DNA from: Saccharicrinis fermentans DSM 9555 = JCM 21142
Lineage (GTDB): Bacteria; Bacteroidota; Bacteroidia; Bacteroidales; Marinilabiliaceae
DNA length: 64,000 bases
Direction of reading: 5' to 3'
Assembly: GCF_000517085.1 (NCBI RefSeq)
Contig: NZ_KI912107.1
Span: 5,763,980 to 5,827,979, forward strand
This document shows, piece after piece, positions 1 to 64,000 of the stretch. Below the pieces are notes generated by a model. The model was not told the origin of the DNA and ran no database searches. It worked only from the letters and a program-made list of their open reading frames with translations. The position numbers and the translations under genes are program-made. How positions within the stretch are numbered: position 1 is the first letter of the stretch; every line of letters starts with the position of its first letter.

Positions 1-290
1 CGGATACTTCCGACGATTATAAGGGGATTGATAGTAAAATACTACTGAAAAGAACCATTGAGATAATACGGAACAAAGGATTCGAGATCGGTAATATTGA
101 TAGTACTATATGCCTCGAAAAACCCAAGTTAAAGTATTTGATTCCTGAAATGCAATCAGTTTTGGCCAATGTGTTGTCAATAGATTCGGAGGATATTGCC
201 ATAAAAGCAACTACAACTGAAAAACTTGGGTTCGTGGGTACACAAGAGGGTATTGCTGCTTATGCCACCGTGTTGATACAAAAGGATTAA
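1..290 (+). CDS. ispF: 2-C-methyl-D-erythritol 2,4-cyclodiphosphate synthase, 3' part
   Basis: This is the C-terminal 95 codons of an IspF protein; the start lies before the window. Reading from base 3, the visible protein begins DTSDDYKGIDS, continues with a segment ending in a PKL motif, and carries the family signature KATTTEKLGFVGTQEGIAA before the stop at 288-290. IspF makes the cyclic diphosphate in the non-mevalonate isoprenoid pathway and works as a cytosolic homotrimer; this is family knowledge. The stop is only 18 bases from the convergent end of comB, so the two genes share a very short 3' space. No frameshift is seen in the visible part. Confidence 0.93.
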   Translation, partial: DTSDDYKGIDSKILLKRTIEIIRNKGFEIGNIDSTICLEKPKLKYLIPEMQSVLANVLSIDSEDIAIKATTTEKLGFVGTQEGIAAYATVLIQKD

Positions 291-308
291 AGTGAAGATA
301 GCATAGGA

Positions 309-1025
309 CTATAAGCAGACCAAAGTGCCTTCATGGGTATAGGTCGGAATTACCTTTGTTATGTTCGATTGAAAGCAATATTCCAGGTCTTTGGTGGCAC
401 CTAATTTTTTTAGTCGCTTGAAGTGTTGCCCTTGGGATGCCAAAGCATGTAAATTATTTTTATTTTGCTCATATAAATGAGCCATGGCGATAGCTGCATC
501 ACTCAGGTCTGTATCGACGAGACCTTGTAGCTGGTGTGCTATTTTTCCTGCACAAAGTGAATCCTCCAGCGTGAATAGATTGTTCGACCCGGAAGCTACG
601 ATGACCACTTCTTCCTGTTTTTTTACTGCTTCAATGATGGCTTGGTCATTTAAGAATGAGCCAATTAAGAGTTGGGAGGCACTTCGGGAGTTTATAATAG
701 CTCGTGTACCATTGGTGGTTGTAATGATCAATGTTTTATCTTTTATGATTTCGGGTGGGTAAGAAAAGGGGGAGTTTCCGAAATCAAATCCTTCAATGGG
801 TATCGCATTGCGTTCGCCACCCAGTATCACATTTTCTTTTCCTATTTTTTTTTGCAAAGCAAAGGCCTCTTCTGGGTATAAAACAGGTATGATTTGATGG
901 GCTCCATTGGCTAATGCAGTAGTCATAACGGAGGTAGCCCTGAGTACATCTATTACAATTACGGTCTTTCCTTTTACTTTTTGAGGATATACCTCTTGGG
1001 CTGTTAGTATAATATCTAGTTTCAT
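309..1025 (-). CDS. comB: 2-phosphosulfolactate phosphatase family protein (ComB)
   Basis: The 238-residue protein has the ComB fold signature: an N-terminal VIVIDVLRATS segment with a metal-binding Asp, GGERNAIPIEGFDFGNSP near residues 69-86, and TTTNGTRAI near 103-111. ComB removes phosphate from 2-phosphosulfolactate, a coenzyme M step in archaea. Its role in Bacteroidota is unsettled and may concern sulfolactate or sulfonolipid metabolism (inference). The length is normal for the family. It is the last gene of a long minus-strand run, 86 bases after the MATE gene. That gap is filled by one copy of the MKRA leader element, whose reading-frame ATG lies exactly 90 bases before the comB ATG. 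Confidence 0.88.
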   Translation of the reverse strand: MKLDIILTAQEVYPQKVKGKTVIVIDVLRATSVMTTALANGAHQIIPVLYPEEAFALQKKIGKENVILGGERNAIPIEGFDFGNSPFSYPPEIIKDKTLIITTTNGTRAIINSRSASQLLIGSFLNDQAIIEAVKKQEEVVIVASGSNNLFTLEDSLCAGKIAHQLQGLVDTDLSDAAIAMAHLYEQNKNNLHALASQGQHFKRLKKLGATKDLEYCFQSNITKVIPTYTHEGTLVCL

Positions 1026-1115
1026 ATGTTTATAATTTGTTTCTTAATGGTCATATGGAACTCGCCGTGATAATCATTCACCTGTGTGAGAGATCACTCT
1101 CATGGCTCGTTTCAT
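1023..1115 (-). promoter_or_regulatory. MKRA leader element, copy 1, in the MATE-comB gap
   Basis: On the minus strand an ATG at 1115-1113 opens a 13-codon frame, MKRAMRVISHTGE, ending in TGA at 1076-1074. The same kind of element recurs near 32.4, 45.0 and 62.8 kb. The ATG overlaps the TGA of the MATE gene (ATGA), and the comB ATG follows exactly 90 bases later inside the same CATATGAAAC context. Seen: the repeat, the short frame and the spacing. Inferred: a translated leader peptide coupled to the upstream gene. Confidence 0.55.
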
Positions 1116-2503
1116 ATGTTTGTATCGTTGTGCTTGCTGTATTTGCTTAGCTTTTGGTAGGTGTTTTTAAATCTTATTTGTAGCAGAATACTTCCTGCCA
1201 TTAAGCCAGTGAGGTATCCAATCCAGATGCCTACTGGACCTAAATTTAATATGAAGGCGCAGATATATGAAATGGGTAGTGCCCATATGATCCAGATAAT
1301 AAATGCGATTACAGTAGGCATTTTTACATCTTCTAATCCTCGCAAGCTGCCTAGCCAAACCACCTGTAAACCATCGAATAACTGAAAAATACCAGCTACA
1401 ACCAACAGCTTGGATGCAATGGAAATCACATTTGGATCAGCCACAAATAGGGTGGGTAAAAAGTTGCGTAATGAAATAAAGAGAATGGCTGTAAAGACCA
1501 TAAATATGATCACCTTATGTATAATGGCATAGGCCGCATGCTTTAAGTGATTCCATTCTCCTGCTCCTAGATAATTGCTTACCTTGATGGTGGCTGCAGA
1601 CGCTAAACCGGTGGACATCATGTAGGTGACGCTGGCTATGGATATTGCAATTTGATGGGCTGCTATGGCTTTTTCACTGATCCATCCCATCATGATGGCG
1701 CCCATGCTAAAAGCAAAGACCTCAATGACCATTTGTCCTCCAATGGACAGTCCTGTTTTTATAATGGAGAAAACTTCTTGTATGTGAACTTTTGATTTTA
1801 TAAAGGCTTTTTTGTAACCCTTAAAAAAGGGTAGGTACATAAATGCTGCCACAAAAAGTAAGGGCATAATAATTCTTGAAATAAGTGTGGCCCAACCAGC
1901 ACCATCAATGCCTAGCTGGGGAAATCCTCCCTTGCCAAAAATTAATAGGTAGTTAAGCCTTAGGTTAATGATGTTGGCAGCAAGGGTGATGATCATGGCA
2001 ATTCTGGTATTTGCAATTCCTTCGGTAAATTGTTTGAATACCATAAAAATACTGAAGGGAAGAATAGATGAAACCAGAATTAAATAGTATGAGTTGGCCG
2101 TTTGTATCACAGCTTCGTCTTGTCCCATATAGGGCATGACGAAGGAAATACCATACATAACAAGTATCTGTAGTAATGCAAAAATAAGGTTTGCAGCTAA
2201 ACCTTGTTTTAACCAATAACCGCATTGGGTTGAGTTGGCTGCACCGTGTGCTTTTCCTATTAATGGGGTAATGGCAATGGATAAACCAATATTGACCACC
2301 AGTCCAATGATAAAGATGCTATTGGCAAAGGATACCGCAGCCAACTCGGTTGATCCCAGCTGTCCTACCATAATAGTGTCAGCCAAGCCAACTACCATTT
2401 GTCCGGCTTGTGATAATACCACAGGCAAAGCCAGTTTTAAATTAGGCCAATAGTGGGGTGAGTATTTTCGGTAAAAGGATTTGTTTAAATATTTTAGCAT
2501 CAT
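1112..2503 (-). CDS. MATE family multidrug/cation efflux transporter (NorM-like)
   Basis: This 463-residue inner-membrane protein has about twelve hydrophobic segments. It shows the MATE repeat pattern: LPVVLSQAGQMVVGLADTIMVGQLG near residues 28-52 and a second-half counterpart KTGLSIGGQMVIEVFAFSMGAIMMG. MATE proteins expel organic cations, drugs or metabolites in exchange for Na+ or H+; the substrate here cannot be read from sequence. It starts 4 bases after trmN6 ends, so it is cotranscribed and probably translationally coupled. Its TGA stop overlaps the ATG of a short leader frame before comB. Length is normal and no defect was seen. Confidence 0.92.
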   Translation of the reverse strand: MMLKYLNKSFYRKYSPHYWPNLKLALPVVLSQAGQMVVGLADTIMVGQLGSTELAAVSFANSIFIIGLVVNIGLSIAITPLIGKAHGAANSTQCGYWLKQGLAANLIFALLQILVMYGISFVMPYMGQDEAVIQTANSYYLILVSSILPFSIFMVFKQFTEGIANTRIAMIITLAANIINLRLNYLLIFGKGGFPQLGIDGAGWATLISRIIMPLLFVAAFMYLPFFKGYKKAFIKSKVHIQEVFSIIKTGLSIGGQMVIEVFAFSMGAIMMGWISEKAIAAHQIAISIASVTYMMSTGLASAATIKVSNYLGAGEWNHLKHAAYAIIHKVIIFMVFTAILFISLRNFLPTLFVADPNVISIASKLLVVAGIFQLFDGLQVVWLGSLRGLEDVKMPTVIAFIIWIIWALPISYICAFILNLGPVGIWIGYLTGLMAGSILLQIRFKNTYQKLSKYSKHNDTNI

Positions 2504-2507
2504 ACAT

Positions 2508-3218
2508 TTAAAAGGCCAAATAAAAATCTTTTGTTAAGATTTTATATTCTTCTGAATATTGGTGTCTTCCGAACATTTCTATAATAAGTTCATTTTGTAC
2601 TAATTGTTTGTGCATAAATGAAAATTCCAGTATCACTCTTTTGGGCGCTTTACTTGGGGTTGGTTTAACTCTTAATATGTTGTTTAAAATAAGTTTATGA
2701 TAGCTGGCCAGCTGATGTATGCTTTCCATCTCATCGGCTGGCAAAATTACACAAAATCTTCCTGTTTTCGACAGGTTTTTAATCACTCCTTGTATTAACT
2801 CGTGATAGCTTAAACTATCGGTATGTCGAGCCTGTGCTTTTTTTTGACATTGATTTTTTAATGCATGGTTGAAATAGGGAGGATTGCTGACAATGAGATC
2901 GTATTTTAGCTTGGGTTGATACGATTGTAGATTGCCATGAATGGCTTTTAATCGTTTTTTCCAAGCCGATTGCTGAAAGTTAATGAGGGCTTGCTGATAA
3001 GCTTGGTCATCTATGTCAATGGCATCAATGATGGCATGGTGGTTTCTTTGTGCCAGCATTAAGGCAATAAGGCCTGTTCCTGTTCCGATATCTAATATGT
3101 GTTTTGCTCCTTCAACAGGAGCCCAAGCGCCCAGTAAAACACCATCGGTACCCACTTTCATGGCGGCCAAATGCTGATTTACGGTAAAATGTTTAAAAGT
3201 AAAGTAGTTGTTGGCCAT
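2508..3218 (-). CDS. trmN6: tRNA1(Val) (adenine(37)-N6)-methyltransferase
   Basis: This 236-residue Rossmann methyltransferase has the SAM-binding motif DIGTGTG at residues 43-49 and the catalytic N6-adenine motif NPPY at 112-115, preceded by a typical KVGTDGVLLGAWA segment at 21-33. This combination marks the YfiC/TrmN6 family, which methylates A37 of tRNA1(Val) in the cytosol. It lies 2 bases after the TIGR02757 gene and 4 bases before the MATE gene in a tightly packed operon. Other NPPY methyltransferases acting on rRNA or protein are possible, but the N-terminal motif and length favour TrmN6. Confidence 0.88.
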   Translation of the reverse strand: MANNYFTFKHFTVNQHLAAMKVGTDGVLLGAWAPVEGAKHILDIGTGTGLIALMLAQRNHHAIIDAIDIDDQAYQQALINFQQSAWKKRLKAIHGNLQSYQPKLKYDLIVSNPPYFNHALKNQCQKKAQARHTDSLSYHELIQGVIKNLSKTGRFCVILPADEMESIHQLASYHKLILNNILRVKPTPSKAPKRVILEFSFMHKQLVQNELIIEMFGRHQYSEEYKILTKDFYLAF

Positions 3219-3220
3219 TG

Positions 3221-3982
3221 TTAAAATTTTTCAAAGACACCTAATCCAAATAGTGCATAATCGTACTTAATAGGGTCGGTGGTATCGAACTTTCGTAAAT
3301 TATTGGTGATTTCTTCCACCGCTTTCCAGTCGCTTTGTTTTCGGGTTAATAGATTTAGTTTTCTTCCTACATTGCCGGTATGTACGTCCAATGGCAGCAT
3401 TAGATGTGCGCTATTTATTTTTTTCCAGAGTCCAAAATCCACCTTCATCTTATCTTGCCTGACCATCCATCTAAGATACATGCAAATGCGTTTGGCAGAT
3501 GAGCCCTTAAGTACATTAGCTACATGTTTGGCGGTTCGTTGGGGGTCTTGAAATGATATGAATATCTTTCGAAAGTGAGCAATGGATTCTTGAATGTTTT
3601 GGTTGGGCAGATAGCCATCGGTGAAAACAGTCTCTAGTCCTCCATGGTTTAAGTAGATGTTGCGTAAGGCTTTTAGAAAATACCGCAAGTCTGCACCATT
3701 AAAAGTACGGTATACCGGACCGTCGGGGATGGACTCCACATCACCATCTATTACAAAATTGAAGGGTTCGTGCTGTAGTTTGTCTACTATTCGATGGCCG
3801 GCTTTAAGAATGGCCTGTCGTTGTCCCCACGAAATGGTAGCGGCGATAAAACCAGCTATCTCAATGTCTTCTTTTTGTGTAAAAAGTTTAGGTATGGATA
3901 TGGGGTCGGAGGCGATGAATGAGGGCGCATTATATTGTAGTACTTTTTCGTCTAAAAAAGTTTTAAGTTCTTGGTGCTTCAT
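3221..3982 (-). CDS. TIGR02757 (DUF2400) family protein of unknown function
   Basis: The 253-residue protein matches what I know of TIGR02757: an early IASDPISIPKLFTQKEDIEIAGFIAATISWGQR-like block (residues 23-56), a central block ending KGSSAKRICMYLRWMVRQD, and a late LPLDVHTGNVGRKL block. These conserved helices and the DVHTGNVGR motif recall helix-hairpin-helix DNA repair folds, but no activity has been shown to my knowledge. It has no signal peptide or membrane segment. It sits 6 bases after the LolD-like ATPase and 2 bases before trmN6. Widespread in Bacteroidota, it is probably a core gene. Confidence 0.82.
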   Translation of the reverse strand: MKHQELKTFLDEKVLQYNAPSFIASDPISIPKLFTQKEDIEIAGFIAATISWGQRQAILKAGHRIVDKLQHEPFNFVIDGDVESIPDGPVYRTFNGADLRYFLKALRNIYLNHGGLETVFTDGYLPNQNIQESIAHFRKIFISFQDPQRTAKHVANVLKGSSAKRICMYLRWMVRQDKMKVDFGLWKKINSAHLMLPLDVHTGNVGRKLNLLTRKQSDWKAVEEITNNLRKFDTTDPIKYDYALFGLGVFEKF

Positions 3983-3988
3983 CCGTAG

Positions 3989-4639
3989 TTATAGTACAAA
4001 TCCATCTTTCATTTTAATTTCTCGATCGCTCAGGTGAGCCAGGTGAAGGTCGTGGGTTACGATCACAAATGTTTGTTTAAATTCGTCTCTCAACTGAAAA
4101 AATAGTTTGTGTAGTTCTTCTTGGTTTTGAGAATCTAAGCTTCCGGTTGGCTCATCAGCAAAAACGACAGCTGGATTATTGATGAGCGCGCGGGCGATGG
4201 CCACTCTTTGTTTTTCTCCCCCGCTGAGCTCTGCAGGTTTATGTGTTTCTCTGTTATTAAGCTGTAAAAAAGATAGAAGGTAGCGTGCTTTTTCTTCACT
4301 TTTGGCTTTGTTTTTTCCTGCAATCAGTGCGGGTAGTGTGATATTCTCAATGGCATTAAACTCCGGTAAAAGTTGGTGGAATTGAAAGACAAATCCAATG
4401 TTCTCATTTCTGAATTGAGCCAGTTCTTTTTCAGACAAATCGCGGATGGAGGTATTGTTAATGATCACATCGCCGGCGTTGGGTTTATCCAAGGTGCCCA
4501 GGATCTGCAAAAGGGTGGTTTTTCCGGCACCGCTGGGGCCTACAATGGATACTACTTCACCACTATTAATATCTAGGTCAATGCCTTTTAAAACTTGCAG
4601 ATCACCAAATTGTTTTTTTATGCCTCTTGCTGAAATCAT
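3989..4639 (-). CDS. ABC transporter ATP-binding protein, LolD-like
   Basis: The 216-residue ATPase has Walker [10 protein letters not shown] at 34-42, the signature LSGGEKQR at 138-145, Walker [10 protein letters not shown] near 160-168 and the switch His in VTHD. The set matches the LolD/MacB/FtsE branch that powers lipoprotein release or mechanotransmission at the inner membrane. No permease gene is adjacent: its neighbours are a Na+/Ca2+ exchanger 12 bases upstream and the TIGR02757 gene 6 bases downstream. The partner permease therefore must lie elsewhere. All catalytic motifs are intact, in contrast to the ATPase at 11758. Confidence 0.87.
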
Positions 4640-4651
4640 TTGCGTTGTTTG

Positions 4652-5587
4652 TTAGGTAAAAAGTATAATCATATATAATATATAGGTGCATATCATAATG
4701 AGGCCTTCCCATCTTGTGATGATGCTTCGCTTCATGGGCAGTAATGTTAAGAGTAGTAATATTGCCACTCCTATCATCCACCATATATCTACCGATATGA
4801 GTTCTTGAGAAACACCAATGGGCTTGAGTATGGATGTTATACCTAAGATAGCCAATATGTTAAAAATATTAGATCCGATGATATTGCCGATGGAAATAGC
4901 GGTTTCTTTTTTTAAGGCGGCTATGATAGATGTAGCTAGTTCTGGTACACTGGTGCCAAAAGCGACCACTGAAATACCAATGACGCGTTCACTAATATTA
5001 AACCCTTTGGCTATTTCAATCACACCTTTTACCAGCAATTCAGATCCGAAATAGAGACCTATGGCAGCGATAGACAGTAATCCAATAGCGGATATCATTT
5101 TCATGTCAGGAGCCAGGATGATCTCTCCCGATCTACCCATCTTCTGGCGTGATTTATATACCGAATAGAACAAATACAGGGAAATAAAAACCATAAACAG
5201 GATGCCTTCGTACAGTTCTAGTTTGTGATTTTGCACAAACAATAGAAACAGGAGGGAGGCGATGAGCATGATAAGCCAATCAAAGAAAACAGAGCTGTCT
5301 TTTTTAACACTAATGGGCATGATTAGCGCTACCATGCCGAGTACCAATGCTATATTGGCAATGTTAGATCCGATGACATTCCCAACAGAGATGTCAGGTA
5401 CACCATCAAATACGGCGTTAAGACTGACGATTAGTTCCGGAGCTGATGTGCCAAAAGCAACTACCGTGATACCTGCCACTAAGGTGGATATTTTGAAATG
5501 TCTGGCAATTTGAACGCTGGCTTTCACCAACCAGTTGCCACTAAAAAAAAGCAGGACAAATCCTGCTAGTACCATTAAAAATGCCAT
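4652..5587 (-). CDS. Calcium/sodium antiporter of the CaCA family (YrbG-like)
   Basis: This 311-residue inner-membrane protein has about ten hydrophobic segments and the two inverted alpha repeats of the family. Repeat one reads FGTSAPELIVSL followed by GNVIGSNIANI; repeat two reads FGTSVPELATSI followed by GNIIGSNIFNI. The Glu in each TSxPEL motif is the expected ion ligand. The family exchanges Na+ or H+ for Ca2+ across the cytoplasmic membrane. It lies 15 bases after tatA and 12 bases before the LolD-like gene, so it belongs to the same operon. The size is normal for the bacterial YrbG group. Confidence 0.92.
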   Translation of the reverse strand: MAFLMVLAGFVLLFFSGNWLVKASVQIARHFKISTLVAGITVVAFGTSAPELIVSLNAVFDGVPDISVGNVIGSNIANIALVLGMVALIMPISVKKDSSVFFDWLIMLIASLLFLLFVQNHKLELYEGILFMVFISLYLFYSVYKSRQKMGRSGEIILAPDMKMISAIGLLSIAAIGLYFGSELLVKGVIEIAKGFNISERVIGISVVAFGTSVPELATSIIAALKKETAISIGNIIGSNIFNILAILGITSILKPIGVSQELISVDIWWMIGVAILLLLTLLPMKRSIITRWEGLIMICTYILYMIILFT

Positions 5588-5602
5588 CTTATTTTTTCTT
5601 GT

Positions 5603-6022
5603 CTATTTGGTTTGCTTCGAATTGGTTTTCTTGGGACGTGGCTGCGCCATACTTTTAATATCTGATTTAGCTTCTGGTTCGGGGCTATTTTCTTCCAGTG
5701 TATGAGCTGCTTCCGGGGTGCTATTTTCCTCTTCATCTATCTCCTCGTAGGGATCATAGTCCTTGGTTTCTGAAATAGTATCACCTATCTCATGGATGTG
5801 ATGGTTGATATCCCTTTTGCTTTCTTCCAGGTCTTGTTTAAACTCGTCGGCCCCTTCTCTAAACTCACGTTTAATATCATCGGTTGCTCTGCGGAATTCA
5901 TTCATACCTTTACCTAGCATTCGGGCTAGCTCAGGAATCTTATTGGCGCCAAACAATACCAATACCGCAACCAACACGATAAAAATTTCTCCTCCTCCAA
6001 ATGAAAACAAAGCAAAATACAT
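5603..6022 (-). CDS. tatA: Sec-independent protein translocase subunit TatA/TatE
   Basis: The 139-residue protein has the TatA layout: a single membrane helix at about residues 10-24, the hinge motif LFGANKIPEL at 23-32, an amphipathic helix, then a long charged, acidic tail that ends in a Lys-rich stretch. TatA forms the pore part of the twin-arginine pathway in the inner membrane. The tail is longer than in E. coli TatA, as is common in Bacteroidota. It is the first gene of the seven-gene minus-strand run down to comB. Upstream lies the terminator that follows secDF. No tatC is visible in the window. Confidence 0.9.
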   Translation of the reverse strand: MYFALFSFGGGEIFIVLVAVLVLFGANKIPELARMLGKGMNEFRRATDDIKREFREGADEFKQDLEESKRDINHHIHEIGDTISETKDYDPYEEIDEEENSTPEAAHTLEENSPEPEAKSDIKSMAQPRPKKTNSKQTK

Positions 6023-6060
6023 ATTTTTATTTTTTTGTGTATTTAATTAGCCCAAAGATA

Positions 6061-6102
6061 ATAAAAACAAAACACCCTTTAAACATAAAGGTTTAAAGGG
6101 TG
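6061..6102 (-). terminator. Intrinsic terminator after secDF
   Basis: A perfect 12-bp stem, CACCCTTTAAAC (6073-6084) with GTTTAAAGGGTG (6091-6102), encloses a 6-base loop. On the minus strand it is followed by TTTTGTTTTTATT. This is a textbook Rho-independent terminator. It separates secDF from the tatA operon. Confidence 0.9.
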
Positions 6103-6126
6103 CAAGTATTATAAGTTAATGGAAGC

Positions 6127-9100
6127 TTATTTCTTAGCTTTCAGGTTCTTTTTATTTCTAGCGTCAATAACAGAAAAAGCAACAGGAGTTGCGATGAACA
6201 ATGAAGAGTAGGTACCAACAACAACACCTAGCATCAATGCAAAAACAAAACCTTGAATTACTTCACCTCCAAATAAGAAGATCACCAATAATACTACAAA
6301 AGTAGTTAACGATGTATTGATGGTACGACTAATTGTGGAGTTAAGAGCTGAATCGACTACTTCTACCTTATCGCGTTTAGGATGCAATCCTAAATATTCT
6401 CTGATACGGTCAAATACAACCACGGTATCATTGATTGAGTATCCAATTACCGTCAATATGGCCGCAATAAAGGCCTGGTCAATTTCAAGACTAAATGGTA
6501 CGATGCTGTATAGCATAGAGAATACGCCCAGTACAACAATCACATCATGCATCAAGGCAATCAAGGCTCCTAAGCCATATTCCCAGTTGCGGAAACGGAT
6601 AAGTATATATAAGAAGATTACAAGAAGTGAGAATGCAATTGCACTATATGCTTTTGTTTTAATATCAGTAGCAATGGTTGGTCCCACCTTTTGTGAACTC
6701 ATACGGTAATCATTGATGAACGCTTCAAAAGTTACATCGGCGCCTAAAGTAGTTTTTAATCCATTAAAGAGTTTTTCTTCGATGGTATTGTCTACTTCCG
6801 TTCCATTCTCTTCAATCATAAAGTTAGTAGCAATTCTTACTTGATTTTCACCACCAAAAGTTTTTACTTCAACGTGAGCTCCTTCAAATTCTACTGCCAA
6901 TGACTTTTGAATATCTGATGCAGAAACATTTTCATCAAAGCGAACCACATAAGTACGTCCTCCAGAGAAGTCGATACCTAATTTGAGTCCATGCATAGCT
7001 AGTGAGGCAATACTAGCCAGAATAACAACTCCGGAAATAACAAAGAATGCTTTCTTTTTCTCCAAGAATTTAACTTTGGTATTCTTCATGAATCCATTGG
7101 TTAGCTTGGTGCCGAATTTAACGTCAATCTTTTTACCCAATAACCATTCATAGGTTAAGCGCGTGATAAAGATGGCCGAGAAGAAGGATGTAGCAATACC
7201 AATCATTAGTGTAGTTGCAAAACCTTTAATTGGGCCTGTACCAAAAATAAATAGAATGATACCTGTTAAAAAGGTGGTTATGTTGGAGTCAATAATTGCT
7301 GAGAATGCGTTTTTATAACCATCTGTGATTGCCAGACGAACACCCTTACCAGCCGACATTTCCTCACGGATACGTTCGTAAATAAGTACGTTGGCATCTA
7401 CCGACATACCAATGGTTAGTACAATACCTGCTATACCTGGTAGTGTCAACACCGCACCAAAGGAGGCTAGCACACCCATGATGAAGAACATGTTCGCCAA
7501 TAGCGCAAGGTCAGATACCAATCCGGCTTTGAAACCATAGAAGAAAATCATGTATAATAACACGGCAAGGAATGCCCATAGGAACGATGAAAGGCCGGAA
7601 CTAACAGCCTCAGCTCCCAAAGAAGGTCCTACTACAGTATCCTCTACAATACGCGCTGGTGCAGGAAGTTTACCTGATTTTAATATGTTGGCAAGGTCTT
7701 TTGCTTCTTCGGGAGTGAAGTTTCCGGTTATGGAACTTCTACCACCTTTAATTTCTACGTTTACGGTAGGGTAACTATATACGTAACCATCTAAAACAAT
7801 AGCTATTGATTTGCCTATGTTTTCTTTGGTAAGTCGAGCCCATACGTTGGCACCTTCGGTGTTCATACCCATGCTGATTTCATAGTCTCCGCGTTGCCCT
7901 GTTTCGGCACGAGCACTGGTCACCACATCGCCTTCCAAAGGAGGACGGCCGTCTTGACTTGATACCTTTATTGCTAAGAGCTCATAAATCTCCTCTTTGC
8001 TGGTTGTTCCGTCGGCTAGTTTTCTTTTAGGAAGTGGTTTTACTCCCCACATAAATTTCACATTCTTTGGAAATAAAGCACGTACGTGTTCGTTTTGTAA
8101 GTAGGCATTTACCTTTGATGTATCTTTGGCCAAGGAATAACCAACAAGTGGTCCTTGTTGACGTTGATTGGGCGTAAGAACGCTAAAAAGTGACCTGCTC
8201 ATCTCTTGAGCAGCCAATGAGTCAACTTGAGTGCTGTCAGCATCCAACTGGCTCAATAGATCGCTGGTAGTATCTTCTGCAGGTTTAACAGCCTCTGTTT
8301 CCTGTGGTGTTGAACTTACTTGGTTTGCTTTTTCCAGTTCAGCCTTTGCTGTTTCTATTTCAATGACTTTTTGATTGGCATTAATCAAGTTCTGAACCAA
8401 TTCACTAATTTCATAGGTCTGCCAGAATTCCAGACTTGCTGTTCCTTGTAATAGTTTACGAACCCTTTGAGGATCCTTAACTCCGGGAAGCTCAACCAAC
8501 ACACGACCTGCTTTTTCAAGTTGTTGTATGTTAGGTTGTGTTACACCAAAACGGTCAATACGTGTGCGTAGAATATTAAAGGCATTGTCGATAGCACTGG
8601 ACGCTTCTTCTCTGATCACCTTGATAACATCTTCATTGGAAGTGTTATAGTCGATCCTGCCCTTTAGTTCAACAGTGTTGAAGATGGCTGCTAATCGTGC
8701 TTCGCTATCTAACTCTTTAAACGCACTATAAAATAGTGTGATAAAATCTTGCGATGTTGTTTTTTCCTTTTGTTCAGCTATTTGTAAAGCCTCGTTAAAT
8801 GTAGGGTCTGTGTTGTAATTGGAAAGGGCTTTTAGGATATCGGCCACTTTTACCTCAAGGATAAGGTTCATACCCCCTTTAAGGTCAAGACCAAAGTTGA
8901 TTTCCTTTTCTTTACACTCTTTGTAAGTGTATTTCCTTAATCCTAAGAAATTGTATACTGGTTCGTTAGCAATTGAATCCAGATAATTGATTTCTGCTTG
9001 CGGATCGCCCAATGCAATTTCTTTTGCCTCATTTTCCACCTGTCTGGTTTGATAGGTAAATATCAACTGATATAAGCTTACCAAAGCCAGAAGGATGGCA

Positions 9101-9129
9101 AAAACCCTGATTGCTCCTTTGTTTTGCAT
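6127..9129 (-). CDS. secDF: Protein translocase subunit SecDF (fused SecD and SecF)
   Basis: One frame of 1000 residues joins SecD and SecF, a fusion common in Bacteroidota. It begins with a membrane anchor at about 9-26, then a large periplasmic domain containing FGLDLKGGMNLILEV and the P1-head region. The first six-helix bundle follows near 515-690 with SVDANVLIYERIREE. The SecF half starts with GLKLGIDFSGGRTYVV and has the second bundle with SINDTVVVFDRIREYL. SecDF uses the proton gradient to pull secreted proteins across the inner membrane. It is a single transcription unit with its own terminator; 196 bases separate it from the ABC permease gene upstream. It supports the heavy secretion load implied by the rest of the window. 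Confidence 0.96.
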   Translation of the reverse strand: MQNKGAIRVFAILLALVSLYQLIFTYQTRQVENEAKEIALGDPQAEINYLDSIANEPVYNFLGLRKYTYKECKEKEINFGLDLKGGMNLILEVKVADILKALSNYNTDPTFNEALQIAEQKEKTTSQDFITLFYSAFKELDSEARLAAIFNTVELKGRIDYNTSNEDVIKVIREEASSAIDNAFNILRTRIDRFGVTQPNIQQLEKAGRVLVELPGVKDPQRVRKLLQGTASLEFWQTYEISELVQNLINANQKVIEIETAKAELEKANQVSSTPQETEAVKPAEDTTSDLLSQLDADSTQVDSLAAQEMSRSLFSVLTPNQRQQGPLVGYSLAKDTSKVNAYLQNEHVRALFPKNVKFMWGVKPLPKRKLADGTTSKEEIYELLAIKVSSQDGRPPLEGDVVTSARAETGQRGDYEISMGMNTEGANVWARLTKENIGKSIAIVLDGYVYSYPTVNVEIKGGRSSITGNFTPEEAKDLANILKSGKLPAPARIVEDTVVGPSLGAEAVSSGLSSFLWAFLAVLLYMIFFYGFKAGLVSDLALLANMFFIMGVLASFGAVLTLPGIAGIVLTIGMSVDANVLIYERIREEMSAGKGVRLAITDGYKNAFSAIIDSNITTFLTGIILFIFGTGPIKGFATTLMIGIATSFFSAIFITRLTYEWLLGKKIDVKFGTKLTNGFMKNTKVKFLEKKKAFFVISGVVILASIASLAMHGLKLGIDFSGGRTYVVRFDENVSASDIQKSLAVEFEGAHVEVKTFGGENQVRIATNFMIEENGTEVDNTIEEKLFNGLKTTLGADVTFEAFINDYRMSSQKVGPTIATDIKTKAYSAIAFSLLVIFLYILIRFRNWEYGLGALIALMHDVIVVLGVFSMLYSIVPFSLEIDQAFIAAILTVIGYSINDTVVVFDRIREYLGLHPKRDKVEVVDSALNSTISRTINTSLTTFVVLLVIFLFGGEVIQGFVFALMLGVVVGTYSSLFIATPVAFSVIDARNKKNLKAKK

Positions 9130-9325
9130 CTGTACTTAAGATTTATTTGTATTGTAGTATTAAATTTGATTCTATTCACTAGAATTGCGCAAATATATTG
9201 TTTTTTTTTAGAAATACCTCCTGATATATTATAAGCCTATTTATTTAGATTTGATTTGTTCTAAATTAATGGAGAATATATGTTCGTCAGCATGCCTGAT
9301 GCTAATAGATGGATGCATACCTTCT

Positions 9326-11767
9326 TTATGATTCCATATCTACCGGACTTGCGTGAACGTTTTTGCTCGAATGTGCCAGCACAAGTACAAAGCACATGAC
9401 CCAGACCATGAGTGATGTTACCATCATAAAGAATAATGGCATGCGGCTATAGTAGGCAAAGCCATTGAGCCATAGTGTAACCACAAAAAAGGATACGGGT
9501 ATAGCAAGGAGAATGCCAGGTAGTATATATTGACTGATTGACATAAATAGTTCCCATAATATCTGTTTAGGATAGGCGCCTATCATTTTTCTTGTTCTGA
9601 ATTCTTTATCTTTCATTTCGCATATATATACCGAGAAAGCCCTGAGTCCCAACCAAGCTACCAACATTGATAAAAGCATAAAGACCAGTGATATTTTTAA
9701 AACAAGGGTTTCTTCTTTCAGGTTATCGGATAATACACTGTTGAGCATTTTATACTCAAAGGGGTCGTTATCTGTAAATTTGTTCCATTGTAAGTTTATT
9801 TGTTGAATGACCTGTTTTATGTCTTCTTTGGCATTTACCTTGATAAGAAGATTGTCGTAATAATCATTTTTAGAAAAATTTTTTAGCACCAATGGTCTGA
9901 TGGGGAATTGAACGGGTTCAAAATGAAAGTTTTTCACCACTCCTTTAATGGATGATTCATGGGGATCATTGCTGATTATTGTCATCCGCTGCCCCAGGGG
10001 CTTGTTCATATGCAAAAACTCCTGTGCCTTTTTGTTGATGACAAGTTCAGAAGTATGGTTATCTGTGTTATACCATATGGAACCGGCTTCTAGTTTGATG
10101 TCGAGAGTTTTAAAGAAGTCTTTTTCAACGTAATTTAGAGGGATTAATACAAGTTTATCGCCGTTTTTGCTCGTGTATCTAATGGAATTAAGAGAAGCTT
10201 TTTTGCCGGGTAACACCGCACATGCCGATACTTCTTGTACCTTGGGGATGGATTTGATTTGTTCTTTAAATTGGTCGAATTTTTTACCGATGGAATATCC
10301 TCGTTCTACCACTACAATGTTGTTGCTGTCGAAGCCCAGGTCTTTCTTTTTCAAGTATTGAATTTGCCATATCATTGACAAACAAAGAATAATCAGGAAG
10401 GTTGTGACAGTCATTTGAGCTGCAGCCAAAGCGCCGCGTACTATTACGCCCTTTTTTTTGGGTTTAAATCCATCTTTAAAAATAGAGGCTTCCTTTAGTC
10501 GAGAGAAGGAAATAGCTGGATAAATACCCGAAAGAATACCTATGAAAAACGTGAGTAAGATGACGTATAGCAGATCGATACGCCCTTCTCGCCAATTTAA
10601 GCTTAAGTGTAGTTTGAATAAGGAATTAAATGCCGGTAACAATAGTTCCACCATGACTAAGCCCATAAACAGGGCTACAAAACTATATGTAATGGCCTCT
10701 ACCATAAATTGCGTCATAAGCGATTTGCGGTTGACTCCCACTAATTTGCGAACGCCTATTTCTTTGATGCGTATGGAGGCTCTGGCAGTTGTTAAATTCA
10801 TGAAATTGATACAAGTGATCAGTAACACAAATATGGCCAGTGATAGAAATAAAGCAACGTAGATGAATTTGGAATTGGCTTCTAACTCATCGTCTAGATT
10901 AGAGTGTAAATGGATGCTTTCTATGGGCTGGAGGTGGAAAGAAAGCGACCTGATTGTATGTACAATGCTGTCGTTCTTTTCCATGTGATCGGCCACCTGT
11001 TGCTGTACCTTCTTGTGCAGTTCTTTTTGTATCTGTTGCTCGAGCGTGTTAATGTCTTGGTTTTTGCGGATCACAAAGTAGGTGTACCAATTTATTCTTA
11101 ACCAATTGGGCTGTTCCTGCTGGTAGCCTTCGTTTTGTGCTTGGTATAGTTGCTTGATAGATTGCTGAGAGGCTATAAAATCGAAATGAAAATGGGAGTT
11201 GGCGGGTTGTGGCCTGCAAACGCCTGATACGTAAAATTGCAAACCATTGTCAAGTTTTAATAGCTTACCTATGGGGTCTTCATTTCCAAAATATTTTTTG
11301 GCAATGGGAGTGGTGATAATGATGTCATCGTCTTCGTTTAAAAGGTTTTGGGTGTCTCCTTTTATAATAGGAATGTTAAACACAGAAAAGAAACCTGTGT
11401 CTGCGTAAAAAAAATTGTCTTCGTTAAATTTTTTTTCCTTGTAGGAGACCAATTTGTTGGTTCCCCTTACTAATTTTACAGCGCTTTCTATTGCTGGAAA
11501 TTCCTCCCGAAGAAATCCGGATAGCGGCTCAGGTGTCATGGCATTGCTAAAGGGATTTCCTCCAATATTACCCTTTGTAATTACCCTGTATGTTCGGTTG
11601 TTTGATGTGTATGTTTTGTCGTAGGTGAGTTCGTAACGAACATACATTAATACAAGTATGCTGATGGTGATGCCAATGGACAAGCCCATTACATTTAAAA
11701 TAGCATCTGATCGGTTCTTGAAAAGTGATCGAATGGCTACTTTTATATAGTTGATGATTAGTTCCAT
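9326..11767 (-). CDS. FtsX-like ABC transporter permease (MacB-type, duplicated)
   Basis: This 813-residue membrane protein has the two-module layout common in Bacteroidota. A first membrane helix at about 20-42 precedes a MacB periplasmic domain, three helices follow around 285-420, then a second periplasmic domain and three final helices. The motifs LTTARASIRIKEIGVRKLVG and ELVINKKAQEFLHMNKPLGQR are typical. Such permeases work with a LolD/MacB-like ATPase, often in export or envelope stress responses; the substrate is unknown. It overlaps the upstream ATPase gene by 10 bases, so the two are translationally coupled. A divergent NtrC-type regulator and sensor kinase next door may control the pair. 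Confidence 0.87.
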   Translation of the reverse strand: MELIINYIKVAIRSLFKNRSDAILNVMGLSIGITISILVLMYVRYELTYDKTYTSNNRTYRVITKGNIGGNPFSNAMTPEPLSGFLREEFPAIESAVKLVRGTNKLVSYKEKKFNEDNFFYADTGFFSVFNIPIIKGDTQNLLNEDDDIIITTPIAKKYFGNEDPIGKLLKLDNGLQFYVSGVCRPQPANSHFHFDFIASQQSIKQLYQAQNEGYQQEQPNWLRINWYTYFVIRKNQDINTLEQQIQKELHKKVQQQVADHMEKNDSIVHTIRSLSFHLQPIESIHLHSNLDDELEANSKFIYVALFLSLAIFVLLITCINFMNLTTARASIRIKEIGVRKLVGVNRKSLMTQFMVEAITYSFVALFMGLVMVELLLPAFNSLFKLHLSLNWREGRIDLLYVILLTFFIGILSGIYPAISFSRLKEASIFKDGFKPKKKGVIVRGALAAAQMTVTTFLIILCLSMIWQIQYLKKKDLGFDSNNIVVVERGYSIGKKFDQFKEQIKSIPKVQEVSACAVLPGKKASLNSIRYTSKNGDKLVLIPLNYVEKDFFKTLDIKLEAGSIWYNTDNHTSELVINKKAQEFLHMNKPLGQRMTIISNDPHESSIKGVVKNFHFEPVQFPIRPLVLKNFSKNDYYDNLLIKVNAKEDIKQVIQQINLQWNKFTDNDPFEYKMLNSVLSDNLKEETLVLKISLVFMLLSMLVAWLGLRAFSVYICEMKDKEFRTRKMIGAYPKQILWELFMSISQYILPGILLAIPVSFFVVTLWLNGFAYYSRMPLFFMMVTSLMVWVMCFVLVLAHSSKNVHASPVDMES

Positions 11768-12447
11768 TCTTGTTTTATTACATTGTCCAACAGCAAATGT
11801 CCATCGAATAACTGAACGAGTTTTTGGGCTCTTCCTATGATTGATTTTGCATGCGTGAATAGGATGAGTGCTGTGCCATTGTCATTAATTTTTCCCAATA
11901 CATCTAAAATTTCACTGCCGTCTGCTGAGTTGAGATCTCCTGTAGGCTCATCGGCAAAAATCACGGATGGACGAATCACCATGGCTCTTGCTATGGCCAC
12001 CTTTTGTTGTTCTAATGCCGATAGTTCATGGGGATAGTTCTTTTTTCGGTGCAATAAGTTCATCTCACCGAGCAATATTTTAACCCGTTCTGTTCGTGCT
12101 CTCTTTTTTATCTTTTGGTATAAAAGAGGTAATTCAATGTTTTCGGAAACGGTTAGTTCATCTATTAGATTGGCTTCCTTAAATACATAACCAATCTCTT
12201 GCCTGCGTAAGGCTAATCTTTCTTTGTCACTTAGGTGGCAAATGTCCTGCCCCTTAAAATGAAGACTCCCTTTGGTGGGTTTGTCTAAAAAACCTAAAAT
12301 ATTTAGTAGTGTTGTTTTTCCTGATCCGGACGGACCTAGCACCATCAAGTACTCTCCGGCATTAATCTCTATGTTGATATTGCTTAATACCGTCGTCGTA
12401 ATTTGTCCTTTTCTATATTCTTTTGATATTTCTATCGCTTGTAACAT
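11758..12447 (-). CDS. ABC transporter ATP-binding protein with degenerate Q-loop and signature
   Basis: The 229-residue ATPase has a normal Walker A, GPSGSGKTT (38-46), Walker B VIFADEPTGD and a switch His (H199). Two other key motifs are altered. The Q-loop Gln of the usual VFQ is Lys (VFK, K90), and the ABC signature LSGGQ is LSALE (142-146). In related ATPases these residues couple to the permease and contact ATP across the dimer. The protein may hydrolyse ATP poorly or serve a sensing role (inference). It is the first gene of the pair with the FtsX-like permease, which it overlaps by 10 bases. Confidence 0.85.
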   Translation of the reverse strand: MLQAIEISKEYRKGQITTTVLSNINIEINAGEYLMVLGPSGSGKTTLLNILGFLDKPTKGSLHFKGQDICHLSDKERLALRRQEIGYVFKEANLIDELTVSENIELPLLYQKIKKRARTERVKILLGEMNLLHRKKNYPHELSALEQQKVAIARAMVIRPSVIFADEPTGDLNSADGSEILDVLGKINDNGTALILFTHAKSIIGRAQKLVQLFDGHLLLDNVIKQEWN

Positions 12448-12465
12448 AAATTATTTCATATAAGT

Positions 12466-12504
12466 GTACGGTTTCGATACAGTATCTGTTCGATATCGTA
12501 CGGT
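12466..12504. promoter_or_regulatory. Paired words before the ABC genes, possible operator
   Basis: The word GTACGGT occurs at 12466-12472 and 12498-12504, and TTCGATA at 12473-12479 and 12489-12495. The order is thus GTACGGT-TTCGATA, 9 bases, TTCGATA-TC-GTACGGT. This lies 19-57 bases before the ATG of the ABC ATPase gene and may bind a regulator such as the divergent NtrC-type protein. No clear -24/-12 sigma-54 promoter was found here. In the rest of the 400-base gap the only other thing I recognise is the hairpin repeat at 12721. Confidence 0.3.
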
Positions 12505-12720
12505 GTGCGAACGTAAAAAGGCATCTTTATGCATTAAATATGAACTTAATTTTACGATGCTTATTGTTCTATCTGACTGTGTATGTGGTTATTGAATGCT
12601 GGCCCCAACTTTTATTTCATGCAACAATCTAACTATTTAATTAATTATTCGTATCATTTTTTATGCCAGCAGTGTTAAGGGCTTATAATCAAGTATATTA
12701 CACCTTCGGCATTCTTTTTG

Positions 12721-12764
12721 AGTCCGAATGATGCATTAGGACTTCCTAATGTATTTTTCAGGCT
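12721..12764 (+). repeat. Dispersed hairpin repeat B, copy 1
   Basis: The arms 12721-12740 and 12745-12764 form a roughly 20-bp stem with several G-T pairs around the loop ACTT; the top seven pairs, CATTAGG with CCTAATG, are perfect. The left arm contains CCGAATGATGCATTAG, shared with copies at 24961 and 27510 and, with changes, at 31498. It lies 83 bases before the response regulator start. Confidence 0.65.
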
Positions 12765-12847
12765 GAATTCATGGCGTTGAATAAAAAGCGTACGATTTTG
12801 AACATTTAGCTGAAAATATATATCTTTATGAGAACCAAAACTAAAAA

Positions 12848-14224
12848 TTGATGCAAAAGAAAAACGGAAGAATTTTAGCTGTAGATGACAATGAGGATAT
12901 ACTGTTTGCATTAAAATTGCTACTTAAATCACATGTCGAAGTTGTTAAAACGGAGAGTAATCCTGCTAATATTGAGAATATCCTGAAGAGCGAAACTTTT
13001 GATGTGATTCTTCTGGATATGAATTTCACCAAGGATGCCATTAGTGGTCAGGAAGGCTTTCAGTATCTTCAAAAAATATTAGATATCGATCCAGCTGCTG
13101 TAGTATTGTTTATTACTGCTTATGGAGATGTTGAAAAATCAGTGAAAGCTATTAAAGCAGGAGCCACAGACTTTATTTTAAAACCTTGGCAGAATGAGAA
13201 AATATTGGCCACCATATCATCGGCGGTGAAACTCCGACAATCACGTAATGAGGTTCACGACTTAAAAGAGAAGCAACATGAGATGCAAAGTATAATGGAT
13301 CAGCCATTTGCTGATTTTATTGGAGTGTCTCCTGCTATGCAAAAGGTTTTTAATACAATTAAAAAAGTGGCGCAAACGGATGCTAATGTGCTTATATTAG
13401 GAGAGAATGGCACGGGTAAGGAATTGGTGGCCAGGGCACTGCATAGGAATTCTGTAAGAAATAAGGAGGCTTTTATCAGTGTGGATCTGGGGGCCTTGAG
13501 TGAGACGCTTTTTGAAAGTGAGCTGTTTGGACATGTTAAAGGTGCATTTACTGATGCAAAGGCTGATCGACCCGGACGTTTTGAGTTGGCTGAGCAAGGA
13601 ACCATTTTTTTGGATGAGATAGGAAATCTTTCTTTACCTTTTCAGGCTAAGTTATTGACCGTTCTGGAACGAAGAGAGGTAACACGTGTAGGTGCTAATA
13701 AACCAAAGCCTATTGATATCAGATTGATTAGTGCTACCAATATGCCATTAAAAGATATGGCCGGTCAGGATGAGTTTAGGATGGACTTACTTTATCGCTT
13801 AAATACAGTGGAGATTGAGTTGCCGCCATTGCGCGAGAGACCAGAAGATATTCCGGTATTGGCAGAACATTTTTTGAATATATTTTCTAAAAAATATAAG
13901 AAAACAGCCCGTGTAGGTAAAAGTGCATTGAATAAAATGCTGCATTATCAATGGCCGGGCAATGTGAGAGAGTTTCAGCACGTATTGGAGAGGGCTGTTA
14001 TATTGAGTGAAGGACCGGTATTGAGTGAAGATGATTTGCAGTTGAGTCCTCCTAAGTCTTCTTCGGACGGTATTGAGCTGGCTTCGTATAACCTGGATGA
14101 AGTAGAACGTTCTATTATTGAAAAGGTACTACGTATGAACAGTGGGAATATTTCTAAGGCTGCATCAGAACTGGGTCTCACACGAACATCGCTTTACAGA
14201 AGAATGGAGAAGTATGGTTTATAA
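12848..14224 (+). CDS. Sigma-54-dependent response regulator, NtrC family
   Basis: The 458-residue protein has three parts: a receiver domain with phosphorylatable D56 (ILLDMNF), an AAA+ domain from about 155 to 390, and a C-terminal Fis-type helix-turn-helix (NISKAASELGLTRTSLYRRM). The AAA+ domain has Walker A GENGTGKE (184-191) and an arginine-finger region. The sigma-54 contact loop reads GAFTDA (231-236) instead of GAFTGA, a variant I recall as common in this Bacteroidota subgroup. It activates sigma-54 promoters when phosphorylated, presumably by the kinase encoded next, whose start overlaps its 3' end by 11 bases. The divergent ABC pair is the likely neighbour target (inference). Confidence 0.93.
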   Translation: MMQKKNGRILAVDDNEDILFALKLLLKSHVEVVKTESNPANIENILKSETFDVILLDMNFTKDAISGQEGFQYLQKILDIDPAAVVLFITAYGDVEKSVKAIKAGATDFILKPWQNEKILATISSAVKLRQSRNEVHDLKEKQHEMQSIMDQPFADFIGVSPAMQKVFNTIKKVAQTDANVLILGENGTGKELVARALHRNSVRNKEAFISVDLGALSETLFESELFGHVKGAFTDAKADRPGRFELAEQGTIFLDEIGNLSLPFQAKLLTVLERREVTRVGANKPKPIDIRLISATNMPLKDMAGQDEFRMDLLYRLNTVEIELPPLRERPEDIPVLAEHFLNIFSKKYKKTARVGKSALNKMLHYQWPGNVREFQHVLERAVILSEGPVLSEDDLQLSPPKSSSDGIELASYNLDEVERSIIEKVLRMNSGNISKAASELGLTRTSLYRRMEKYGL

Positions 14225-15575
14225 AAATTTCAGGGTAAATTTTGTCATAAGAACAGTGGTGTTGACGGCATCGATTTTTTTGTTGTTCTACCTTATCTAT
14301 AATACAGATCTTACCATGACCTTGTTTTTGATTGGTGGATTTATTGGGATTCAGATTTTTGCTTTTATCCATTATATAGATAGAACCAATCGCATTTTAA
14401 ATAATTTTTTGGAATCGATCCGTTATTCTGATTTTACCAGAACGTTTCATGTGGAAGGGGAGGGGTCGTCCTTTGAAAAATTAAAGAATTCTTTTAATGA
14501 GGTAATTAAGGACTTTCAGGAAGTGAGGGCCGAGAAGGAGGAGAATTTTTATTACTTACAAACCGTTATTCAGCATATTGGTATAGCCCTGATTGCTTTT
14601 CAAAAAGACGGGAAAGTGGAGCTGATTAATAATGCTACCAAAAAATTGTTTCAGGTACGTAACCTAAGCAATGTGCAAGCTTTAAATAGTTTTAGTCAGG
14701 AGATGGTGGAGAAACTGTTTAGTATTAAGCATGGAGAGAATACCTTGATTAAAGTACAGGAGAAAGATAATCTGCTTCAGTTGGTGATATATGCCACGGA
14801 GTTTAGAATTCACAATCGTACCATTACGCTGGTTTCGATTAAGAACATTCAACAAGAACTGGAAGAAAAAGAAATGGAGTCGTGGCAGAAACTCATACGT
14901 GTGCTTACTCACGAAATAATGAATTCCATCACACCTATTTCTTCTTTGTCGTCTACCGTAACATTGATTATAAAAGATCTTATGGAGAATCTTCGTGCGC
15001 AAGGTGTTGGGACGGATGAGGTCGATACTCTGGAAGAAGTGGAAACTGCTTTGAAAACCATACATAAGCGAACGGATGGTCTGCTTCATTTTGTGAATAC
15101 TTATCGGAATTTAACCAAAATACCGAATCCAAATTTTTCCATTTTTAGGGTGCGACAATTGTTTAGTAATATTAATCATCTTTTTGAGGAGGAAATAAAA
15201 AGTAAGAATATACGGTGTGATATAAGAATTGAGCCTGAATCTATGGAGTTATCTGCGGATGAACATTTGATTGAACAGGTCATCATTAATCTAGTAAAGA
15301 ATGCGATTCATGCTGTGACAGGAAGAGAAGATGCTTGTATCCGACTTAATGCTTATATGAATAGTCGAGGCCGTATTGTGATGCAGGTAGTGGATAATGG
15401 ACCGGGAATTTTACCCAATGTTTTGGATCGGGTTTTTATCCCGTTTTTCACCACCAAGCCGCAGGGTTCCGGGATAGGGCTGAGTTTGTCTCGCCAAATA
15501 TTAAGGTTGCATGGCGGAACGATTAATGCCTATTCGGAACCCGAAAAAGAAACAAAGTTTACCCTAACTTTTTAA
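14214..15575 (+). CDS. Membrane sensor histidine kinase, NtrY-like
   Basis: I place the start at the ATG at 14214. The 24 codons before it only retranslate the Fis helix of the upstream gene in another frame, and the protein MVYKNFRV then enters its first membrane segment directly. The 453-residue protein has two membrane helices (about 11-29 and 33-54) with almost no periplasmic loop, a HAMP-like linker, and a PAS-like domain near 110-210. The histidine is H233 in LTHEIMNSITPIS, and an ATPase domain follows with LVKNAIHAV, VVDNGPGI and GSGIGLSL. The lack of a periplasmic sensor suggests it senses an internal or membrane signal. It partners the response regulator just upstream. Confidence 0.9.
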   Translation: MVYKNFRVNFVIRTVVLTASIFLLFYLIYNTDLTMTLFLIGGFIGIQIFAFIHYIDRTNRILNNFLESIRYSDFTRTFHVEGEGSSFEKLKNSFNEVIKDFQEVRAEKEENFYYLQTVIQHIGIALIAFQKDGKVELINNATKKLFQVRNLSNVQALNSFSQEMVEKLFSIKHGENTLIKVQEKDNLLQLVIYATEFRIHNRTITLVSIKNIQQELEEKEMESWQKLIRVLTHEIMNSITPISSLSSTVTLIIKDLMENLRAQGVGTDEVDTLEEVETALKTIHKRTDGLLHFVNTYRNLTKIPNPNFSIFRVRQLFSNINHLFEEEIKSKNIRCDIRIEPESMELSADEHLIEQVIINLVKNAIHAVTGREDACIRLNAYMNSRGRIVMQVVDNGPGILPNVLDRVFIPFFTTKPQGSGIGLSLSRQILRLHGGTINAYSEPEKETKFTLTF

Positions 15576-15592
15576 TTATACTTAATACAATT

Positions 15593-16243
15593 TTACGATG
15601 GGGTGATGTTTTGCATGCGGTTAAACATCACTGCTAGGTGGGCGTATAATGAGGTGTCCTGTATTACAACATTTTCATCCAAGTGAATACGGATGGGAGT
15701 AAAATTCCAAATACCCTTGATGCCCCCGGTAGCCATAGTTTGAGCTACATTTTGTGCAAATTCTGCGGGGACAGTCAGTATGCCTACTTTTACATTTCGA
15801 TCCTGCATTTTTTCAAATTCATCCATATGGTAAATGGGTACTCCTTCAATCTCCCTGCCTATGATTTTAGGATCCACGTCAAAGGCAGCTACTATTCTTA
15901 ATCCGTATTGCTCTAATCCGTGGTCATGAAGTAATGCGTTGCCAAGGCTGCCCGCACCAAATAAGTAAGCCTCGTCTAAAGAACGGAAACCTAAAAAATC
16001 TTCTAATACATCTATTAGGGTGTTTACTTCATATCCCACTCTTGTTTTGCCAACAATGCTGGTATAGGATAAATCTTTTGTTACCTGTGTCGGATCAACC
16101 CCCATATCTCTGGCTATATGGGTTGATGATACAAATTCCTGATTTCTTCTTTTGGCAAGTTTTAGATAAGCCAAATAAACAGGTAACCTGCGTAACGATG
16201 GTTCTGGTACTAATCCTTCTTTTTTTCTGCCTACTACTGCCAT
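15593..16243 (-). CDS. rex: Redox-sensing transcriptional repressor Rex
   Basis: The 216-residue protein has a winged helix-turn-helix N-terminus (SLRRLPVYLAYLKLA and STHIARDMGVDPTQVTKDL) and a Rossmann domain with GAGSLGNALL at about 96-105 that binds NADH or NAD+. Rex represses fermentation and respiration genes when NADH is low and lets go when NADH rises. Its presence suggests oxygen-limited or fermentative growth. It is transcribed towards the sensor kinase gene, with 17 bases between the two stops, and stands alone as a transcription unit. Length and motifs are normal. Confidence 0.95.
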   Translation of the reverse strand: MAVVGRKKEGLVPEPSLRRLPVYLAYLKLAKRRNQEFVSSTHIARDMGVDPTQVTKDLSYTSIVGKTRVGYEVNTLIDVLEDFLGFRSLDEAYLFGAGSLGNALLHDHGLEQYGLRIVAAFDVDPKIIGREIEGVPIYHMDEFEKMQDRNVKVGILTVPAEFAQNVAQTMATGGIKGIWNFTPIRIHLDENVVIQDTSLYAHLAVMFNRMQNITPS

Positions 16244-16566
16244 TGTATGTATGATGCTTGCTTTTTACTAACTTGTTTATGGTGATTTAACTTGTGGGTT
16301 TAACCTTCAAATTCAAGTTTCAAAAGTAGGTAAGTTTTCTATTAAAGAAAATGTTGTATAATATAAAAATATATTCTTGGGCTCAAAAATATATATTTAA
16401 AAGCGTTCTGCATAGTGGTTTAAATATTTTTGGGACTCTTGAATAATTCATTGTGTGTACCCTATTAATAGCGGTCTCTGGTATGTATCATTTATTGTGA
16501 GGCTAGAAGTTGTGCTTTTTGGCATGTGGTTTGACTATCATTTTGTCGAAATCAAAACAGTATGTT
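16244..16566. other. Gene-free stretch upstream of rex
   Basis: This A+T-rich stretch of 323 bases holds the rex promoter region. The only internal repetition I see is a pair of similar words, ATTCTTGGGCTC (16373-16384) and ATTTTTGGGACTC (16426-16438), 53 bases apart. I see no convincing gene or hairpin. Confidence 0.4.
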
Positions 16567-16800
16567 ATGGGAGATTTTACAAAAGCAGAGAAAATTGCTG
16601 TGAGATATTTGGTAGAGTGGGGTCAATATGGAGATGTGGAATTTCCGGACTCTATAGTGATGTCTTATTTTAATTTACTTGCGGGGACTGAAAAGGAACA
16701 GCGGGAAGCGGTGAGGAATTTGTGTGGACACGTAAGGTGTTTGCTGGGGGAAGAGAAGTCGAAGGAAGTGGAGAAGGAACTGCTCTCCTGTATCGTGTAG
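16567..16800 (+). CDS. Small hypothetical protein
   Basis: A 77-codon frame starts at the ATG at 16567 (MGDFTKAEKIAVRYLVEWG). The frame is open further upstream, but residues before this Met look like translated intergenic DNA. The protein is charged, soluble and probably helical, with two Cys near the middle (LCGHVRCLL) and one near the end. I recognise no family. It stands alone between rex and the GH117 gene. Codon use looks like its neighbours, which favours a real gene. A role cannot be stated. Confidence 0.5.
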   Translation: MGDFTKAEKIAVRYLVEWGQYGDVEFPDSIVMSYFNLLAGTEKEQREAVRNLCGHVRCLLGEEKSKEVEKELLSCIV

Positions 16801-16890
16801 AAGTGTTTTGAGAATGTAATTATTTTCGGTCGGACTAGGGGCATCGTTTTATGAAATTTTATACCTGATATATTAGCGCTCTATTCAGAC

Positions 16891-16947
16891 CCAGGGTTCG
16901 TAATTGACCTTGGTTATCATTTACCACTCCTTGGGTTATCGATTACC
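16891..16947. promoter_or_regulatory. Direct repeats before the GH117 gene, possible regulator site
   Basis: Two near-identical words, CCTTGGTTATCATTTACC (16908-16925) and CCTTGGGTTATCGATTACC (16929-16947), lie 21 bases apart. A weaker third, CCAGGGTTCGTAATTGACC, is at 16891-16909. Spacing of two helical turns in direct orientation fits AraC-type or HTCS binding. A -7-like box TATATTTG at 17015-17022 (consensus TAnnTTTG) follows, before the GH117 start at 17059. Confidence 0.4.
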
Positions 16948-17058
16948 CTGTTCGTTTTCATATGCCCCGTATATCCATTTGGTTTTACAGCTCCTTAAGG
17001 TTTGTTCGTTCATTTATATTTGTTTTTAGATAATTGTAAATTGTTAACCTGAAAAAAT

Positions 17059-18279
17059 ATGATGAAGCGAATTAAATCTATGGTATGCATGACCATGACC
17101 ATGACAATGGTGTTGGTGTCATGTGTGAATACCGAAAGTAGTGATACAAAGGATGAATCTTCGAGTGATGTGGAGGTCACAGATGCGCAGATGGATAAGT
17201 TGGGTATTACCCATCGAAAATATTTGAGCGCTGCTTCCAAAAGAGCATTGCAATGGCCCGACTTGGGTAATGAATGGTATATTGAATTTGAGGTGTACGA
17301 CTTGAAAGGTGATTTTGCTTATGAAGAGGGTGTTGTTAGACGTGATCCCAGTGCAATGATCAAAGAAAATGGAAAGTATTACGTTTGGTATACCAGAAGT
17401 ACAGGAAAAACGGATGGCTTTGGTGGTGATATTGAAAAAGATAAGGTGTTCCCCTGGGATAGATGTGATATTTGGTATGCGACCTCCGAAGATGGAATCA
17501 CATGGAAAGAAGAAGGCCCCGCTGTTTTAAGAGGTGAAAAAGGCGCTTATGATGACCGATCTGTTTTTACGGTGGAAATTATGAAGTGGGATGGAAAGTA
17601 CTATTTGTGTTACCAAACAGTCAAGTCTCCTTACAATGTGCGTGTTAAAAATCAAGTTGGCCTGGCTTGGGCTGATAGTCCGGATGGACCTTGGATCAAA
17701 TCTAAAGAGCCAATTCTTAGTCCTGCTGATAATGGTATCTGGGAGGGTGAAGAACAAAATAGATTTAAAGTGAAGAAGAAAGGTGATTTTGATAGTCATA
17801 AGGTTCACGACCCTTGTATTATTCCGTATAAAGGAAAATTCTATTTGTACTATAAAGGAGAGCAAATGGGTGAGGAGGTTACCTTTGGTGGACGTCAAAT
17901 ACGTCATGGTGTTGCGATTGCCGATAATCCGAAGGGACCGTATGTAAAGTCTCCCTATAACCCCATTAGTAATAGTGGACATGAAATATGTGTCTGGCCT
18001 TATAAAGGCGGTATTGCTTCTTTGATTACCACCGACGGGCCTGAGCGAAATACCATTCAATGGTCACCGGATGGTATTAACTTTGACATAAAAGCCGCCA
18101 TTAAGGGAGCACCACATGCCATAGGTCTGAATAGAACGGCAGATAATGAAAAGGATCCAACAGAAGTGCTGCGTTGGGGATTAACGCATGAATACAAAAC
18201 ATATGATTGGCAGTATATAAGAGGTTTCCGTTCCAGAAAAGTAAAAAATCATACCGCAATTGGTGAAAAAGGTGAATAA
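17059..18279 (+). CDS. GH117 alpha-1,3-(3,6-anhydro)-L-galactosidase, lipoprotein
   Basis: The 406-residue protein starts with a short hydrophobic leader ending in VSC, a lipoprotein signal (Cys near residue 22). The rest is a five-bladed propeller of the GH117 type. Recognisable blocks are SAASKRALQWPDLGNEW near 57-73, the GDFAYEEGVVRRDPSA block with a catalytic-site Asp, GAYDDRSVFT, SFDSHKVHDP-like DFDSHKVHDPC, and NPISNSGHE. GH117 enzymes cut the alpha-1,3 bond of neoagaro-oligosaccharides and release 3,6-anhydro-L-galactose. It would feed the anhydrogalactose operon at 51.8-58.5 kb. It is monocistronic: direct repeats lie before it and a strong terminator follows. The exact substrate, agarose or porphyran derived, is inference. 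Confidence 0.92.
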   Translation: MMKRIKSMVCMTMTMTMVLVSCVNTESSDTKDESSSDVEVTDAQMDKLGITHRKYLSAASKRALQWPDLGNEWYIEFEVYDLKGDFAYEEGVVRRDPSAMIKENGKYYVWYTRSTGKTDGFGGDIEKDKVFPWDRCDIWYATSEDGITWKEEGPAVLRGEKGAYDDRSVFTVEIMKWDGKYYLCYQTVKSPYNVRVKNQVGLAWADSPDGPWIKSKEPILSPADNGIWEGEEQNRFKVKKKGDFDSHKVHDPCIIPYKGKFYLYYKGEQMGEEVTFGGRQIRHGVAIADNPKGPYVKSPYNPISNSGHEICVWPYKGGIASLITTDGPERNTIQWSPDGINFDIKAAIKGAPHAIGLNRTADNEKDPTEVLRWGLTHEYKTYDWQYIRGFRSRKVKNHTAIGEKGE

Positions 18280-18337
18280 GGGTAATGTAAACCAATAGTT
18301 GTATTGAAGGGCATTTTAGCTATTTCTGAGAGATAAG

Positions 18338-18376
18338 GCCACATCATTGTTTGTTTGCATGATGTGGCTTTTTTTT
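18338..18376 (+). terminator. Intrinsic terminator after the GH117 gene
   Basis: The stem GCCACATCAT (18338-18347) with ATGATGTGGC (18359-18368) is perfect over 10 bp and is followed by eight T. It ends the GH117 transcript and isolates it from the next cluster. Confidence 0.9.
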
Positions 18377-18505
18377 AGCCATTTTAATCCACTAATTTGG
18401 TTTCGAATACCCCCGCTGCTATGCTTAATTACCTGTACATTATATGGATAAAGAAGAATATTTATATATAAATTTTGTTTTCAAAAATAAAAGTGATTTA
18501 TTTGT

Positions 18506-18537
18506 AATTCATATATAAACAATGGATTCATATATCA
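18506..18537. promoter_or_regulatory. TTCATATAT direct repeats before the enoyl-CoA hydratase gene
   Basis: ATTCATATAT occurs at 18507-18516 and 18526-18535, 19 bases apart and 45-75 bases before the first gene of the cluster. The second copy reads TTCATATATCAA, close to the palindrome TTCATATTTGAA at 28904 beside the iclR gene. This could be the IclR operator, but A+T-rich words like this arise by chance. Confidence 0.25.
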
Positions 18538-18579
18538 AATATAAATAAAAGAAAGACTGGTTTAATAAAGTCATGGATC

Positions 18580-19359
18580 ATGAAACAAGCAAGAGTAATT
18601 ACCTTAGAGAGGAAAAATAGAGTGGGTTATATTGTAATAAACAGACCCAAGGCCAACTGTTACGAGATCAACTTTCACAAGCAACTGATAGCTTGTTTAG
18701 AAGAGGCCAATGCAGATGACGAAATAAAAGTAATTGTTGTAAAAAGTGCATTGGAAAAATTCTTTTGTGCAGGTGCTGATATAAAGGTTTTTGAAGCAAA
18801 TACAGTTGCTGAGAATAAAGTGATGGTGAAACATGCACAAATGGTAGCAGATAAATTATCAAACAGCCCTAAAGTAACTATAGCAGCCATTAATGGACAC
18901 GCTCTAGGTGGAGGATTAGAGTTGGCCATGGCTTGTGATTTTCGGCTGGCATCAGAGGGTAAATATTTTATGGGTTTACCAGAAATTAAATTGGGCTTAA
19001 TGCCCGGCAATGGAGGATCACAAAGGCTTATTCGGCTTATAGATAAAAGTAAAGCATTGGAATTACTCATGACAGGAGATCATATGGAGCCTCAGGAGGC
19101 ATATGAAATTGGACTGGTGAATCATATCTATGGTAGGGATGAATTTTTAGAGCAAGTGGAAGCGTATGCCGAAAAATTGGCGAGGGGTCCTCTGCAAGCC
19201 CTGATAGCAGTAAAGAAGGCTGTTAATAAGGGCATTGAAATGACCTTGGAAGAAGGACTGAAACTGGAAGGGGAATTGGTAGAACCTCTTTATGATACTG
19301 AAGATGCGAAGGAGGGAAGCCTCGCTTTTGTGGAGAAAAGGGTGCCCAAATTCAAATAA
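18580..19359 (+). CDS. Enoyl-CoA hydratase/isomerase family protein (crotonase fold)
   Basis: The 259-residue protein has the crotonase oxyanion-hole motif FFCAGADIKVF near 62-72 and GHALGGGLELAMACD near 107-121. Both catalytic Glu of true hydratases are present, in GGGLELA and in GLPEIKLGLMPGNGGSQRL. It is therefore likely a working enoyl-CoA hydratase or a related dehydratase acting on a CoA thioester in the cytosol. It is the first gene of the cluster, 49 bases before the aldehyde dehydrogenase gene. Together with two CoA-transferases further on it implies an acid-to-CoA route. The substrate is unknown; a short hydroxyacyl chain is one option. Confidence 0.9.
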   Translation: MKQARVITLERKNRVGYIVINRPKANCYEINFHKQLIACLEEANADDEIKVIVVKSALEKFFCAGADIKVFEANTVAENKVMVKHAQMVADKLSNSPKVTIAAINGHALGGGLELAMACDFRLASEGKYFMGLPEIKLGLMPGNGGSQRLIRLIDKSKALELLMTGDHMEPQEAYEIGLVNHIYGRDEFLEQVEAYAEKLARGPLQALIAVKKAVNKGIEMTLEEGLKLEGELVEPLYDTEDAKEGSLAFVEKRVPKFK

Positions 19360-19408
19360 TCATATACCTTAAAAGTGGATATCAACTGATGACTAAGATC
19401 TAAAAAAC

Positions 19409-20854
19409 ATGGAAATCAAAAACTACAACTGCTACATCAATGGCGAATGGATTGAAAAAAGTAAAGGGGATAAAATAGAGGTGGAGAATCCGGCCACCGG
19501 AGAAATTTTTGCCACCATACATGTAAGTACCATTGAAGAAACACAACATGCTTTAGAAACGGCAGAAAAAGCGCAGTTTGCCTGGCAAATGCTTCCTGCC
19601 TATGAACGTGCACAGTGGCTGTACAAGATATGTGATAAGCTGGAGGAGGAAAAGGACTTATTTGCCAAGCTATTGGTAATGGAGCAAGGTAAGACCCTGG
19701 CAGAAGCTTATGGGGAGGTTGCTGATACTATCAGGTATATTTCCTACGCTGCCGAAGCGGGTAGGAGAATCCAAGGGGCTATCTTTCCTTCGGATGTTGC
19801 CAATGAGCAACTGTCTATTCATAAAGTTCCGTATGGTGTAACTGTAGGCCTGATGGCCTTTAATTATCCACTGGCTTTGATTGGTCGAAAAATAGGACCT
19901 GCACTTATTACAGGTAATACTATGGTCATTAAACCTTCTGAGCTTACGCCGCTGACGGCTTCTGAATTTTGTAGAATTATTCATGAGATAGGGTTTCCCA
20001 AGGGCGTCATTAATATGGTTGTGGGATACGGACATACGGTGGGGTCTCATTTGGTGGAGAGTCCCATCACTAGGTTGGTTTCGATGACAGGAAGTACCAG
20101 GGCTGGACAGGCTATCTATAAAGCTGCTTCGCAAAATGTGGCCGGTTTAGTGCTTGAACTGGGCGGAAAAGCACCATTTATGGTGATGGATGATGCCGAA
20201 CTGGACAAAGCAGTGGACGCGGCTGTAATTTCTCGTTATGCTAATTGTGGCCAGGTATGCATATGTAACGAGATGGTTTTTGTGCATGAAAAAGTGGCTG
20301 ATGAGTTTACTGATAAATTGATTGCACGTATCAAAAAAATAAGGGTGGGAGATCCTATGACCGATGTGGATATGGGACCTAGTTTAAGTGCTAGTGCACT
20401 GGATAGGATGGACGGTATTGTAAAAGAGAATATAGCACAGGGAGCTGAGCTGGTGTTAGGTGGGAAAAGGCCTGAAGGAGCCTTGTTTGAAAGAGGAAAC
20501 TGGTATGAACCAACCGTTCTCACCAATGTTCAGCCGAACCATGCCACTATCCGAGAGGAAGTGTTTGGTCCTATATTGCCTATTGTTCGAGTTGCTGGAT
20601 TTGAAGAAGCTAGGGATCTACTAAACAGCAGAGAAGACAGCCTATCGGCTTATTTGTATACCCAAAATCATAAAAACATAATGCGCTCTATTCAGGAGTT
20701 TCAAATTGGAACCATCTTTATTAATAAGCAAATCGTTGGTTATATTCAAGGCTTTCATTCGGGGCATAAAAAGTCAGGAATAGGCGGCGAAGATGGTATT
20801 TATGGAATTGAACAATACCTGCAAAAGAGAACTGTTTATATGGATTACGAGTGA
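19409..20854 (+). CDS. Aldehyde dehydrogenase, AldA-like (first copy in window)
   Basis: This 481-residue NAD(P)-dependent dehydrogenase has the general-base Glu in LELGGKAPF and the nucleophile Cys in [10 protein letters not shown]. The N-terminal YINGEWIE and the end [16 protein letters not shown] match lactaldehyde/glycolaldehyde dehydrogenase AldA. A second, clearly related enzyme lies at 53709. Here it is flanked by enoyl-CoA hydratase and a GH2 gene. It probably oxidises a sugar-derived or lactaldehyde-like aldehyde to the acid that the CoA-transferases then activate (inference). An anhydrogalactose dehydrogenase role is an alternative, since GH117 lies upstream. Confidence 0.9.
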
Positions 20855-20980
20855 CCTTGTGGCTTGTGATGATAACGTTATACGAAGTGTTATACGGTGG
20901 GTAATTCGTCTGTAAAACTGCATTTTTTTACAGCAATCAAATTTAGAAAATATAACAAGTAATTATAAAATGATAATGCA

Positions 20981-23521
20981 ATGCGAAAGATAACAACTAT
21001 TACGAGATGCTTTCTGGTCGTATGGATGAGTATGTTTGTTTTAACAGCATGGTCTCAACCTAATACCACCTTTGCAAAGCAAGAAAGTAACCAACGGGTA
21101 CGTGATTTAAGCGGAATGAAATGGCGCTTTAAAATGATGCTGCCCGGCGAAGGTGTAAAAAAAGGATTACATAAAATCCCTTCTGAAGATATTGAAACCT
21201 TGGTCTGGAATAATGCCCGGGTTCCAGGGGATGTATATACTGATTTATGGAAAGCTGGCGTAATAGAGGATCCCTATTTTGGGCGTAATAGCGTTAAAGC
21301 TCAATGGGTTCAGCAATATGAATGGTGGTACTCGCTTCAATTTGATGTGCAGAAAATTCCACAAGATGAAATTGTTGAGATACTTTTTGAGGGGGTGGAC
21401 TATAGCTGTGAAGTATGGTTGAATGGTCACTATCTCGGCAAACATGAAGGTGTCTTCTCTAAGTTTTCATTTGATGTGACCAACTACCTTCGCACCCATC
21501 CTTGGGATGCCCAAAAAGGGAGGAATATGTTGATGGTAAAGTTAGATCCACCACCGCAAGTGAATGCTTTTGTGGCTGGTAAAAAAACGCCTTGGTTTGG
21601 TGATTATACCAGAGATCTTACTCCCATAGGTATTTGGCGTCCCGTTAAAATGGTGCGTACAGGAAAAGTGAGGTTTAAGGATGTGTATGCGCATCAGAAG
21701 CTAAATAAAAATGGTACGGCAAATGTAAACCTTGAGCTGGAAGTAGAAAATACCAGTGATCAAGCAAAAGAAATGACCTTTCAGGCTTCATTGAATGGTA
21801 AGAATTTTAAGATGAAGGAGATGAGGGTGGAGTTTACTCAGGTACTGAAGCCTGGTATTACGAAGGTTGAAAAAAACATTCATTTGGAAAAACCAGCGCT
21901 TTGGTGGCCTTGGGATTTGGGAGACCAAAATCTTTATGTGGCCAATGTTTCTATTCAAGAAGGAAATATTAACCATGATGTTCATGAAACGGTTTTTGGT
22001 ATTCGTGAAGTAACTTCTAAATGGAACCCTGGTTTTAAAAAAGACGTGGATGTTACTTTTCCTCGCTCAACTTATATCAATGGTAAATTCCATTTTATTC
22101 GTTCTGCATGTTGGGGTGGTCCGCCGGATATTTTCGTAGGACGTACTTCTCCTGCCGAATATAAAGAGCTTATTCGTATGGCCAAAGAAATGAATATGAA
22201 TAATATTCGTATTTTCGGATGGCATCCGCCAGAAATTCCAGAGTTTTATCAATACTGTGATGAGATGGGAATGACCGTTTGGCAGGATATGATTCCGCTG
22301 GGAACAGGTAATATTCCTACCGAAGAAGAAAATTTAGCTGAGATCTTTAATGAAGGTGTTAAAGTAGTGAAGGAACGCCGTAATCATCCGTCGTTGATTA
22401 TGATGGAAGGAGGAGAAGAAATGTTGTTCCGTACACGTGATCCGCAATTTGGAAGGCAGTTCCTGGAACGATTGGGCGACTCCCTTCAGGCCTATGTAGA
22501 TCTTCCCTATGTGCCAGATTCTCCAATGACTGACCCTGTGGCGCAAGAGGCTGGTTTTAAACCTAAAGAAGCTGTTCACGCCTTGCGTTATTTCTATGAG
22601 ATGGGACGCTGGTTACACGAAGATTGGTATCAGACACATTGTGATGGCTATCCTATTGTGCCTGAGTTTGCGATTACCTCTATTCCTTCGGTGGAAAGCC
22701 TCAAGAAATTTATCCCGGAAAATGAAATGTGGCCTCCAGGATTGAGTTGGGGACATCATTGGGCAGACTTAACGCGCCTGCGTATGCAAAATTGGGATGT
22801 TTTTGGAAGCGAGATGAAAGGCTCACTGGAAGAGTTTGTGAATGCAACACAAGATGCTCAAGGTATTATCTTTCAAAATGGGATTGAACATTTTCGTCGT
22901 CATAAACCCAGCCTAAGTGGTATTGCTCTTTGTCACTATATTACCTATTGTCCGGATATGAAATGGGGCATCGTGGATAATTATCAAAAACCTAAAAATT
23001 CTTATTATTTTGTTCAGAAGGCTTATCAGCCCTTATTGGTCAACTTTGAATTTAAAAAACGTCGTTGGAATAACAAAGAGCCTTTTGTTGGGAATATATG
23101 GGTAATCAATGATTTATACCAGGAGTTTAAAGACTGTACAGTAAAATTTCAAATGAGAGATGATGCGGGAAAAGTGCTTTCGGAAAAGAAATTTGATCTT
23201 GCAGTGATACAAGAGAATAGCGCAAAATTATTTTTCCCTGTTCAAGAAAAAGTATTGAAATCGGTGAAAGAGAAATTCTTTGTTTATTTGGAGTTGACCA
23301 ACAAAAAAGGAGAGGTAATTTCTAAAAATGATTACTTCTTTTTAATTGGTGACCAAGAAAAAGCCAGCGCTCGATTCAAAGAATGGAAAACAGAAAGGGT
23401 TAATCAGGAGAATATTCACGGCCGTTATGGTTCTTACTATCATTTCTTTGAAGAGTTTACTGAACAAAATGGAAAAAAATTAGAAAGCGAAACTCAAACT
23501 CCACGAGCTATTGGGTTTTAA
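20981..23521 (+). CDS. Secreted GH2 family protein, beta-mannosidase-like, copy a
   Basis: The 846-residue protein has a signal peptide (about 1-25, ending AWSQ). A jelly-roll domain follows (about 45-225), then Ig-like domains, a TIM barrel (about 360-660) and a C-terminal Ig-like domain. The likely nucleophile is E562 in PEFAITSIPS, matching the EFG.QS type of beta-mannosidases. The acid/base region reads MEGGEEM (475-481) where beta-mannosidases have GNNE, so E480 is the likely acid and the preceding Asn is Glu. That Asn usually holds the sugar 2-OH, so the glycone may be unusual. The protein is very similar to the GH2 at 28955 through its whole length. It is periplasmic or exported, with unknown substrate. 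Confidence 0.85.
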   Translation: MRKITTITRCFLVVWMSMFVLTAWSQPNTTFAKQESNQRVRDLSGMKWRFKMMLPGEGVKKGLHKIPSEDIETLVWNNARVPGDVYTDLWKAGVIEDPYFGRNSVKAQWVQQYEWWYSLQFDVQKIPQDEIVEILFEGVDYSCEVWLNGHYLGKHEGVFSKFSFDVTNYLRTHPWDAQKGRNMLMVKLDPPPQVNAFVAGKKTPWFGDYTRDLTPIGIWRPVKMVRTGKVRFKDVYAHQKLNKNGTANVNLELEVENTSDQAKEMTFQASLNGKNFKMKEMRVEFTQVLKPGITKVEKNIHLEKPALWWPWDLGDQNLYVANVSIQEGNINHDVHETVFGIREVTSKWNPGFKKDVDVTFPRSTYINGKFHFIRSACWGGPPDIFVGRTSPAEYKELIRMAKEMNMNNIRIFGWHPPEIPEFYQYCDEMGMTVWQDMIPLGTGNIPTEEENLAEIFNEGVKVVKERRNHPSLIMMEGGEEMLFRTRDPQFGRQFLERLGDSLQAYVDLPYVPDSPMTDPVAQEAGFKPKEAVHALRYFYEMGRWLHEDWYQTHCDGYPIVPEFAITSIPSVESLKKFIPENEMWPPGLSWGHHWADLTRLRMQNWDVFGSEMKGSLEEFVNATQDAQGIIFQNGIEHFRRHKPSLSGIALCHYITYCPDMKWGIVDNYQKPKNSYYFVQKAYQPLLVNFEFKKRRWNNKEPFVGNIWVINDLYQEFKDCTVKFQMRDDAGKVLSEKKFDLAVIQENSAKLFFPVQEKVLKSVKEKFFVYLELTNKKGEVISKNDYFFLIGDQEKASARFKEWKTERVNQENIHGRYGSYYHFFEEFTEQNGKKLESETQTPRAIGF

Positions 23522-23539
23522 TTCGGTGAAGTTTTATTG

Positions 23540-23564
23540 GATGGATGCTTTGGGAGCATCCATC
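23540..23564 (+). terminator. Intercistronic hairpin after GH2a
   Basis: GATGGATGCT (23540-23549) pairs perfectly with AGCATCCATC (23555-23564) over a 5-base loop. No T run follows, so it is more likely an RNA-stabilising or attenuating hairpin than a full terminator. Confidence 0.5.
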
Positions 23565-23601
23565 ACTTATTCCCTTATTAAACGAGAAATATTAGATTCA
23601 T

Positions 23602-24756
23602 ATGAATAATATAAAACTTAAAGGAATTACCTGGAATCATAGTCGCGGTTTTACGTCTATTGTGGCATGTGCACAGCGTTTTTCTGAATTGAATCCAGGT
23701 GTGGAAATCTCCTGGGAGAAGCGCTCTTTACAGGCTTTTGCCGATGAACCCATAGATCAGCTTGCAGAGCGGTTCGATTTTTTAATTATCGATCATCCAT
23801 GGACGGGTTTTGCTGCTCGTAGTAAGGTGATCATACCATTGAGCGATTATTTGCCGAGTAGTTATATGGAAGATCAGGCAGCCAATGCTGTAGGTAAATC
23901 ATTTGAGAGCTACCATTTTAGTGGTAAACAATGGGCTTTACCTATTGATGCGGCTACTCCTGTGGCAGCTAGTCGACCTGACTTATTTGAAAGTGAAGGA
24001 TGGAAATTACCTAAAACATGGGATGCGTTGGTTGAGCTGTCCAAAACAGGTAAGGTTGCCATTCCTGGTATACCACAGGATATCTTAATGAGCTTTTATA
24101 TGCTGTGTTCTACATTGGGTGAGGATGTTTGTGTGTGTAAAGATTGCGTGGTGTCGGATAATGTGGGTATTAAAGCTTTGCAGATGCTCAGAGATTTGGG
24201 TGAGAATATAAAAGCTGAAAATTATGACTTCAACCCAATAAAAGTATATGAAAAAATGACATTAAGCGATGATTATCTTTATAGTCCTTTTGCTTATGGA
24301 TATACGAACTATTCTCGTAGAGGATATGCTCGTAAATTGTTGAAGTTTCATGATATGGTAGCGCTGGATGGGCAGAAATTGATTACAACATTGGGTGGTA
24401 CCGGCTTGGCTGTTTCTGCAAATTGTAAACATCGTGAGATGGCTGTTAAATTTGCTGAATATGCCGGTTCCTCGGATATTCAGAGAGGAATCTTTTTTAC
24501 CAATGGAGGACAGCCAGGGCATAGGGCGGCCTGGTTGGATCAACAAAATAATGCGGATACCATGGATTTTTTTGTAGATACATTGCCGGCCTTGGATCGC
24601 TCTTTTCTTCGTCCTCGTTATTATGGACATATGTACTTTCAGGATAGAGCAGGGGCTCCTATTCGTGAGTATATGATGAAGGGAGGTGATGAAACAAAGC
24701 TTTTAGCTGGATTAAATGAATTATATTATCAGTCCTTGGAATTAGATAAGTCCTGA
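23602..24756 (+). CDS. Solute-binding-protein family 1 homologue without signal peptide
   Basis: The 384-residue protein has the two-lobed fold signs of family 1 (sugar-type) solute-binding proteins: ITWNHSRGFTSIVACAQRFSELNPG at the N-terminus, GWKLPKTWDALVELSK in the middle, and TNGGQPGHRAAW near the end. It begins MNNIKLKGITW, with no signal peptide, lipobox or membrane segment, so it should stay in the cytosol. No ABC permease or ATPase gene is nearby. A Cys cluster (C177, C179, C182, with C169 nearby) could hold a metal or a disulfide. It lies between the GH2 and CoA-transferase genes and may bind a pathway intermediate or act as an enzyme or chaperone (inference). A mis-set start is unlikely, as the upstream DNA holds a hairpin and no leader frame. 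Confidence 0.75.
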   Translation: MNNIKLKGITWNHSRGFTSIVACAQRFSELNPGVEISWEKRSLQAFADEPIDQLAERFDFLIIDHPWTGFAARSKVIIPLSDYLPSSYMEDQAANAVGKSFESYHFSGKQWALPIDAATPVAASRPDLFESEGWKLPKTWDALVELSKTGKVAIPGIPQDILMSFYMLCSTLGEDVCVCKDCVVSDNVGIKALQMLRDLGENIKAENYDFNPIKVYEKMTLSDDYLYSPFAYGYTNYSRRGYARKLLKFHDMVALDGQKLITTLGGTGLAVSANCKHREMAVKFAEYAGSSDIQRGIFFTNGGQPGHRAAWLDQQNNADTMDFFVDTLPALDRSFLRPRYYGHMYFQDRAGAPIREYMMKGGDETKLLAGLNELYYQSLELDKS

Positions 24757-24923
24757 ACGGCATAGCATGGTCAGACAAATACAGTGAAGGGACCGTGTTT
24801 GGTTGATGGGACTGTTTATGTTTTATAAGTAATGTACGAACAATGATGAAGGCAGATATAATGCGTATGTGATACTTGATCGTTTGCGTATAATGAGTTT
24901 AATATGTAGATGAATTTTTGCTT

Positions 24924-24949
24924 GCGATAGGTCTTGATTGACCTGTCGC
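24924..24949 (+). terminator. Hairpin between the binding-protein and CoA-transferase genes
   Basis: GCGATAGGTC (24924-24933) pairs with GACCTGTCGC (24940-24949) with one G-T pair and a 6-base loop, followed by ATCTTTACTTT. It is a moderate terminator candidate, directly before hairpin repeat B copy 2. Confidence 0.5.
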
Positions 24950-24960
24950 ATCTTTACTTT

Positions 24961-25017
24961 AATCCGAATGATGCATTAGAACTTCTTAATGGATTTTCTA
25001 ATGCATTTTTCGGGTTT
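24961..25017 (+). repeat. Dispersed hairpin repeat B, copy 2 (fullest copy)
   Basis: CCGAATGATGCATTAGAA (24964-24981) pairs with TTCTAATGCATTTTTCGG (24996-25013), 16 of 18 positions matching, around a 14-base loop. It ends about 22 bases before the CoA-transferase ATG, so it forms the gene's leader. A longer reading of the gene would translate through this repeat, which is why I chose the later start. Confidence 0.75.
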
Positions 25018-25038
25018 AATCTACGCACACTAAAATAT

Positions 25039-26184
25039 ATGAATTTACCATTAAAAGGAATAACAGTATTAGAGTTTGCTCAATTTATGGCGGGACCGTC
25101 AGCTGGTTTAAAGATGGCGGATCTGGGAGCAAGAGTCATTAAAATAGAACGCCCAGGAACAGGTGAGGCCGGTAGGCAAATAGCCATAAAAAATTTGTTT
25201 ATTGATGAAAGTAGTATGGTTTTTCATACAGCCAATAGAAATAAACAGTCCTATGCAGCTAACTTGAAAGATCCGGCCGATCTGGATAAGGTGAAAAAAC
25301 TTATTGCAAAGGCTGATGTGATGACCCATAACTTTCGTCCTGGCGTGATGGATAAAATTGGTTTAGATTATGATACAGTAGCTGCGATTAATCCAAAAAT
25401 AGTGTATGGTGTGGTTTCGGGATATGGAGCCAAAGGACCATGGGCTAAAAAACCGGGCCAGGATTTGTTAATTCAATCCTTATCCGGCTTAGTTCATTTG
25501 AGTGGAAATGCCGATGATAATCCAACTCCAAGTGGCTTGGCAACATCAGATATTTTTACTGGTGTACACTTGGTACAGGGTATTTTGGCCGCACTTATTC
25601 AACGTAATAAAACAGGAAAAGGGGCCTTGGTTGAGGTCAGTTTGTTAGAGTCAACCTTAGATATTCAATTTGAGGTGATTACCACTTATTTAAACGATGG
25701 TAATAAATTGCCACAACGTGCTAAGAAGGGTAATGCACATGCTTATCTGGATGCTCCCTATGGGATCTATAAAACCAAAGATAGTTATATTGCAATTGCA
25801 CTTATTTCGTTGGATGAATTGACAAAAGTAATGGGTGTTGAATTGCCCGAAGCATATGCAGATAAGGCAACCTGGTTTGTGAAACGTGATGAAATTATGG
25901 CTTTTCTTTCGCCGTATTTCGAAAAAGAAACGAATGCTCATTGGCTGGGTATTTTTGAAGGACTCGACTTGAGTTGTTCTGATATATATACTTATCGCGA
26001 TTTATTTAATCATGAAGGATATCGCGTGTTGAAAATGGATCAGGAAGTGGAGACTTCGGATGGTATTACCATGAGAACCACGCGTTGTCCCATTCGAATA
26101 GATGGACAACGAAGCTTTCATCGAAAATCGGCTCCTAAACCTGGGGAAGATAATGTTTTAATAGAAAAAGAATTTGGTATTTAA
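25039..26184 (+). CDS. CaiB/BaiF (family III) CoA-transferase, copy 1
   Basis: I use the ATG at 25039 (MNLPLKGITVLEFAQFMAGP), which gives 381 residues; earlier in-frame codons lie in a repeat. Family III features are the N-terminal VLEFAQFMAGPSAGLKMADLGARVIKIE block, the THNFRPGVMDKIGLDY block, and the catalytic Asp in the SGLATSDIFTG region. These enzymes move CoA between carboxylic acids without net energy cost, via an aspartyl-CoA thioester, usually as interlocked dimers. Frc, CaiB and mesaconyl or succinyl-lactate type enzymes are relatives. The next gene is a close paralogue, so the pair could form a heterodimer or treat two acids in series (inference). Confidence 0.9.
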   Translation: MNLPLKGITVLEFAQFMAGPSAGLKMADLGARVIKIERPGTGEAGRQIAIKNLFIDESSMVFHTANRNKQSYAANLKDPADLDKVKKLIAKADVMTHNFRPGVMDKIGLDYDTVAAINPKIVYGVVSGYGAKGPWAKKPGQDLLIQSLSGLVHLSGNADDNPTPSGLATSDIFTGVHLVQGILAALIQRNKTGKGALVEVSLLESTLDIQFEVITTYLNDGNKLPQRAKKGNAHAYLDAPYGIYKTKDSYIAIALISLDELTKVMGVELPEAYADKATWFVKRDEIMAFLSPYFEKETNAHWLGIFEGLDLSCSDIYTYRDLFNHEGYRVLKMDQEVETSDGITMRTTRCPIRIDGQRSFHRKSAPKPGEDNVLIEKEFGI

Positions 26185-26257
26185 CCTACTATAGGTCGTT
26201 TATATTCTTAGCTCCCTATGTGGATAAGAATTACGTGCCGGTATTGACATCAAAAAA

Positions 26258-27415
26258 ATGAATAATAAAATAAATAAACCATTGGAAGGGATATTGGTAA
26301 TTGATTTTAGTCAATATCTTTCAGCACCTTCGGCCAGTTTGAGATTGGCGGATTTAGGTGCTTGCGTTATTAAAATAGAGCAGCCTAATACAGGAGATCG
26401 TTGTCGAAGTCTTTATTTTTCAAACTTGGTGATGAATGATGAATCGTCCATGTTTCATGCAATTAATAGAAATAAACTGAGTTATCAGGCTGATATGAAA
26501 AATCAGACGGAGAGGGAAAAGGTTTATAAGTTAATTCAACAGGCTGATGTTTTGATTCATAACTTTCGTCCCGGCGTAGTGGAACGTTTAGGTATCGATT
26601 ATAATACCATTACTTCCATTCAGCCTGACATTGTGTATGCTGAGTTATCTGGTTATGGCAAAGAAGGAGTCTGGAAAGATAAACCAGGATTGGATTTATT
26701 GATACAGTCGATTTCGGGTTTGACGCAGCTCAATGGCAATGAGGGTGATGGACCTGTACCCATTGGTTTAGGGGTGGTTGATATATTGTCTGGAGCCCAC
26801 CTGTGTCAGGGAATATTGGCTTGTTTATTCCGTAAAACTTCGGGAGGACAAGGAGGACGCGTCGAAGTAAGTATGTTGGAGTCGGCATTGGAATACCAAT
26901 TTGAATCGGTAACCGCTTATTTTTGTGATGGAGGTGAGCCTACGGTACGTCCCAAGACAAATTCTGCGCATGCATATTTGGGCGCTCCATATGGGGTTTA
27001 TCCTACTAATAATGGTTTTATTGCACTGGCTATGGGACAAATTCCGGTATTGGGAGAACTGTTGGGATGTCCGTCGTTGAAGAAGTATCCCCAGCCAGCT
27101 AGTTGGTTTACGCAACGGGATGAGATTAAGGAGATTCTGAGTGATCATCTAAAAACTAAAAATACACAAGACTGGCTGGACGTGCTTGAGCCTGCTGACA
27201 TATGGTGTGCCGAAGTGATGGACTGGAAAACACTATTTGATACTGAAGCTTTTAAAATGTTAAACATGATTCAAGAGGTGACTATGCGCGATGGGTATCG
27301 CTTTAAAACAACACGTTGTCCTATTCAAATAAATGGAGAGTGGTTAACTTCTGAGTGTGGAACCCCAAAACTGGGTGAGAATACCGAAGAGATTAAAAAG
27401 AAGTTTTCTTTGTAA
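26258..27415 (+). CDS. CaiB/BaiF (family III) CoA-transferase, copy 2
   Basis: The 385-residue protein parallels copy 1 along its whole length: VIDFSQYLSAPSASLRLADLGACVIKIE, HNFRPGVVERLGIDY, the GLGVVDILSG segment with the expected catalytic Asp, and TTRCPIQINGEW near the end. It starts 73 bases after copy 1. Divergence between the two is clear but all core motifs are kept, so both are probably active. Tandem family III pairs occur in pathways such as carnitine, oxalate or methylated-acid metabolism; nothing here identifies the acid. The gene is followed by a half copy of repeat B and then a structured region before iclR. Confidence 0.9.
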   Translation: MNNKINKPLEGILVIDFSQYLSAPSASLRLADLGACVIKIEQPNTGDRCRSLYFSNLVMNDESSMFHAINRNKLSYQADMKNQTEREKVYKLIQQADVLIHNFRPGVVERLGIDYNTITSIQPDIVYAELSGYGKEGVWKDKPGLDLLIQSISGLTQLNGNEGDGPVPIGLGVVDILSGAHLCQGILACLFRKTSGGQGGRVEVSMLESALEYQFESVTAYFCDGGEPTVRPKTNSAHAYLGAPYGVYPTNNGFIALAMGQIPVLGELLGCPSLKKYPQPASWFTQRDEIKEILSDHLKTKNTQDWLDVLEPADIWCAEVMDWKTLFDTEAFKMLNMIQEVTMRDGYRFKTTRCPIQINGEWLTSECGTPKLGENTEEIKKKFSL

Positions 27416-27509
27416 GAATGAGTCGTGTTTACGCGTACGATTGGCTAATCTGTTTTATGGATGGTTGAACACCTTTCGATTAGTAGCTTGATTATAAAAC
27501 TCCTTGAAA

Positions 27510-27527
27510 CCGAATGATGCATTAGAA
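27510..27527 (+). repeat. Dispersed hairpin repeat B, half copy
   Basis: CCGAATGATGCATTAGAA at 27510-27527 is identical to the left arm of the copy at 24964, but no right arm follows. It is a truncated relic or a recombination joint. The surrounding stretch 27416-27839 shows no gene I can support. Confidence 0.6.
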
Positions 27528-27839
27528 AATATATTACAATTAATATTGTTGCCAATCAAGCTAGCTAACTTGTTTTAAGTTATTATAGGTGGCTGTGCCT
27601 CGTCTTAACATGGTCTTGATTGATTGCATTCTTAATTTTTATGATGAAGTCTAATGTATTATTCGGAATTAATAAAATATCTGATATCTCTTATCGTTTT
27701 GCTTGGAAGGGTCAAAAAGTTCAGCCTTGGCATATAAACGTACGATGCCTTTTTATGGAATGTATTGTTGATATGGGTGATATTCAGGTTGTTATGGCCT
27801 ATCGCTAGTCGGTTCTAGAATTTCGCTTACGGTCTTACT

Positions 27840-27996
27840 TAGTGGCTGCAAGAAAACGACTGTTTTTTCTGTCTTTGATAAGAAAGCCTCAAAGACAAGG
27901 CTTTCGATATTTTTGAAACCAAGGAGTTTACTGATTGTAAATAACTGTTTCAAAAATGAGAATAACGCAGTATTTGGAGTTTTCTTGCAAAGACTA
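27840..27996 (-). repeat. Nested inverted repeats downstream of iclR
   Basis: The outer arms TGCAAGAAAAC (27847-27857) and GTTTTCTTGCA (27979-27989) match perfectly and extend with three mismatches to 27840-27857 / 27979-27996. Inside, ATTTTTGAAAC (27909-27919) matches GTTTCAAAAAT (27947-27957). A third pair, GTCTTTG (27871-27877) with CAAAGAC (27890-27896), is mutually exclusive with AAAGCCT (27883-27889) and AGGCTTT (27898-27904). The right outer arm begins at the iclR stop. It could be a folded 3' UTR, a terminator, or a small non-coding mobile unit. Confidence 0.6.
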
Positions 27997-28755
27997 CTTA
28001 ATAATTCCCAAAGATTCTCTTATTTTATGCACTGTTTTTAAAATTTCATTTTCAATTTCTTCGGCAGTCACTAGCTTTCGCATTTGTGATGTTAAAGTAG
28101 AAACAGCCAATACAGCAATCATCTCTTGATGCATATTGAAGATAGGTGCTGCAAAATCTGTTATTCCTTCTGTTAGCATACTTTTGTTACAAATACAAGA
28201 ATGTTTTTTTATATCCTGTAGCTCATTCAGTAGGGCTTTTTTTTCAGATGCCTTCATGGCTTGGTAATCATCACATAATGTGAGGATTTGTTTTCTATTT
28301 TCTTCCTTTAGGTGTGCCAGAGTTATTTTCCCGGATACGGTTTTTGCTAAGGGGAATAAGCTGCCTATCTCTACCGATAACGAAACCGGCGTTTGGCTTT
28401 GTACTTGTGCTATGATCATTAATTTATTGTGATGCAAAACAGCTAAATGAACCGATTGGTTTATGCAGTATGCCAAGTTCTGCATATGCATTTCAGATGC
28501 TTTTACCATAATGTCCACCGGTGAATGGTGGTGTGCTAAATGGAATAGACGAAGTGTTAGACTGAATTTTCCCGAAGCAGGATCTTTTACTATATAACCT
28601 CTTTTTTCAAGGTTAATAAGCATGCGGTATATTTCGTTGGGCTTGCGGCTGATACCGTTTGCTATTTCCAATTGTGATTGTGGTATCGATTGTGAAGATA
28701 AAAATTCTAGTATGTCTAATCCTTTATCTAAGGCAGGAGCATCATATTTTGTCAT
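27994..28755 (-). CDS. IclR family transcriptional regulator
   Basis: I place the start at the ATG at 28755 (MTKYDAPALDKGLDILEFLS), which gives 253 residues, the usual size; a 24-codon extension upstream has no family likeness. The N-terminal winged helix includes SQSQLEIANGISRKPNEIYRML-like residues and EKRGYIVKDPASGKFSLTLRL. The C-terminal IclR effector domain follows, with FAAPIFNMHQEMIAVLAVS near the end. IclR proteins often control acid, aromatic or sugar-acid catabolism and bind the pathway acid. It lies in the middle of the CoA cluster, divergent from the second GH2 gene and convergent with the CoA-transferases, so it likely regulates both (inference). Confidence 0.9.
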   Translation of the reverse strand: MTKYDAPALDKGLDILEFLSSQSIPQSQLEIANGISRKPNEIYRMLINLEKRGYIVKDPASGKFSLTLRLFHLAHHHSPVDIMVKASEMHMQNLAYCINQSVHLAVLHHNKLMIIAQVQSQTPVSLSVEIGSLFPLAKTVSGKITLAHLKEENRKQILTLCDDYQAMKASEKKALLNELQDIKKHSCICNKSMLTEGITDFAAPIFNMHQEMIAVLAVSTLTSQMRKLVTAEEIENEILKTVHKIRESLGIIK

Positions 28756-28903
28756 ATCCGTGTGTTTATTTTCATGGGTAAAATTATTAAAATAATGCGA
28801 AATCCATTGTTGTCTATGTAAAGTCAAGACGACTAATGAGAGCAGACCTTAATATGAGGACGTTTTTCGTTTATTTTACCCCAGTTTAAATATAACAAAT
28901 AAG

Positions 28904-28915
28904 TTCATATTTGAA
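28904..28915. promoter_or_regulatory. Palindrome between iclR and GH2b, possible IclR operator
   Basis: TTCATATTTGAA is a perfect palindrome of TTCA and TGAA half-sites over a four-base spacer. It lies 149 bases before the iclR start and 40 before the GH2b start, as an autoregulator site would. A similar word is at 18526. Low sequence complexity keeps confidence down. Confidence 0.3.
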
Positions 28916-28954
28916 TAATGAATCATGAAGCGGAATGAATTTTAAAATTTAAGA

Positions 28955-31465
28955 ATGAAAAAGATTGTATTTTTTTTATGGATTATATTCCCGGTATTGT
29001 TGTGGGCACAGCCTGGAACAATTAATTCGCACACTGAGAATAGTCAGGTGGTGCGTGATTTAGGAGGGCATCATTGGAAAATGAAGATGATGTTACCGGG
29101 GCAAGGTGTAAAAGAAGGTTTGCATGAACTTCCTCCTGCCGATATTGAAACCAACTTTTGGAATCCAGCCTTTGTTCCTGGGGATGTATATACTGATTTA
29201 TGGAAGTGTGGTGTTATTGATGATCCTTATTTTGGAAGAAACAGCGTGCGCGCTCAATGGGTTCAGCAATATGAGTGGTGGTATGCCTACCAGTTTAATG
29301 TGACCGAGGATGTTACTGATCAGGTGGTTCGGCTTGTTTTTGAAGGGGTGGATTATAGTTGTGATGTGTGGTTGAACGGAGTGCATTTAGGAAGTCATAA
29401 GGGAGCTTTTTCTTCTTTTTCGTTTGATATTAACGACGTTTTGCGGGTTTCAAAAAAGAACATCGATAGTAAAAATATGTTGATGATCAAGTTGGATCCT
29501 CCCCCAAAAGTCAATGCAAAGGTGGCTGGGTTGAAAACGCCATGGTTTGGAGACTACTGGCGCGATTTGATTCCCTTTGGAATAAGTAGGACGATTAAAA
29601 TGGTTTCCACAGGTAAGGTTCGTATTATGGATGTTTATGCCAACACCAGTTTAAACAAGGATGGTAGTGCTGACGTACGTATGGAAGTGGAGTTGGAAAA
29701 TACGACAGACCAACCCAAAGAGATGACTATTGTTGCTTCTATGGAGGGTAAGAATTTTGAATCCAAGTCCTTGATGGAGAAGATGACTCAGTGGGTAAAA
29801 CCAGGAAAGCATATAGTTACGAAAACTATTCATGTGAAGAAACCCTTGCTTTGGTGGCCCTGGGATCTGGGAAAACCGAATTTGTATACGGCCAAGGTTT
29901 CTTTAAAAGAAGGTGCCGTAAATCATGATGCACAAGAGATAACTTTTGGGATACGCGAAGTAAGTTCTAAGTGGAATCCAGGATTCAAAAGAGGGGTTGA
30001 CGTAAGCTTTCCTCGTTCTACTTATATTAATGGTAAGTTTCATTTTATTCGGTCAGCCTGCTGGGGAGGTCCACCAGATATCTTTGTGGGAAGAACCAAT
30101 CCCGATGAATATAAAACATTGATTCGTTTGGCCAAAGAAGCCAATCTGAACAATATCCGTATTTTTGGATGGCATCCACCCGAAATTCCCGAGTTTTATG
30201 AATATTGTAATGAGATGGGTATGACGGTATGGCAAGATATGATTCCGTTAGGTACGGGCAATATTCCACAGGATAGAAAAGGAATTAACCGGATCATGCA
30301 AGAGGCGGCCGCAGTGATTAAGGAGCGACGTAATCATCCTTCTTTGATCATGATGGAAGGAGGAGAGGAAATGTTGTTGCGTACCCAAGATGCTCATTTT
30401 GGTAGAGCTTTTTTGGAGGAGCTGGGCGATACATTACAACGATATGCTAAACTGCCTTATGTGCCGGATTCACCACTTACCTGTGAGGTGTCTATAGAGG
30501 CAGGTTTTAAACCTAAAGAAGCTAAGCATGCCTTGGCCTACTTTTATGGTATGGGAAGATGGTTGATGGAAGACTGGTTTAGAACACTGGATTATCCTAT
30601 TATACCTGAATTTGCCATTACTTCGGTACCTAATGTGGAAAGTCTGAAGAAGTTTATCCCGGAAAATGAAATGTGGCCTCCTGGATTAAGCTGGGGACAC
30701 CATTGGGCCGACTTAGATAGATTACGCATGCAAAATTGGGATAGCTTTGGTGATGAGAAATTGGGTTCATTGCAAGAGTTTGTTGATGCTACACAAGATG
30801 CGCAGGGAATGATATTTCAATATGGGGTTGAGTACTTGAGAAGACATAAACCTAATTTAAGTGGTATTTCTCTGTGCCATTGGATCACCTATTGGCCCGA
30901 TATGAAGTGGGGTATCATAGATAATTATCAGCAGCCAAAGCGTTCTTATGAATTTGTGAAGCGAGCTTATCAGCCATTGTTGGTAAATTTGAATTTTGAA
31001 AAGAGACGTTGGCATAGAGAGGAGCCTTTTAAAGGAGAACTTTGGGTAGTGAATGATCTATATCAGTCCTTCGGAAAAAGTACCGTTGAAATGGAAGTAA
31101 GAGATGATAAAGGGAAGCGAATCTTTTCATCGACATTTAATATGGATAAGGTAGATGAGAATAGTGCCCAAAAGTATTTTGATATTGAGGCGGATGTGTT
31201 GTCTAAAGTAAATCAGCAATTTACGATTCATCTGAATATGAAAGATAAGGCCGGAAATTCTATTTCGTCCAATGAATATTTATTTTTGATTGGTGACCAA
31301 AAAGAAGCTTCGGCTCAGTTTAAAAAGATGGGTGATGCTATGCGTAAGCGCAATGCCGAATTTACCTATGGTAATTATTTTAGATTCTTTGATGAAATGG
31401 GGCGTAAGAATGGAAAAGATTACCAGAGTGATACTGAGCACCCTAAGGCGAGCGAATATGAGTAA
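28955..31465 (+). CDS. Secreted GH2 family protein, beta-mannosidase-like, copy b
   Basis: The 836-residue protein has a signal peptide (about 1-19, ending LLWAQ) and the same domains as the GH2 at 20981. Long blocks are identical or nearly so, for example the WGGPPDIFVGR and PLGTGNIP segments. The altered acid/base motif MEGGEEM and the nucleophile motif PEFAITSVPN are both kept. That two paralogues keep the same unusual motif argues for function, not decay. The gene is alone in its unit, divergent from iclR and ended by a bidirectional terminator. Having two copies may extend the substrate range or reflect recent duplication within the cluster. Confidence 0.85.
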   Translation: MKKIVFFLWIIFPVLLWAQPGTINSHTENSQVVRDLGGHHWKMKMMLPGQGVKEGLHELPPADIETNFWNPAFVPGDVYTDLWKCGVIDDPYFGRNSVRAQWVQQYEWWYAYQFNVTEDVTDQVVRLVFEGVDYSCDVWLNGVHLGSHKGAFSSFSFDINDVLRVSKKNIDSKNMLMIKLDPPPKVNAKVAGLKTPWFGDYWRDLIPFGISRTIKMVSTGKVRIMDVYANTSLNKDGSADVRMEVELENTTDQPKEMTIVASMEGKNFESKSLMEKMTQWVKPGKHIVTKTIHVKKPLLWWPWDLGKPNLYTAKVSLKEGAVNHDAQEITFGIREVSSKWNPGFKRGVDVSFPRSTYINGKFHFIRSACWGGPPDIFVGRTNPDEYKTLIRLAKEANLNNIRIFGWHPPEIPEFYEYCNEMGMTVWQDMIPLGTGNIPQDRKGINRIMQEAAAVIKERRNHPSLIMMEGGEEMLLRTQDAHFGRAFLEELGDTLQRYAKLPYVPDSPLTCEVSIEAGFKPKEAKHALAYFYGMGRWLMEDWFRTLDYPIIPEFAITSVPNVESLKKFIPENEMWPPGLSWGHHWADLDRLRMQNWDSFGDEKLGSLQEFVDATQDAQGMIFQYGVEYLRRHKPNLSGISLCHWITYWPDMKWGIIDNYQQPKRSYEFVKRAYQPLLVNLNFEKRRWHREEPFKGELWVVNDLYQSFGKSTVEMEVRDDKGKRIFSSTFNMDKVDENSAQKYFDIEADVLSKVNQQFTIHLNMKDKAGNSISSNEYLFLIGDQKEASAQFKKMGDAMRKRNAEFTYGNYFRFFDEMGRKNGKDYQSDTEHPKASEYE

Positions 31466-31497
31466 GTATTGGAGAACTGTTTACCATGATACCATTC

Positions 31498-31555
31498 AAA
31501 CCGGATGATGAATTGGAACTTCGTAATGGATATTCAATTGTGTTTTTCGGTTCAA
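31498..31555 (+). repeat. Dispersed hairpin repeat B, diverged copy
   Basis: AACCGGATGATGAATTGGAA on the left and a TTCAATTGTG...TTTTTCGGTT right arm can still pair, though both arms differ from the copy at 24961. The AATTG/CAATT core replaces CATTAG/CTAATG, so pairing potential is kept with a shift of one base. It starts 33 bases after the GH2b stop. Confidence 0.6.
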
Positions 31556-31587
31556 GTAACGGTTGTATTGGTATTGTTGAAAATGAA

Positions 31588-31630
31588 AAAAAGAACGTGT
31601 AGATGATATCCTTATCTACACGTTCTTTTT
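31588..31630. terminator. Bidirectional terminator between convergent genes
   Basis: AAAAAGAACGTGTAGA (31588-31603) and TCTACACGTTCTTTTT (31615-31630) form a perfect 16-bp stem with an 11-base loop. A run of A and of T at the two ends lets it stop both the GH2b transcript (+) and the opposing secreted-protein gene (-). Confidence 0.93.
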
Positions 31631-31660
31631 GTTAGTGTAACGCTGATATTTTTTATATAA

Positions 31661-32311
31661 CTAGTCCTTTAAGATGACTTTTTCGGTTGCTATTTTATTA
31701 GCTGCTTTTACTTTTATGATATAGATTCCATTGGGTAGGTCGTTAATCTGATTTTTTTTATCCGACGTATTCATTTCTTTTACTTTATGACCGCTAATGT
31801 CAAAAACGGTTATACTGGCTTCTGTTGCTTCTTCTATAGAAACGTTTATGGTATTTTGGTGGGCATAAATATTCACCATTTCATCTGTGGTAGTCTCAAT
31901 GCTTGTGGGAGTTGGTAAGTTAGTGGCAGAACCTTGAATAACTACGTCGCACGATCCTTCGCTTAATATGGCCTGTGTCCAGTTACCGCTTAATAGGGTC
32001 GAATTAGGTTGATTTGTATCATCCTCGTTGTACCAGAATGGCTGTCCGCTCAGAGACAGAAACCATTTGCTTTCTGCCATATCCCAATGAATAGCAAAGG
32101 ACACGTTGGGATAGTTCCAGATAGTGCCAGTTCCAGTATAGTATGCTTTACCATCTAATACTCCTTCTTCATAAAGAACTATTGTTCCTGTAATGCAAGG
32201 CCCCGATATTTCTATGGTACTTGTTGGAGCCATAACTGCCGATGCATGGATGGAACCCAGCAAAAAGCAGAGCATCATTATTGTTTTACTTCTTTGTAAA
32301 GTATTCTTCAT
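31661..32311 (-). CDS. Secreted protein with type IX secretion C-terminal sorting domain
   Basis: I start at the ATG at 32311 (MKNTLQRSKTIMMLCFLLG); the frame is open 15 codons further, but only from a TTG within a leader repeat. The 216-residue product has a signal peptide (about 1-25), an unrecognised beta-rich domain with Trp residues (GTIWNYPNVSFAIHWD, SKWFLSLSGQPFWYN), and a C-terminal Por-type sorting domain (ASITVFDISGHKVKEM, LPNGIYIIKVKAANKIATEKVIL). It is therefore likely displayed on or released from the cell surface. It lies beside the GH86 gene and may bind glycan. Two tandem leader elements precede it. Confidence 0.75.
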   Translation of the reverse strand: MKNTLQRSKTIMMLCFLLGSIHASAVMAPTSTIEISGPCITGTIVLYEEGVLDGKAYYTGTGTIWNYPNVSFAIHWDMAESKWFLSLSGQPFWYNEDDTNQPNSTLLSGNWTQAILSEGSCDVVIQGSATNLPTPTSIETTTDEMVNIYAHQNTINVSIEEATEASITVFDISGHKVKEMNTSDKKNQINDLPNGIYIIKVKAANKIATEKVILKD

Positions 32312-32492
32312 CCGTTTAAAAATTAACGAAACATCACTAGCTAGCACAAATTTCAATCATTCACCTGTGTGTTTAATTATTTGTGCCGGCCATGTTAGTT
32401 TCATGTTTAAATTTATCTTTCCATGGTTATAGGGAACTTGTTGAAACGAATTATACCCTTTTGTGTGAAATAATTTCCTTAGCTCGTTTCAT
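32309..32492 (-). promoter_or_regulatory. Two tandem MKRA leader elements before the secreted-protein gene
   Basis: On the minus strand, ATG codons fall at 32492, 32404 and 32311, 88 and 93 bases apart; the last starts the gene. The first opens MKRAKEIISHKRV (stop TAA), the second MKLTWPAQIIKHTGE (stop TGA). Both units end in a TTTAAAC...ATGAA context like the copies at 1023, 44959 and 62794. Seen: tandem repetition and short frames. Inferred: translated leaders. Confidence 0.55.
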
Positions 32493-32534
32493 CAATTTCT
32501 AAATTAGTAAGGCTTTACTAACAGATCGGTTTAA

Positions 32535-33119
32535 CTAATTGCGTGGTGGATAAAGACCTTGGGTGCAAATTACATAACGTACGGTTAGTAAAGGTGGTCT
32601 GTTTTCGATAGCAGTTCCTCCTCCGGTTGATTGAATCATTACCGTGTTTGTTTTGTCTGTTGATGTGGCATATTCTTTGTCGAAAACACCACTGTTGGCC
32701 AGATAGTTGCCTTCCGCCTGACTACTTGTACCCGACAGGGAATTAACAGAGACGCTATGACTATGCGCAGGGAGTTGGGTTTCTGTTAGGTGAACAAATT
32801 CAGAACCGGCTCTTTCCCCTTGTGTATAGGTGGTTAGTGCATTGCCTGTTCCAGTGTGGATGGGTACTCTGCCTCGTAAATCAGGTAAAGCAAATGTTGT
32901 TCTTCCATCGCCTCCGTAAGTTGTCCCCAATAATGAAAATAATGCCTGGTTTGAAATGATTTGGAGTACTTGGCCGTTACAATCCATCCATCCTTCTTGA
33001 GCAAAGGTTATGGCAGTTATTTTAATATCTCCTAAATAACTTTCTTGTGAGAAAATTTTGTTTGAATTACCCCAGACTAAGCATCCTAACATCAATAAAA
33101 CTAATGTGTTTTTCTTCAT
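32535..33119 (-). CDS. Secreted phage tail collar domain (microcystin-dependent-like) protein
   Basis: The 194-residue protein has a signal peptide (about 1-24, ending IFSQ) followed by a collar domain. Visible blocks are SYLGDIKITAITFAQEGWMDCNGQVLQIISNQALFSLLGTTYGGDG (in part), FALPDLRGRVPIHTG, and LTETQLPAHSHS, with an RYVICTQGLYPP end. Such domains trimerise in phage fibres and occur in the bacterial MdpB family, where the role is unknown. Here, next to a GH86 gene and a sorting-domain protein, it may be a surface adhesin or glycan-contact protein (inference). The signal peptide argues against a prophage remnant; no other phage gene is near. Confidence 0.82.
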   Translation of the reverse strand: MKKNTLVLLMLGCLVWGNSNKIFSQESYLGDIKITAITFAQEGWMDCNGQVLQIISNQALFSLLGTTYGGDGRTTFALPDLRGRVPIHTGTGNALTTYTQGERAGSEFVHLTETQLPAHSHSVSVNSLSGTSSQAEGNYLANSGVFDKEYATSTDKTNTVMIQSTGGGTAIENRPPLLTVRYVICTQGLYPPRN

Positions 33120-33335
33120 ATGAATAAGTTTATTAGCGCATCGTAAATTGTAAAAGGACGCTATTGAGGAGTTAACGATCTGAATATGCGAAAGGTTTCA
33201 ATAATATGAAAATTCAATCATTTAATTGACATACCGGTGAATGAAATACACCGTATTTATGAACTCTTTTGAACATAAAATTTGGTGAATAATCTGACTA
33301 TCGAAAAATAATTTAAACACGTGAATACATTTTTA

Positions 33336-35537
33336 CTATTGTAAAACCAATCTTTGAGAACCAATATATTTTTCGTTTTGGATGGTGATAAGGTATATGC
33401 CTGCTGGATATTTGCTTACTAAGAGTCTGTGTTTTTTTTGTGTTATTTTTTCATTGTATAATGCGACACCATTTGTGTTGAATACCGATATGCTACCGGT
33501 CATTAATTCCTCAGGAATAACTATATCTGTATAATTGTTGGTGGGATTGGGATATATTTTTATATCTGCATTTACGTTTATTTTTTTTATTCCTACGTCA
33601 GTAGGACCTGTGATTTCTATGGTGCTATTGTAGACACGCATGGTTACACTACTGATATACCCTCCGTTGTCAGGAAATTGTATTGAAATGGTGTTGTTTG
33701 CTTTAAGTAGATCATCGGGAACTGGGATTTCGAGCATGCCAAAAAATTGTGAGCGCAGGTGTTGATCATCTCCACGATAGTTTGTAGGAACAGCAACTGC
33801 GGTGCCGTTTACTAAAATCTGTGGTTTTTTGGACAGGGTGTGTGCCCGGCCAAAAGCTACTCTAAGCGTGGCCTGATTATGGTCTGTTAGGGTCAGTGAA
33901 TTGATATGGAAAACTTGCGGAGCAGATGATACGATTTCTTGTTTATATACATCTGCATAGTATTTTGTTTCTTTCATGGACTCACCCGTATTTAGCTCCT
34001 GATCAAAGGTATATTCAAAGATAGCAGTGGCTTCGGTATCTAAGGTGAAAGTCATGTTTTTATCTGGGGTTAATGTGTTGGTATCGAGTACCGGACTGTT
34101 ACCTGCTAAATGTAAGTGTTTCACTTCTACCTTTAACAGGGTGTTGGAATCTGTGCCCAATAGGTGCATGTGGATTGTTTCCGGCTCGTAGTTCAGGTTG
34201 CTGGCAATAAAGTATGCCTTGTTTCCGTCAACATAACTGTCCACCAGGATGTCCGGATTCTCGGATTTGCTAACTACTCTGGATCCATTTACCTGACTCC
34301 ATAATTCATATATCTTTATCATTTCGGTGAATACCCATTGTTCTCCTGTTTCACCATCAGCTTCCTTGGCTTGGCGCATCAATCTCCATGGATATGGTAC
34401 CGAGGTGCGTCCCCATTCTGCTTTTGTCACAACAAAAGGTATGGTTTTTAGTATTAGGTTAGGTCTGTCCATAAATTGTAACCACATAGGACTGACAGCT
34501 TTTATAAATTGCCAGTCTCTTATGGGTGTCCATTCTTTCCATTCGATGGAATGGTCACGGCCACCGAATTCTGATATAAGCATAGGTTTTACTTTTCCAA
34601 ACTTGAGCTGACTATATTGTTCCATCATATCGAATGTAGCTTCTATACGACTTCCTTTGAAATTGATTGGGCCATGGAAGGCTGTTCCATTATTATAATG
34701 ATGTTTATTAAAATCGTATAAATGAATGGAGAAAAAATCCATATTGGCTCCTGCGATATCATAAAATAATTTCATCCTCTCGTCCCAACGATTAAAGTTG
34801 TTTTCGTCAAAGTACGGAAAGGCAGTAGTGTATCCCCCAATTAGTATGTTTTGATTGTGTGTTCTGATAGCTGCAGCCACTTCATTGTGGTATTCAAAGA
34901 CCTCTGTGGGGGTGTGGTCTCCCTCGTCTACAAGTTCATAAAGTGGCTCATTGATGATTTCCATAAATCGAGGGCGTGGATGTCCTTTGGAGGAAGGTTC
35001 GCCATCGTTTCTGTAGAATTCATTAAAAAATTGTCCCATAAAATCACCGGATGTACTCGCACTGGTTATTTTCCATCCGGGGTTACCGGTATAAGGAGTG
35101 GTAGTTTGTCCGGGCCAAAAGGGCTTTTCTTGTCCGCCAACCAAGATATCTGCTCTGCTCTCGTACGCATGACGTGATGCATTATTGATGCCATAGACGG
35201 TTTCTCGGACATATTTGCCTTGAGAGATCATGTATGAAGGATCTACGAAACCTGGATTTTCTGGATCTTCGGTCGATTGATTCATGTTCCAACCCAATGA
35301 GCCATTGTCTCTTCCCAAATATACGTCTAAGTCCTCGAGTATATATTTTAATTTGTCTTCTTCACCATCCCAATCACTTTCAGTTAAAGAAGCATGGAGA
35401 TTAATGAATTTTTTTCTCTCAAATTGCGATACCTCACCAACTGTATGCTGAATGTTCAAGTGGATATCCACATCTATATTCTGGGCTAATACATGATACC
35501 CTATTACTAATCCAATAATAATTAACCAAGTTTTCAT
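33336..35537 (-). CDS. GH86 beta-agarase / beta-porphyranase with type IX sorting domain
   Basis: The 733-residue protein has a signal peptide (about 1-18), a GH86 TIM barrel to about residue 430, accessory beta domains (about 430-640) and a C-terminal sorting domain (from about 655, IYPNPTNNYTDI through YPAGIYLITIQ). The acid/base is E197 in FMEIINEP and the nucleophile E323 in LISEFGGR. GH86 enzymes make endo cuts at beta-1,4 bonds of agarose or porphyran. Secretion by the type IX system would put it on the cell surface, where products pass to SusCD. Agarase versus porphyranase cannot be decided from sequence by eye. The regulator gene just upstream on the same strand is disrupted. Confidence 0.88.
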   Translation of the reverse strand: MKTWLIIIGLVIGYHVLAQNIDVDIHLNIQHTVGEVSQFERKKFINLHASLTESDWDGEEDKLKYILEDLDVYLGRDNGSLGWNMNQSTEDPENPGFVDPSYMISQGKYVRETVYGINNASRHAYESRADILVGGQEKPFWPGQTTTPYTGNPGWKITSASTSGDFMGQFFNEFYRNDGEPSSKGHPRPRFMEIINEPLYELVDEGDHTPTEVFEYHNEVAAAIRTHNQNILIGGYTTAFPYFDENNFNRWDERMKLFYDIAGANMDFFSIHLYDFNKHHYNNGTAFHGPINFKGSRIEATFDMMEQYSQLKFGKVKPMLISEFGGRDHSIEWKEWTPIRDWQFIKAVSPMWLQFMDRPNLILKTIPFVVTKAEWGRTSVPYPWRLMRQAKEADGETGEQWVFTEMIKIYELWSQVNGSRVVSKSENPDILVDSYVDGNKAYFIASNLNYEPETIHMHLLGTDSNTLLKVEVKHLHLAGNSPVLDTNTLTPDKNMTFTLDTEATAIFEYTFDQELNTGESMKETKYYADVYKQEIVSSAPQVFHINSLTLTDHNQATLRVAFGRAHTLSKKPQILVNGTAVAVPTNYRGDDQHLRSQFFGMLEIPVPDDLLKANNTISIQFPDNGGYISSVTMRVYNSTIEITGPTDVGIKKINVNADIKIYPNPTNNYTDIVIPEELMTGSISVFNTNGVALYNEKITQKKHRLLVSKYPAGIYLITIQNEKYIGSQRLVLQ

Positions 35538-35661
35538 CTTTGCTTTTTTATATGATTACGATTTAAAAGTAAAATGAAAATGGCTTGAACACAGGAGGGA
35601 TAACGAATGTATATGGTGTGTGTTTGAAAACTAAATGCGTTTATGCACTGGGTTTTACATA

Positions 35662-35689
35662 TCCTATCACCCGTTTTAGGGTGATAGGA
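35662..35689 (-). terminator. Hairpin between the HTCS 3' end and GH86
   Basis: TCCTATCACCC (35662-35672) and GGGTGATAGGA (35679-35689) pair perfectly over 11 bp with a 6-base loop, 28 bases past the HTCS stop. No clear T run follows on the minus strand, so it may be a weak terminator or lie within the GH86 leader region. Confidence 0.55.
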
Positions 35690-35716
35690 GAGTGTGATGA
35701 TTATGGGGAATACTGT

Positions 35717-36228
35717 TTATTTGTTATTATTGGCAAATTCTGAAGGACTTACACCAAATTTTTCTTTGAATCTTGTTCTGAAAGTTTTTAAGTCATTGTA
35801 TCCTACCATCCAGGTAACTTCTGACACATTCATTTCGCCCCGTTTTAATAATTCGGCGGCATGTTTTAGGCGTATATTTCGAATAAATTGGTTGGAAGTT
35901 TCCCCTGTTAATGCTTTAATTTTTCTGTTTAGGTATATTCTGGAGACACCATATTTTTCGGCGAGTATTTCCACTGTGAATTGGGAGTCGGATAAATGTT
36001 CTTCGATGATGGACAGAATCTTATCCATGAACTTTGAGTCCGTTGAATTATTGGTAACCAGATTGGGTGTTATTTCTATTTCTTTTTGAAACTTACGCTT
36101 GAGCTGTTCTCTGTTTTTTAAGATAGACAGGATAGAGGCTTTCAGTACGTCCATATTAAAAGGCTTATTCAGATATCCATCGGCTCCGGTTTCATATCCT
36201 TCTATTTGTGATTCTACAGTATTTTTAG
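35717..36228 (-). pseudogene. HTCS regulator, 3' fragment (receiver end and AraC-type HTH)
   Basis: This is the C-terminal part of the regulator cut by the IS element at 36229-37750. From the insertion point the minus strand reads KNTVESQIEGYETGADGYLNKPF, the end of a receiver domain. The linker and an AraC-type DNA-binding domain follow (ILAEKYGVSRIYLNRKIKALTG and WMVGYNDLKTFRTRFKEKFGVSPSEF). Joining it to the fragment at 37751 after removing the IS and one TTAG copy restores the frame LTAKNTVES exactly. On its own the longest ATG frame gives 145 residues, which could be made as a free DNA-binding domain if transcribed from within the IS (inference). Confidence 0.9.
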
Positions 36229-37750
36229 TTCTACTTTAACAGATTAAAATGATCACTGAAAAAACGATAATTTAGTATTGTTTTTCTTTCGTAATAAACA
36301 GTAAATTAGTATATTGCAATTGAAACAAAGAACAAAACTCAAGTTTGCAATGGGTAACGGGCGAAAAACTTAAAAAAATATACGAATAATGGTAAAACAC
36401 TGCTAGCGGTCAACAACCGACTTGAAGTGTATTTATCTGAATTTCAGCACCATTTTAAAAATAGAACAAAATCCAACTTCGACAAAGCTACTCAATACGT
36501 CGAAGGTCTAGCTTTAAGCGATTTGAAAAACATCGAACGCATCACTGAGACATTAAACGCAGACTACCATAAGATGCAGCATTTTATCACCGAATCCAAT
36601 TGGGATGCAAGAGCTGTCATCGACCAAATAGCAAATCAGGTAGACCAATCACTCCCAAACCAAAAATTAAAAGGATTACTCATAGACGAAAGCGGATGGG
36701 TGAAAAAAGGTGACAAAAGCATTGGTGTTGATCACCAGTATTGCGGGAACGTTGGGAAGACTGCAAACTCGCAGGTTGCAGTTTTTGGTTGCTTGTGCAC
36801 GGACAAATATGCAGCGTTGGTCGACACGAGACTGTACCTTCCAAGGTCATGGTGTACTAACAACGCCAGGTGTGAAACTGCTGGCATCCCCAAAGAGGAC
36901 AGGGTTTTCAAGACAAAACCGGAGCTGGCTACAGATATTGTGAAGCACCAACTGGAAATGGGTATCGAGTTCGATTACGTTGGGGGGGATGGACTTTATG
37001 GCAATGACCTTGCGTTTACCCGTTCGGTTGAGGATATGGGTTTGGTGTACATGCTTGACATTCATAGCGATCAAAAAATCCACCTTGAAAAACCAGAACT
37101 ACATATTCCAGAGCGAAAGAGCAATCGTGGGCGCCCACCCAAAAGGCCGAAGGCAAGCACCCCATCGGTAAACGCTAACGAATATATAGAAACGCTTACA
37201 AACAAGGACTGGAAAAAGCTTGACATTCGTGATTCTGCCAAGGGAAAGCTGAAGGGATTGTTCCATTTTAAGACAGTTTACATTTGGGATAAGGTTCAGA
37301 ACATTGTTGAGAAACGGTTGCTGGTCATTTCGAAAAGAAAGACAAAGCAGGGAGTAGAAATAAAATATTCGTTCACTAACGCAGAACTTGCTCAATACAC
37401 GCATCAGGCGCTGGCATACATGCAGGCACAACGCTTTTTCATTGAGCATAGCTTCAAAGAGCAAAAACAGATAGTAGGCTTGGATCAGTTCCAAACCCGC
37501 AAATGGCTGTCATGGCATCACCAAGTAGCCCTCAACTTAATGGTGGGCAGCTTTATGCTGAAAGAAAAACTATTGAATCAAGACGAAGTCCCATTGTTGT
37601 CGGCAAGAGACATTATGGATTTTATGGTATACAAATTTTATCGTGAAATGACCGATGAACGGATGCTGGAAAAACTGCAGCAGCGACATGAAAAGCGACA
37701 GCGTGACATAGACCTCTGTTATTCAAAGCAATAAATCTGTTAAAGTAGAA
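36229..37750 (+). mobile_element. IS701-family insertion sequence, intact, 1522 bp
   Basis: Perfect 17-bp terminal inverted repeats TTCTACTTTAACAGATT lie at 36229-36245 and, inverted, at 37734-37750. The 4-bp target duplication TTAG flanks them at 36225-36228 and 37751-37754 and fits the YTAR preference I recall for the IS701 family. One full transposase frame lies inside. Clean ends, intact duplication and an undecayed gene indicate a recent insertion into the HTCS gene. Confidence 0.93.
36427..37734 (+). CDS. IS701-type DDE transposase
   Basis: The 435-residue transposase has the usual opening (YLSEFQHHFKNRTKSNFDKATQYVEGL). Its catalytic triad candidates are Asp in LLIDESGW, Asp in VGGDGLYG and Glu in FFIEHSFKEQK. 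IDESGWVKKGDKSIGV and HQYCGNVGKTANSQVAVF are family hallmarks. The start is a GTG at 36427; the frame is open upstream to a stop but has no ATG. The TAA stop touches the right inverted repeat. It is on the strand opposite to the gene it disrupts. Length and motifs suggest an active enzyme. Confidence 0.92.
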   Translation: MYLSEFQHHFKNRTKSNFDKATQYVEGLALSDLKNIERITETLNADYHKMQHFITESNWDARAVIDQIANQVDQSLPNQKLKGLLIDESGWVKKGDKSIGVDHQYCGNVGKTANSQVAVFGCLCTDKYAALVDTRLYLPRSWCTNNARCETAGIPKEDRVFKTKPELATDIVKHQLEMGIEFDYVGGDGLYGNDLAFTRSVEDMGLVYMLDIHSDQKIHLEKPELHIPERKSNRGRPPKRPKASTPSVNANEYIETLTNKDWKKLDIRDSAKGKLKGLFHFKTVYIWDKVQNIVEKRLLVISKRKTKQGVEIKYSFTNAELAQYTHQALAYMQAQRFFIEHSFKEQKQIVGLDQFQTRKWLSWHHQVALNLMVGSFMLKEKLLNQDEVPLLSARDIMDFMVYKFYREMTDERMLEKLQQRHEKRQRDIDLCYSKQ

Positions 37751-40700
37751 TTAGCCGTTAATAAGATAACGGGGATGTGGCTTGTTAACTCGGTTGTTTT
37801 TATGGATTTGCAGAGTTGTATTCCGGTCATATGTGGCATCATAATATCACTGACTATCAGGTTTGGCATTACTTCTTCGCACATATCTAAGGCCTGCCGT
37901 CCGTCTTCTGCCTCATATACTTCATATTCATTGTTAAGTGATTGGGCAATGAATAATCTTAGGTCATGGTTGTCTTCCACTACCAATACTTTTGATTTAG
38001 AAAGGGAGTTCTTGTTAAGAATATGGTTTGTATCGGTAATTTTGTTAGCTCCAGTGCTAAGGCTGGTGAAATGGTATGGGTGTTCAGTTTTATTTATTTC
38101 TTCGGACTTAAAATGAGTGTTGCCATGAGGCAATGAAACAGTAAAGGTACTTCCTTTATTTTCTTCGCTTTCAACGCTAATTGTACCGTGGTGCAGTTCT
38201 ACCATTGCTTTGCTTAGGGCTAAACCTATTCCTGTTCCTCCAATATTGGGTTCTGGTTGCGTATTGTCTCTGAAATATCGTTCGAAGATGTGATCCTGTA
38301 CTTCATGTTTGATTCCGATTCCTGTATCCTTAACGGCGATGGAGACATGTTGTTCATCACTGAGAATGCTTACTAATATTGATTTGCCGTTAGGGGAATA
38401 TTTAAAGGCATTGGCCAATATGTTATACACCACTCGTTCCAGCTTTTCAGGATCAGCCCATACCATGATGGGCGCATACTTGTCATTTAGTTGATAATCA
38501 ATTTGTTTTTGGTGGGCCAACTCTTTGAATGAGTTAAAAATAGTCTCAATAAATTCGGATAGGTTAATATGACTTACTTGCAGACTGAGCTTGTCCTGCT
38601 CTAGCTTTCTGAAATCCATAAGCTGATTAATCAATCGCATCATTATTTTGATGTTTTGGTTCATGAGTTGATATAAGGTAAGCCGCTCCTCATTGGTTGA
38701 ATAACTGTTGTTTTTTATGAGTTTTTCTAATGGAGCCGATATGAGGGTAAGGGGCGTTCTGAATTCATGAGATATATTTGTAAAGAAGCGAAGTTTCATT
38801 TGTGATATTTCTTCGGCCTTTTCTTTTTCCATATTGGCCAATAGTAGCTGATTTTTTTGTTTGTTTTTTTGTGCAGATAAGTACCTTTGCAACCATATAA
38901 AACCAATAATAATTAAAAAATAAAGTGCAAATGCCTGTGGACTTTGAAAAAAAGGAGGGGCGATAATTATTTTAACGGAAGCAGGTGTGTCACTCCAGAT
39001 ATTATCACTATTTGAACCCAGTACTTTAAATATGTATTCGCCAGGGGGTACATTGGTATATTTGGCCGTTCTGTTGTCGGGGCTTGCTTTGTACCATTGC
39101 TCATCAAATCCTTGTAAAATATATTGGTAATTGTTTTTTTGTGGGGCGTTATAGTTTAATCCAACAAATCCTATACTAAAGCTATTGTCTTTGTATTTTA
39201 ATCTAATTTCATCCGTAAACTGCATAGATTGTGTTAGGATTGAATTTTCGCCGGTCTTAACTGACTGGTTTTTTATTTGAAGATCGGTTAAGTATATACG
39301 TGGTTTTATAAGATCTGATTTGATTTGATTGGGATAAAAGACATTAAATCCTTTGATGCCTCCTAGTATGATTTGACCATTTTTTCGGATGAGCGCACAA
39401 ATCTCTGAAAACTCATTGTCTTGTAGGCCATCTGTGATATCGTAATTAATAACTTCTGCTGTGGTGGGGTTAAAGCGGGTTAATCCTTTATTGGAGGTAA
39501 GCCATAGAAAGCCCGATGGATCTTCGGTAATGGATTTTATGGTGTTGTTAGGGAGTAGATTATCGCTTGTGTAGTTTGTAAATGATACCTGGTCGTAGGT
39601 TGGGGGGGCATTGTATTTTAAAAGACCTCCACCCATGGTTCCGATCCATATGGTACCATCTTTGGCTTCAAATATTTGTAGAATATAATCATGGGTTAAA
39701 TTAGCGTGTTTGTTCTCGGTAGTAAAGATTTCAAACTGAGGGTTGGGGGCTATGGCTTCTTCTTTGCTAAGTCTGTTTATTCCTTTGTCGGTACCTACCC
39801 AAATGTTTCCTTGGCTGTCCTTTAGAATGCTTCTGATGATAAAAGATGAAATAGAATGAGGATTTGAATCATCGGGTACCATCTGGATGTAGCGGGTGAT
39901 ATCTCCATCCTTATTAAAGTTTACCCGAAACAGCCCTGAGCTATAGGTGCCAATCCATATGGTGGAGTCATCCGTCGCTTCCAGCGCAAAAACAAAACCA
40001 AAATCGTTAAATAGGTCAGGACGAGGTTTGGCTTGTAATGTTTCCTGGTCATACACAACCAATGAAGTGGGGTAACTGGTACCTACCCAGACTAAACTAT
40101 TGTGTTTGGTAGAATGGGGTAAAATGGTTTCTTCAATGCAGTATGCTCTGTTGGCATTGAGATTGGCATTTACATTTATTTGTTGAAAACCATTGGTGTA
40201 ATGGGCATCTTTAGGTAAATAGCTAATACCTTGTTCCTCTGTACCAATCCATAGATTTTGTTTATGATCTTCAAAAATGCTTCGACATAAATTATTGCTT
40301 AAGCTACCTGGTGTCGGTGTGTGTTTATAATGTTGAAACCTTTTGTTTTGGGTGTATGCAATATTCACACCGCCTCCTCTTGTTCCAATCCATACTTGTC
40401 CGTTGATATCATTGGTAAGCCAGGTAACCAAGTTGCAACTTAAGCTATTGTCGGTAAAGTTTTCATTGAAATGATTCGTAGGAATCCATTGCTTATCCTT
40501 TTGGGAGAGCGTGTATAAGCCTTTGCGGTTTCCTACCCAAATCATGTTTTCATGGTAAAGTATGGAGCTGCCCCTTAGTGGATATATGTCGTTGATGATA
40601 AGCTGATTGTTTTGGTTTGAGATTTCAACAACATTGTAAAAGGTACCTGCTATAATTCCGTGGGGTCCGTCACAAATAGATTCTATATTGAGTTCGTAGG

Positions 40701-41382
40701 AGGCTAATTTCATTTTATCAACAGAAACATATGGATTTATGATCCGATATAAATACTGGTTTGTTCCAATCCATATGTTTTGATTTCTATCTTGATGAAT
40801 GACTTTTGTAATATTTACAAAATTTGTTCTTTTTAGGTTGTGATCGTTAAGGATGTCTACCTTTATGATCTTATTCATCGCGGTATCTAACTCAATCCGA
40901 TTAATACCTAACATATTTCCTGACCAGAGAATATTGTTGTTATCTACAATCAATGAAGTGACATCATTACTATTAAAAATGGTGTTGTGGGGTGTATTAT
41001 AAAAGTTTGTGAATTTTTCTGTTAAAGGATCAAATTTTGAGATGCCCTTGTCGTAGGTTCCTATCCATATATTACCAAAACTATCTTCATCAATGCTTTT
41101 GATCAGGTTGCTGGATATGCTGTGTTCTCCTTCATTGACTCTATAGGTCTTGTAACTGTATCCGTCATATCTATGCAAGCCATCCAAGGTGCCAATCCAC
41201 ATATATCCGCTTTTGTCTTTATATATTTGATTCACATCGTTCTGTGGTTGGTCTGTTAGATTTCTGATCTTGATAAAATCGCTATCTATATGGGGGGGCT
41301 GTGCCACGAGTTTAGCTTGAAGAATAAAAAGGACGGCTGCCAATAGTAAGTTTAATAGCTTGAAACGATTCGAATATATCAT
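37723..41382 (-). pseudogene. HTCS regulator, 5' fragment (sensor, kinase, partial receiver)
   Basis: The native part runs from 41382 to 37751; the last codons (STLTDLLL) are read from the IS. The signal peptide (about 1-28) leads to two-component propeller repeats to about 700 (many W.GT...G motifs), a Y_Y_Y domain, one membrane helix near 805-825, a kinase domain with H872 in ISHEFRTPLTLI, an ATPase domain (NILANAFKYS, GTGIGLAL) and a receiver with D1179 in LIVSDIMMP. The receiver breaks after PVILLTA. Such one-piece regulators bind a periplasmic oligosaccharide and switch on the adjacent SusCD operon. Lacking its HTH, this product can sense and perhaps autophosphorylate but cannot bind DNA. 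Confidence 0.92.
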
Positions 41383-41557
41383 TTTAATATTTTAAGATGC
41401 TAAATAAAGTGGTAATGGATTGTTGGTTGATCATAAAATGAAGTACATCTAATAGCCTGTACCTACTTGATCTGAAAATCAAATTTAGTTCTTTTTATAC
41501 ATTATTAAAACGCTTTTTACAACAAGTGTAAAAAGTTGTTTCTTTATGGGTTCTCAT

Positions 41558-41599
41558 ACGCCCCCAGTATGTTTTCAAATACCCCTTTGGTGTTCAAAT
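41558..41599 (+). promoter_or_regulatory. Direct repeats upstream of susC, possible HTCS site
   Basis: CCCC...GTT..CAAAT occurs at 41562-41580 (CCCCAGTATGTTTTCAAAT) and 41582-41599 (CCCCTTTGGTGTTCAAAT), spaced 20 bases. A further CCCCTATGG lies at 41624. Similar ACCCCT/ACCCTAAG words occur before the anhydrogalactose operon (51581-51612). Direct repeats near two helical turns apart suit an AraC-type regulator. This is inference. Confidence 0.4.
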
Positions 41600-41649
41600 G
41601 GCATCCTTTAAATTACGTTTTACTCCCCTATGGCGATTTATCTTCCATT

Positions 41650-41824
41650 TACATTTGTTAACATGATTCAGCATTTATATACATATCGTGCAATGCGATA
41701 GACAGAATCACTATTAGGAAATCTATTAAAATCAAAGTACATTTGTTAACATGATTCAGCATTTATATACATATCGTGCAATGCGATAGACAGAATCACT
41801 ATTAGGAAATCTATTAAAATCAAA
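41650..41824 (+). repeat. Exact 87-bp tandem duplication in the susC leader
   Basis: Bases 41650-41736 and 41738-41824 are identical over 87 bp (period 88). Each copy opens with TACATTTG, a match to the Bacteroidota -7 box TAnnTTTG, and holds a small TATCG...CGATA inverted repeat. The second copy ends 10 bases before the susC ATG. The identity implies a recent event. Confidence 0.95.
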
Positions 41825-41834
41825 ATTTGAATTT

Positions 41835-44800
41835 ATGAAACAAATGCGAACAAAATCAAGAAAGCTGTTACTTATGGTAGCATTCCTGATTGCCTCTATG
41901 GGTGCATTATTTGCACAGGAAAAAGGAATAACAGGGGTAGTTACAGAAAAAGCAACCGGAGATCCTGTTCCGGGTGTGAGCGTGGTTGTGAAGGGAACAA
42001 CCAATGGAACCATAACAGACATGGATGGAAATTATCATTTAAATGTACAGACCGGAGAAGTGGTCGTGTTTTCTTTTATTGGTTTTACTCCTGTTGAAAT
42101 TACTGTGGGGCAGGAAACCAAGGTGAATGTTGCATTGGAGGCGGATGTGGTTTCTTTAAAAGAGGTGATCGCTGTTGGTTATGGTACTTCTAAAAAAATT
42201 GAGCTGACGGGTGCAGTCTCTTCCATTAAAAACGAATCGATGGAAAGGGTGATTGCCTCTGATTTTACCAAGGCATTACAAGGTCAAATTGCTGGTGTAC
42301 GTGTTACAGAAATGAGTGGGCGACCAGGTGATCAAGCTACTATAAATATTCGTGGTATAGGATCTATTAACGCCAGTACCAACCAAAGCCCTCTATATGT
42401 GGTGGATGGTATCCCTTTCGAAAATAACCCTAATATTCCTTCCGAAGAAATTGAGAGTATTAGTGTGTTAAAGGATGGAGCTTCTGCCGCTATTTATGGA
42501 ACACGTGCTTCTAATGGTGTTATTGTGATAACCACCAAAAAAGGAAAAGCTGGAGCAGTAAGGGTTTCTTATTCTGGATATGGAGGTATTCAGAATATTG
42601 TGTCCTCCACACCATTAAATGATACGGAACAACAAATTTACGTGGAACAACAAAAGTCGTTGCAAGGTGGCGGTAGTTCTTTAACGCCTCAGGCAAATCC
42701 TTATATGTCTGATAAAAATACAGATTTTGTTGATTATATCGAAGAAAATAACTCTGCTATTCAATCGCATAACTTATCATTATCTTCTGGTTCAGAGAAT
42801 TTAAAATTTAGTTTAAATGTGAATTACTATGATCAGGCTGGTGTGGTACAAAAATCAGGCTATAATAGGTTTAGTACAAGAGCCAATACATCTTATAGTA
42901 AAGGTAAATTCGATGCTTTTGTTAGTTTTGGTGTACAAAAACGGGTGCAAGAGGTAGAGCCGTACGCTATTTATGAGTATTCTATTTTTCAATCACCTTG
43001 GAGGTCGCTTCCCAATGAATTACCAACAACAAGTGATGCGATTTATATCGATGGAGAAGCCGCTCTTATTGAGCAATATGGATATTTTGCCAAGCAAATG
43101 AGTCTTGAGCGAGAAATAGCTAATGACTCCTATAATACAAGTGGTAATTTTAAATTCGAGATAATAGATGGTTTAACCATTGCAGAGAATGTTGGCTTTT
43201 ATGTGAATAATCAGGATGACGATCGCTGGACACCCAAATTGTTGCTTTATAGTCAAGGTGCCACCGAGCCAGGAACAACGAGTCAACTATTCTCTCAAAG
43301 AAGAATTGTTTCAACGGATTATGAAAAGTGGACAACCGAGACAGTACTTAATTATGATAAGAAATTTGGGGAGCATAGCATTAAACTAACCGCAGTGTAT
43401 TCAATGGAGAAATCAAACCAAGAATATACTGATATCACAAAACAAGATGGAATAGACAATAGTCTTAGAGATTTTAATGTGATGACGTCAATGGTGGGTA
43501 TTAATGGTTATTCCAGAGAAAATACCTTAACGGGTAAAATGTTTAGAGCGCAATATAATTATAAAAATAAATATCTGTTTTCGGGAAGTGTCAGGTATGA
43601 TGGATCATCTAAGTTTAAAGAGGGTAGCAAATATGGAACATTTCCGGGTGCATCGTTAGGTTGGAATATTAGCGAGGAGCCTTTTATGAGTGGCCTAACG
43701 AATGTTGATAATCTTAAATTAAGAATCAGTTATGCCGAAGTGGGTAATGAGGGAATTCTTCCGTATCAATATTCTCCATATGTGGATGCCAATATCGATT
43801 ATGTATATGGCGCAGAAAGTGATGATCAGCTAGGTTATGGCGCCATACAAAGAATGTACGTGGATGAAAATATTGGTTGGGAGACCAATATATCCCGAAA
43901 CATAGGTGTTGACTTATCTATGTTTAGAAGTAAGTTGACTATGACCCTCGATTTATACAAGAATAGTAAGGAAGATATGCTTTTTAATCAAAGTATTCCA
44001 AGTTCTTCAGGTACTTCACCAACAACCAATGGCTCTACATATACACAGTTTAATTCGGTAGTGAGAAACCTAGGTAATATGGTAAATAAGGGAGTTGAAT
44101 TATCAATGACTTATAAACATAGAACTAAAATGGGTTTAAACCTTACAACAACTGGTACCTTTGCCATGAATGACAATGAAGTAACCAGTCTTGGAGGTGA
44201 AGATAAGGTGATTATAGCAGATGCAATACCAGCCAACTGGCGAAGAGTTCAGCAGTCCGCGGTGAAATATATGGTGGTTGGTAAGCCTGCCGGAGCTTTT
44301 TATTTGATACCCACAGACGGAATCATTAAGACCCAAGAAGAACTAGCCGAAGTGCAGTCTTATATGCCAAGTGCTGCCTTGGGTGATGTGAAATACCTGG
44401 ATACAAACGAGGATGGTACCATTAATGATGATGACCGGGTATATAGTGGTTCGGCCGAACCTAAGTGGGAAGCTGGTTTGATTTTGTCGGCCGACTACAA
44501 AGGATTTGACTTTTCGGCTCAATTATTATATGCGCATGGTGGAAAGGTATATAACGGAACAAAAATGTTTGCCTATGGTACAGGAAGACATAAAGATATG
44601 TACTATGCTTTTTCAGAGTCCAATACAGATAGCAATATCCCTGCCGTCAGAAGTTCCTCTGAGCATAATAACTATAGATCATGGTCCGACTATTATTTGG
44701 AAGATGCTGATTACTTAAGAGTAAGAGGTTTAACCTTGGGATATACCTTTAAGAATCTGTTGAATAGCAATGTGGAGAAAGTGAGAATTTACACCACTGC

Positions 44801-44945
44801 ACAAAATCCATTCACCTTTACTAAGTACGAAGGTTATGACCCAGAGGTGGGAGCTTCTGAAGGTAGACCTTTTGATAGAGGACTTGATATTGGAAAATAT
44901 CCTATCGCTAGAACATTTACTGCTGGTGTGCAAATTGATTTTTAA
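41835..44945 (+). CDS. susC: SusC/RagA-type TonB-dependent outer membrane transporter
   Basis: The 1036-residue protein has a signal peptide (about 1-28, ending LFAQ). A carboxypeptidase-like regulatory domain follows (GVVTEKATGDPVPGVSVVVKGT), then the VGYGTSKKIELTGAVSSI motif, a TonB plug with LYVVDGIPFENNP and ASAAIYGTRASNGVIVITTKKG, and a long beta barrel ending in VQIDF, an outer-membrane terminus. It imports oligosaccharides with its SusD partner, powered by TonB. Context suggests agaro- or porphyran-oligosaccharides. The 87-bp duplication sits just before it, and two leader elements fill the 192-base gap to susD. The length is typical. Confidence 0.96.
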   Translation: MKQMRTKSRKLLLMVAFLIASMGALFAQEKGITGVVTEKATGDPVPGVSVVVKGTTNGTITDMDGNYHLNVQTGEVVVFSFIGFTPVEITVGQETKVNVALEADVVSLKEVIAVGYGTSKKIELTGAVSSIKNESMERVIASDFTKALQGQIAGVRVTEMSGRPGDQATINIRGIGSINASTNQSPLYVVDGIPFENNPNIPSEEIESISVLKDGASAAIYGTRASNGVIVITTKKGKAGAVRVSYSGYGGIQNIVSSTPLNDTEQQIYVEQQKSLQGGGSSLTPQANPYMSDKNTDFVDYIEENNSAIQSHNLSLSSGSENLKFSLNVNYYDQAGVVQKSGYNRFSTRANTSYSKGKFDAFVSFGVQKRVQEVEPYAIYEYSIFQSPWRSLPNELPTTSDAIYIDGEAALIEQYGYFAKQMSLEREIANDSYNTSGNFKFEIIDGLTIAENVGFYVNNQDDDRWTPKLLLYSQGATEPGTTSQLFSQRRIVSTDYEKWTTETVLNYDKKFGEHSIKLTAVYSMEKSNQEYTDITKQDGIDNSLRDFNVMTSMVGINGYSRENTLTGKMFRAQYNYKNKYLFSGSVRYDGSSKFKEGSKYGTFPGASLGWNISEEPFMSGLTNVDNLKLRISYAEVGNEGILPYQYSPYVDANIDYVYGAESDDQLGYGAIQRMYVDENIGWETNISRNIGVDLSMFRSKLTMTLDLYKNSKEDMLFNQSIPSSSGTSPTTNGSTYTQFNSVVRNLGNMVNKGVELSMTYKHRTKMGLNLTTTGTFAMNDNEVTSLGGEDKVIIADAIPANWRRVQQSAVKYMVVGKPAGAFYLIPTDGIIKTQEELAEVQSYMPSAALGDVKYLDTNEDGTINDDDRVYSGSAEPKWEAGLILSADYKGFDFSAQLLYAHGGKVYNGTKMFAYGTGRHKDMYYAFSESNTDSNIPAVRSSSEHNNYRSWSDYYLEDADYLRVRGLTLGYTFKNLLNSNVEKVRIYTTAQNPFTFTKYEGYDPEVGASEGRPFDRGLDIGKYPIARTFTAGVQIDF

Positions 44946-44958
44946 TTTATAGGATGAG

Positions 44959-45140
44959 TGTGAACGAGCTATGATAAAGTATTTCTTATAGGAGAAATGA
45001 TCTTGCAGCGCGTTTGGAGTGTTCATTCAAAGAAAAATTATAGACATATGAAACGAGCCATGATAAAATGTTTCTCACATAGGGGAATGATTAATTCAGG
45101 TAAGTTCCATCTGACAAATAAAAATAAATTTAAACAGATG
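44959..45140 (+). promoter_or_regulatory. Two tandem MKRA leader elements between susC and susD
   Basis: Unit one (from 44959) has lost its ATG (CGAGCTATGATAAAG remains); unit two starts ATGAAACGAGCC at 45048. Unit spacing is 89 bases, and the susD ATG follows 90 bases later at 45138. The units fill almost the whole gap after the susC stop at 44945. A one-base insertion removes the usual stop in unit two, so its frame runs on into susD. A longer 5' reading of susD would only translate these repeats. Confidence 0.6.
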
Positions 45141-46901
45141 AAAAATTATATATTATTATTATTTATTCTTTTACTGGGCCTGAGTGCCTGTGAAGATGAT
45201 TTTCTGGATCAAAGCAACCCGAGTGCTTTAACCGCTGATACGTTCTGGAAAAATGAATCGGATTTTGAGAAAGGATTAAATGCAACTTATGCAGCTTTGC
45301 AGTTTAAATCTATATGGGGAGCAGCGGGTGCCAAATTATTAACCCGGTCAGACATTGTTACCACAACGACTATTTGGGGAGGTGACTATACTCAATTCAA
45401 CGAATTTATTTACAATAACAATACAGGGACGATTCCCTTATTGTGGTCTGATTGTTATGTAGGAATTTACAGAGCTAATCAGGTGTTGTCTAACTTACCT
45501 AATGTTGCTGATGATAATTTTACCCAAGAAGAAAGAGATCAAGTAGAAGCACAGGCTAAATTTTTAAGAGCATTTTTTTATTGGCAGCTTGCTTATAATT
45601 ATGGGAAAGCGATAATACATACAGATATTGTATCGCAAATAGAAGATTTTACAAAGGCTCCTTCGAGTAAGGAAGATGTTCTTTCTCAGGTTGTGATACC
45701 AGATTTAGAGTATGCCATAGAAAATTTACCTGTTGAGTGGTCAGAAAAAGGCCGGATTACTACAGGAGCAGCTAAATCACTGCTTGCAAAAACTTACCTG
45801 TATGAAAAGGAGTGGTCTAAAGCAGCCTCTCTTTTGTTGGAGGTGATTGAGTCAGGAACATATTCGTTGGCGAGCGATCCTGTGGAGAATTTTGTATTGG
45901 CCGGTGAGTATAATAGTGAGTCTATTTTTGAGATAAACTATACCCTTAATTACAAAGAAAACAACCTTGCCAGTATTGTAGATGATTATTCTGACCGGAC
46001 AGGTTCTGAAGCCAGTAATATTGGTGTTTCTTTTGCTGGTTATGAGGCAGGTGGATATAATTCGTGCTTGCCTACTTATTGGCTTGAAGAGATGTTTATT
46101 GATTCCGACGAGAAAGATCCTAATTATGGTAAATGGGGCAGTAATGTGTATTCCAGAAGAACCTATGCTTCTATTGTAACAGAAAAAGGATTAGGGCCCT
46201 ACTTTGGATCTGACGATCCTGGAACGTATGCAGCTTTTCGATATGGATGGGCATCAAAAATTAAAAAATTCATTCCTTGGGATACCAATGACGGTCCTTT
46301 GAACCAAGGCTTGGGATCAGGATGTGGTGTTAACTATAAGGTGATTCGTTTGGCTGATATTTATTTGATGTATGCCGAAGCTGTCTTGAATGATAATGGC
46401 GATGTAGCCACTGCGATTGAGTATATCGATAAAGTGCGGGCAAGGGCTGGTGTAATAACCTTGGCTCAATATCAGGCAGATAATGGGGGTATGATCCCTC
46501 AATTACACCTATCGCGCTTTAATAGTGACGATCCTTCTTCAAGATCATTTACCGAAGTAAATGCTGCGTCTATCATGACACATATTCAAATGGTTGAGAG
46601 ACCGCTTGAGCTTTGTTTTGAAGGACATAGATGGCACGATTTAAGAAGATGGGGTATTACGGAGGATGTGTTTAAAGCACGTCGCGCCGATGAATTGGTG
46701 ATGATTAGTAAGTTATGTACCGAGGATCCTGTAAGTCAAGCTATTGATAGCGACAAAGAAAGTGTAGTGTATCCATGGTATATTGAAGAGTATGTGAGAA
46801 CGCAATATGCAGGACCTGCAGCAAATTATATCCCTGAAGAGCATGATTTTTTAGGTATACCTGATGTAGAGATTCAAACAAACCCATTGGCTAACGAATA
46901 A
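45138..46901 (+). CDS. susD: SusD/RagB-type surface glycan-binding lipoprotein
   Basis: I start at the ATG at 45138 because MKNYILLLFILLLGLSAC is a proper lipoprotein signal (Cys at about 18). The 47 codons before it are repeat DNA. The 587-residue protein has the SusD pattern: DDFLDQSNPSALTADTFWKNESDFEKGLNATYAAL at the N-terminus (in part), TPR-like helices with AQAKFLRAFFYWQLAYNYG, and the C-terminal block RLADIYLMYAEAVLN and FEGHRWHDLRRWG. It caps SusC on the outer face and captures oligosaccharides. It is followed 11 bases later by another surface lipoprotein gene. Confidence 0.95.
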   Translation: MKNYILLLFILLLGLSACEDDFLDQSNPSALTADTFWKNESDFEKGLNATYAALQFKSIWGAAGAKLLTRSDIVTTTTIWGGDYTQFNEFIYNNNTGTIPLLWSDCYVGIYRANQVLSNLPNVADDNFTQEERDQVEAQAKFLRAFFYWQLAYNYGKAIIHTDIVSQIEDFTKAPSSKEDVLSQVVIPDLEYAIENLPVEWSEKGRITTGAAKSLLAKTYLYEKEWSKAASLLLEVIESGTYSLASDPVENFVLAGEYNSESIFEINYTLNYKENNLASIVDDYSDRTGSEASNIGVSFAGYEAGGYNSCLPTYWLEEMFIDSDEKDPNYGKWGSNVYSRRTYASIVTEKGLGPYFGSDDPGTYAAFRYGWASKIKKFIPWDTNDGPLNQGLGSGCGVNYKVIRLADIYLMYAEAVLNDNGDVATAIEYIDKVRARAGVITLAQYQADNGGMIPQLHLSRFNSDDPSSRSFTEVNAASIMTHIQMVERPLELCFEGHRWHDLRRWGITEDVFKARRADELVMISKLCTEDPVSQAIDSDKESVVYPWYIEEYVRTQYAGPAANYIPEEHDFLGIPDVEIQTNPLANE

Positions 46902-46912
46902 AAAATAGAGTA

Positions 46913-48406
46913 ATGAGAAGAATATTTAAATATAATGTATTTATAGCAGTTGTGGCTGTGGCATTGATTACATTCTCGTGTACAGAGGATTATGAAATGC
47001 CAAGTGATGCAACAGAGGGAAATGATGTGTTTTTAAGTACCTCATTTGGTATTGGTAAAGACATAGCAATTCAGAAAGGTGTGGAGATGTATTTTGATGA
47101 TTTTTCATCGGGAGGTGAGGAAACCACTTGGTCTTTTCCTGAAGAATCGGATCCTACCATTTTAACAACCAACGAACGACATGCAAAGGTTGCTTTTGGT
47201 AACCCGGGTTCCTATGAGGCTAAAGTGACCATCGATTTTGGAGAATTATATTACCTTAATGGGGAAGTTTCTGAAACAAGTATTTATGAGGGTAGCATTA
47301 GTTTTGAGGTTGTAGATGAGATAAAGGCCGGATTTCAGGTTTCTGATGAGAGTGGTACAATCCTTACCCAGGAAAATGGAGCTCTTCACCTAGTGGAAGC
47401 TGGATCTGATATCACATTTACTGACATGAGCGACGGCTCGCCTTCGGTTTTGACTTATTTCTTTCGCCATACAGAATCAGGCCAGGTAAGTGAGTTTACT
47501 GTCAACGAGCAAAATAATGGTGTGTATAATTTTATTTTAATGGGTAAGTATGATGTTACTTATGTTCCTACAAGAACTACCCTCAATGAAAATTATGCCG
47601 ATACAATCAGCTATACTGAACTTTTTGAGGTGGGTCCTTCTAGTAAACCGTTATTGATTAATGAAATCGTATTGTCGGAGAATGAGGCTCGTATTGTGTT
47701 CAGTCGCGCCATGGAGGATGCCTCAGGATGTGATCCTGAAGCCTTTGATATCTTTGTAGCCCAGCCTTCTACCATTGAGCCGATGGATCTGGGTATTCAT
47801 GTAACCGAAGTGGCCACAGACCCATTGGTACCTAACGAAGTGGTACTAACCTTAAGTGCGCCAATCTATAGTTCAGATGACTTTACATTGTCATATGATG
47901 CTTCTAAAGGTAACTTAGTAACGCTTGATTTTATGGAAGCACCTGATTATGATAATGTGCAAGGATTCTTTGAGTTGGATAATGTAATCAATACTTTGTT
48001 TGATGGAAGTTTTGAATCTACTGCGATAGGGGACTGGACAGCTGGAAACTGGGGTGCTCCATGGGATGATGGTGTACTATGGGAGCTTAGTAATACGCAT
48101 GCGAAATCAGGTTCTACAAGTCTGAAAATAGAAATGGGAGCTGGTGAGGGCTCTATCCTGAATAGAAACGGTAATATTGCCTTGTTTACAGCTGAGGCCG
48201 GTAAAACATACGAAATTGGAATGTGGTCTTATGTTGAGAGTGTTGGTGATGGTGTAAACCTGTCCGATTTGCGTTTCTATACCTTCCCAGAAACCGATTG
48301 GGGTGCTGGTGGTAGTGTCTATTCATCAACATTCCCTACGGGTAAGTGGGTGTATCGTAGATGGAACCAGTCATTTGGTTCAGGTGGCGAACAAACTATT
48401 AATTAG
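46913..48406 (+). CDS. SusE/SGBP-like surface lipoprotein, ended by an in-frame amber codon
   Basis: The 497-residue lipoprotein (signal ending TFSC, Cys near 23) has PKD or Ig-like domains and a C-terminal jelly roll (about 360 onward, starting LFDGSFESTAIGDWTAGNWG) like those in carbohydrate-binding modules. Its place after susD fits a surface glycan-binding protein. The frame stops at TAG (48404-48406), but the same frame continues with RLTNSAGTAPVVVYIDDITV and seven more codons to TAA at 48488-48490. That tail is the expected last strand of the jelly roll, so a 525-residue ancestral protein was probably cut by a point mutation or a sequencing error. Confidence 0.8.
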   Translation: MRRIFKYNVFIAVVAVALITFSCTEDYEMPSDATEGNDVFLSTSFGIGKDIAIQKGVEMYFDDFSSGGEETTWSFPEESDPTILTTNERHAKVAFGNPGSYEAKVTIDFGELYYLNGEVSETSIYEGSISFEVVDEIKAGFQVSDESGTILTQENGALHLVEAGSDITFTDMSDGSPSVLTYFFRHTESGQVSEFTVNEQNNGVYNFILMGKYDVTYVPTRTTLNENYADTISYTELFEVGPSSKPLLINEIVLSENEARIVFSRAMEDASGCDPEAFDIFVAQPSTIEPMDLGIHVTEVATDPLVPNEVVLTLSAPIYSSDDFTLSYDASKGNLVTLDFMEAPDYDNVQGFFELDNVINTLFDGSFESTAIGDWTAGNWGAPWDDGVLWELSNTHAKSGSTSLKIEMGAGEGSILNRNGNIALFTAEAGKTYEIGMWSYVESVGDGVNLSDLRFYTFPETDWGAGGSVYSSTFPTGKWVYRRWNQSFGSGGEQTIN

Positions 48407-48512
48407 AGACTCACAAATTCTGCAGGTACTGCTCCTGTGGTTGTATATATCGATGATATCACCGTGAGAGAGGTTACTGAGCGACCATAATTTTATGGTG
48501 GAAATTTATTTC

Positions 48513-48539
48513 ATGGGATGGCTATTGTAGCCATCCCAT
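48513..48539 (+). terminator. Terminator after the susCD operon
   Basis: ATGGGATGGCT (48513-48523) pairs perfectly with AGCCATCCCAT (48529-48539), 11 bp with a 5-base loop. A short T run comes a little later. It lies 22 bases after the second, ancestral stop of the lipoprotein gene, which supports that longer gene end. Confidence 0.75.
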
Positions 48540-48540
48540 T

Positions 48541-48909
48541 ATAGATAAAGCTTTTTTAGTAATCACTAAACGGATGGACTAAGATAGCTTTCTTGTAAAT
48601 CCACTGAGCTTATCATTCGGATATGTATGAGCAGCTTGCTTGTTGACGTAGATTACACCATCAAGGTTAGGTCATTGTTACGAAATAAGTTTATCACCAT
48701 TCCGTCCAATAAAGGACGCTAAGGGATGATGATAATTTTATTTCTGCAGTAGAATTGGCCTTTGGCGAGCTGATTGAATTTCGAGATAGAAGTTTTAATG
48801 GATGGAGGTTTTAAGTAATCTACCTGATAAAAAATGTATTGGGTTAAAGTTTGAGTGCGGTTTAGCCTAGTGGAAATGTCATTATAGGGTAAAAATCATA
48901 AAAAATAGG
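48541..48909. other. Gene-free stretch before the GH2 beta-galactosidase gene
   Basis: These 369 bases contain no frame I can support and no strong hairpin or repeat. They presumably hold the promoter of the GH2 gene at 48910, but I see no clear -7 or -33 box. Confidence 0.4.
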
Positions 48910-51429
48910 ATGATGTACAAAAGTGTTTTATATCTCGTAGTTATAATCTTGGTTTCCTCTTGTAAAAATGAGCGTAATTTACAAAGAGATATGTGTTTTA
49001 ATTCGGGTTGGCAGTTCTTTTTAAGTACAGACAGTACCTCAAGCACTATAGATTTAAAAACAGCCGATTGGAAAACTGTTCAATTGCCACATGACTGGAG
49101 TGTGGAATTTCCTTTTGACTCTGTTAACGGAGAGGGGTGTACTGGGTATCTGCCAGGAGGTATTGGTTATTATAAAAAGGTTTTTAATGTCGATTTGAAG
49201 AATGATGAAAGACTTTATATATGGTTTGATGGTGTTTATAATAACTCCGAATATTGGATTAACGGTCAGAAGTTAGGAGAACACCCGTATGGTTATTCAC
49301 CTTTTTATTTCGATTTAACCAATCACCTTAATTCACATGAAATCACGAATGAGTTAGTAGTAAAGGTGGATCGATCTCGTTATGCAGACAGTCGTTGGTA
49401 CACTGGTTCTGGAATATATCGTAATGTAAAACTGGTAAAGGTTCATAAACTTCATATACCCATTTGGGGAACTTTTGTTACTACTCCCAGTGTCACAAAA
49501 GATAACGCAGATATTCATTTGAGTATAAGTCTGAATAATACCACAGGCATTCCACAAACATGTAATGTTATTACTGAAATTATAGATCCCCTTGGTTCCG
49601 TTGTGGGAAGGATGGTGGATGAAGAGTGTTTTTCAAAAGAAGGACTCTCTGTTATTCATCAAAAACTATCCTTAAATAAGCCGCAGCTTTGGGATGTTCA
49701 TAAGCCACAACTGTATAGGGCAAAGTCTTCAATCCTTCATAAGGGTGAAGTCATTGATCAGTATATTACTACCTTCGGTATTCGCTCCATAAAATTTGAT
49801 AAAGACGAAGGCTTTTTCTTGAATGGGGTGAATATGAAAATCAAAGGTGTTTGTTTGCATCATGATGCAGGATTGGTTGGTGCAGCAGTACCTAATGGTG
49901 TTTGGAAGCGTAGGTTACAACTGTTAAAGGATATGGGGTGTAATGCCATCAGAATAGCTCATAATCCAAGTTCCGATGCGTTTTTGGACTTGTGTGACGA
50001 GATGGGTTTTCTGGTGCAAGACGAGTTCTTTGATGAATGGGATTACCCAAAAGATAAACGCTTAAATATGAATGAGCGTCACAATGATTATATAACCAGG
50101 GGATATAATGAGCATTTTCAGGAATGGGCAAAAAAAGATCTGACAAATACCATGTTGGCACACCGTAATCATCCAAGTATCATTCAGTGGAGTATTGGGA
50201 ACGAAATAGAATGGACTTATCCGCGTAATGCAAAGGCTACGGGTTTTTTTGATAATATGAACTGGGATGGTAACTATTTTTGGTCGCGCCCTCCTTACTC
50301 GCCGGAAAGAATTAGAAAAGAATATGAAAGCCTGCCTAAGCAGACGTACGAAATAGGAAAGACAGCACATAAATTGGCTGCCTGGACCAGAGCATTAGAT
50401 ACATCACGTCCGGTGATAGCGAACTGTATACTTCCCTCGGCCAGCTTTGAGAGTGGCTATGCGGATGTGCTTGATGTGGTGGGGTATAGTTACCGAAGGG
50501 TCATGTATGATTATGCAAAGGAATATTATCCGAATAAGATAGTTATGGGTACTGAGAATGTTCCCCAATGGCATGAGTGGAAGGCGATTGTAGAACGCCC
50601 TCATATTTCAGGTACTTTTCTTTGGACGGGTTTTGATTATATGGGTGAGTCCAATGATAAATGGCCACGTAAGGCCACACCTAGTGGCTTATTTGATTTA
50701 GCGGGCTTTCCTAAACCAGCCTATCATATGTACAAAACCTTATGGTCTGATGAGCCGCATATTTATATATGCTCCAATACATTAGAGCAATCGTCATATC
50801 ACGAGGTAAAGGGGAAAGTGGTGGAGAAAAAGCCAGGTGCATGGGAACATGTTTTGTGGTTTTGGTACAATGTCAATGAACATTGGAATTATAAAAATGG
50901 GGAACCCGTCATTGTAGAAGTTATTTCTAATGCTCCTCAAGTTGAACTGTTGTTGAATGGCCATTCTCTGGGTGTTAAAAAATTGGCTGACTTTCCGGAT
51001 CGTATTTATAAGTGGGCACTTCCCTTTGAAGCGGGAAGGTTGGAGGCCAAAGCTGTAGATGAAGATTGTACGGCTGAAATTTATACGGCAGGTGAAGCAT
51101 ACGCTATCAAGGCACATATGGATCATGATAAGTTGGAGGGAAGTAAAAATGATGTGGCTCATATTGTTGTTCAGGTGGTTGATAAAGCAGGTTATCCGGT
51201 TACTAATACAGAGCAAGTGGTTGAGTTTGAGGTGTCTGGTTCTCTTAAGAGTTTAGGAGTGGATAATGGAAATCCAGAAAATGTACAAGCATTTCATTCA
51301 AATAAGATCACTACCCATAAGGGGAAAGCATTGATGATTGTGCAGGCGAGTGATCAAGTGGGCATGGGTACCATAAAGGTGAAATCAGGAAGTTTGAAGT
51401 CGGAGGAGCTTCATATAGAGGTGGAATAA
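48910..51429 (+). CDS. GH2 beta-galactosidase-like lipoprotein
   Basis: The 839-residue protein has a lipoprotein signal (VSSC, Cys at 18). A sugar-binding jelly roll follows (about 30-180), then an Ig-like domain, a TIM barrel (about 300-600) with acid/base E432 in WSIGNEIE and nucleophile E549 in [10 protein letters not shown], a DUF4982-like domain and a C-terminal Ig-like domain. This is the classic layout of Bacteroidota exo-beta-galactosidases. In this locus it probably removes D-galactose from the non-reducing end of agaro-oligosaccharides, leaving ends for GH117 (inference). Beta-glucuronidase is less likely given the context. Confidence 0.87.
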
Positions 51430-51580
51430 ACAGAATCAGAGATAAGATTTTAGCTTTTGGACTGGTTAGTGGTAAATGATTCACTCAACAAATACTGAAC
51501 ATATTTTGTAAGTGTTTGATATGGTGGTTAATGTGTTGTTTTTTGCTGCTTTGCTGAAATCTCGTTTTTTAGATTTTACA

Positions 51581-51612
51581 CCCCTAAGTTTTATCATATT
51601 CACCCTAAGTTT
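51581..51612 (+). promoter_or_regulatory. CCCTAAGTTT direct repeats before the anhydrogalactose operon
   Basis: CCCTAAGTTT occurs at 51582-51591 and again at 51603-51612, 21 bases apart, 163-193 bases before the first gene. Spacing and the ACCCCT core resemble the repeats before susC (41558-41599), so one regulator may act on both. The rest of the 344-base gap shows nothing I recognise. Confidence 0.4.
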
Positions 51613-51774
51613 GATATCAAATTACAGGATTGACCTGCCTGCACCATCATATATTCAGCACAAGTGCGAACCAGTTAATAATTGCTTTTAGGTACCAGAT
51701 CTATACCCATGTAGAATGAGTAAGGCACATGTAATTGTAGCTTCAAAATTGAAATACATATTTAAACTATACAT

Positions 51775-52788
51775 ATGAAATCATCATTATACGAAGGAAA
51801 TAAGACCTTCACAGTAGTAGAAAAAGAAAAAGAGGAGCCTAAGGCTGGAGAGGTGCGTGTTAAAGTGGCGTACTGTGGCGTTTGTGGTACTGATATGCAT
51901 GTTTATCACGGAATGATGGACAATAGAGTGAATATTCCTGAAACTATTGGACATGAAATGTCTGGAACCATCGATGCTCTTGGTGAAGGAGTTTCTGGTT
52001 TTAAAGTAGGTGATAAAATAACAGTTCGCCCTTTGGATAACAGATTAGAAGAACCTTCTGATAAAGGACATAGTCATATTGCTAAGAAGCTAAAATTTAT
52101 AGGTATCGATAGTACAGGTGCTTTTCAGCAATATTGGAACGTTCCTGCCTTTACATTGCATAAGTTAAAGGATACTACCGATTTGAAATTGGCAGCCTTA
52201 ATAGAACCTTTGTCGGTGGCATGTCATGATGTACGACGAGGTGCCTTGAAAGCCGGAGAAACAGCTGTGGTATCAGGTGGAGGTCCTATTGGCTTATTGG
52301 TAGCTATGGTTGCCAAGAGTAAAGGAGCCCATGTTATACTTTCTGAGGTGAATGATGTGCGTGTGAAAATGGCGCAAGAGATGGGCTTTGAAGTTGTGAA
52401 TCCAGCAAAAGAGAATTTGATCGAATATGTTGATAAAAAAACAAATGGCGGTATGGCTGATATTGTTTTTGAGGTAGCTGGTGTACAACCTTCATTGGAT
52501 ATTACTACTGAAGTGGTAGGTATTCGTGGACGTATCGTGTTGGTGGCTATTTATGGGGAGCCTAAACCAGTCAACTTATTTAAATATTTCTGGAAAGAAT
52601 TAACCTTGATTGGAGCCCGCGTATATGAAAAAGAGGACTTTGATGAAGCGATAGACCTAATTACAGAGAATAAATATCCATTTGAGACCATTATTACAGA
52701 TACTAAACCCCTAGAGAAGATACAGGAACTTTTTGAAAGTATAGATGCTACTCCAGATGGAATGAAATTTTTGGTGGACTGTCAATAA
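51775..52788 (+). CDS. Zinc-type alcohol dehydrogenase; candidate L-KDGal 5-dehydrogenase
   Basis: The 337-residue enzyme is a medium-chain dehydrogenase with catalytic zinc ligands in CGVCGTDMH (C37) and IGHE (H60, E61), and a Rossmann motif SGGGPIGLLVAM. The usual four-Cys structural zinc loop is absent: the region after VRPL has no Cys. It opens the operon. In the pathway described for agar-degrading Postechiella and Pseudoalteromonas, 2-keto-3-deoxy-L-galactonate is oxidised at C5 and then reduced to D-KDG. This gene and the next SDR fit those two steps (inference). Other polyol or threonine-type dehydrogenase activity cannot be excluded. Confidence 0.82.
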   Translation: MKSSLYEGNKTFTVVEKEKEEPKAGEVRVKVAYCGVCGTDMHVYHGMMDNRVNIPETIGHEMSGTIDALGEGVSGFKVGDKITVRPLDNRLEEPSDKGHSHIAKKLKFIGIDSTGAFQQYWNVPAFTLHKLKDTTDLKLAALIEPLSVACHDVRRGALKAGETAVVSGGGPIGLLVAMVAKSKGAHVILSEVNDVRVKMAQEMGFEVVNPAKENLIEYVDKKTNGGMADIVFEVAGVQPSLDITTEVVGIRGRIVLVAIYGEPKPVNLFKYFWKELTLIGARVYEKEDFDEAIDLITENKYPFETIITDTKPLEKIQELFESIDATPDGMKFLVDCQ

Positions 52789-52820
52789 AAATTATAATGA
52801 TCGATTAATCAAAATATAAA

Positions 52821-53591
52821 ATGAGTGTATTAGATAAATTTAGCGTAGAAGGTAAAGTAGCCTTGGTAACAGGATGTAAAAGAGGTATTGGCATGGGTAT
52901 GGCAATAGCTTTGGCTGAGGCAGGTGCCGATATTATTGGCGTTAGCGCATCTTTAGAAAAAGAGGGTAGTGCCGTTGAGAAGGCGGTAAAAGCAGTGGGA
53001 CGTAAGTTCAAAGCTTATACCTGTGATTTTAGTAATAGAAAGGCGCTTTATGCTTTTATAGAAGAAGTGAAAGCCGAAAATCCTGTGATTGATATATTAA
53101 TTAATAATGCAGGAACGATACTTCGTGCTCCAGCTGCTGAGCATCCCGATGAAATGTGGGATAAGGTGATTGAAGTAAACCAGAATGCACAATTTATCCT
53201 TACTCGAGAAATAGGTAAGGAAATGGTGGCACGTGGTGCCGGTAAAATAGTGTTTACAGCTTCGTTACTTACATTTCAGGGGGGTATTACTGTTCCTGGG
53301 TATGCGGCTAGCAAAGGAGCCATAGGCCAAATGACAATGGCTTTTGCCAACGAGTGGGCTTCTAAAGGAGTTAATGTAAATGCAATAGCTCCAGGTTATA
53401 TTGATACGGATAATACTGAAGCATTGCGCAAGGATCCTGTTCGTTCAGAACAAATTTTGTCACGTATTCCTGCCGGAAGATGGGGTACGCCAGAAGACTT
53501 TGGTGGACCGGTCGTGTTCTTATGTTCAGAAGCTGGTGCTTATATGCAAGGATCTATTATGCTGGTAGATGGTGGTTGGATGGGAAGATAA
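52821..53591 (+). CDS. SDR oxidoreductase, KduD-like; candidate 2,5-diketo-3-deoxygalactonate reductase
   Basis: The 256-residue short-chain dehydrogenase has the cofactor motif TGCKRGIGMG near 17-26, NNAG near 93-96, a catalytic Ser in FTASLL and YAASK. The end, IMLVDGGWMGR, and PAGRWGTPEDFGGPVVFL are typical of KduD/gluconate 5-dehydrogenase enzymes, which act on C5 keto groups of 3-deoxy sugar acids. It lies 32 bases after the zinc dehydrogenase gene. Paired with it, it would invert C5 of L-KDGal to give D-KDG. The family call is firm, the substrate is inferred from context. Confidence 0.85.
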   Translation: MSVLDKFSVEGKVALVTGCKRGIGMGMAIALAEAGADIIGVSASLEKEGSAVEKAVKAVGRKFKAYTCDFSNRKALYAFIEEVKAENPVIDILINNAGTILRAPAAEHPDEMWDKVIEVNQNAQFILTREIGKEMVARGAGKIVFTASLLTFQGGITVPGYAASKGAIGQMTMAFANEWASKGVNVNAIAPGYIDTDNTEALRKDPVRSEQILSRIPAGRWGTPEDFGGPVVFLCSEAGAYMQGSIMLVDGGWMGR

Positions 53592-53639
53592 TTTAGCCCT
53601 TGTTTTAGGGTGAATATGCCTTGTATCTGAGAAATATAG

Positions 53640-53659
53640 AGGAGCCAGTGATGGCTCCT
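53640..53659 (+). terminator. Intercistronic hairpin, SDR to aldehyde dehydrogenase
   Basis: AGGAGCCA (53640-53647) and TGGCTCCT (53652-53659) form a perfect 8-bp stem with a GTGA tetraloop, followed by ATTATTA. It is short and lacks a real T run, so it is perhaps a processing or stabilising element. Confidence 0.5.
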
Positions 53660-53708
53660 ATTATTAAGAATTATGAATGCTTTATAGCCAATAGCCAACA
53701 ACAAAAAT

Positions 53709-55151
53709 ATGAATTTTAAACAATACATCAACGGACAGTGGGTAGAACCCACAAATGGCGAAACAGCTAATGTGTTCAACCCCTCTAATGATGAGGTAGT
53801 TGGAACAGTAGCCAATGGAAATGAAAAGGATGCCCAAATAGCATTGGAAGCTGCTCAGGCGGCAAGTAAAGAGTGGGCTAAGGTACCAGCGCGCAAGAGA
53901 GCTGAATTAATGTACGCTTTTGTAAAGGAAATAAAAGCAAGCCGTGAAGAATTAGCTACGGTACTTACTAAGGAACAGGGAAAACTGTTTAAGGTGGCAC
54001 AGTTTGAAGTGGATGTTTGTTGTTCTTTTATTGAATATGCTTGTGAGTGGGCCCGTAGGATAGAAGGAGATATTGTACCGTCGGATAATGAAAACGAACA
54101 AATCTGGATACAAAAGATTCCAAGGGGAGTTGTGGTTGCTATTACTGCATGGAATTTTCCATTGGCATTGGCCGGACGTAAATTGGGACCGGCATTAGTG
54201 GCTGGTAATACCATGGTGCTTAAGCCAACCACAGAAACACCTATGTCTACCTTGATGTTGGGGGAGCTGGCTAAAAAAGCAGGTATTCCTGATGGCGTTT
54301 TGAATATTGTTACCGGACCAGGTCGTACCTTGGGTACAGCCTTGTGTAAAAATGAAATTACTAAGATGGTAACCATGACAGGTAGTACACCCGCTGGTCA
54401 GGCTATTTTCAAAGCAGCCTCTGAAAACTTAGCGCATGTTCAGTTAGAACTTGGTGGTAAGGCGCCTTTTATTGCATTCGAAGACTGTGATATCGATGCG
54501 GCAGTGGCGGGAGCGCTTCATTCTCGTTTTGATAACTGTGGTCAGGTATGTACTTGTAATGAACGTATGTATGTCCATGAGGCGATCTACGATGTCTTTA
54601 TGGAGAAATTTATGGCCAAGGTAAAGGAAATTAAGGTGGGCGATCCTTTTGATCCAACATCGGATATGGGTGCTAAGGTGAATAAGAGCGAGTTAAAGCA
54701 TATGGTAGAATTGGTTGAGACAAGTGTGAAGGAGGGCGCTACCCTAGCTTATGGTGGTAAAACACCTGAAGGAAAGGAATTTGAGAAAGGAAACTGGTTT
54801 ATGCCAACGATTCTTACGGATGTGAAACAAGAAATGACGATTGTGCATGAAGAAGCGTTTGGACCTATTCTTCCTGTTATCAAGTTCAGCGAATTTGATG
54901 AAGTAGTGAAATATGCCAATGATTGTGAGTTTGGACTGGCAGCCATGGTCTATACCAATGATATGAATCGTGTGATGCGTTTGAATAGCGAGCTCGACTT
55001 TGGAGAAATTTATATTAATCGCGGTCATGGTGAACTACATCAAGGTTTTCATAACGGATATAAAATGTCTGGAACAGGTGGAGAAGACGGGAAATATGGT
55101 TTTGAACAGTACCTGGAGAAAAAGACCTTTTACGTAAGGTTTAAAGCGTAA
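53709..55151 (+). CDS. Aldehyde dehydrogenase; candidate 3,6-anhydro-L-galactose dehydrogenase
   Basis: The 480-residue enzyme has the Glu base in LELGGKAPF and the nucleophile Cys in NCGQVCTCNE, with an AldA-like frame from YINGQWVEP to FEQYLEKKTFYVRF. Anhydrogalactose dehydrogenases of agar degraders belong to this broad family. The next gene encodes the cycloisomerase that takes its product, 3,6-anhydro-L-galactonate. It would oxidise the anhydrosugar released by GH117, using NAD+ or NADP+, in the cytosol. A related enzyme at 19409 could share the job. Family certain, substrate from context. Confidence 0.88.
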   Translation: MNFKQYINGQWVEPTNGETANVFNPSNDEVVGTVANGNEKDAQIALEAAQAASKEWAKVPARKRAELMYAFVKEIKASREELATVLTKEQGKLFKVAQFEVDVCCSFIEYACEWARRIEGDIVPSDNENEQIWIQKIPRGVVVAITAWNFPLALAGRKLGPALVAGNTMVLKPTTETPMSTLMLGELAKKAGIPDGVLNIVTGPGRTLGTALCKNEITKMVTMTGSTPAGQAIFKAASENLAHVQLELGGKAPFIAFEDCDIDAAVAGALHSRFDNCGQVCTCNERMYVHEAIYDVFMEKFMAKVKEIKVGDPFDPTSDMGAKVNKSELKHMVELVETSVKEGATLAYGGKTPEGKEFEKGNWFMPTILTDVKQEMTIVHEEAFGPILPVIKFSEFDEVVKYANDCEFGLAAMVYTNDMNRVMRLNSELDFGEIYINRGHGELHQGFHNGYKMSGTGGEDGKYGFEQYLEKKTFYVRFKA

Positions 55152-55169
55152 TATATAAATTATGTATTG

Positions 55170-55210
55170 AGTATAAAGATATAATACGAATGGATGCACA
55201 TCTTTATACT
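55170..55210 (+). terminator. Intercistronic hairpin, aldehyde dehydrogenase to cycloisomerase
   Basis: AGTATAAAGAT (55170-55180) matches ATCTTTATACT (55200-55210) over 11 bp with a 19-base loop. It is A+T-rich with no T run, in the 88-base gap between the two genes. Confidence 0.45.
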
Positions 55211-55239
55211 TAGGTCTTTATACTTTATACCAAGATAAA

Positions 55240-56331
55240 ATGACAAAAATTAAAAATATAAAAACGCGCTTGTTCAAGGTGCCACTTGCAGAAGTCCTTT
55301 CGGATGCCAAGCATGGTGATCATTTTCACTTTGAACTGATTACGGTAACCATTACTTTGGAAGATGGTAGTGTCGGTACTGGTTATACATACACAGGAGG
55401 TAAGGGGGGGCATGCTATCAAAGCAATGATTCATTATGATTTAGCGCCTGCCTTGATGGGGAAAAATGGGGATGATATTGAACATCTGTATGACTTTATG
55501 GAGTGGCATGTTCATTATGTGGGTCGTGGTGGAATTGCTTCTTTTGCTATTTCAGCAGTGGATATTGCTCTTTGGGATATCCGATGTAAAAAAGCCGGAC
55601 AAGCTCTTTGGAAAATGGCCGGAGGATCTGATAATACATGTAAAGCCTATTGTGGAGGTATCGATTTGATGTTTCCCTTACCCAAATTATTGGATAATAT
55701 AAAGGGTTACCTGGATAGAGGTTTTAATGCTGTTAAGATTAAGATTGGACGTGAAAATATGGAAGAAGATATTGAGCGTATCAAGGCTGTTCGTGAATTT
55801 ATTGGTCCTGATATTATCTTCATGGTAGATGCCAATTATTCCATGAGCGTTGAAAAAGCCATTGCTTGTGCCAATATCTTTAAGCAGTATGATATTTATT
55901 GGTTCGAGGAGCCTACTATTCCAGATAATTACAAGGGCTTTGGTGAGATTGCTAAGGCAACCGGTGTTCCCTTAGCCATGGGTGAGAATTTGCATACTAT
56001 TCATGAGTTTGAGTATGCCATGTCTGATGCCAAGTTGTCTTTTGTACAGCCGGATGCCTCTAACTGTGGTGGAGTGAGTGGATGGTTGAAAGCAGCAAAA
56101 CTGGCCGATGAAAATAATATCCCGGTTTGTTCTCATGGAATGCAGGAGCTTCATGTGAGTTTGGTTTCTTCTCAAACAAATGCCGGTTGGATAGAAGTAC
56201 ATAGTTTTCCCATAGATGAGTATACTACCCGACCTTTAGTGGTGGAAAACCATAGGGCTGTCGCTCCGGATACTCCTGGAGTAGGGGTTGAGTTTGTATG
56301 GGATAAGTTGAAAGAATATGAAGAAAAGTAA
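55240..56331 (+). CDS. 3,6-anhydro-L-galactonate cycloisomerase (enolase superfamily)
   Basis: The 363-residue enzyme belongs to the mandelate racemase group. It shows KIKIGR (Lys pair near 162-166), metal ligands in MVDANYS, WFEEPT and AMGENLHT, and a His in [33 protein letters not shown] (in part) and [16 protein letters not shown] recall the characterised Vibrio cycloisomerase as I remember it. That enzyme opens the anhydro ring to give 2-keto-3-deoxy-L-galactonate. The preceding gene supplies its substrate. A generic sugar-acid dehydratase is the alternative, but the anhydrogalactose context is strong. Confidence 0.88.
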
Positions 56332-56345
56332 AAATCTGCTTATTG

Positions 56346-56380
56346 CTAATGTCCACAGAACGATAGTTTGTGGACATTAG
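56346..56380 (+). terminator. Intercistronic hairpin, cycloisomerase to mutarotase
   Basis: CTAATGTCCACA (56346-56357) pairs perfectly with TGTGGACATTAG (56369-56380), 12 bp with an 11-base loop, followed by TTATCAGTT. It is strong enough to cut downstream expression, or to protect the upstream mRNA end. Confidence 0.6.
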
Positions 56381-56398
56381 TTATCAGTTAAAAGCTAA

Positions 56399-57448
56399 AT
56401 GATGAAATCTACACATAATTTTTTTGGTAAGTATCAGGATCAGGAAATAACACAATTTGTTCTGGAAAATGACAACGGAATGGTTGTGAAAATATTGGAT
56501 TTAGGGGCTACCATTAGCTCTATTACGATTCCGGGGAAAGACAAGAAACCCATCAGTATTGTTTGTGGCTTTGATTCTTTGGATGGATATTTTTCGGATG
56601 AATACAAGAGTAATGCGCCTTATTTTGGGTGTACTGTTGGACGTTATTGCTCACAAATAAAAGATGCTAAGTTTAGTTGTGAGGGGAAATCCTACCAGCT
56701 GGCTAAAAATTGTGGAGACAATAATCTTCATGGTGGACGAGTTGGATTTGATAAGCGTATATGGGAGGCTACACCTGTTGATACGCAAGGAAAAGTAGGG
56801 GTTCAATTTCACTTGGTAAGCAAAGATGGTGATGAAGGATTCCCCGGTAATGTGGAAGCTACTGTGATGATGTGGCTTACCAAGGACAACGAACTGGTGT
56901 TGAATTATAATGCGACTACTGACCAAACAACACCACTCTCCATGACGAATCATAGTTATTTTAATTTATCAGGATTTGAACGTAGTGTAGAAGGTTTTAA
57001 AGTGCAGGTAAATTCGAATAAACTGCAGGAGATGGATCATACAGGAGCTGGTACTGGAAAAATTTTAGATGTAAGTGGTACAGTTAATGATTTACGTGCA
57101 GGTAAAGTGATTAGTGATGTTCAGGAAAAGCTGGGAGATGGCTTTGAGCATTTTTATATATTTGAGAATCCTCATGAAGAGCTTAAGCCAGTGGCAAAGG
57201 TTGAGGATCCTGCATCAGGACGCAGTCTGGAAGTTTTTTCAACAGAGCCGTGTATGTTGTTGTATACAGCCAAATACATGAGCAATAAGTTAAAAAGAAA
57301 GGAAGACGAAATCTACGGTAAGTATAGTGCTTTTGCTTGCGAAACACACCGTTGGCAGAACGGTCCTAACATTGAAGGCTCACCGAGGTCATTCACAAAA
57401 CCAAATGAAGTATTCAAAAGTACCACTGTATTCAAATTGGCTTATTAA
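56399..57448 (+). CDS. galM: Aldose 1-epimerase (galactose mutarotase)
   Basis: The 349-residue protein has the mutarotase blocks: LDLGATISSITIPGKD near the start, GCTVGRYCSQIKDAKF, NNLHGGRVGFDKRIWEA with the catalytic-site His, TNHSYFNLSG with the second His, and a Glu-bearing ACETHRWQNGPN near the end. It interconverts alpha and beta anomers of galactose or glucose. Here it would speed use of galactose freed by the GH2 enzyme. No clear signal peptide is present, so it is cytosolic. It follows the cycloisomerase by 67 bases. Confidence 0.9.
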   Translation: MMKSTHNFFGKYQDQEITQFVLENDNGMVVKILDLGATISSITIPGKDKKPISIVCGFDSLDGYFSDEYKSNAPYFGCTVGRYCSQIKDAKFSCEGKSYQLAKNCGDNNLHGGRVGFDKRIWEATPVDTQGKVGVQFHLVSKDGDEGFPGNVEATVMMWLTKDNELVLNYNATTDQTTPLSMTNHSYFNLSGFERSVEGFKVQVNSNKLQEMDHTGAGTGKILDVSGTVNDLRAGKVISDVQEKLGDGFEHFYIFENPHEELKPVAKVEDPASGRSLEVFSTEPCMLLYTAKYMSNKLKRKEDEIYGKYSAFACETHRWQNGPNIEGSPRSFTKPNEVFKSTTVFKLAY

Positions 57449-57491
57449 CCAGATTTAGGAATTATTACTCAATCAATAATATTAATATTAG

Positions 57492-57525
57492 CTGATAGAT
57501 AATAGCCCAAAGCTAAAGCTATCAG
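57492..57525 (+). terminator. Intercistronic hairpin, mutarotase to permease
   Basis: CTGATAG (57492-57498) pairs with CTATCAG (57519-57525), followed by TTTTAAAAAAAA. The 20-base loop makes it weak. Confidence 0.35.
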
Positions 57526-57546
57526 TTTTAAAAAAAATCTAAATTT

Positions 57547-58548
57547 ATGATTGGAATATTGTTTGCAATTTTTGCAGGAATTATGCTTGGATTTTATGCC
57601 ATGCCCGAAAAGTTTGTGAAGAATTTTAATTTTGAGAACACTTGGGGTTTTTGTTTCTTGTTTATGCTTTGGATAGTGCCTTGTATTATTGGGTTTTCAT
57701 TGGTGAATAACTTTACACAAGTATTAGCTGATGTGGGAACGCCCATATTACTGAAGATGTTAATACCTAGTTTTTTGTGGGGGATAGGTATGCTCATGTG
57801 GGGTAAGGCAATTAACCATATAGGTTTGTCTCTCGGATTCTCTATTTTTATTGGAACCATTGTGTTTGTTGGTTCAGTATTACCATTTTTTATTCATGGC
57901 TTACCGGCTACGAATATTCTTATCACTATATTATTGGGTATTTTGGTGATTTTGGTAGGTATTATCATGAATGGTCGTGCTGGTATTTTAAGAGAAGGCC
58001 ATCAGTCGGCGCAACAAAGTGGTGCTTCTTCAATGGCTGTAGGTATTGTTATTGCTGTCGTAGGTGGACTCTTGTGTACTGGTTTTAATGTGGCCAATGA
58101 GTTTGGAAAGGATGCCATTGCTGCTGCGGTGGCACAAAATGGAAATGAGAGCTGGTTAACCTCTGTTGCTTCTATGTTTATTGTCTATGTGTCCGGTGGC
58201 CTGTTTGTAATTCCATATTTTATCTATCAAATATCTCGTAAAAATCTTTGGGGTAGTTTTAATGTAGTGGGGGTAGGTAAAAATATTTCGTTAACGGCAT
58301 TAATGGCTGTGTTAAATTTTACTGCTTCTATTTTATTTGCTTATGCCGCTTTTGTATTGGGAAATAAAGGTGGTACAATAGGCTATGCTATATTTAATAC
58401 GATGTCGGTTGTGGTAGCTGTTGTTGGAGGTATTATTACCAAAGAGTGGCTTACTGCCCCGGCTAAAGCCAAATCATCTTTGTATATTGGCTTGGCTGCC
58501 ATGATCATTGGGGTTGTTATTATTGCCGTAGGAAACGGAATGGCATAA
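57547..58548 (+). CDS. RhaT-like sugar:proton symporter family permease
   Basis: The 333-residue inner-membrane protein has about ten hydrophobic segments and resembles L-rhamnose/H+ symporter RhaT: GIMLGFYAMPEKFVKNFNFENTWGFCFLF at the N-terminus (in part), FLWGIGMLMWGKAINHIGLSLG and GKDAIAAAVAQNG in the middle, and ITKEWLTAP near the end. RhaT-like genes occur in several anhydrogalactose loci. It probably carries the monosaccharide freed in the periplasm, such as anhydrogalactose, into the cytosol (inference). It closes the operon and converges on lacI. Confidence 0.85.
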   Translation: MIGILFAIFAGIMLGFYAMPEKFVKNFNFENTWGFCFLFMLWIVPCIIGFSLVNNFTQVLADVGTPILLKMLIPSFLWGIGMLMWGKAINHIGLSLGFSIFIGTIVFVGSVLPFFIHGLPATNILITILLGILVILVGIIMNGRAGILREGHQSAQQSGASSMAVGIVIAVVGGLLCTGFNVANEFGKDAIAAAVAQNGNESWLTSVASMFIVYVSGGLFVIPYFIYQISRKNLWGSFNVVGVGKNISLTALMAVLNFTASILFAYAAFVLGNKGGTIGYAIFNTMSVVVAVVGGIITKEWLTAPAKAKSSLYIGLAAMIIGVVIIAVGNGMA

Positions 58549-58593
58549 AATAAATATTGGCTCATCACGAGTTCTATTGTTCCTGTATCTTAT

Positions 58594-58628
58594 ACGAAGG
58601 CTTGATGTCTATTGCATCAAGCCTTCGT
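58594..58628. terminator. Hairpin between the permease and lacI genes
   Basis: ACGAAGGCTTGATG (58594-58607) and CATCAAGCCTTCGT (58615-58628) form a perfect 14-bp stem with a 7-base loop. The right arm is also the last codons of the lacI gene (YEGLM). Neither side has a good T run. It may act on both converging transcripts. Confidence 0.6.
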
Positions 58629-59664
58629 AAAAATCTATATTTTCAGCATTTAATATATCTACCGGTAACAGGTTTTGTGGATTGACGGCTTCTTTTCGGA
58701 ACAAGGCATTGAATAAGAGCATGACAGCATTGAACCCTTGCGATTTGGATTGTTGACCTATGATCAGGTCTATGTAACCTTCTTTGAGGTAGGTGATGTT
58801 TTCGATGAGGGTGTCAAAACCTATTACAATAAAGTCTTTTCGCTTGTATTTCTTTAGAATAGAAGCAATTTTATATGCCCTGGAGTTTGGTACATATATG
58901 AGTTGAATATTGGGGTGTTTGTTTAAATATTGCATCAATTGTTTATCGTATTCCGACTCATCCTTATTGGTCTTGATATCTAAATGGAATATCTGCGATT
59001 GGTCCGAATGTTTATGGTCAAAGTATTGGATAAAACCGTCGATTCGATCCTGGAGGTGTGAATATTCCTGTTTTTCTTTTGAGATATATGCTATGAGAAT
59101 GTGATGGTTTTTTTGTAATGCCATCGCACATAGACTAGCAGCAGTTTTTCCGGCTGCTATGGGATCTTGTCCAACATAGGATAGTGGATTTGCCAGTGAA
59201 TGATGTATGTTGATGTGAACGAAAGGAATGCCCTTGTCATTTAAAAGTTCTGCGAAACTTAACGATTCTTGTAGGAACATGGGTACATAAACAACACCAT
59301 CAGGGTTTGATTGGAGTATTTGTTCACAAGCTATTTTAAAATCATCCTTTCTAGGTAAGAAGAGAACCGTTTTTATGTCTACTTTAAATGAGGCTAACTC
59401 CGAGATGGCTTTATGGATTCCAGAGATAGGCCTTTCCCAATATTTAGTGTCGTTGGGGTTGGGAATCAGGCAAACAATATGAAGCTCTTTTTTTAAGGCT
59501 AGATTTCGAGCCATGATGTCTGGTGCGTACCCCAACTCCTGTATGGCTTTTTCTACTTTTTCTTTCGTTTTTTCAGAATACCTTCCGCGTTGGTGGATGA
59601 TGCGGTCAACGGTTCCGGCTGAAACGCCTGCTTTATCTGCAATGTCTACTATTCTAATCTTCAT
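58609..59664 (-). CDS. LacI family transcriptional regulator of the uxa operon
   Basis: The 351-residue protein has the LacI helix-turn-helix (RIVDIADKAGVSAGTVDRIIHQRGRYSEKT, in part), a hinge helix and a periplasmic-binding-like effector domain (AAGKTAASLCAMALQKNHHILIAYI, KDFIVIGFDTLIENITYL). It lies 67 bases after uxaA on the same strand. A perfect palindrome GTGTGCGCACAC lies in the promoter upstream of uxaB, as expected for autoregulation. The effector is probably a hexuronate-derived acid such as tagaturonate or altronate (inference). Confidence 0.9.
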   Translation of the reverse strand: MKIRIVDIADKAGVSAGTVDRIIHQRGRYSEKTKEKVEKAIQELGYAPDIMARNLALKKELHIVCLIPNPNDTKYWERPISGIHKAISELASFKVDIKTVLFLPRKDDFKIACEQILQSNPDGVVYVPMFLQESLSFAELLNDKGIPFVHINIHHSLANPLSYVGQDPIAAGKTAASLCAMALQKNHHILIAYISKEKQEYSHLQDRIDGFIQYFDHKHSDQSQIFHLDIKTNKDESEYDKQLMQYLNKHPNIQLIYVPNSRAYKIASILKKYKRKDFIVIGFDTLIENITYLKEGYIDLIIGQQSKSQGFNAVMLLFNALFRKEAVNPQNLLPVDILNAENIDFYEGLMQ

Positions 59665-59731
59665 ACTAACTCCGAATTAACTAAAAAAAAACGATGTAAG
59701 AAAATTTCCGTCTTCAATGCCTTACCTTCTA

Positions 59732-61222
59732 TTATAGGGTGACGCCACTTTTGAATATAGCAATCTCTTTAAATTTAGCGATTTCATGTTTTAGTTTTTT
59801 TCCACTGGCGACTTCTATTATAAATGAGGTCAGTTCTTTCCTTAATGCTTCCATACTCTTTCCTTCATCAATCAATCCACCCGCATTAAAATCCATCCAG
59901 TTATTTTTGTGTTTGAATAGGGTAGAGTTGGTAGCAATCTTCATGGTAGGGACAAAACTACCAAAGGGCGTTCCTCTTCCTGTTGTAAATAGCACCATTT
60001 GGCAGCCTGTAAATCCAAGTGCAGAGCAGGCTACCAAATCGTTTCCTGGCGACCAAAGTAGGTTTAATCCGGGTGTCTTTATTTTTTCTGCGTAATCGAC
60101 CACATCACTAACCATGGCATGACCTCCCTTTTGAACACAGCCCAGTGATTTTTCTTCCAGGGTGGTGATTCCTCCATTTTTATTGCCTGGTGAGGGGTTT
60201 TCGTAGATGGGCTGATTACTGGTTCTGAAATAGTCTTTAAAGCCATTGATCAGGTCAACGGTTTTATCGAAAATGTTTTCTGTTTGAGCCCGTTCCATCA
60301 ATATGGTTTCTGCACCAAACATTTCAGGTACTTCTGTAAGTACAGTGGTGCCTCCTTGTGCCACTAACCAATCTGAAAAGCGCCCCAAGAGTGGATTGGC
60401 CGTTATTCCTGAGAACCCATCACTTCCCCCACATTTTAAGCCTATGTTTAGTTTGGAAACAGGGACCTGGCTACGATGGTCTTGTTTCATCTTTTCACTA
60501 AGCATTTTCATGATTTTCAGTCCTTCCTCTACTTCATCCTCCACCTCTTGTGATATGAGAAAATGCACCCTTTCTTCATCCCATTGACCTATAATTTTTT
60601 TTAATTGTGAAATTTGGTTGTTTTCACATCCCAAGCCTAATACCAATACGCCTCCGGCATTGGGATGTTTGATGGCTGCTGCCAGGGCTTTTTGAGTGTT
60701 AAGGTGGTCACCCCCCAGTTGAGAACAGCCATACTGATGCCCCAATACCAATATGTCGTCTATGTGGCTGGTGTCTGTTTCTGCTTTTAACTGCTCTACG
60801 ATTAGTTTTGCTTGGCCGTTTACGCATCCAACAGTGGGTATTACCCATAGCTCGTTTCTGATTCCTACATCTCCGTTTTTACGTTGGTAACCATGAAAGC
60901 TTAATCCTTCTTTTTTTACAGCAAGTTCTTTGCCATTGGGACTGTATTTGTATTCCAGATTTTCGTTTAAACCGGTGCGTACATTGTGCGTATGTACATG
61001 CTGTCCAATGGTGATGTCCTCTTTGGCTATACCTATGGAATATCTATATTTTATAATGTGCGCTTCTTTTTTGATGGTAGATGAAGCTATTTTGTGACCT
61101 TGAGGAATATCGTTAATAACCAATATTTCTTTTGTTCCCACTTGTATCCTCGATCCTTGGGTGATTGGTTCAAGGGCTACTATCACATTGTCATCGGGAT
61201 GTATTTGTAAATAATTATTCAT
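59732..61222 (-). CDS. uxaA: Altronate dehydratase
   Basis: The 496-residue protein has the N-terminal SAF domain (about 1-90) and the two-part dehydratase body: GYQRKNGDVGIRNELWVIPTVGCVN near 115-139 (in part), GLGCENNQI, LKCGGSDGFSGITANPLLG and SPGNDLVACSALGFTGCQM. UxaA removes water from D-altronate to give 2-keto-3-deoxy-D-gluconate and needs Fe2+. The gene overlaps uxaB by 8 bases, so the two are translated together. Its product is the same KDG predicted for the anhydrogalactose operon. Galactarate dehydratase is related but longer. Confidence 0.93.
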   Translation of the reverse strand: MNNYLQIHPDDNVIVALEPITQGSRIQVGTKEILVINDIPQGHKIASSTIKKEAHIIKYRYSIGIAKEDITIGQHVHTHNVRTGLNENLEYKYSPNGKELAVKKEGLSFHGYQRKNGDVGIRNELWVIPTVGCVNGQAKLIVEQLKAETDTSHIDDILVLGHQYGCSQLGGDHLNTQKALAAAIKHPNAGGVLVLGLGCENNQISQLKKIIGQWDEERVHFLISQEVEDEVEEGLKIMKMLSEKMKQDHRSQVPVSKLNIGLKCGGSDGFSGITANPLLGRFSDWLVAQGGTTVLTEVPEMFGAETILMERAQTENIFDKTVDLINGFKDYFRTSNQPIYENPSPGNKNGGITTLEEKSLGCVQKGGHAMVSDVVDYAEKIKTPGLNLLWSPGNDLVACSALGFTGCQMVLFTTGRGTPFGSFVPTMKIATNSTLFKHKNNWMDFNAGGLIDEGKSMEALRKELTSFIIEVASGKKLKHEIAKFKEIAIFKSGVTL

Positions 61223-62672
61223 GGTTGCTGGATTTTATAAATTTACCTAATGCTGATTGAATACCATTTGTCATGATATCTTCTATGTTGGTAGCGATGG
61301 CCTCTGTTAGTCCGTTGATAGTTGTAAGGTCTGTGTTCCAAATCTTCTTATTGGCTAGTATACGTTTACTAAGGTCTGTGTAGGATTGCATGTTTTTCCA
61401 GGCATCCTGTATAAATGTGATATGAGCGTTATTGTCGTTAATGGTAAAAGGAATTCCATTGTATTCACCTTTGTATTGGATGAGTAGGGCGGCCAAAGAG
61501 AAAGTGATTTTTTGTGGTATTTTCCCTGTTGCCTGATAACCATCTATTAAGGAAGGGTAATCACGTGTCATCCACTTGGATAAGGAATTAAGCGATATGT
61601 CTTTTAAAAAGTGACGTATATATGGATTGTAAAACCTTTCGAGGATATCAGCTGCAAATTTATTTAGTGTTTCTGGTGAGCCCTGAATGTTGGGAATTAC
61701 TTCCGATGCCACCATGTCGTGTATAAATCTGGAAATATTACTATCTTCAAAGGCTTCTTTTACCGTTTCATATCCACTTAATAAACCAATGGGAACCAAT
61801 GCAGTGTGTGAACCATTTAAAATACGGACTTTCTTGTCTCTAAATTGGGTCATGTCTTCTAACCAAACCACGTTAAGCCCTGCTTTATCAAAAGGGTATT
61901 TTTCACGGGTTTGTTGGGGTGCCTCAATGGCCCATAAATGAAAATATTCACCCATCACCACCAAATTGTCCTTGTATCCCAGTTCTTTTTGAATTTGTTC
62001 TATATTATCCTTCGGAAACCCGGGTACAATTCTGTCAACCAGTGAGCTACAGAAGGTACAGGAGTCGTTTATCCAAATCATAAAGCCTTTCTCTAGATGG
62101 TTGCTAAGTGCGAGCTCAAGCACTATTTCTTTTAATTGAGTGGCGTTTTTATCTATTAGTTCGCAGCATATAAAATCAAGTCCCTTATCCTTGTCTCCTT
62201 TGAAGTGCAAGTAGCGCTGATATAGTAACTGACATACTTTTCCTGGAAATGATTGAGGAGGTGTTGCAAATATATCTTCGTTTTCTATTCGGCTTATTCC
62301 TGCTTCTGTGGTATTTGAAACCACCAGTTCTAATGCAGGGTGGAGAAAGTATTCCTGGTATCTTTTATAATGGGTATAGGGATTTACCGAATCGATGATG
62401 CAGTCAACCAGTTCTTTTTCTTCTATAGGTGTTCCATCTTTAACGCCCTGAAGTATTACATGGTATAGATTGTCCTGCTTTTGTAAATATTCAACCATTC
62501 CTTTATCGAGCGGTTGAACCACCACTACTCCGTATGGGGTTCCCAGTTCCTTATTCATTTTGTAAATCATCCAATCAACAAATGCACGAAGAAAATTACC
62601 CTCGCCAAACTGAAGTACCTTAAACGGATAGTTTGTTTTGCTTTGGTAAGTTGTTCTGTTTAATAAATTCAT
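61215..62672 (-). CDS. uxaB: Tagaturonate reductase (altronate oxidoreductase)
   Basis: The 485-residue mannitol-dehydrogenase-type enzyme has the NAD motif LQFGEGNFLRAFVDWM near 20-35, the SNTTEAGI motif near 140, and the catalytic-core block VRILNGSHTALVPIGLLSG. UxaB reduces D-tagaturonate to D-altronate with NADH in hexuronate catabolism. It is first in the operon uxaB-uxaA-lacI. No uronate isomerase (uxaC) lies in the window, so the upstream step must be encoded elsewhere. The mannonate enzyme UxuB is the main alternative, but pairing with uxaA settles it. Confidence 0.92.
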   Translation of the reverse strand: MNLLNRTTYQSKTNYPFKVLQFGEGNFLRAFVDWMIYKMNKELGTPYGVVVVQPLDKGMVEYLQKQDNLYHVILQGVKDGTPIEEKELVDCIIDSVNPYTHYKRYQEYFLHPALELVVSNTTEAGISRIENEDIFATPPQSFPGKVCQLLYQRYLHFKGDKDKGLDFICCELIDKNATQLKEIVLELALSNHLEKGFMIWINDSCTFCSSLVDRIVPGFPKDNIEQIQKELGYKDNLVVMGEYFHLWAIEAPQQTREKYPFDKAGLNVVWLEDMTQFRDKKVRILNGSHTALVPIGLLSGYETVKEAFEDSNISRFIHDMVASEVIPNIQGSPETLNKFAADILERFYNPYIRHFLKDISLNSLSKWMTRDYPSLIDGYQATGKIPQKITFSLAALLIQYKGEYNGIPFTINDNNAHITFIQDAWKNMQSYTDLSKRILANKKIWNTDLTTINGLTEAIATNIEDIMTNGIQSALGKFIKSSNHE

Positions 62673-62713
62673 GTTATGATCTTTTATTTTTTAGACATCC
62701 AGTAATTTATTGA

Positions 62714-62743
62714 CAAAGATATAAAAAAAAAGTGTGCGCACAC
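62714..62743 (-). promoter_or_regulatory. uxaB promoter with LacI-type operator
   Basis: GTGTGCGCACAC (62732-62743) is a perfect 12-bp palindrome with the central CG typical of LacI-family sites. On the minus strand TATCTTTG (62721 to 62714) fits the -7 consensus TAnnTTTG, and a TTG lies at 62747-62745, 23 bases further up. The operator sits between the two boxes, where a bound repressor would block transcription of uxaB-uxaA-lacI. Confidence 0.75.
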
Positions 62744-62793
62744 GCAATTATTTTTTTAGGAAGAAACGAAGCTCGATTCAGTTTATCTTATAT

Positions 62794-62885
62794 ATGAAAC
62801 GAGCCAAGGGAATTGTTTCACACACAGGAGGATGATCAATTCTTGTGTGGACCAAGAACCAAAGAAAGATAAGTTTGATCATATG
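62794..62885 (+). promoter_or_regulatory. MKRA leader element upstream of the GH31 gene
   Basis: ATG at 62794 opens MKRAKGIVSHTGG with TGA at 62833-62835; a second ATG (MKLAFFCDC, stop) follows exactly 89 bases later at 62883, in the same spacing as other copies. Another ATGAAACGA word is at 62921. The GH31 ATG is at 63103, further away than in other copies. The remaining gap 62922-63102 shows nothing else I recognise. Confidence 0.5.
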
Positions 62886-63102
62886 AAGTTGGCCTTTTTT
62901 TGTGATTGTTGATTTTTTAAATGAAACGATCTTATAATTAGGTGATTGTGGGTAGTTGTGGGCTTGTTGTAATTTATAACTGTCAGTGGTGTTGTGGGCA
63001 TATGTAACCTACGTTGCAATGTTTGGGACTTTTTTAGCATTGTGTGTATAAGCAATTTTTTTTCTTTGTACAAGAGAGTATCGACTCCTACTTTACAATC
63101 GA

Positions 63103-64000
63103 ATGAATAAAAAAAATTACCTAATGTTGTATTTAAGAAGGATAATCCAGTACTGTTTCTTCGGACTGATAATTTTATTGTCATCCTGTGCGGAGAGGTT
63201 TATTTATAATGTTGAAAAGACGGCTAACACAGTCGTTGTTAAGAGTGATAGTTTGACTATTAGAATTGAGATAGTCGATGAATCTATCATTCACATAGAA
63301 AAAGAATTGGTAGGGATTGCTAAATATGAGATTCCTGATTATGTAACTATTTTAGATCCTCAAGATGTTGATTGGAGTATGGTTGAGCACAATGATCAGT
63401 TGGCTATCATCACAAACAAAGTTCGGGTGATTGTAAAAAGTGATGGAACAATAGAATACCAGGATTCTAAGGGAGAGACCTTGCTAGCAGAAACCAGGGC
63501 GCTTAGTTATATCAAACCGGATGCGCAAGTCGGTAACAGGGTTTCGCAGGCCTTTGAGGCAGGTGATGAAGCTTTATATGGACTGGGACAGTTTCAAAGT
63601 GGTATCATGAACTGGAAGAATGTGCCTGTACGTTTACAGCAATATAACCAGGAAATAGCCATTCCATTTTTGGTTTCCACCAAGGGGTATGGTATTTATT
63701 GGCATAATTATAGTCTTACGGATGTTAATGAGCCACAAAATGAGATTTCGTTTGGGGCTTTAGGTACAGTGAATGGAGCAGAGGACGATCATGTTGTGCC
63801 AGAGGATGGAGAGAAGGAGAATGTAGCAGCGTATGCGATCAAAAAGAATGTGGATAAAAATATACGAGAGACGATCTTTACGCCTACCCAAACAGGAGAA
63901 TATACCTTTGAGGTATTGAGTGATCACAACGGCCGTATGCGTGGAGAAGTCAATCTGAGCATTGATGGAGATGATATTGTCAATTATTCTACTATCTGGA
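63103..64000 (+). CDS. GH31 family glycosidase lipoprotein, 5' part with PA14-like insert
   Basis: An open frame from the ATG at 63103 runs off the window end after 299 codons. It starts with a lipoprotein signal (ILLSSC, Cys near 29). The N-terminal GH31 beta-sandwich follows, with AFEAGDEALYGLGQFQSG near 150-167, LVSTKGYGIYWHNYSLTDV near 193-211 and, from about 255, a segment like a PA14 insert (TPTQTGEYTFEVLSDHNGR). This layout is known from Bacteroidota alpha-xylosidases and related GH31 enzymes acting on alpha-xylosides, glucosides or galactosides. The catalytic part is outside the window, so the substrate is open. It is divergent from uxaB. Confidence 0.85.
   Translation, partial: MNKKNYLMLYLRRIIQYCFFGLIILLSSCAERFIYNVEKTANTVVVKSDSLTIRIEIVDESIIHIEKELVGIAKYEIPDYVTILDPQDVDWSMVEHNDQLAIITNKVRVIVKSDGTIEYQDSKGETLLAETRALSYIKPDAQVGNRVSQAFEAGDEALYGLGQFQSGIMNWKNVPVRLQQYNQEIAIPFLVSTKGYGIYWHNYSLTDVNEPQNEISFGALGTVNGAEDDHVVPEDGEKENVAAYAIKKNVDKNIRETIFTPTQTGEYTFEVLSDHNGRMRGEVNLSIDGDDIVNYSTIW

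Follow-up and report, generated by a model that had tools for sequence, protein, structure and literature searches.

A gene block of Saccharicrinis fermentans as a candidate arm of an exchangeable module for CoA-dependent sugar-acid dehydration

The gene block and its proteins

We analyzed a 64,000-nucleotide stretch of the S. fermentans genome (hereafter, the window) by Pfam profile search. Nine genes stand where an earlier, sequence-only reading had placed them (Table 1), and the gene set that it had listed, an enoyl-CoA hydratase/crotonase (ECH), an aldehyde dehydrogenase (ALDH), two GH2 glycosidases, a protein of solute-binding fold (SBP), two CaiB-type CoA-transferases and an IclR regulator, is present. 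The forward-strand genes follow in the order ECH-ALDH-GH2-SBP-CaiB1-CaiB2, with intergenic gaps of 49 to 282 bp, and the IclR gene lies on the opposite strand downstream of CaiB2, divergent from the second GH2. For CaiB1 the start at 25039 (381 aa), which fits the onset of the Pfam domain, is more likely than the TTG at 24934; for IclR the ATG at 28752 is the more likely start. No SusC/SusD pair occurs within 18580-31465, the nearest being at 41835-46901.

Table 1. Features of the window with their coordinates and supporting matches
Feature	Position	Strand	Matches and remarks
GH43-like lipoprotein	17059..18279	+	PF04616 62 bits; possible module neighbour
ECH, enoyl-CoA hydratase/crotonase (arm A hydratase)	18580..19359	+	PF00378 (ECH_1) 212 bits
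ALDH, proposed sugar-acid maker	19409..20854	+	PF00171 (Aldedh) 500 bits
GH2a, secreted GH2 glycosidase	20981..23521	+	Pfam GH2 domains and Mannosidase_ig
SBP, solute-binding fold (module signature)	23602..24756	+	PF01547/PF13416
CaiB1, family III CoA-transferase (predicted)	25039..26184	+	PF02515 326 bits
CaiB2, family III CoA-transferase (predicted)	26258..27415	+	PF02515 307 bits
IclR-family regulator	27994..28752	-	PF01614 94 bits, PF09339 32 bits
GH2b, second secreted GH2	28955..31465	+	Pfam GH2 domains
Zn-ADH and SDR, anhydrogalactose cluster	51775..53591	+	PF00107/PF08240; PF00106
ALDH and 3,6-anhydro-L-galactonate cycloisomerase	53709..56331	+	PDB 6j75 731 bits; 5xd7 639 bits

The top PDB match of GH2a is the beta-mannosidase 5n6u (224 bits), and both candidate catalytic motifs, MEGGE and PEFA, were found. 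In ECH, E114 and E135, which we take to be the two catalytic glutamates of crotonases (144 and 164 in the rat enzyme), are each conserved in 41 of 42 relatives. C284 and E250 of ALDH are conserved in 39/39. This protein clears the NCBIfam model PRK10090 (508 bits, cut-off 500) and reaches 416 bits against the D-glyceraldehyde dehydrogenase model, whose cut-off is 760; its best PDB matches are 3k2w and 6j75 (481 and 468 bits), compared with about 400 for AldA.

CaiB1 and CaiB2 are the only matches to CoA_transf_3 (PF02515, cut-off 23.3 bits) in the whole 5.98 Mb genome. CaiB1 Asp171 is kept in 79/79 sequences and CaiB2 Asp175 in 80/80; both presumably correspond to the catalytic Asp169 of FRC. 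None of the NCBIfam models shown for the pair exceeded its cut-off; the best was of the succinate-glutarate type (221 of 750 bits), and the mesaconate CoA-transferase model was also missed (176 of 700 bits). Family membership and the conserved Asp suggest that both are family III CoA-transferases. Alpha-methylacyl-CoA racemases, which belong to the same fold family, have a catalytic His next to the Asp (GHD motif). At that position we found Gln in all 79 CaiB1 sequences, and Gln in 71 and Leu in 9 of the 80 CaiB2 sequences; a racemase role for one of the two proteins was rejected on this ground.

The SBP matches SBP_bac_1 (56 bits) and SBP_bac_8 (52 bits). Judged by eye, neither the window protein nor 18 Bacteroidota relatives have a signal peptide, and their first strand begins within about 10 residues of the likely start; the frames of two loci (L025 and L038) are longer, but contain an internal methionine. 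In an AlphaFold model (pLDDT 93.3) strand 1 comprises residues 4-11, and Foldseek gave as best hits the ABC sugar-binding proteins MalE3 (6dtq, TM 0.83) and SmoF (7ofy, TM 0.82). The protein is thus predicted to be cytosolic. It shares the fold of these ABC proteins, but differs from them in its missing signal peptide and its linkage to CoA-transferases, and no ABC permease or ATPase was seen beside it among those Bacteroidota neighbour clusters that were given an identity, a partial set. In Shinella, an ABC operon near the module has an SBP gene of its own.

A conserved core with interchangeable hydratase arms

The sequence-only reading had tied a CoA-linked gene set to polysaccharide breakdown, and we looked for the set outside this genome. 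It is conserved far beyond it: a CaiB gene lies on the same strand within 400 bp of the SBP gene in 114 of 120 fetched loci (at least three of them entered twice) from three phyla, and a hydratase, either ECH or MaoC, occurs in 111 of the 120 (17/18, 72/80, 20/20 and 2/2). The main refuting condition named in the sequence-only reading, absence of the set from other genomes, thus did not refute it. One locus (L035) has SBP and IclR without CaiB or hydratase. Neither a thiolase nor an acyl-CoA dehydrogenase was seen among the identified recurrent neighbour clusters. The flanking genes vary: among the 80 best loci, an IclR gene is present in 51, and relatives of the GH43-like lipoprotein (74-80% identity) in four (L056, L059, L061 and L067). 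Comparing two promoters for an IclR operator revealed one 11-base word in common and AT-rich palindromes.

The module consists of the core SBP-CaiB-CaiB, around which the hydratase arms are interchangeable. Arm A, the version of the window, is formed by ECH and ALDH, adjacent genes in 35 of the 36 loci with this arm. Arm B comprises MaoC, a Gfo/Idh oxidoreductase, a second SBP and RhaT/FucP, often with GH29 or rhamnosidase genes close by; SusC/SusD lie directly upstream of the module in some B loci, e.g., L098 and L113. MaoC (PF01575, 78 bits) retains an Asp in 33/33 and a His in 29/33 sequences, which we take to be the catalytic D-x4-H of hydratase 2. On the SBP tree, the arm A label requires at least four changes, and the count for label B, with mixed loci treated apart, is 8. 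Six loci (L069, L072, L076, L079, L080 and L086) carry a B module plus an ECH cassette (46-51% identity) around one shared core; L108, with an ECH match of only 30% identity, was left out of the loci with both arms. Arm swapping, gene linkage and the conservation of catalytic residues are direct observations from these comparisons.

Sugar acids suggested by the surroundings of the two arms

The neighbourhood in the window is a red-algal galactan locus. It includes an anhydrogalactose cluster (Table 1) in which the Zn-ADH and SDR are probably the 2-keto-3-deoxy-L-galactonate 5-dehydrogenase and the diketo-acid reductase, taking the roles as described in the excerpts of PMC5943477. Relatives of these two enzymes also occur within the 42 B loci (ADH, 67-79% identity, in 13; SDR, 78-90%, in 14). 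All 28 arm A genomes tested also carry the ordinary 3,6-anhydro-L-galactonate cycloisomerase, so plain anhydrogalactose leaves no hole in the pathway. In addition, anhydro-L-galactonate and L-galactonate, their stereochemistry derived by hand, are 3R, whereas a standard crotonase would require the opposite configuration. Arm A may act on an acid encountered by anhydrogalactose users, for example a substituted anhydro-L-galactonate or L-galactonate. A GH29 at least 60% identical to that of Persicobacter was found in 6 of 25 arm A genomes without MaoC compared with 9 of 12 marine MaoC genomes (Fisher p 0.005, uncorrected for relatedness). L-galactose was therefore rejected as a substrate common to every arm A module, and is a possible one in those six genomes, that of S. 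fermentans included. For D-galactose, a CoA-linked De Ley-Doudoroff route in arm A is disfavoured in S. fermentans, whose genome has GalT but lacks a DGOK match; across the 13 genomes searched, DGOK was found in five and GalT was absent from two (G182 and G395).

Arm B surroundings bring in monosaccharide permeases and exo-glycosidases, which speak against the non-sugar aglycone that the sequence-only reading had allowed as substrate. In Persicobacter (L120), one stretch holds a sulfatase, GH29, RhaT, Gfo/Idh, a propeller lactonase, SBP-CaiB-CaiB-SBP2 and MaoC, together with relatives of the anhydrogalactose ADH and SDR. The L025 cluster contains a lactonase, an SDR, an ADH and a FAA_hydrolase whose best NCBIfam model is 2,4-didehydro-3-deoxy-L-rhamnonate hydrolase (378 bits, below the cut-off of 500). 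The B loci of Pedobacter, Hymenobacter and others, with rhamnosidases and FucP, are not galactan loci.

L-fucose and L-rhamnose pathways that end in a diketo-acid hydrolase usually employ an aldonate dehydratase of the MR_MLE or IlvD/Edd kind. In three arm B genomes of a Flavobacterium-like genus, which carry a gene set of the L-fucose/L-rhamnose type, no such enzyme was recognised among the partly classified ORFs in a search that covered these two families. Six of the eight arm B genomes of this genus have three MR_MLE-family matches apiece; from three of the six, we fetched two non-enolase MR_MLE ORFs each, the enolase being set aside by length and score, and the five of these six ORFs that were classified had MenC or DgcA/dipeptide-epimerase models as best, all below cut-off. 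The IlvD of two of these genomes clears the cut-off of the valine-pathway ilvD model. Likewise, the gene table of the Persicobacter locus, which is incomplete, lists no MR_MLE- or IlvD-type dehydratase. Some members of the Flavobacterium-like genus carry candidates for the missing dehydratase: a fourth, strong MR_MLE match (179 bits) in G021 and a second IlvD/Edd protein in G222, G316 and G202. MR_MLE matches are numerous in other arm B genomes (9 in G033, 13 in G403, 55 in G396), and with these and the extra IlvD/Edd proteins a simple pathway-hole argument fails for B genomes as a whole. Rhizobial loci (Sinorhizobium medicae, Shinella) retain an MR_MLE gene beside Gfo/Idh and MaoC, so that the module there does not simply replace a dehydratase; the Shinella locus also has an annotated L-fuconate dehydratase.

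A proposed CoA-dependent route, its relatives and its alternatives

From these gene neighbourhoods, we tentatively propose, with a confidence a little short of half, that the block represents arm A of a module whose arms are exchangeable and which dehydrates sugar acids by way of CoA thioesters. The secreted GH2 enzymes would free a red-algal galactan sugar, to be taken up by a permease, and ALDH would turn the sugar aldehyde into an aldonic acid, onto which CaiB1/CaiB2, going by their family and conserved Asp, would load CoA. Since thioester formation acidifies the C2 hydrogen, the crotonase of arm A or the MaoC of arm B could then eliminate the C3 oxygen, giving a 2-keto-3-deoxy acid. CoA may then be handed on by CaiB to a further acid molecule and in this way turn over catalytically. 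In the weakest step of the scheme, the cytosolic SBP may bind the sugar acid and deliver it to the transferase pair. For arm B the likeliest acids would be L-galactonate in marine, porphyran-using settings and L-fuconate or L-rhamnonate elsewhere. The order from aldehyde to acid, CoA thioester and hydratase, already put forward in the sequence-only reading, is thus the leading interpretation here too.

Several known systems share parts of this scheme. The succinyl-CoA:mesaconate, itaconate and L-malate CoA-transferase pathways, which act on C4-C5 dicarboxylates and involve a C-C lyase, resemble the module in combining a family III CoA-transferase with a hydratase whose substrate is the thioester of a hydroxyacid; they differ in that lyase and are not known to include a solute-binding-fold protein or a sugar transporter. 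The diketo-hydrolase pathways for L-fucose and L-rhamnose have the lactonase, SDR and FAA_hydrolase in common with the surroundings of the L025 B module, but their usual aldonate dehydratase was unrecognised in the three partly classified genomes. The 3,6-anhydro-L-galactose pathway runs through a dehydrogenase, a cycloisomerase, an L-KDGal 5-dehydrogenase and a DDGal reductase (excerpts of PMC9706016 and PMC5943477). As in our proposal, a galactan sugar becomes an acid, its 3-oxygen is eliminated to yield a 2-keto-3-deoxy acid, and two dehydrogenases follow; the step itself, as those excerpts describe it, is performed by an enolase-superfamily cycloisomerase without CoA, whereas the module offers CoA-transferases and a crotonase or MaoC. 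The nearest precedent is deoxyribonate catabolism in Klebsiella michiganensis, where a sugar acid is proposed to be CoA-activated and the cluster contains a CoA-transferase: deoxyribonyl-CoA was proposed from mutant fitness, with enzymes of the fatty-acid type following (excerpts of PMC6365646). There, a CoA-synthetase, a hydroxyacyl-CoA dehydrogenase and a thiolase cleave the 2-deoxy acid, and, unlike in the module, the excerpts report no hydratase step, solute-binding-fold partner or CaiB pair. Our open-access literature search found no description of the gene set, and the excerpted main texts of papers on Zobellia, Flammeovirga and Paraglaciecola contained no CoA-linked sugar step, but a CoA-activated sugar acid had been proposed before (PMC6365646, in the same excerpts).

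Other arrangements of the same enzymes are conceivable. The crotonase could be a C-C cleaving enzyme of the feruloyl-CoA hydratase-lyase type that yields an acyl-CoA and an aldehyde from a hydroxyacyl-CoA; ALDH would then oxidise the aldehyde, acting last instead of first. Genes for hydratase-lyase and aldehyde dehydrogenase adjoin in ech-vdh pairs, as ECH and ALDH nearly always do in arm A, and the sub-cut-off match of ALDH to D-glyceraldehyde dehydrogenase points the same way; arm B, with MaoC and mostly without such an ALDH, does not fit, and arm A would be left without an enzyme to make the starting acid, so we consider this unlikely. About as unlikely is that the module acts on a non-sugar substituent (a pyruvate ketal, a methyl group via formaldehyde and formate, or an ester-linked acid) rather than on the sugar chain. 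Such a role would suit the P450, ferredoxin and ferredoxin reductase (a sugar-demethylase set, read by eye) of seven loci (three A, four B), the esterase (PF00756) of nine, and the matches of both CaiB proteins, below cut-off, to formyl-CoA/oxalate transferase NCBIfam models. Against it stand the B loci with rhamnosidases and FucP and the lactonase, diketo-acid hydrolase and sugar dehydrogenases of B clusters, which indicate sugar acids.

We give still less credence to SBP being a true enzyme or a regulator and CaiB serving something other than CoA transfer, e.g., acyl-CoA epimerisation: SBP shows strong conservation (28 sequences, with 58-77% identity to the window protein, share 114 invariant columns, many of them charged), but the Gln or Leu at the racemase His position argues against epimerisation. 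Much the same low probability, if anything slightly lower, applies to CoA enzymes handling a small product of another sugar-breakdown route, such as lactate, glycerate or glycolate. Diketo-acid hydrolase pathways finally yield pyruvate and lactate, and ALDH clears PRK10090. The CoA-transferase of the Klebsiella deoxyribonate cluster has also been proposed to act on glyceryl-CoA (excerpts of PMC6365646). A lactate or glycerate sink, however, needs no hydratase beside a protein of sugar-binding fold, and the closest solved relatives of ALDH are not AldA; the conversion of lactaldehyde to lactyl-CoA, offered as a simple option in the sequence-only reading, was dropped as the main reading also because a crotonase would find no 3-oxygen to remove in lactyl-CoA. 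Finally, the presence and position of IclR and GH2 differ among loci, as would be expected if unrelated units were neighbours by chance. For SBP and CaiB this is refuted by their adjacency across three phyla; for the second GH2 it may still be true, and overall we regard it as very improbable.

Beyond the block, the proposed CoA-dependent route may exemplify a widespread and unrecognised branch of carbohydrate metabolism, an extension that we consider possible but rather doubtful. Aldonyl-CoA would be dehydrated by stereochemically matched hydratases, MaoC serving 3R acids such as L-galactonate, L-fuconate and L-rhamnonate and crotonase the 3S ones, with an SBP recruited to the cytosol as the lasting partner of the CoA-transferases. 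Aldonates are otherwise dehydrated by enolase-superfamily or IlvD/Edd enzymes with metal ions or Fe-S clusters, free of CoA. If true, the module would be a CoA-thioester alternative to this textbook reaction in at least three phyla, serving red-algal galactans and pectin-type side chains, and would help account for the use of L-galactose, L-rhamnose and L-fucose in Bacteroidota. It would also imply new acyl-CoA metabolites and a transporter-type binding protein working inside the cell beside an enzyme, and several hundred SBP-family genes, usually annotated as extracellular solute-binding protein, would become testable.

Linkage of a solute-binding-fold protein to family III CoA-transferases

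The gene block studied here centres on a core formed by a solute-binding-fold protein (SBP) and two family III CoA-transferases (CaiB1 and CaiB2), which were the only CoA_transf_3 matches in a search of the whole S. fermentans genome.

Features of the window and of one fetched locus
Feature	Position	Strand	Remark
Crotonase (ECH), aldehyde dehydrogenase (ALDH), secreted GH2, SBP, CaiB1, CaiB2	within 18580-31465	+	in this order
IclR regulator	within 18580-31465	-	3' of CaiB2
Second GH2	within 18580-31465		beyond IclR
Phage tail collar domain protein	32535-33119		flanked by porphyranase gene and secretion-tail protein
AraC-type HTH_18 piece	35717-36154	-	past the transposase
DDE_5 transposase	36427-37734	+	adjoins HTCS end
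HTCS regulator	37723-41382	-	end falls inside receiver domain
Regulator with apparent insertion	35717-41382		beside SusC/SusD
UxaA-type altronate/galactarate dehydratase and mannitol-dehydrogenase-family protein	59732-62672		adjoin LacI regulator; possible tagaturonate-type route neighbouring anhydrogalactose genes
DUF6786 protein	L104:7825-9021		secreted-looking

Taken as a signature, the SBP has 19 carriers among 395 genomes from the phylum of S. fermentans (own genome included), 18 among 398 Pseudomonadota, the phylum of Hirschia (including the centre genome and G397, both known carriers), and 3 among 149 Acidobacteriota, the phylum of a Bryobacteraceae genome (centre included). A contig scan yielded at least 593 candidate stretches, at least 501 of them confirmed. 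The best 80 were taken for locus analysis; this set is biased to close kin, since only the top-scoring 80 of at least 501 were retained. The 20 Pseudomonadota loci are all matches of that phylum minus two already in the best 80, and at least three of the 120 fetched loci were counted twice, as the contigs of L022/L041, L023/L064 and L024/L086 agree in length and range. CaiB was considered linked when on the same strand and no more than 400 bp from the SBP; hydratases were detected by blastp (E 1e-8, 40% coverage), the lowest matches having 31% identity.

Genes accompanying the SBP in the fetched loci
Sample	CaiB within 400 bp, same strand	CaiB anywhere in locus	Crotonase or MaoC in locus
Bacteroidota sample	17/18	17/18	17/18
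Best 80 of at least 501	79/80	80/80	72/80
Pseudomonadota	16/20	20/20	20/20
Acidobacteriota	2/2	2/2	2/2

The partnership of SBP and transferases is thus demonstrated by gene linkage. The loci outside the 400-bp limit were L035 (no CaiB), L040 (533 bp), L153 (578 bp), and L161, L166 and L167 (about 6.4 kb); three of the eight hydratase misses in the best 80 (L048, L051, L111) are loci on cut-off stretches. In L035 (genome G286) an SBP relative of 52% identity adjoins IclR, with CaiB and hydratase absent from the 20 kb. L161, L166 and L167 represent a more distant Pseudomonadota cluster with ECH, CaiB, SDR, ABC ATPase, IclR and SBP, perhaps a third kind of module.

The predicted SBP structure (pLDDT 93.3) has a sugar-binding fold, like MalE3 and SmoF. 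The alignment of 28 SBPs has 114 invariant columns, including several Arg, His and Asp that would suit an acidic-sugar ligand.

Catalytic residues, proposed chemistry and exchangeable arms

The family III Asp is present in all aligned relatives (79/79 CaiB1, 80/80 CaiB2), each Glu of the crotonase pair in 41 of 42 ECH relatives, the Asp and His of the arm B MaoC in 33/33 and 29/33, and the Cys and Glu of ALDH in 39/39. Where racemases have their His, all 79 CaiB1 sequences have Gln, while 71 CaiB2 sequences have Gln and the other 9 have Leu. Judged by sequence, the CaiB proteins are probably active CoA-transferases and the ECH and MaoC proteins active hydratases, both acting on thioesters. We tentatively propose that CaiB loads CoA onto a sugar acid: in the aldonyl-CoA the thioester would acidify the C2 hydrogen, and the hydratase, acting in reverse, would take off the C3 oxygen, giving an enol and then a 2-keto-3-deoxy acid. 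From Fischer assignments made by hand, L-galactonate, L-fuconate and L-rhamnonate would be 3R, the sense of MaoC hydratases, and D-galactonate and similar acids 3S, the sense of crotonases; since anhydro-L-galactonate would be 3R on the same assignment, it is disfavoured as a substrate of the crotonase, barring an atypical enzyme. Neither thiolase nor acyl-CoA dehydrogenase was among the recurrent neighbour clusters identified, which cover part of all neighbours.

The nearest precedent for a CoA-activated sugar acid is a proposal from mutant fitness in Klebsiella michiganensis, with activation of deoxyribonate to deoxyribonyl-CoA followed by oxidation and thiolysis (PMC6365646). The enzyme families are known; in the open-access literature (subscription papers and preprints were outside the scope) we found no description of the gene set, no paper joining CaiB and polysaccharide utilization loci, and no description of the combination or of thioester dehydration of sugar acids.

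The best 80 of at least 501 loci comprise 36 with arm A (ECH, without a second SBP; the type found in the window), 42 with arm B (second SBP) and 2 with neither. Within this best-80 set, ECH adjoins ALDH in 35 of the 36 arm A loci, which have a GH2 of either window kind in 23 and IclR in 23; arm B loci carry Gfo/Idh (41/42), MaoC (33/42), IclR (27/42), RhaT-type (28/42) or FucP-type (12/42) permeases, and relatives of the window ADH (67-79%; 13/42) and SDR (78-90%; 14/42). Six loci (L069, L072, L076, L079, L080, L086) each join an ECH cassette (46-51% identity) and a B module to a single SBP-CaiB-CaiB core. A maximum-likelihood tree built from 81 SBPs requires five changes of the arm A label, at least four forced by well supported branches, and the window SBP falls in a well supported group of 15 (7 A, 8 B). 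The tree and the loci with both arms indicate that the core was kept and the hydratase and dehydrogenase arms were swapped more than once.

Other neighbours include a divergent second MaoC (39-42% identity) between CaiB1 and CaiB2 (L074, L077, L088, L108, L118), a second MR_MLE protein that shares 22-25% identity with the cycloisomerase and adjoins five arm A loci (L075, L101, L105, L110, L115), and DUF6786, linked in 9 of the best 80 of at least 501 loci (8 arm A, 1 arm B).

Possible substrates of arm B and observations against the proposal

In Persicobacter pPP8 the complete module is grouped with RhaT, a propeller lactonase, a GH29 and a sulfatase. Across the 42 B loci (best 80 of at least 501), GH29 occurs in 6, propeller lactonase in 6, a sulfatase belonging to one cluster in 3, GH106 in 9 and GH78 in 5. 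GH29 at 60% identity or more was found in 9/12 marine MaoC genomes versus 6/25 arm A genomes without MaoC, own genome among the six.

Eight sampled genomes of a Flavobacterium-like genus, g10, carry the B module without ECH; G154, a member of g10, lies on the same contig as L086, Flavobacterium sp. 7A. In the g10 locus L025, GH28, lactonase, SDR, ADH and FAA_hydrolase adjoin the module, and L032 has GH88 as an additional neighbour. The best NCBIfam models for L025 were L-fucono-1,5-lactonase for the lactonase (268 bits, cut-off 400) and 2,4-didehydro-3-deoxy-L-rhamnonate hydrolase for the FAA_hydrolase (378 bits, cut-off 500). In six of the eight, the MR_MLE family has three matches per genome; from three of these six genomes we fetched two non-enolase proteins each (enolase told by length and score). 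The five of six classified best matched MenC or DgcA/dipeptide-epimerase models, all below curated cut-offs, and the IlvD of two genomes clears the ilvD cut-off; accordingly, no aldonate dehydratase was recognised in these three genomes among the proteins covered (five of six non-enolase MR_MLE, IlvD of two; MR_MLE and IlvD/Edd were the types searched). However, G021 has a fourth, strong MR_MLE match (179 bits), and G222, G316 and G202 a second IlvD/Edd protein each.

Against the proposal we count the many MR_MLE matches of several other B genomes, and the rhizobial loci. The latter have the CaiB-SBP pair, with a MaoC relative (39-41%) immediately adjoining CaiB in L151, L152, L154, L155, L156, L158 and L160, yet an ABC operon close by carries MR_MLE, mutarotase, Gfo/Idh, MaoC and SDR genes; the Shinella operon has in addition an annotated L-fuconate dehydratase. 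Either two acids are processed there, or the hydratase has another task.

Surroundings of the block and possible users of arm A

To the right of the block lie a protein with the porphyranase domains BPA_C and Porphyrn_cat_1, which we read as GH86, an HTCS-type regulator, SusC/SusD and a third GH2. An insertion element seems to interrupt the regulator. The window MR_MLE protein matches the solved 3,6-anhydro-alpha-L-galactonate cycloisomerase 5xd7 with 639 bits; its gene is surrounded by ALDH, ADH, SDR, aldose epimerase and RhaT, a cluster that fits the 3,6-anhydro-L-galactose pathway. In searches of the own genome, GalT was present, DGOK was not matched and the arm B MaoC was absent.

In a hand-picked set of 51 genomes, a cycloisomerase at least 52% identical to that of the window was found in 28/28 arm A genomes (3 of them also with MaoC), 9/9 marine arm B genomes and 0/14 other arm B genomes. 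Its presence in all 28 arm A genomes of this set suggests that arm A belongs to anhydrogalactose users. Given the porphyranase domains, SusC/SusD, third GH2 and anhydrogalactose cluster, the window appears to come from an organism that degrades red-algal galactans.
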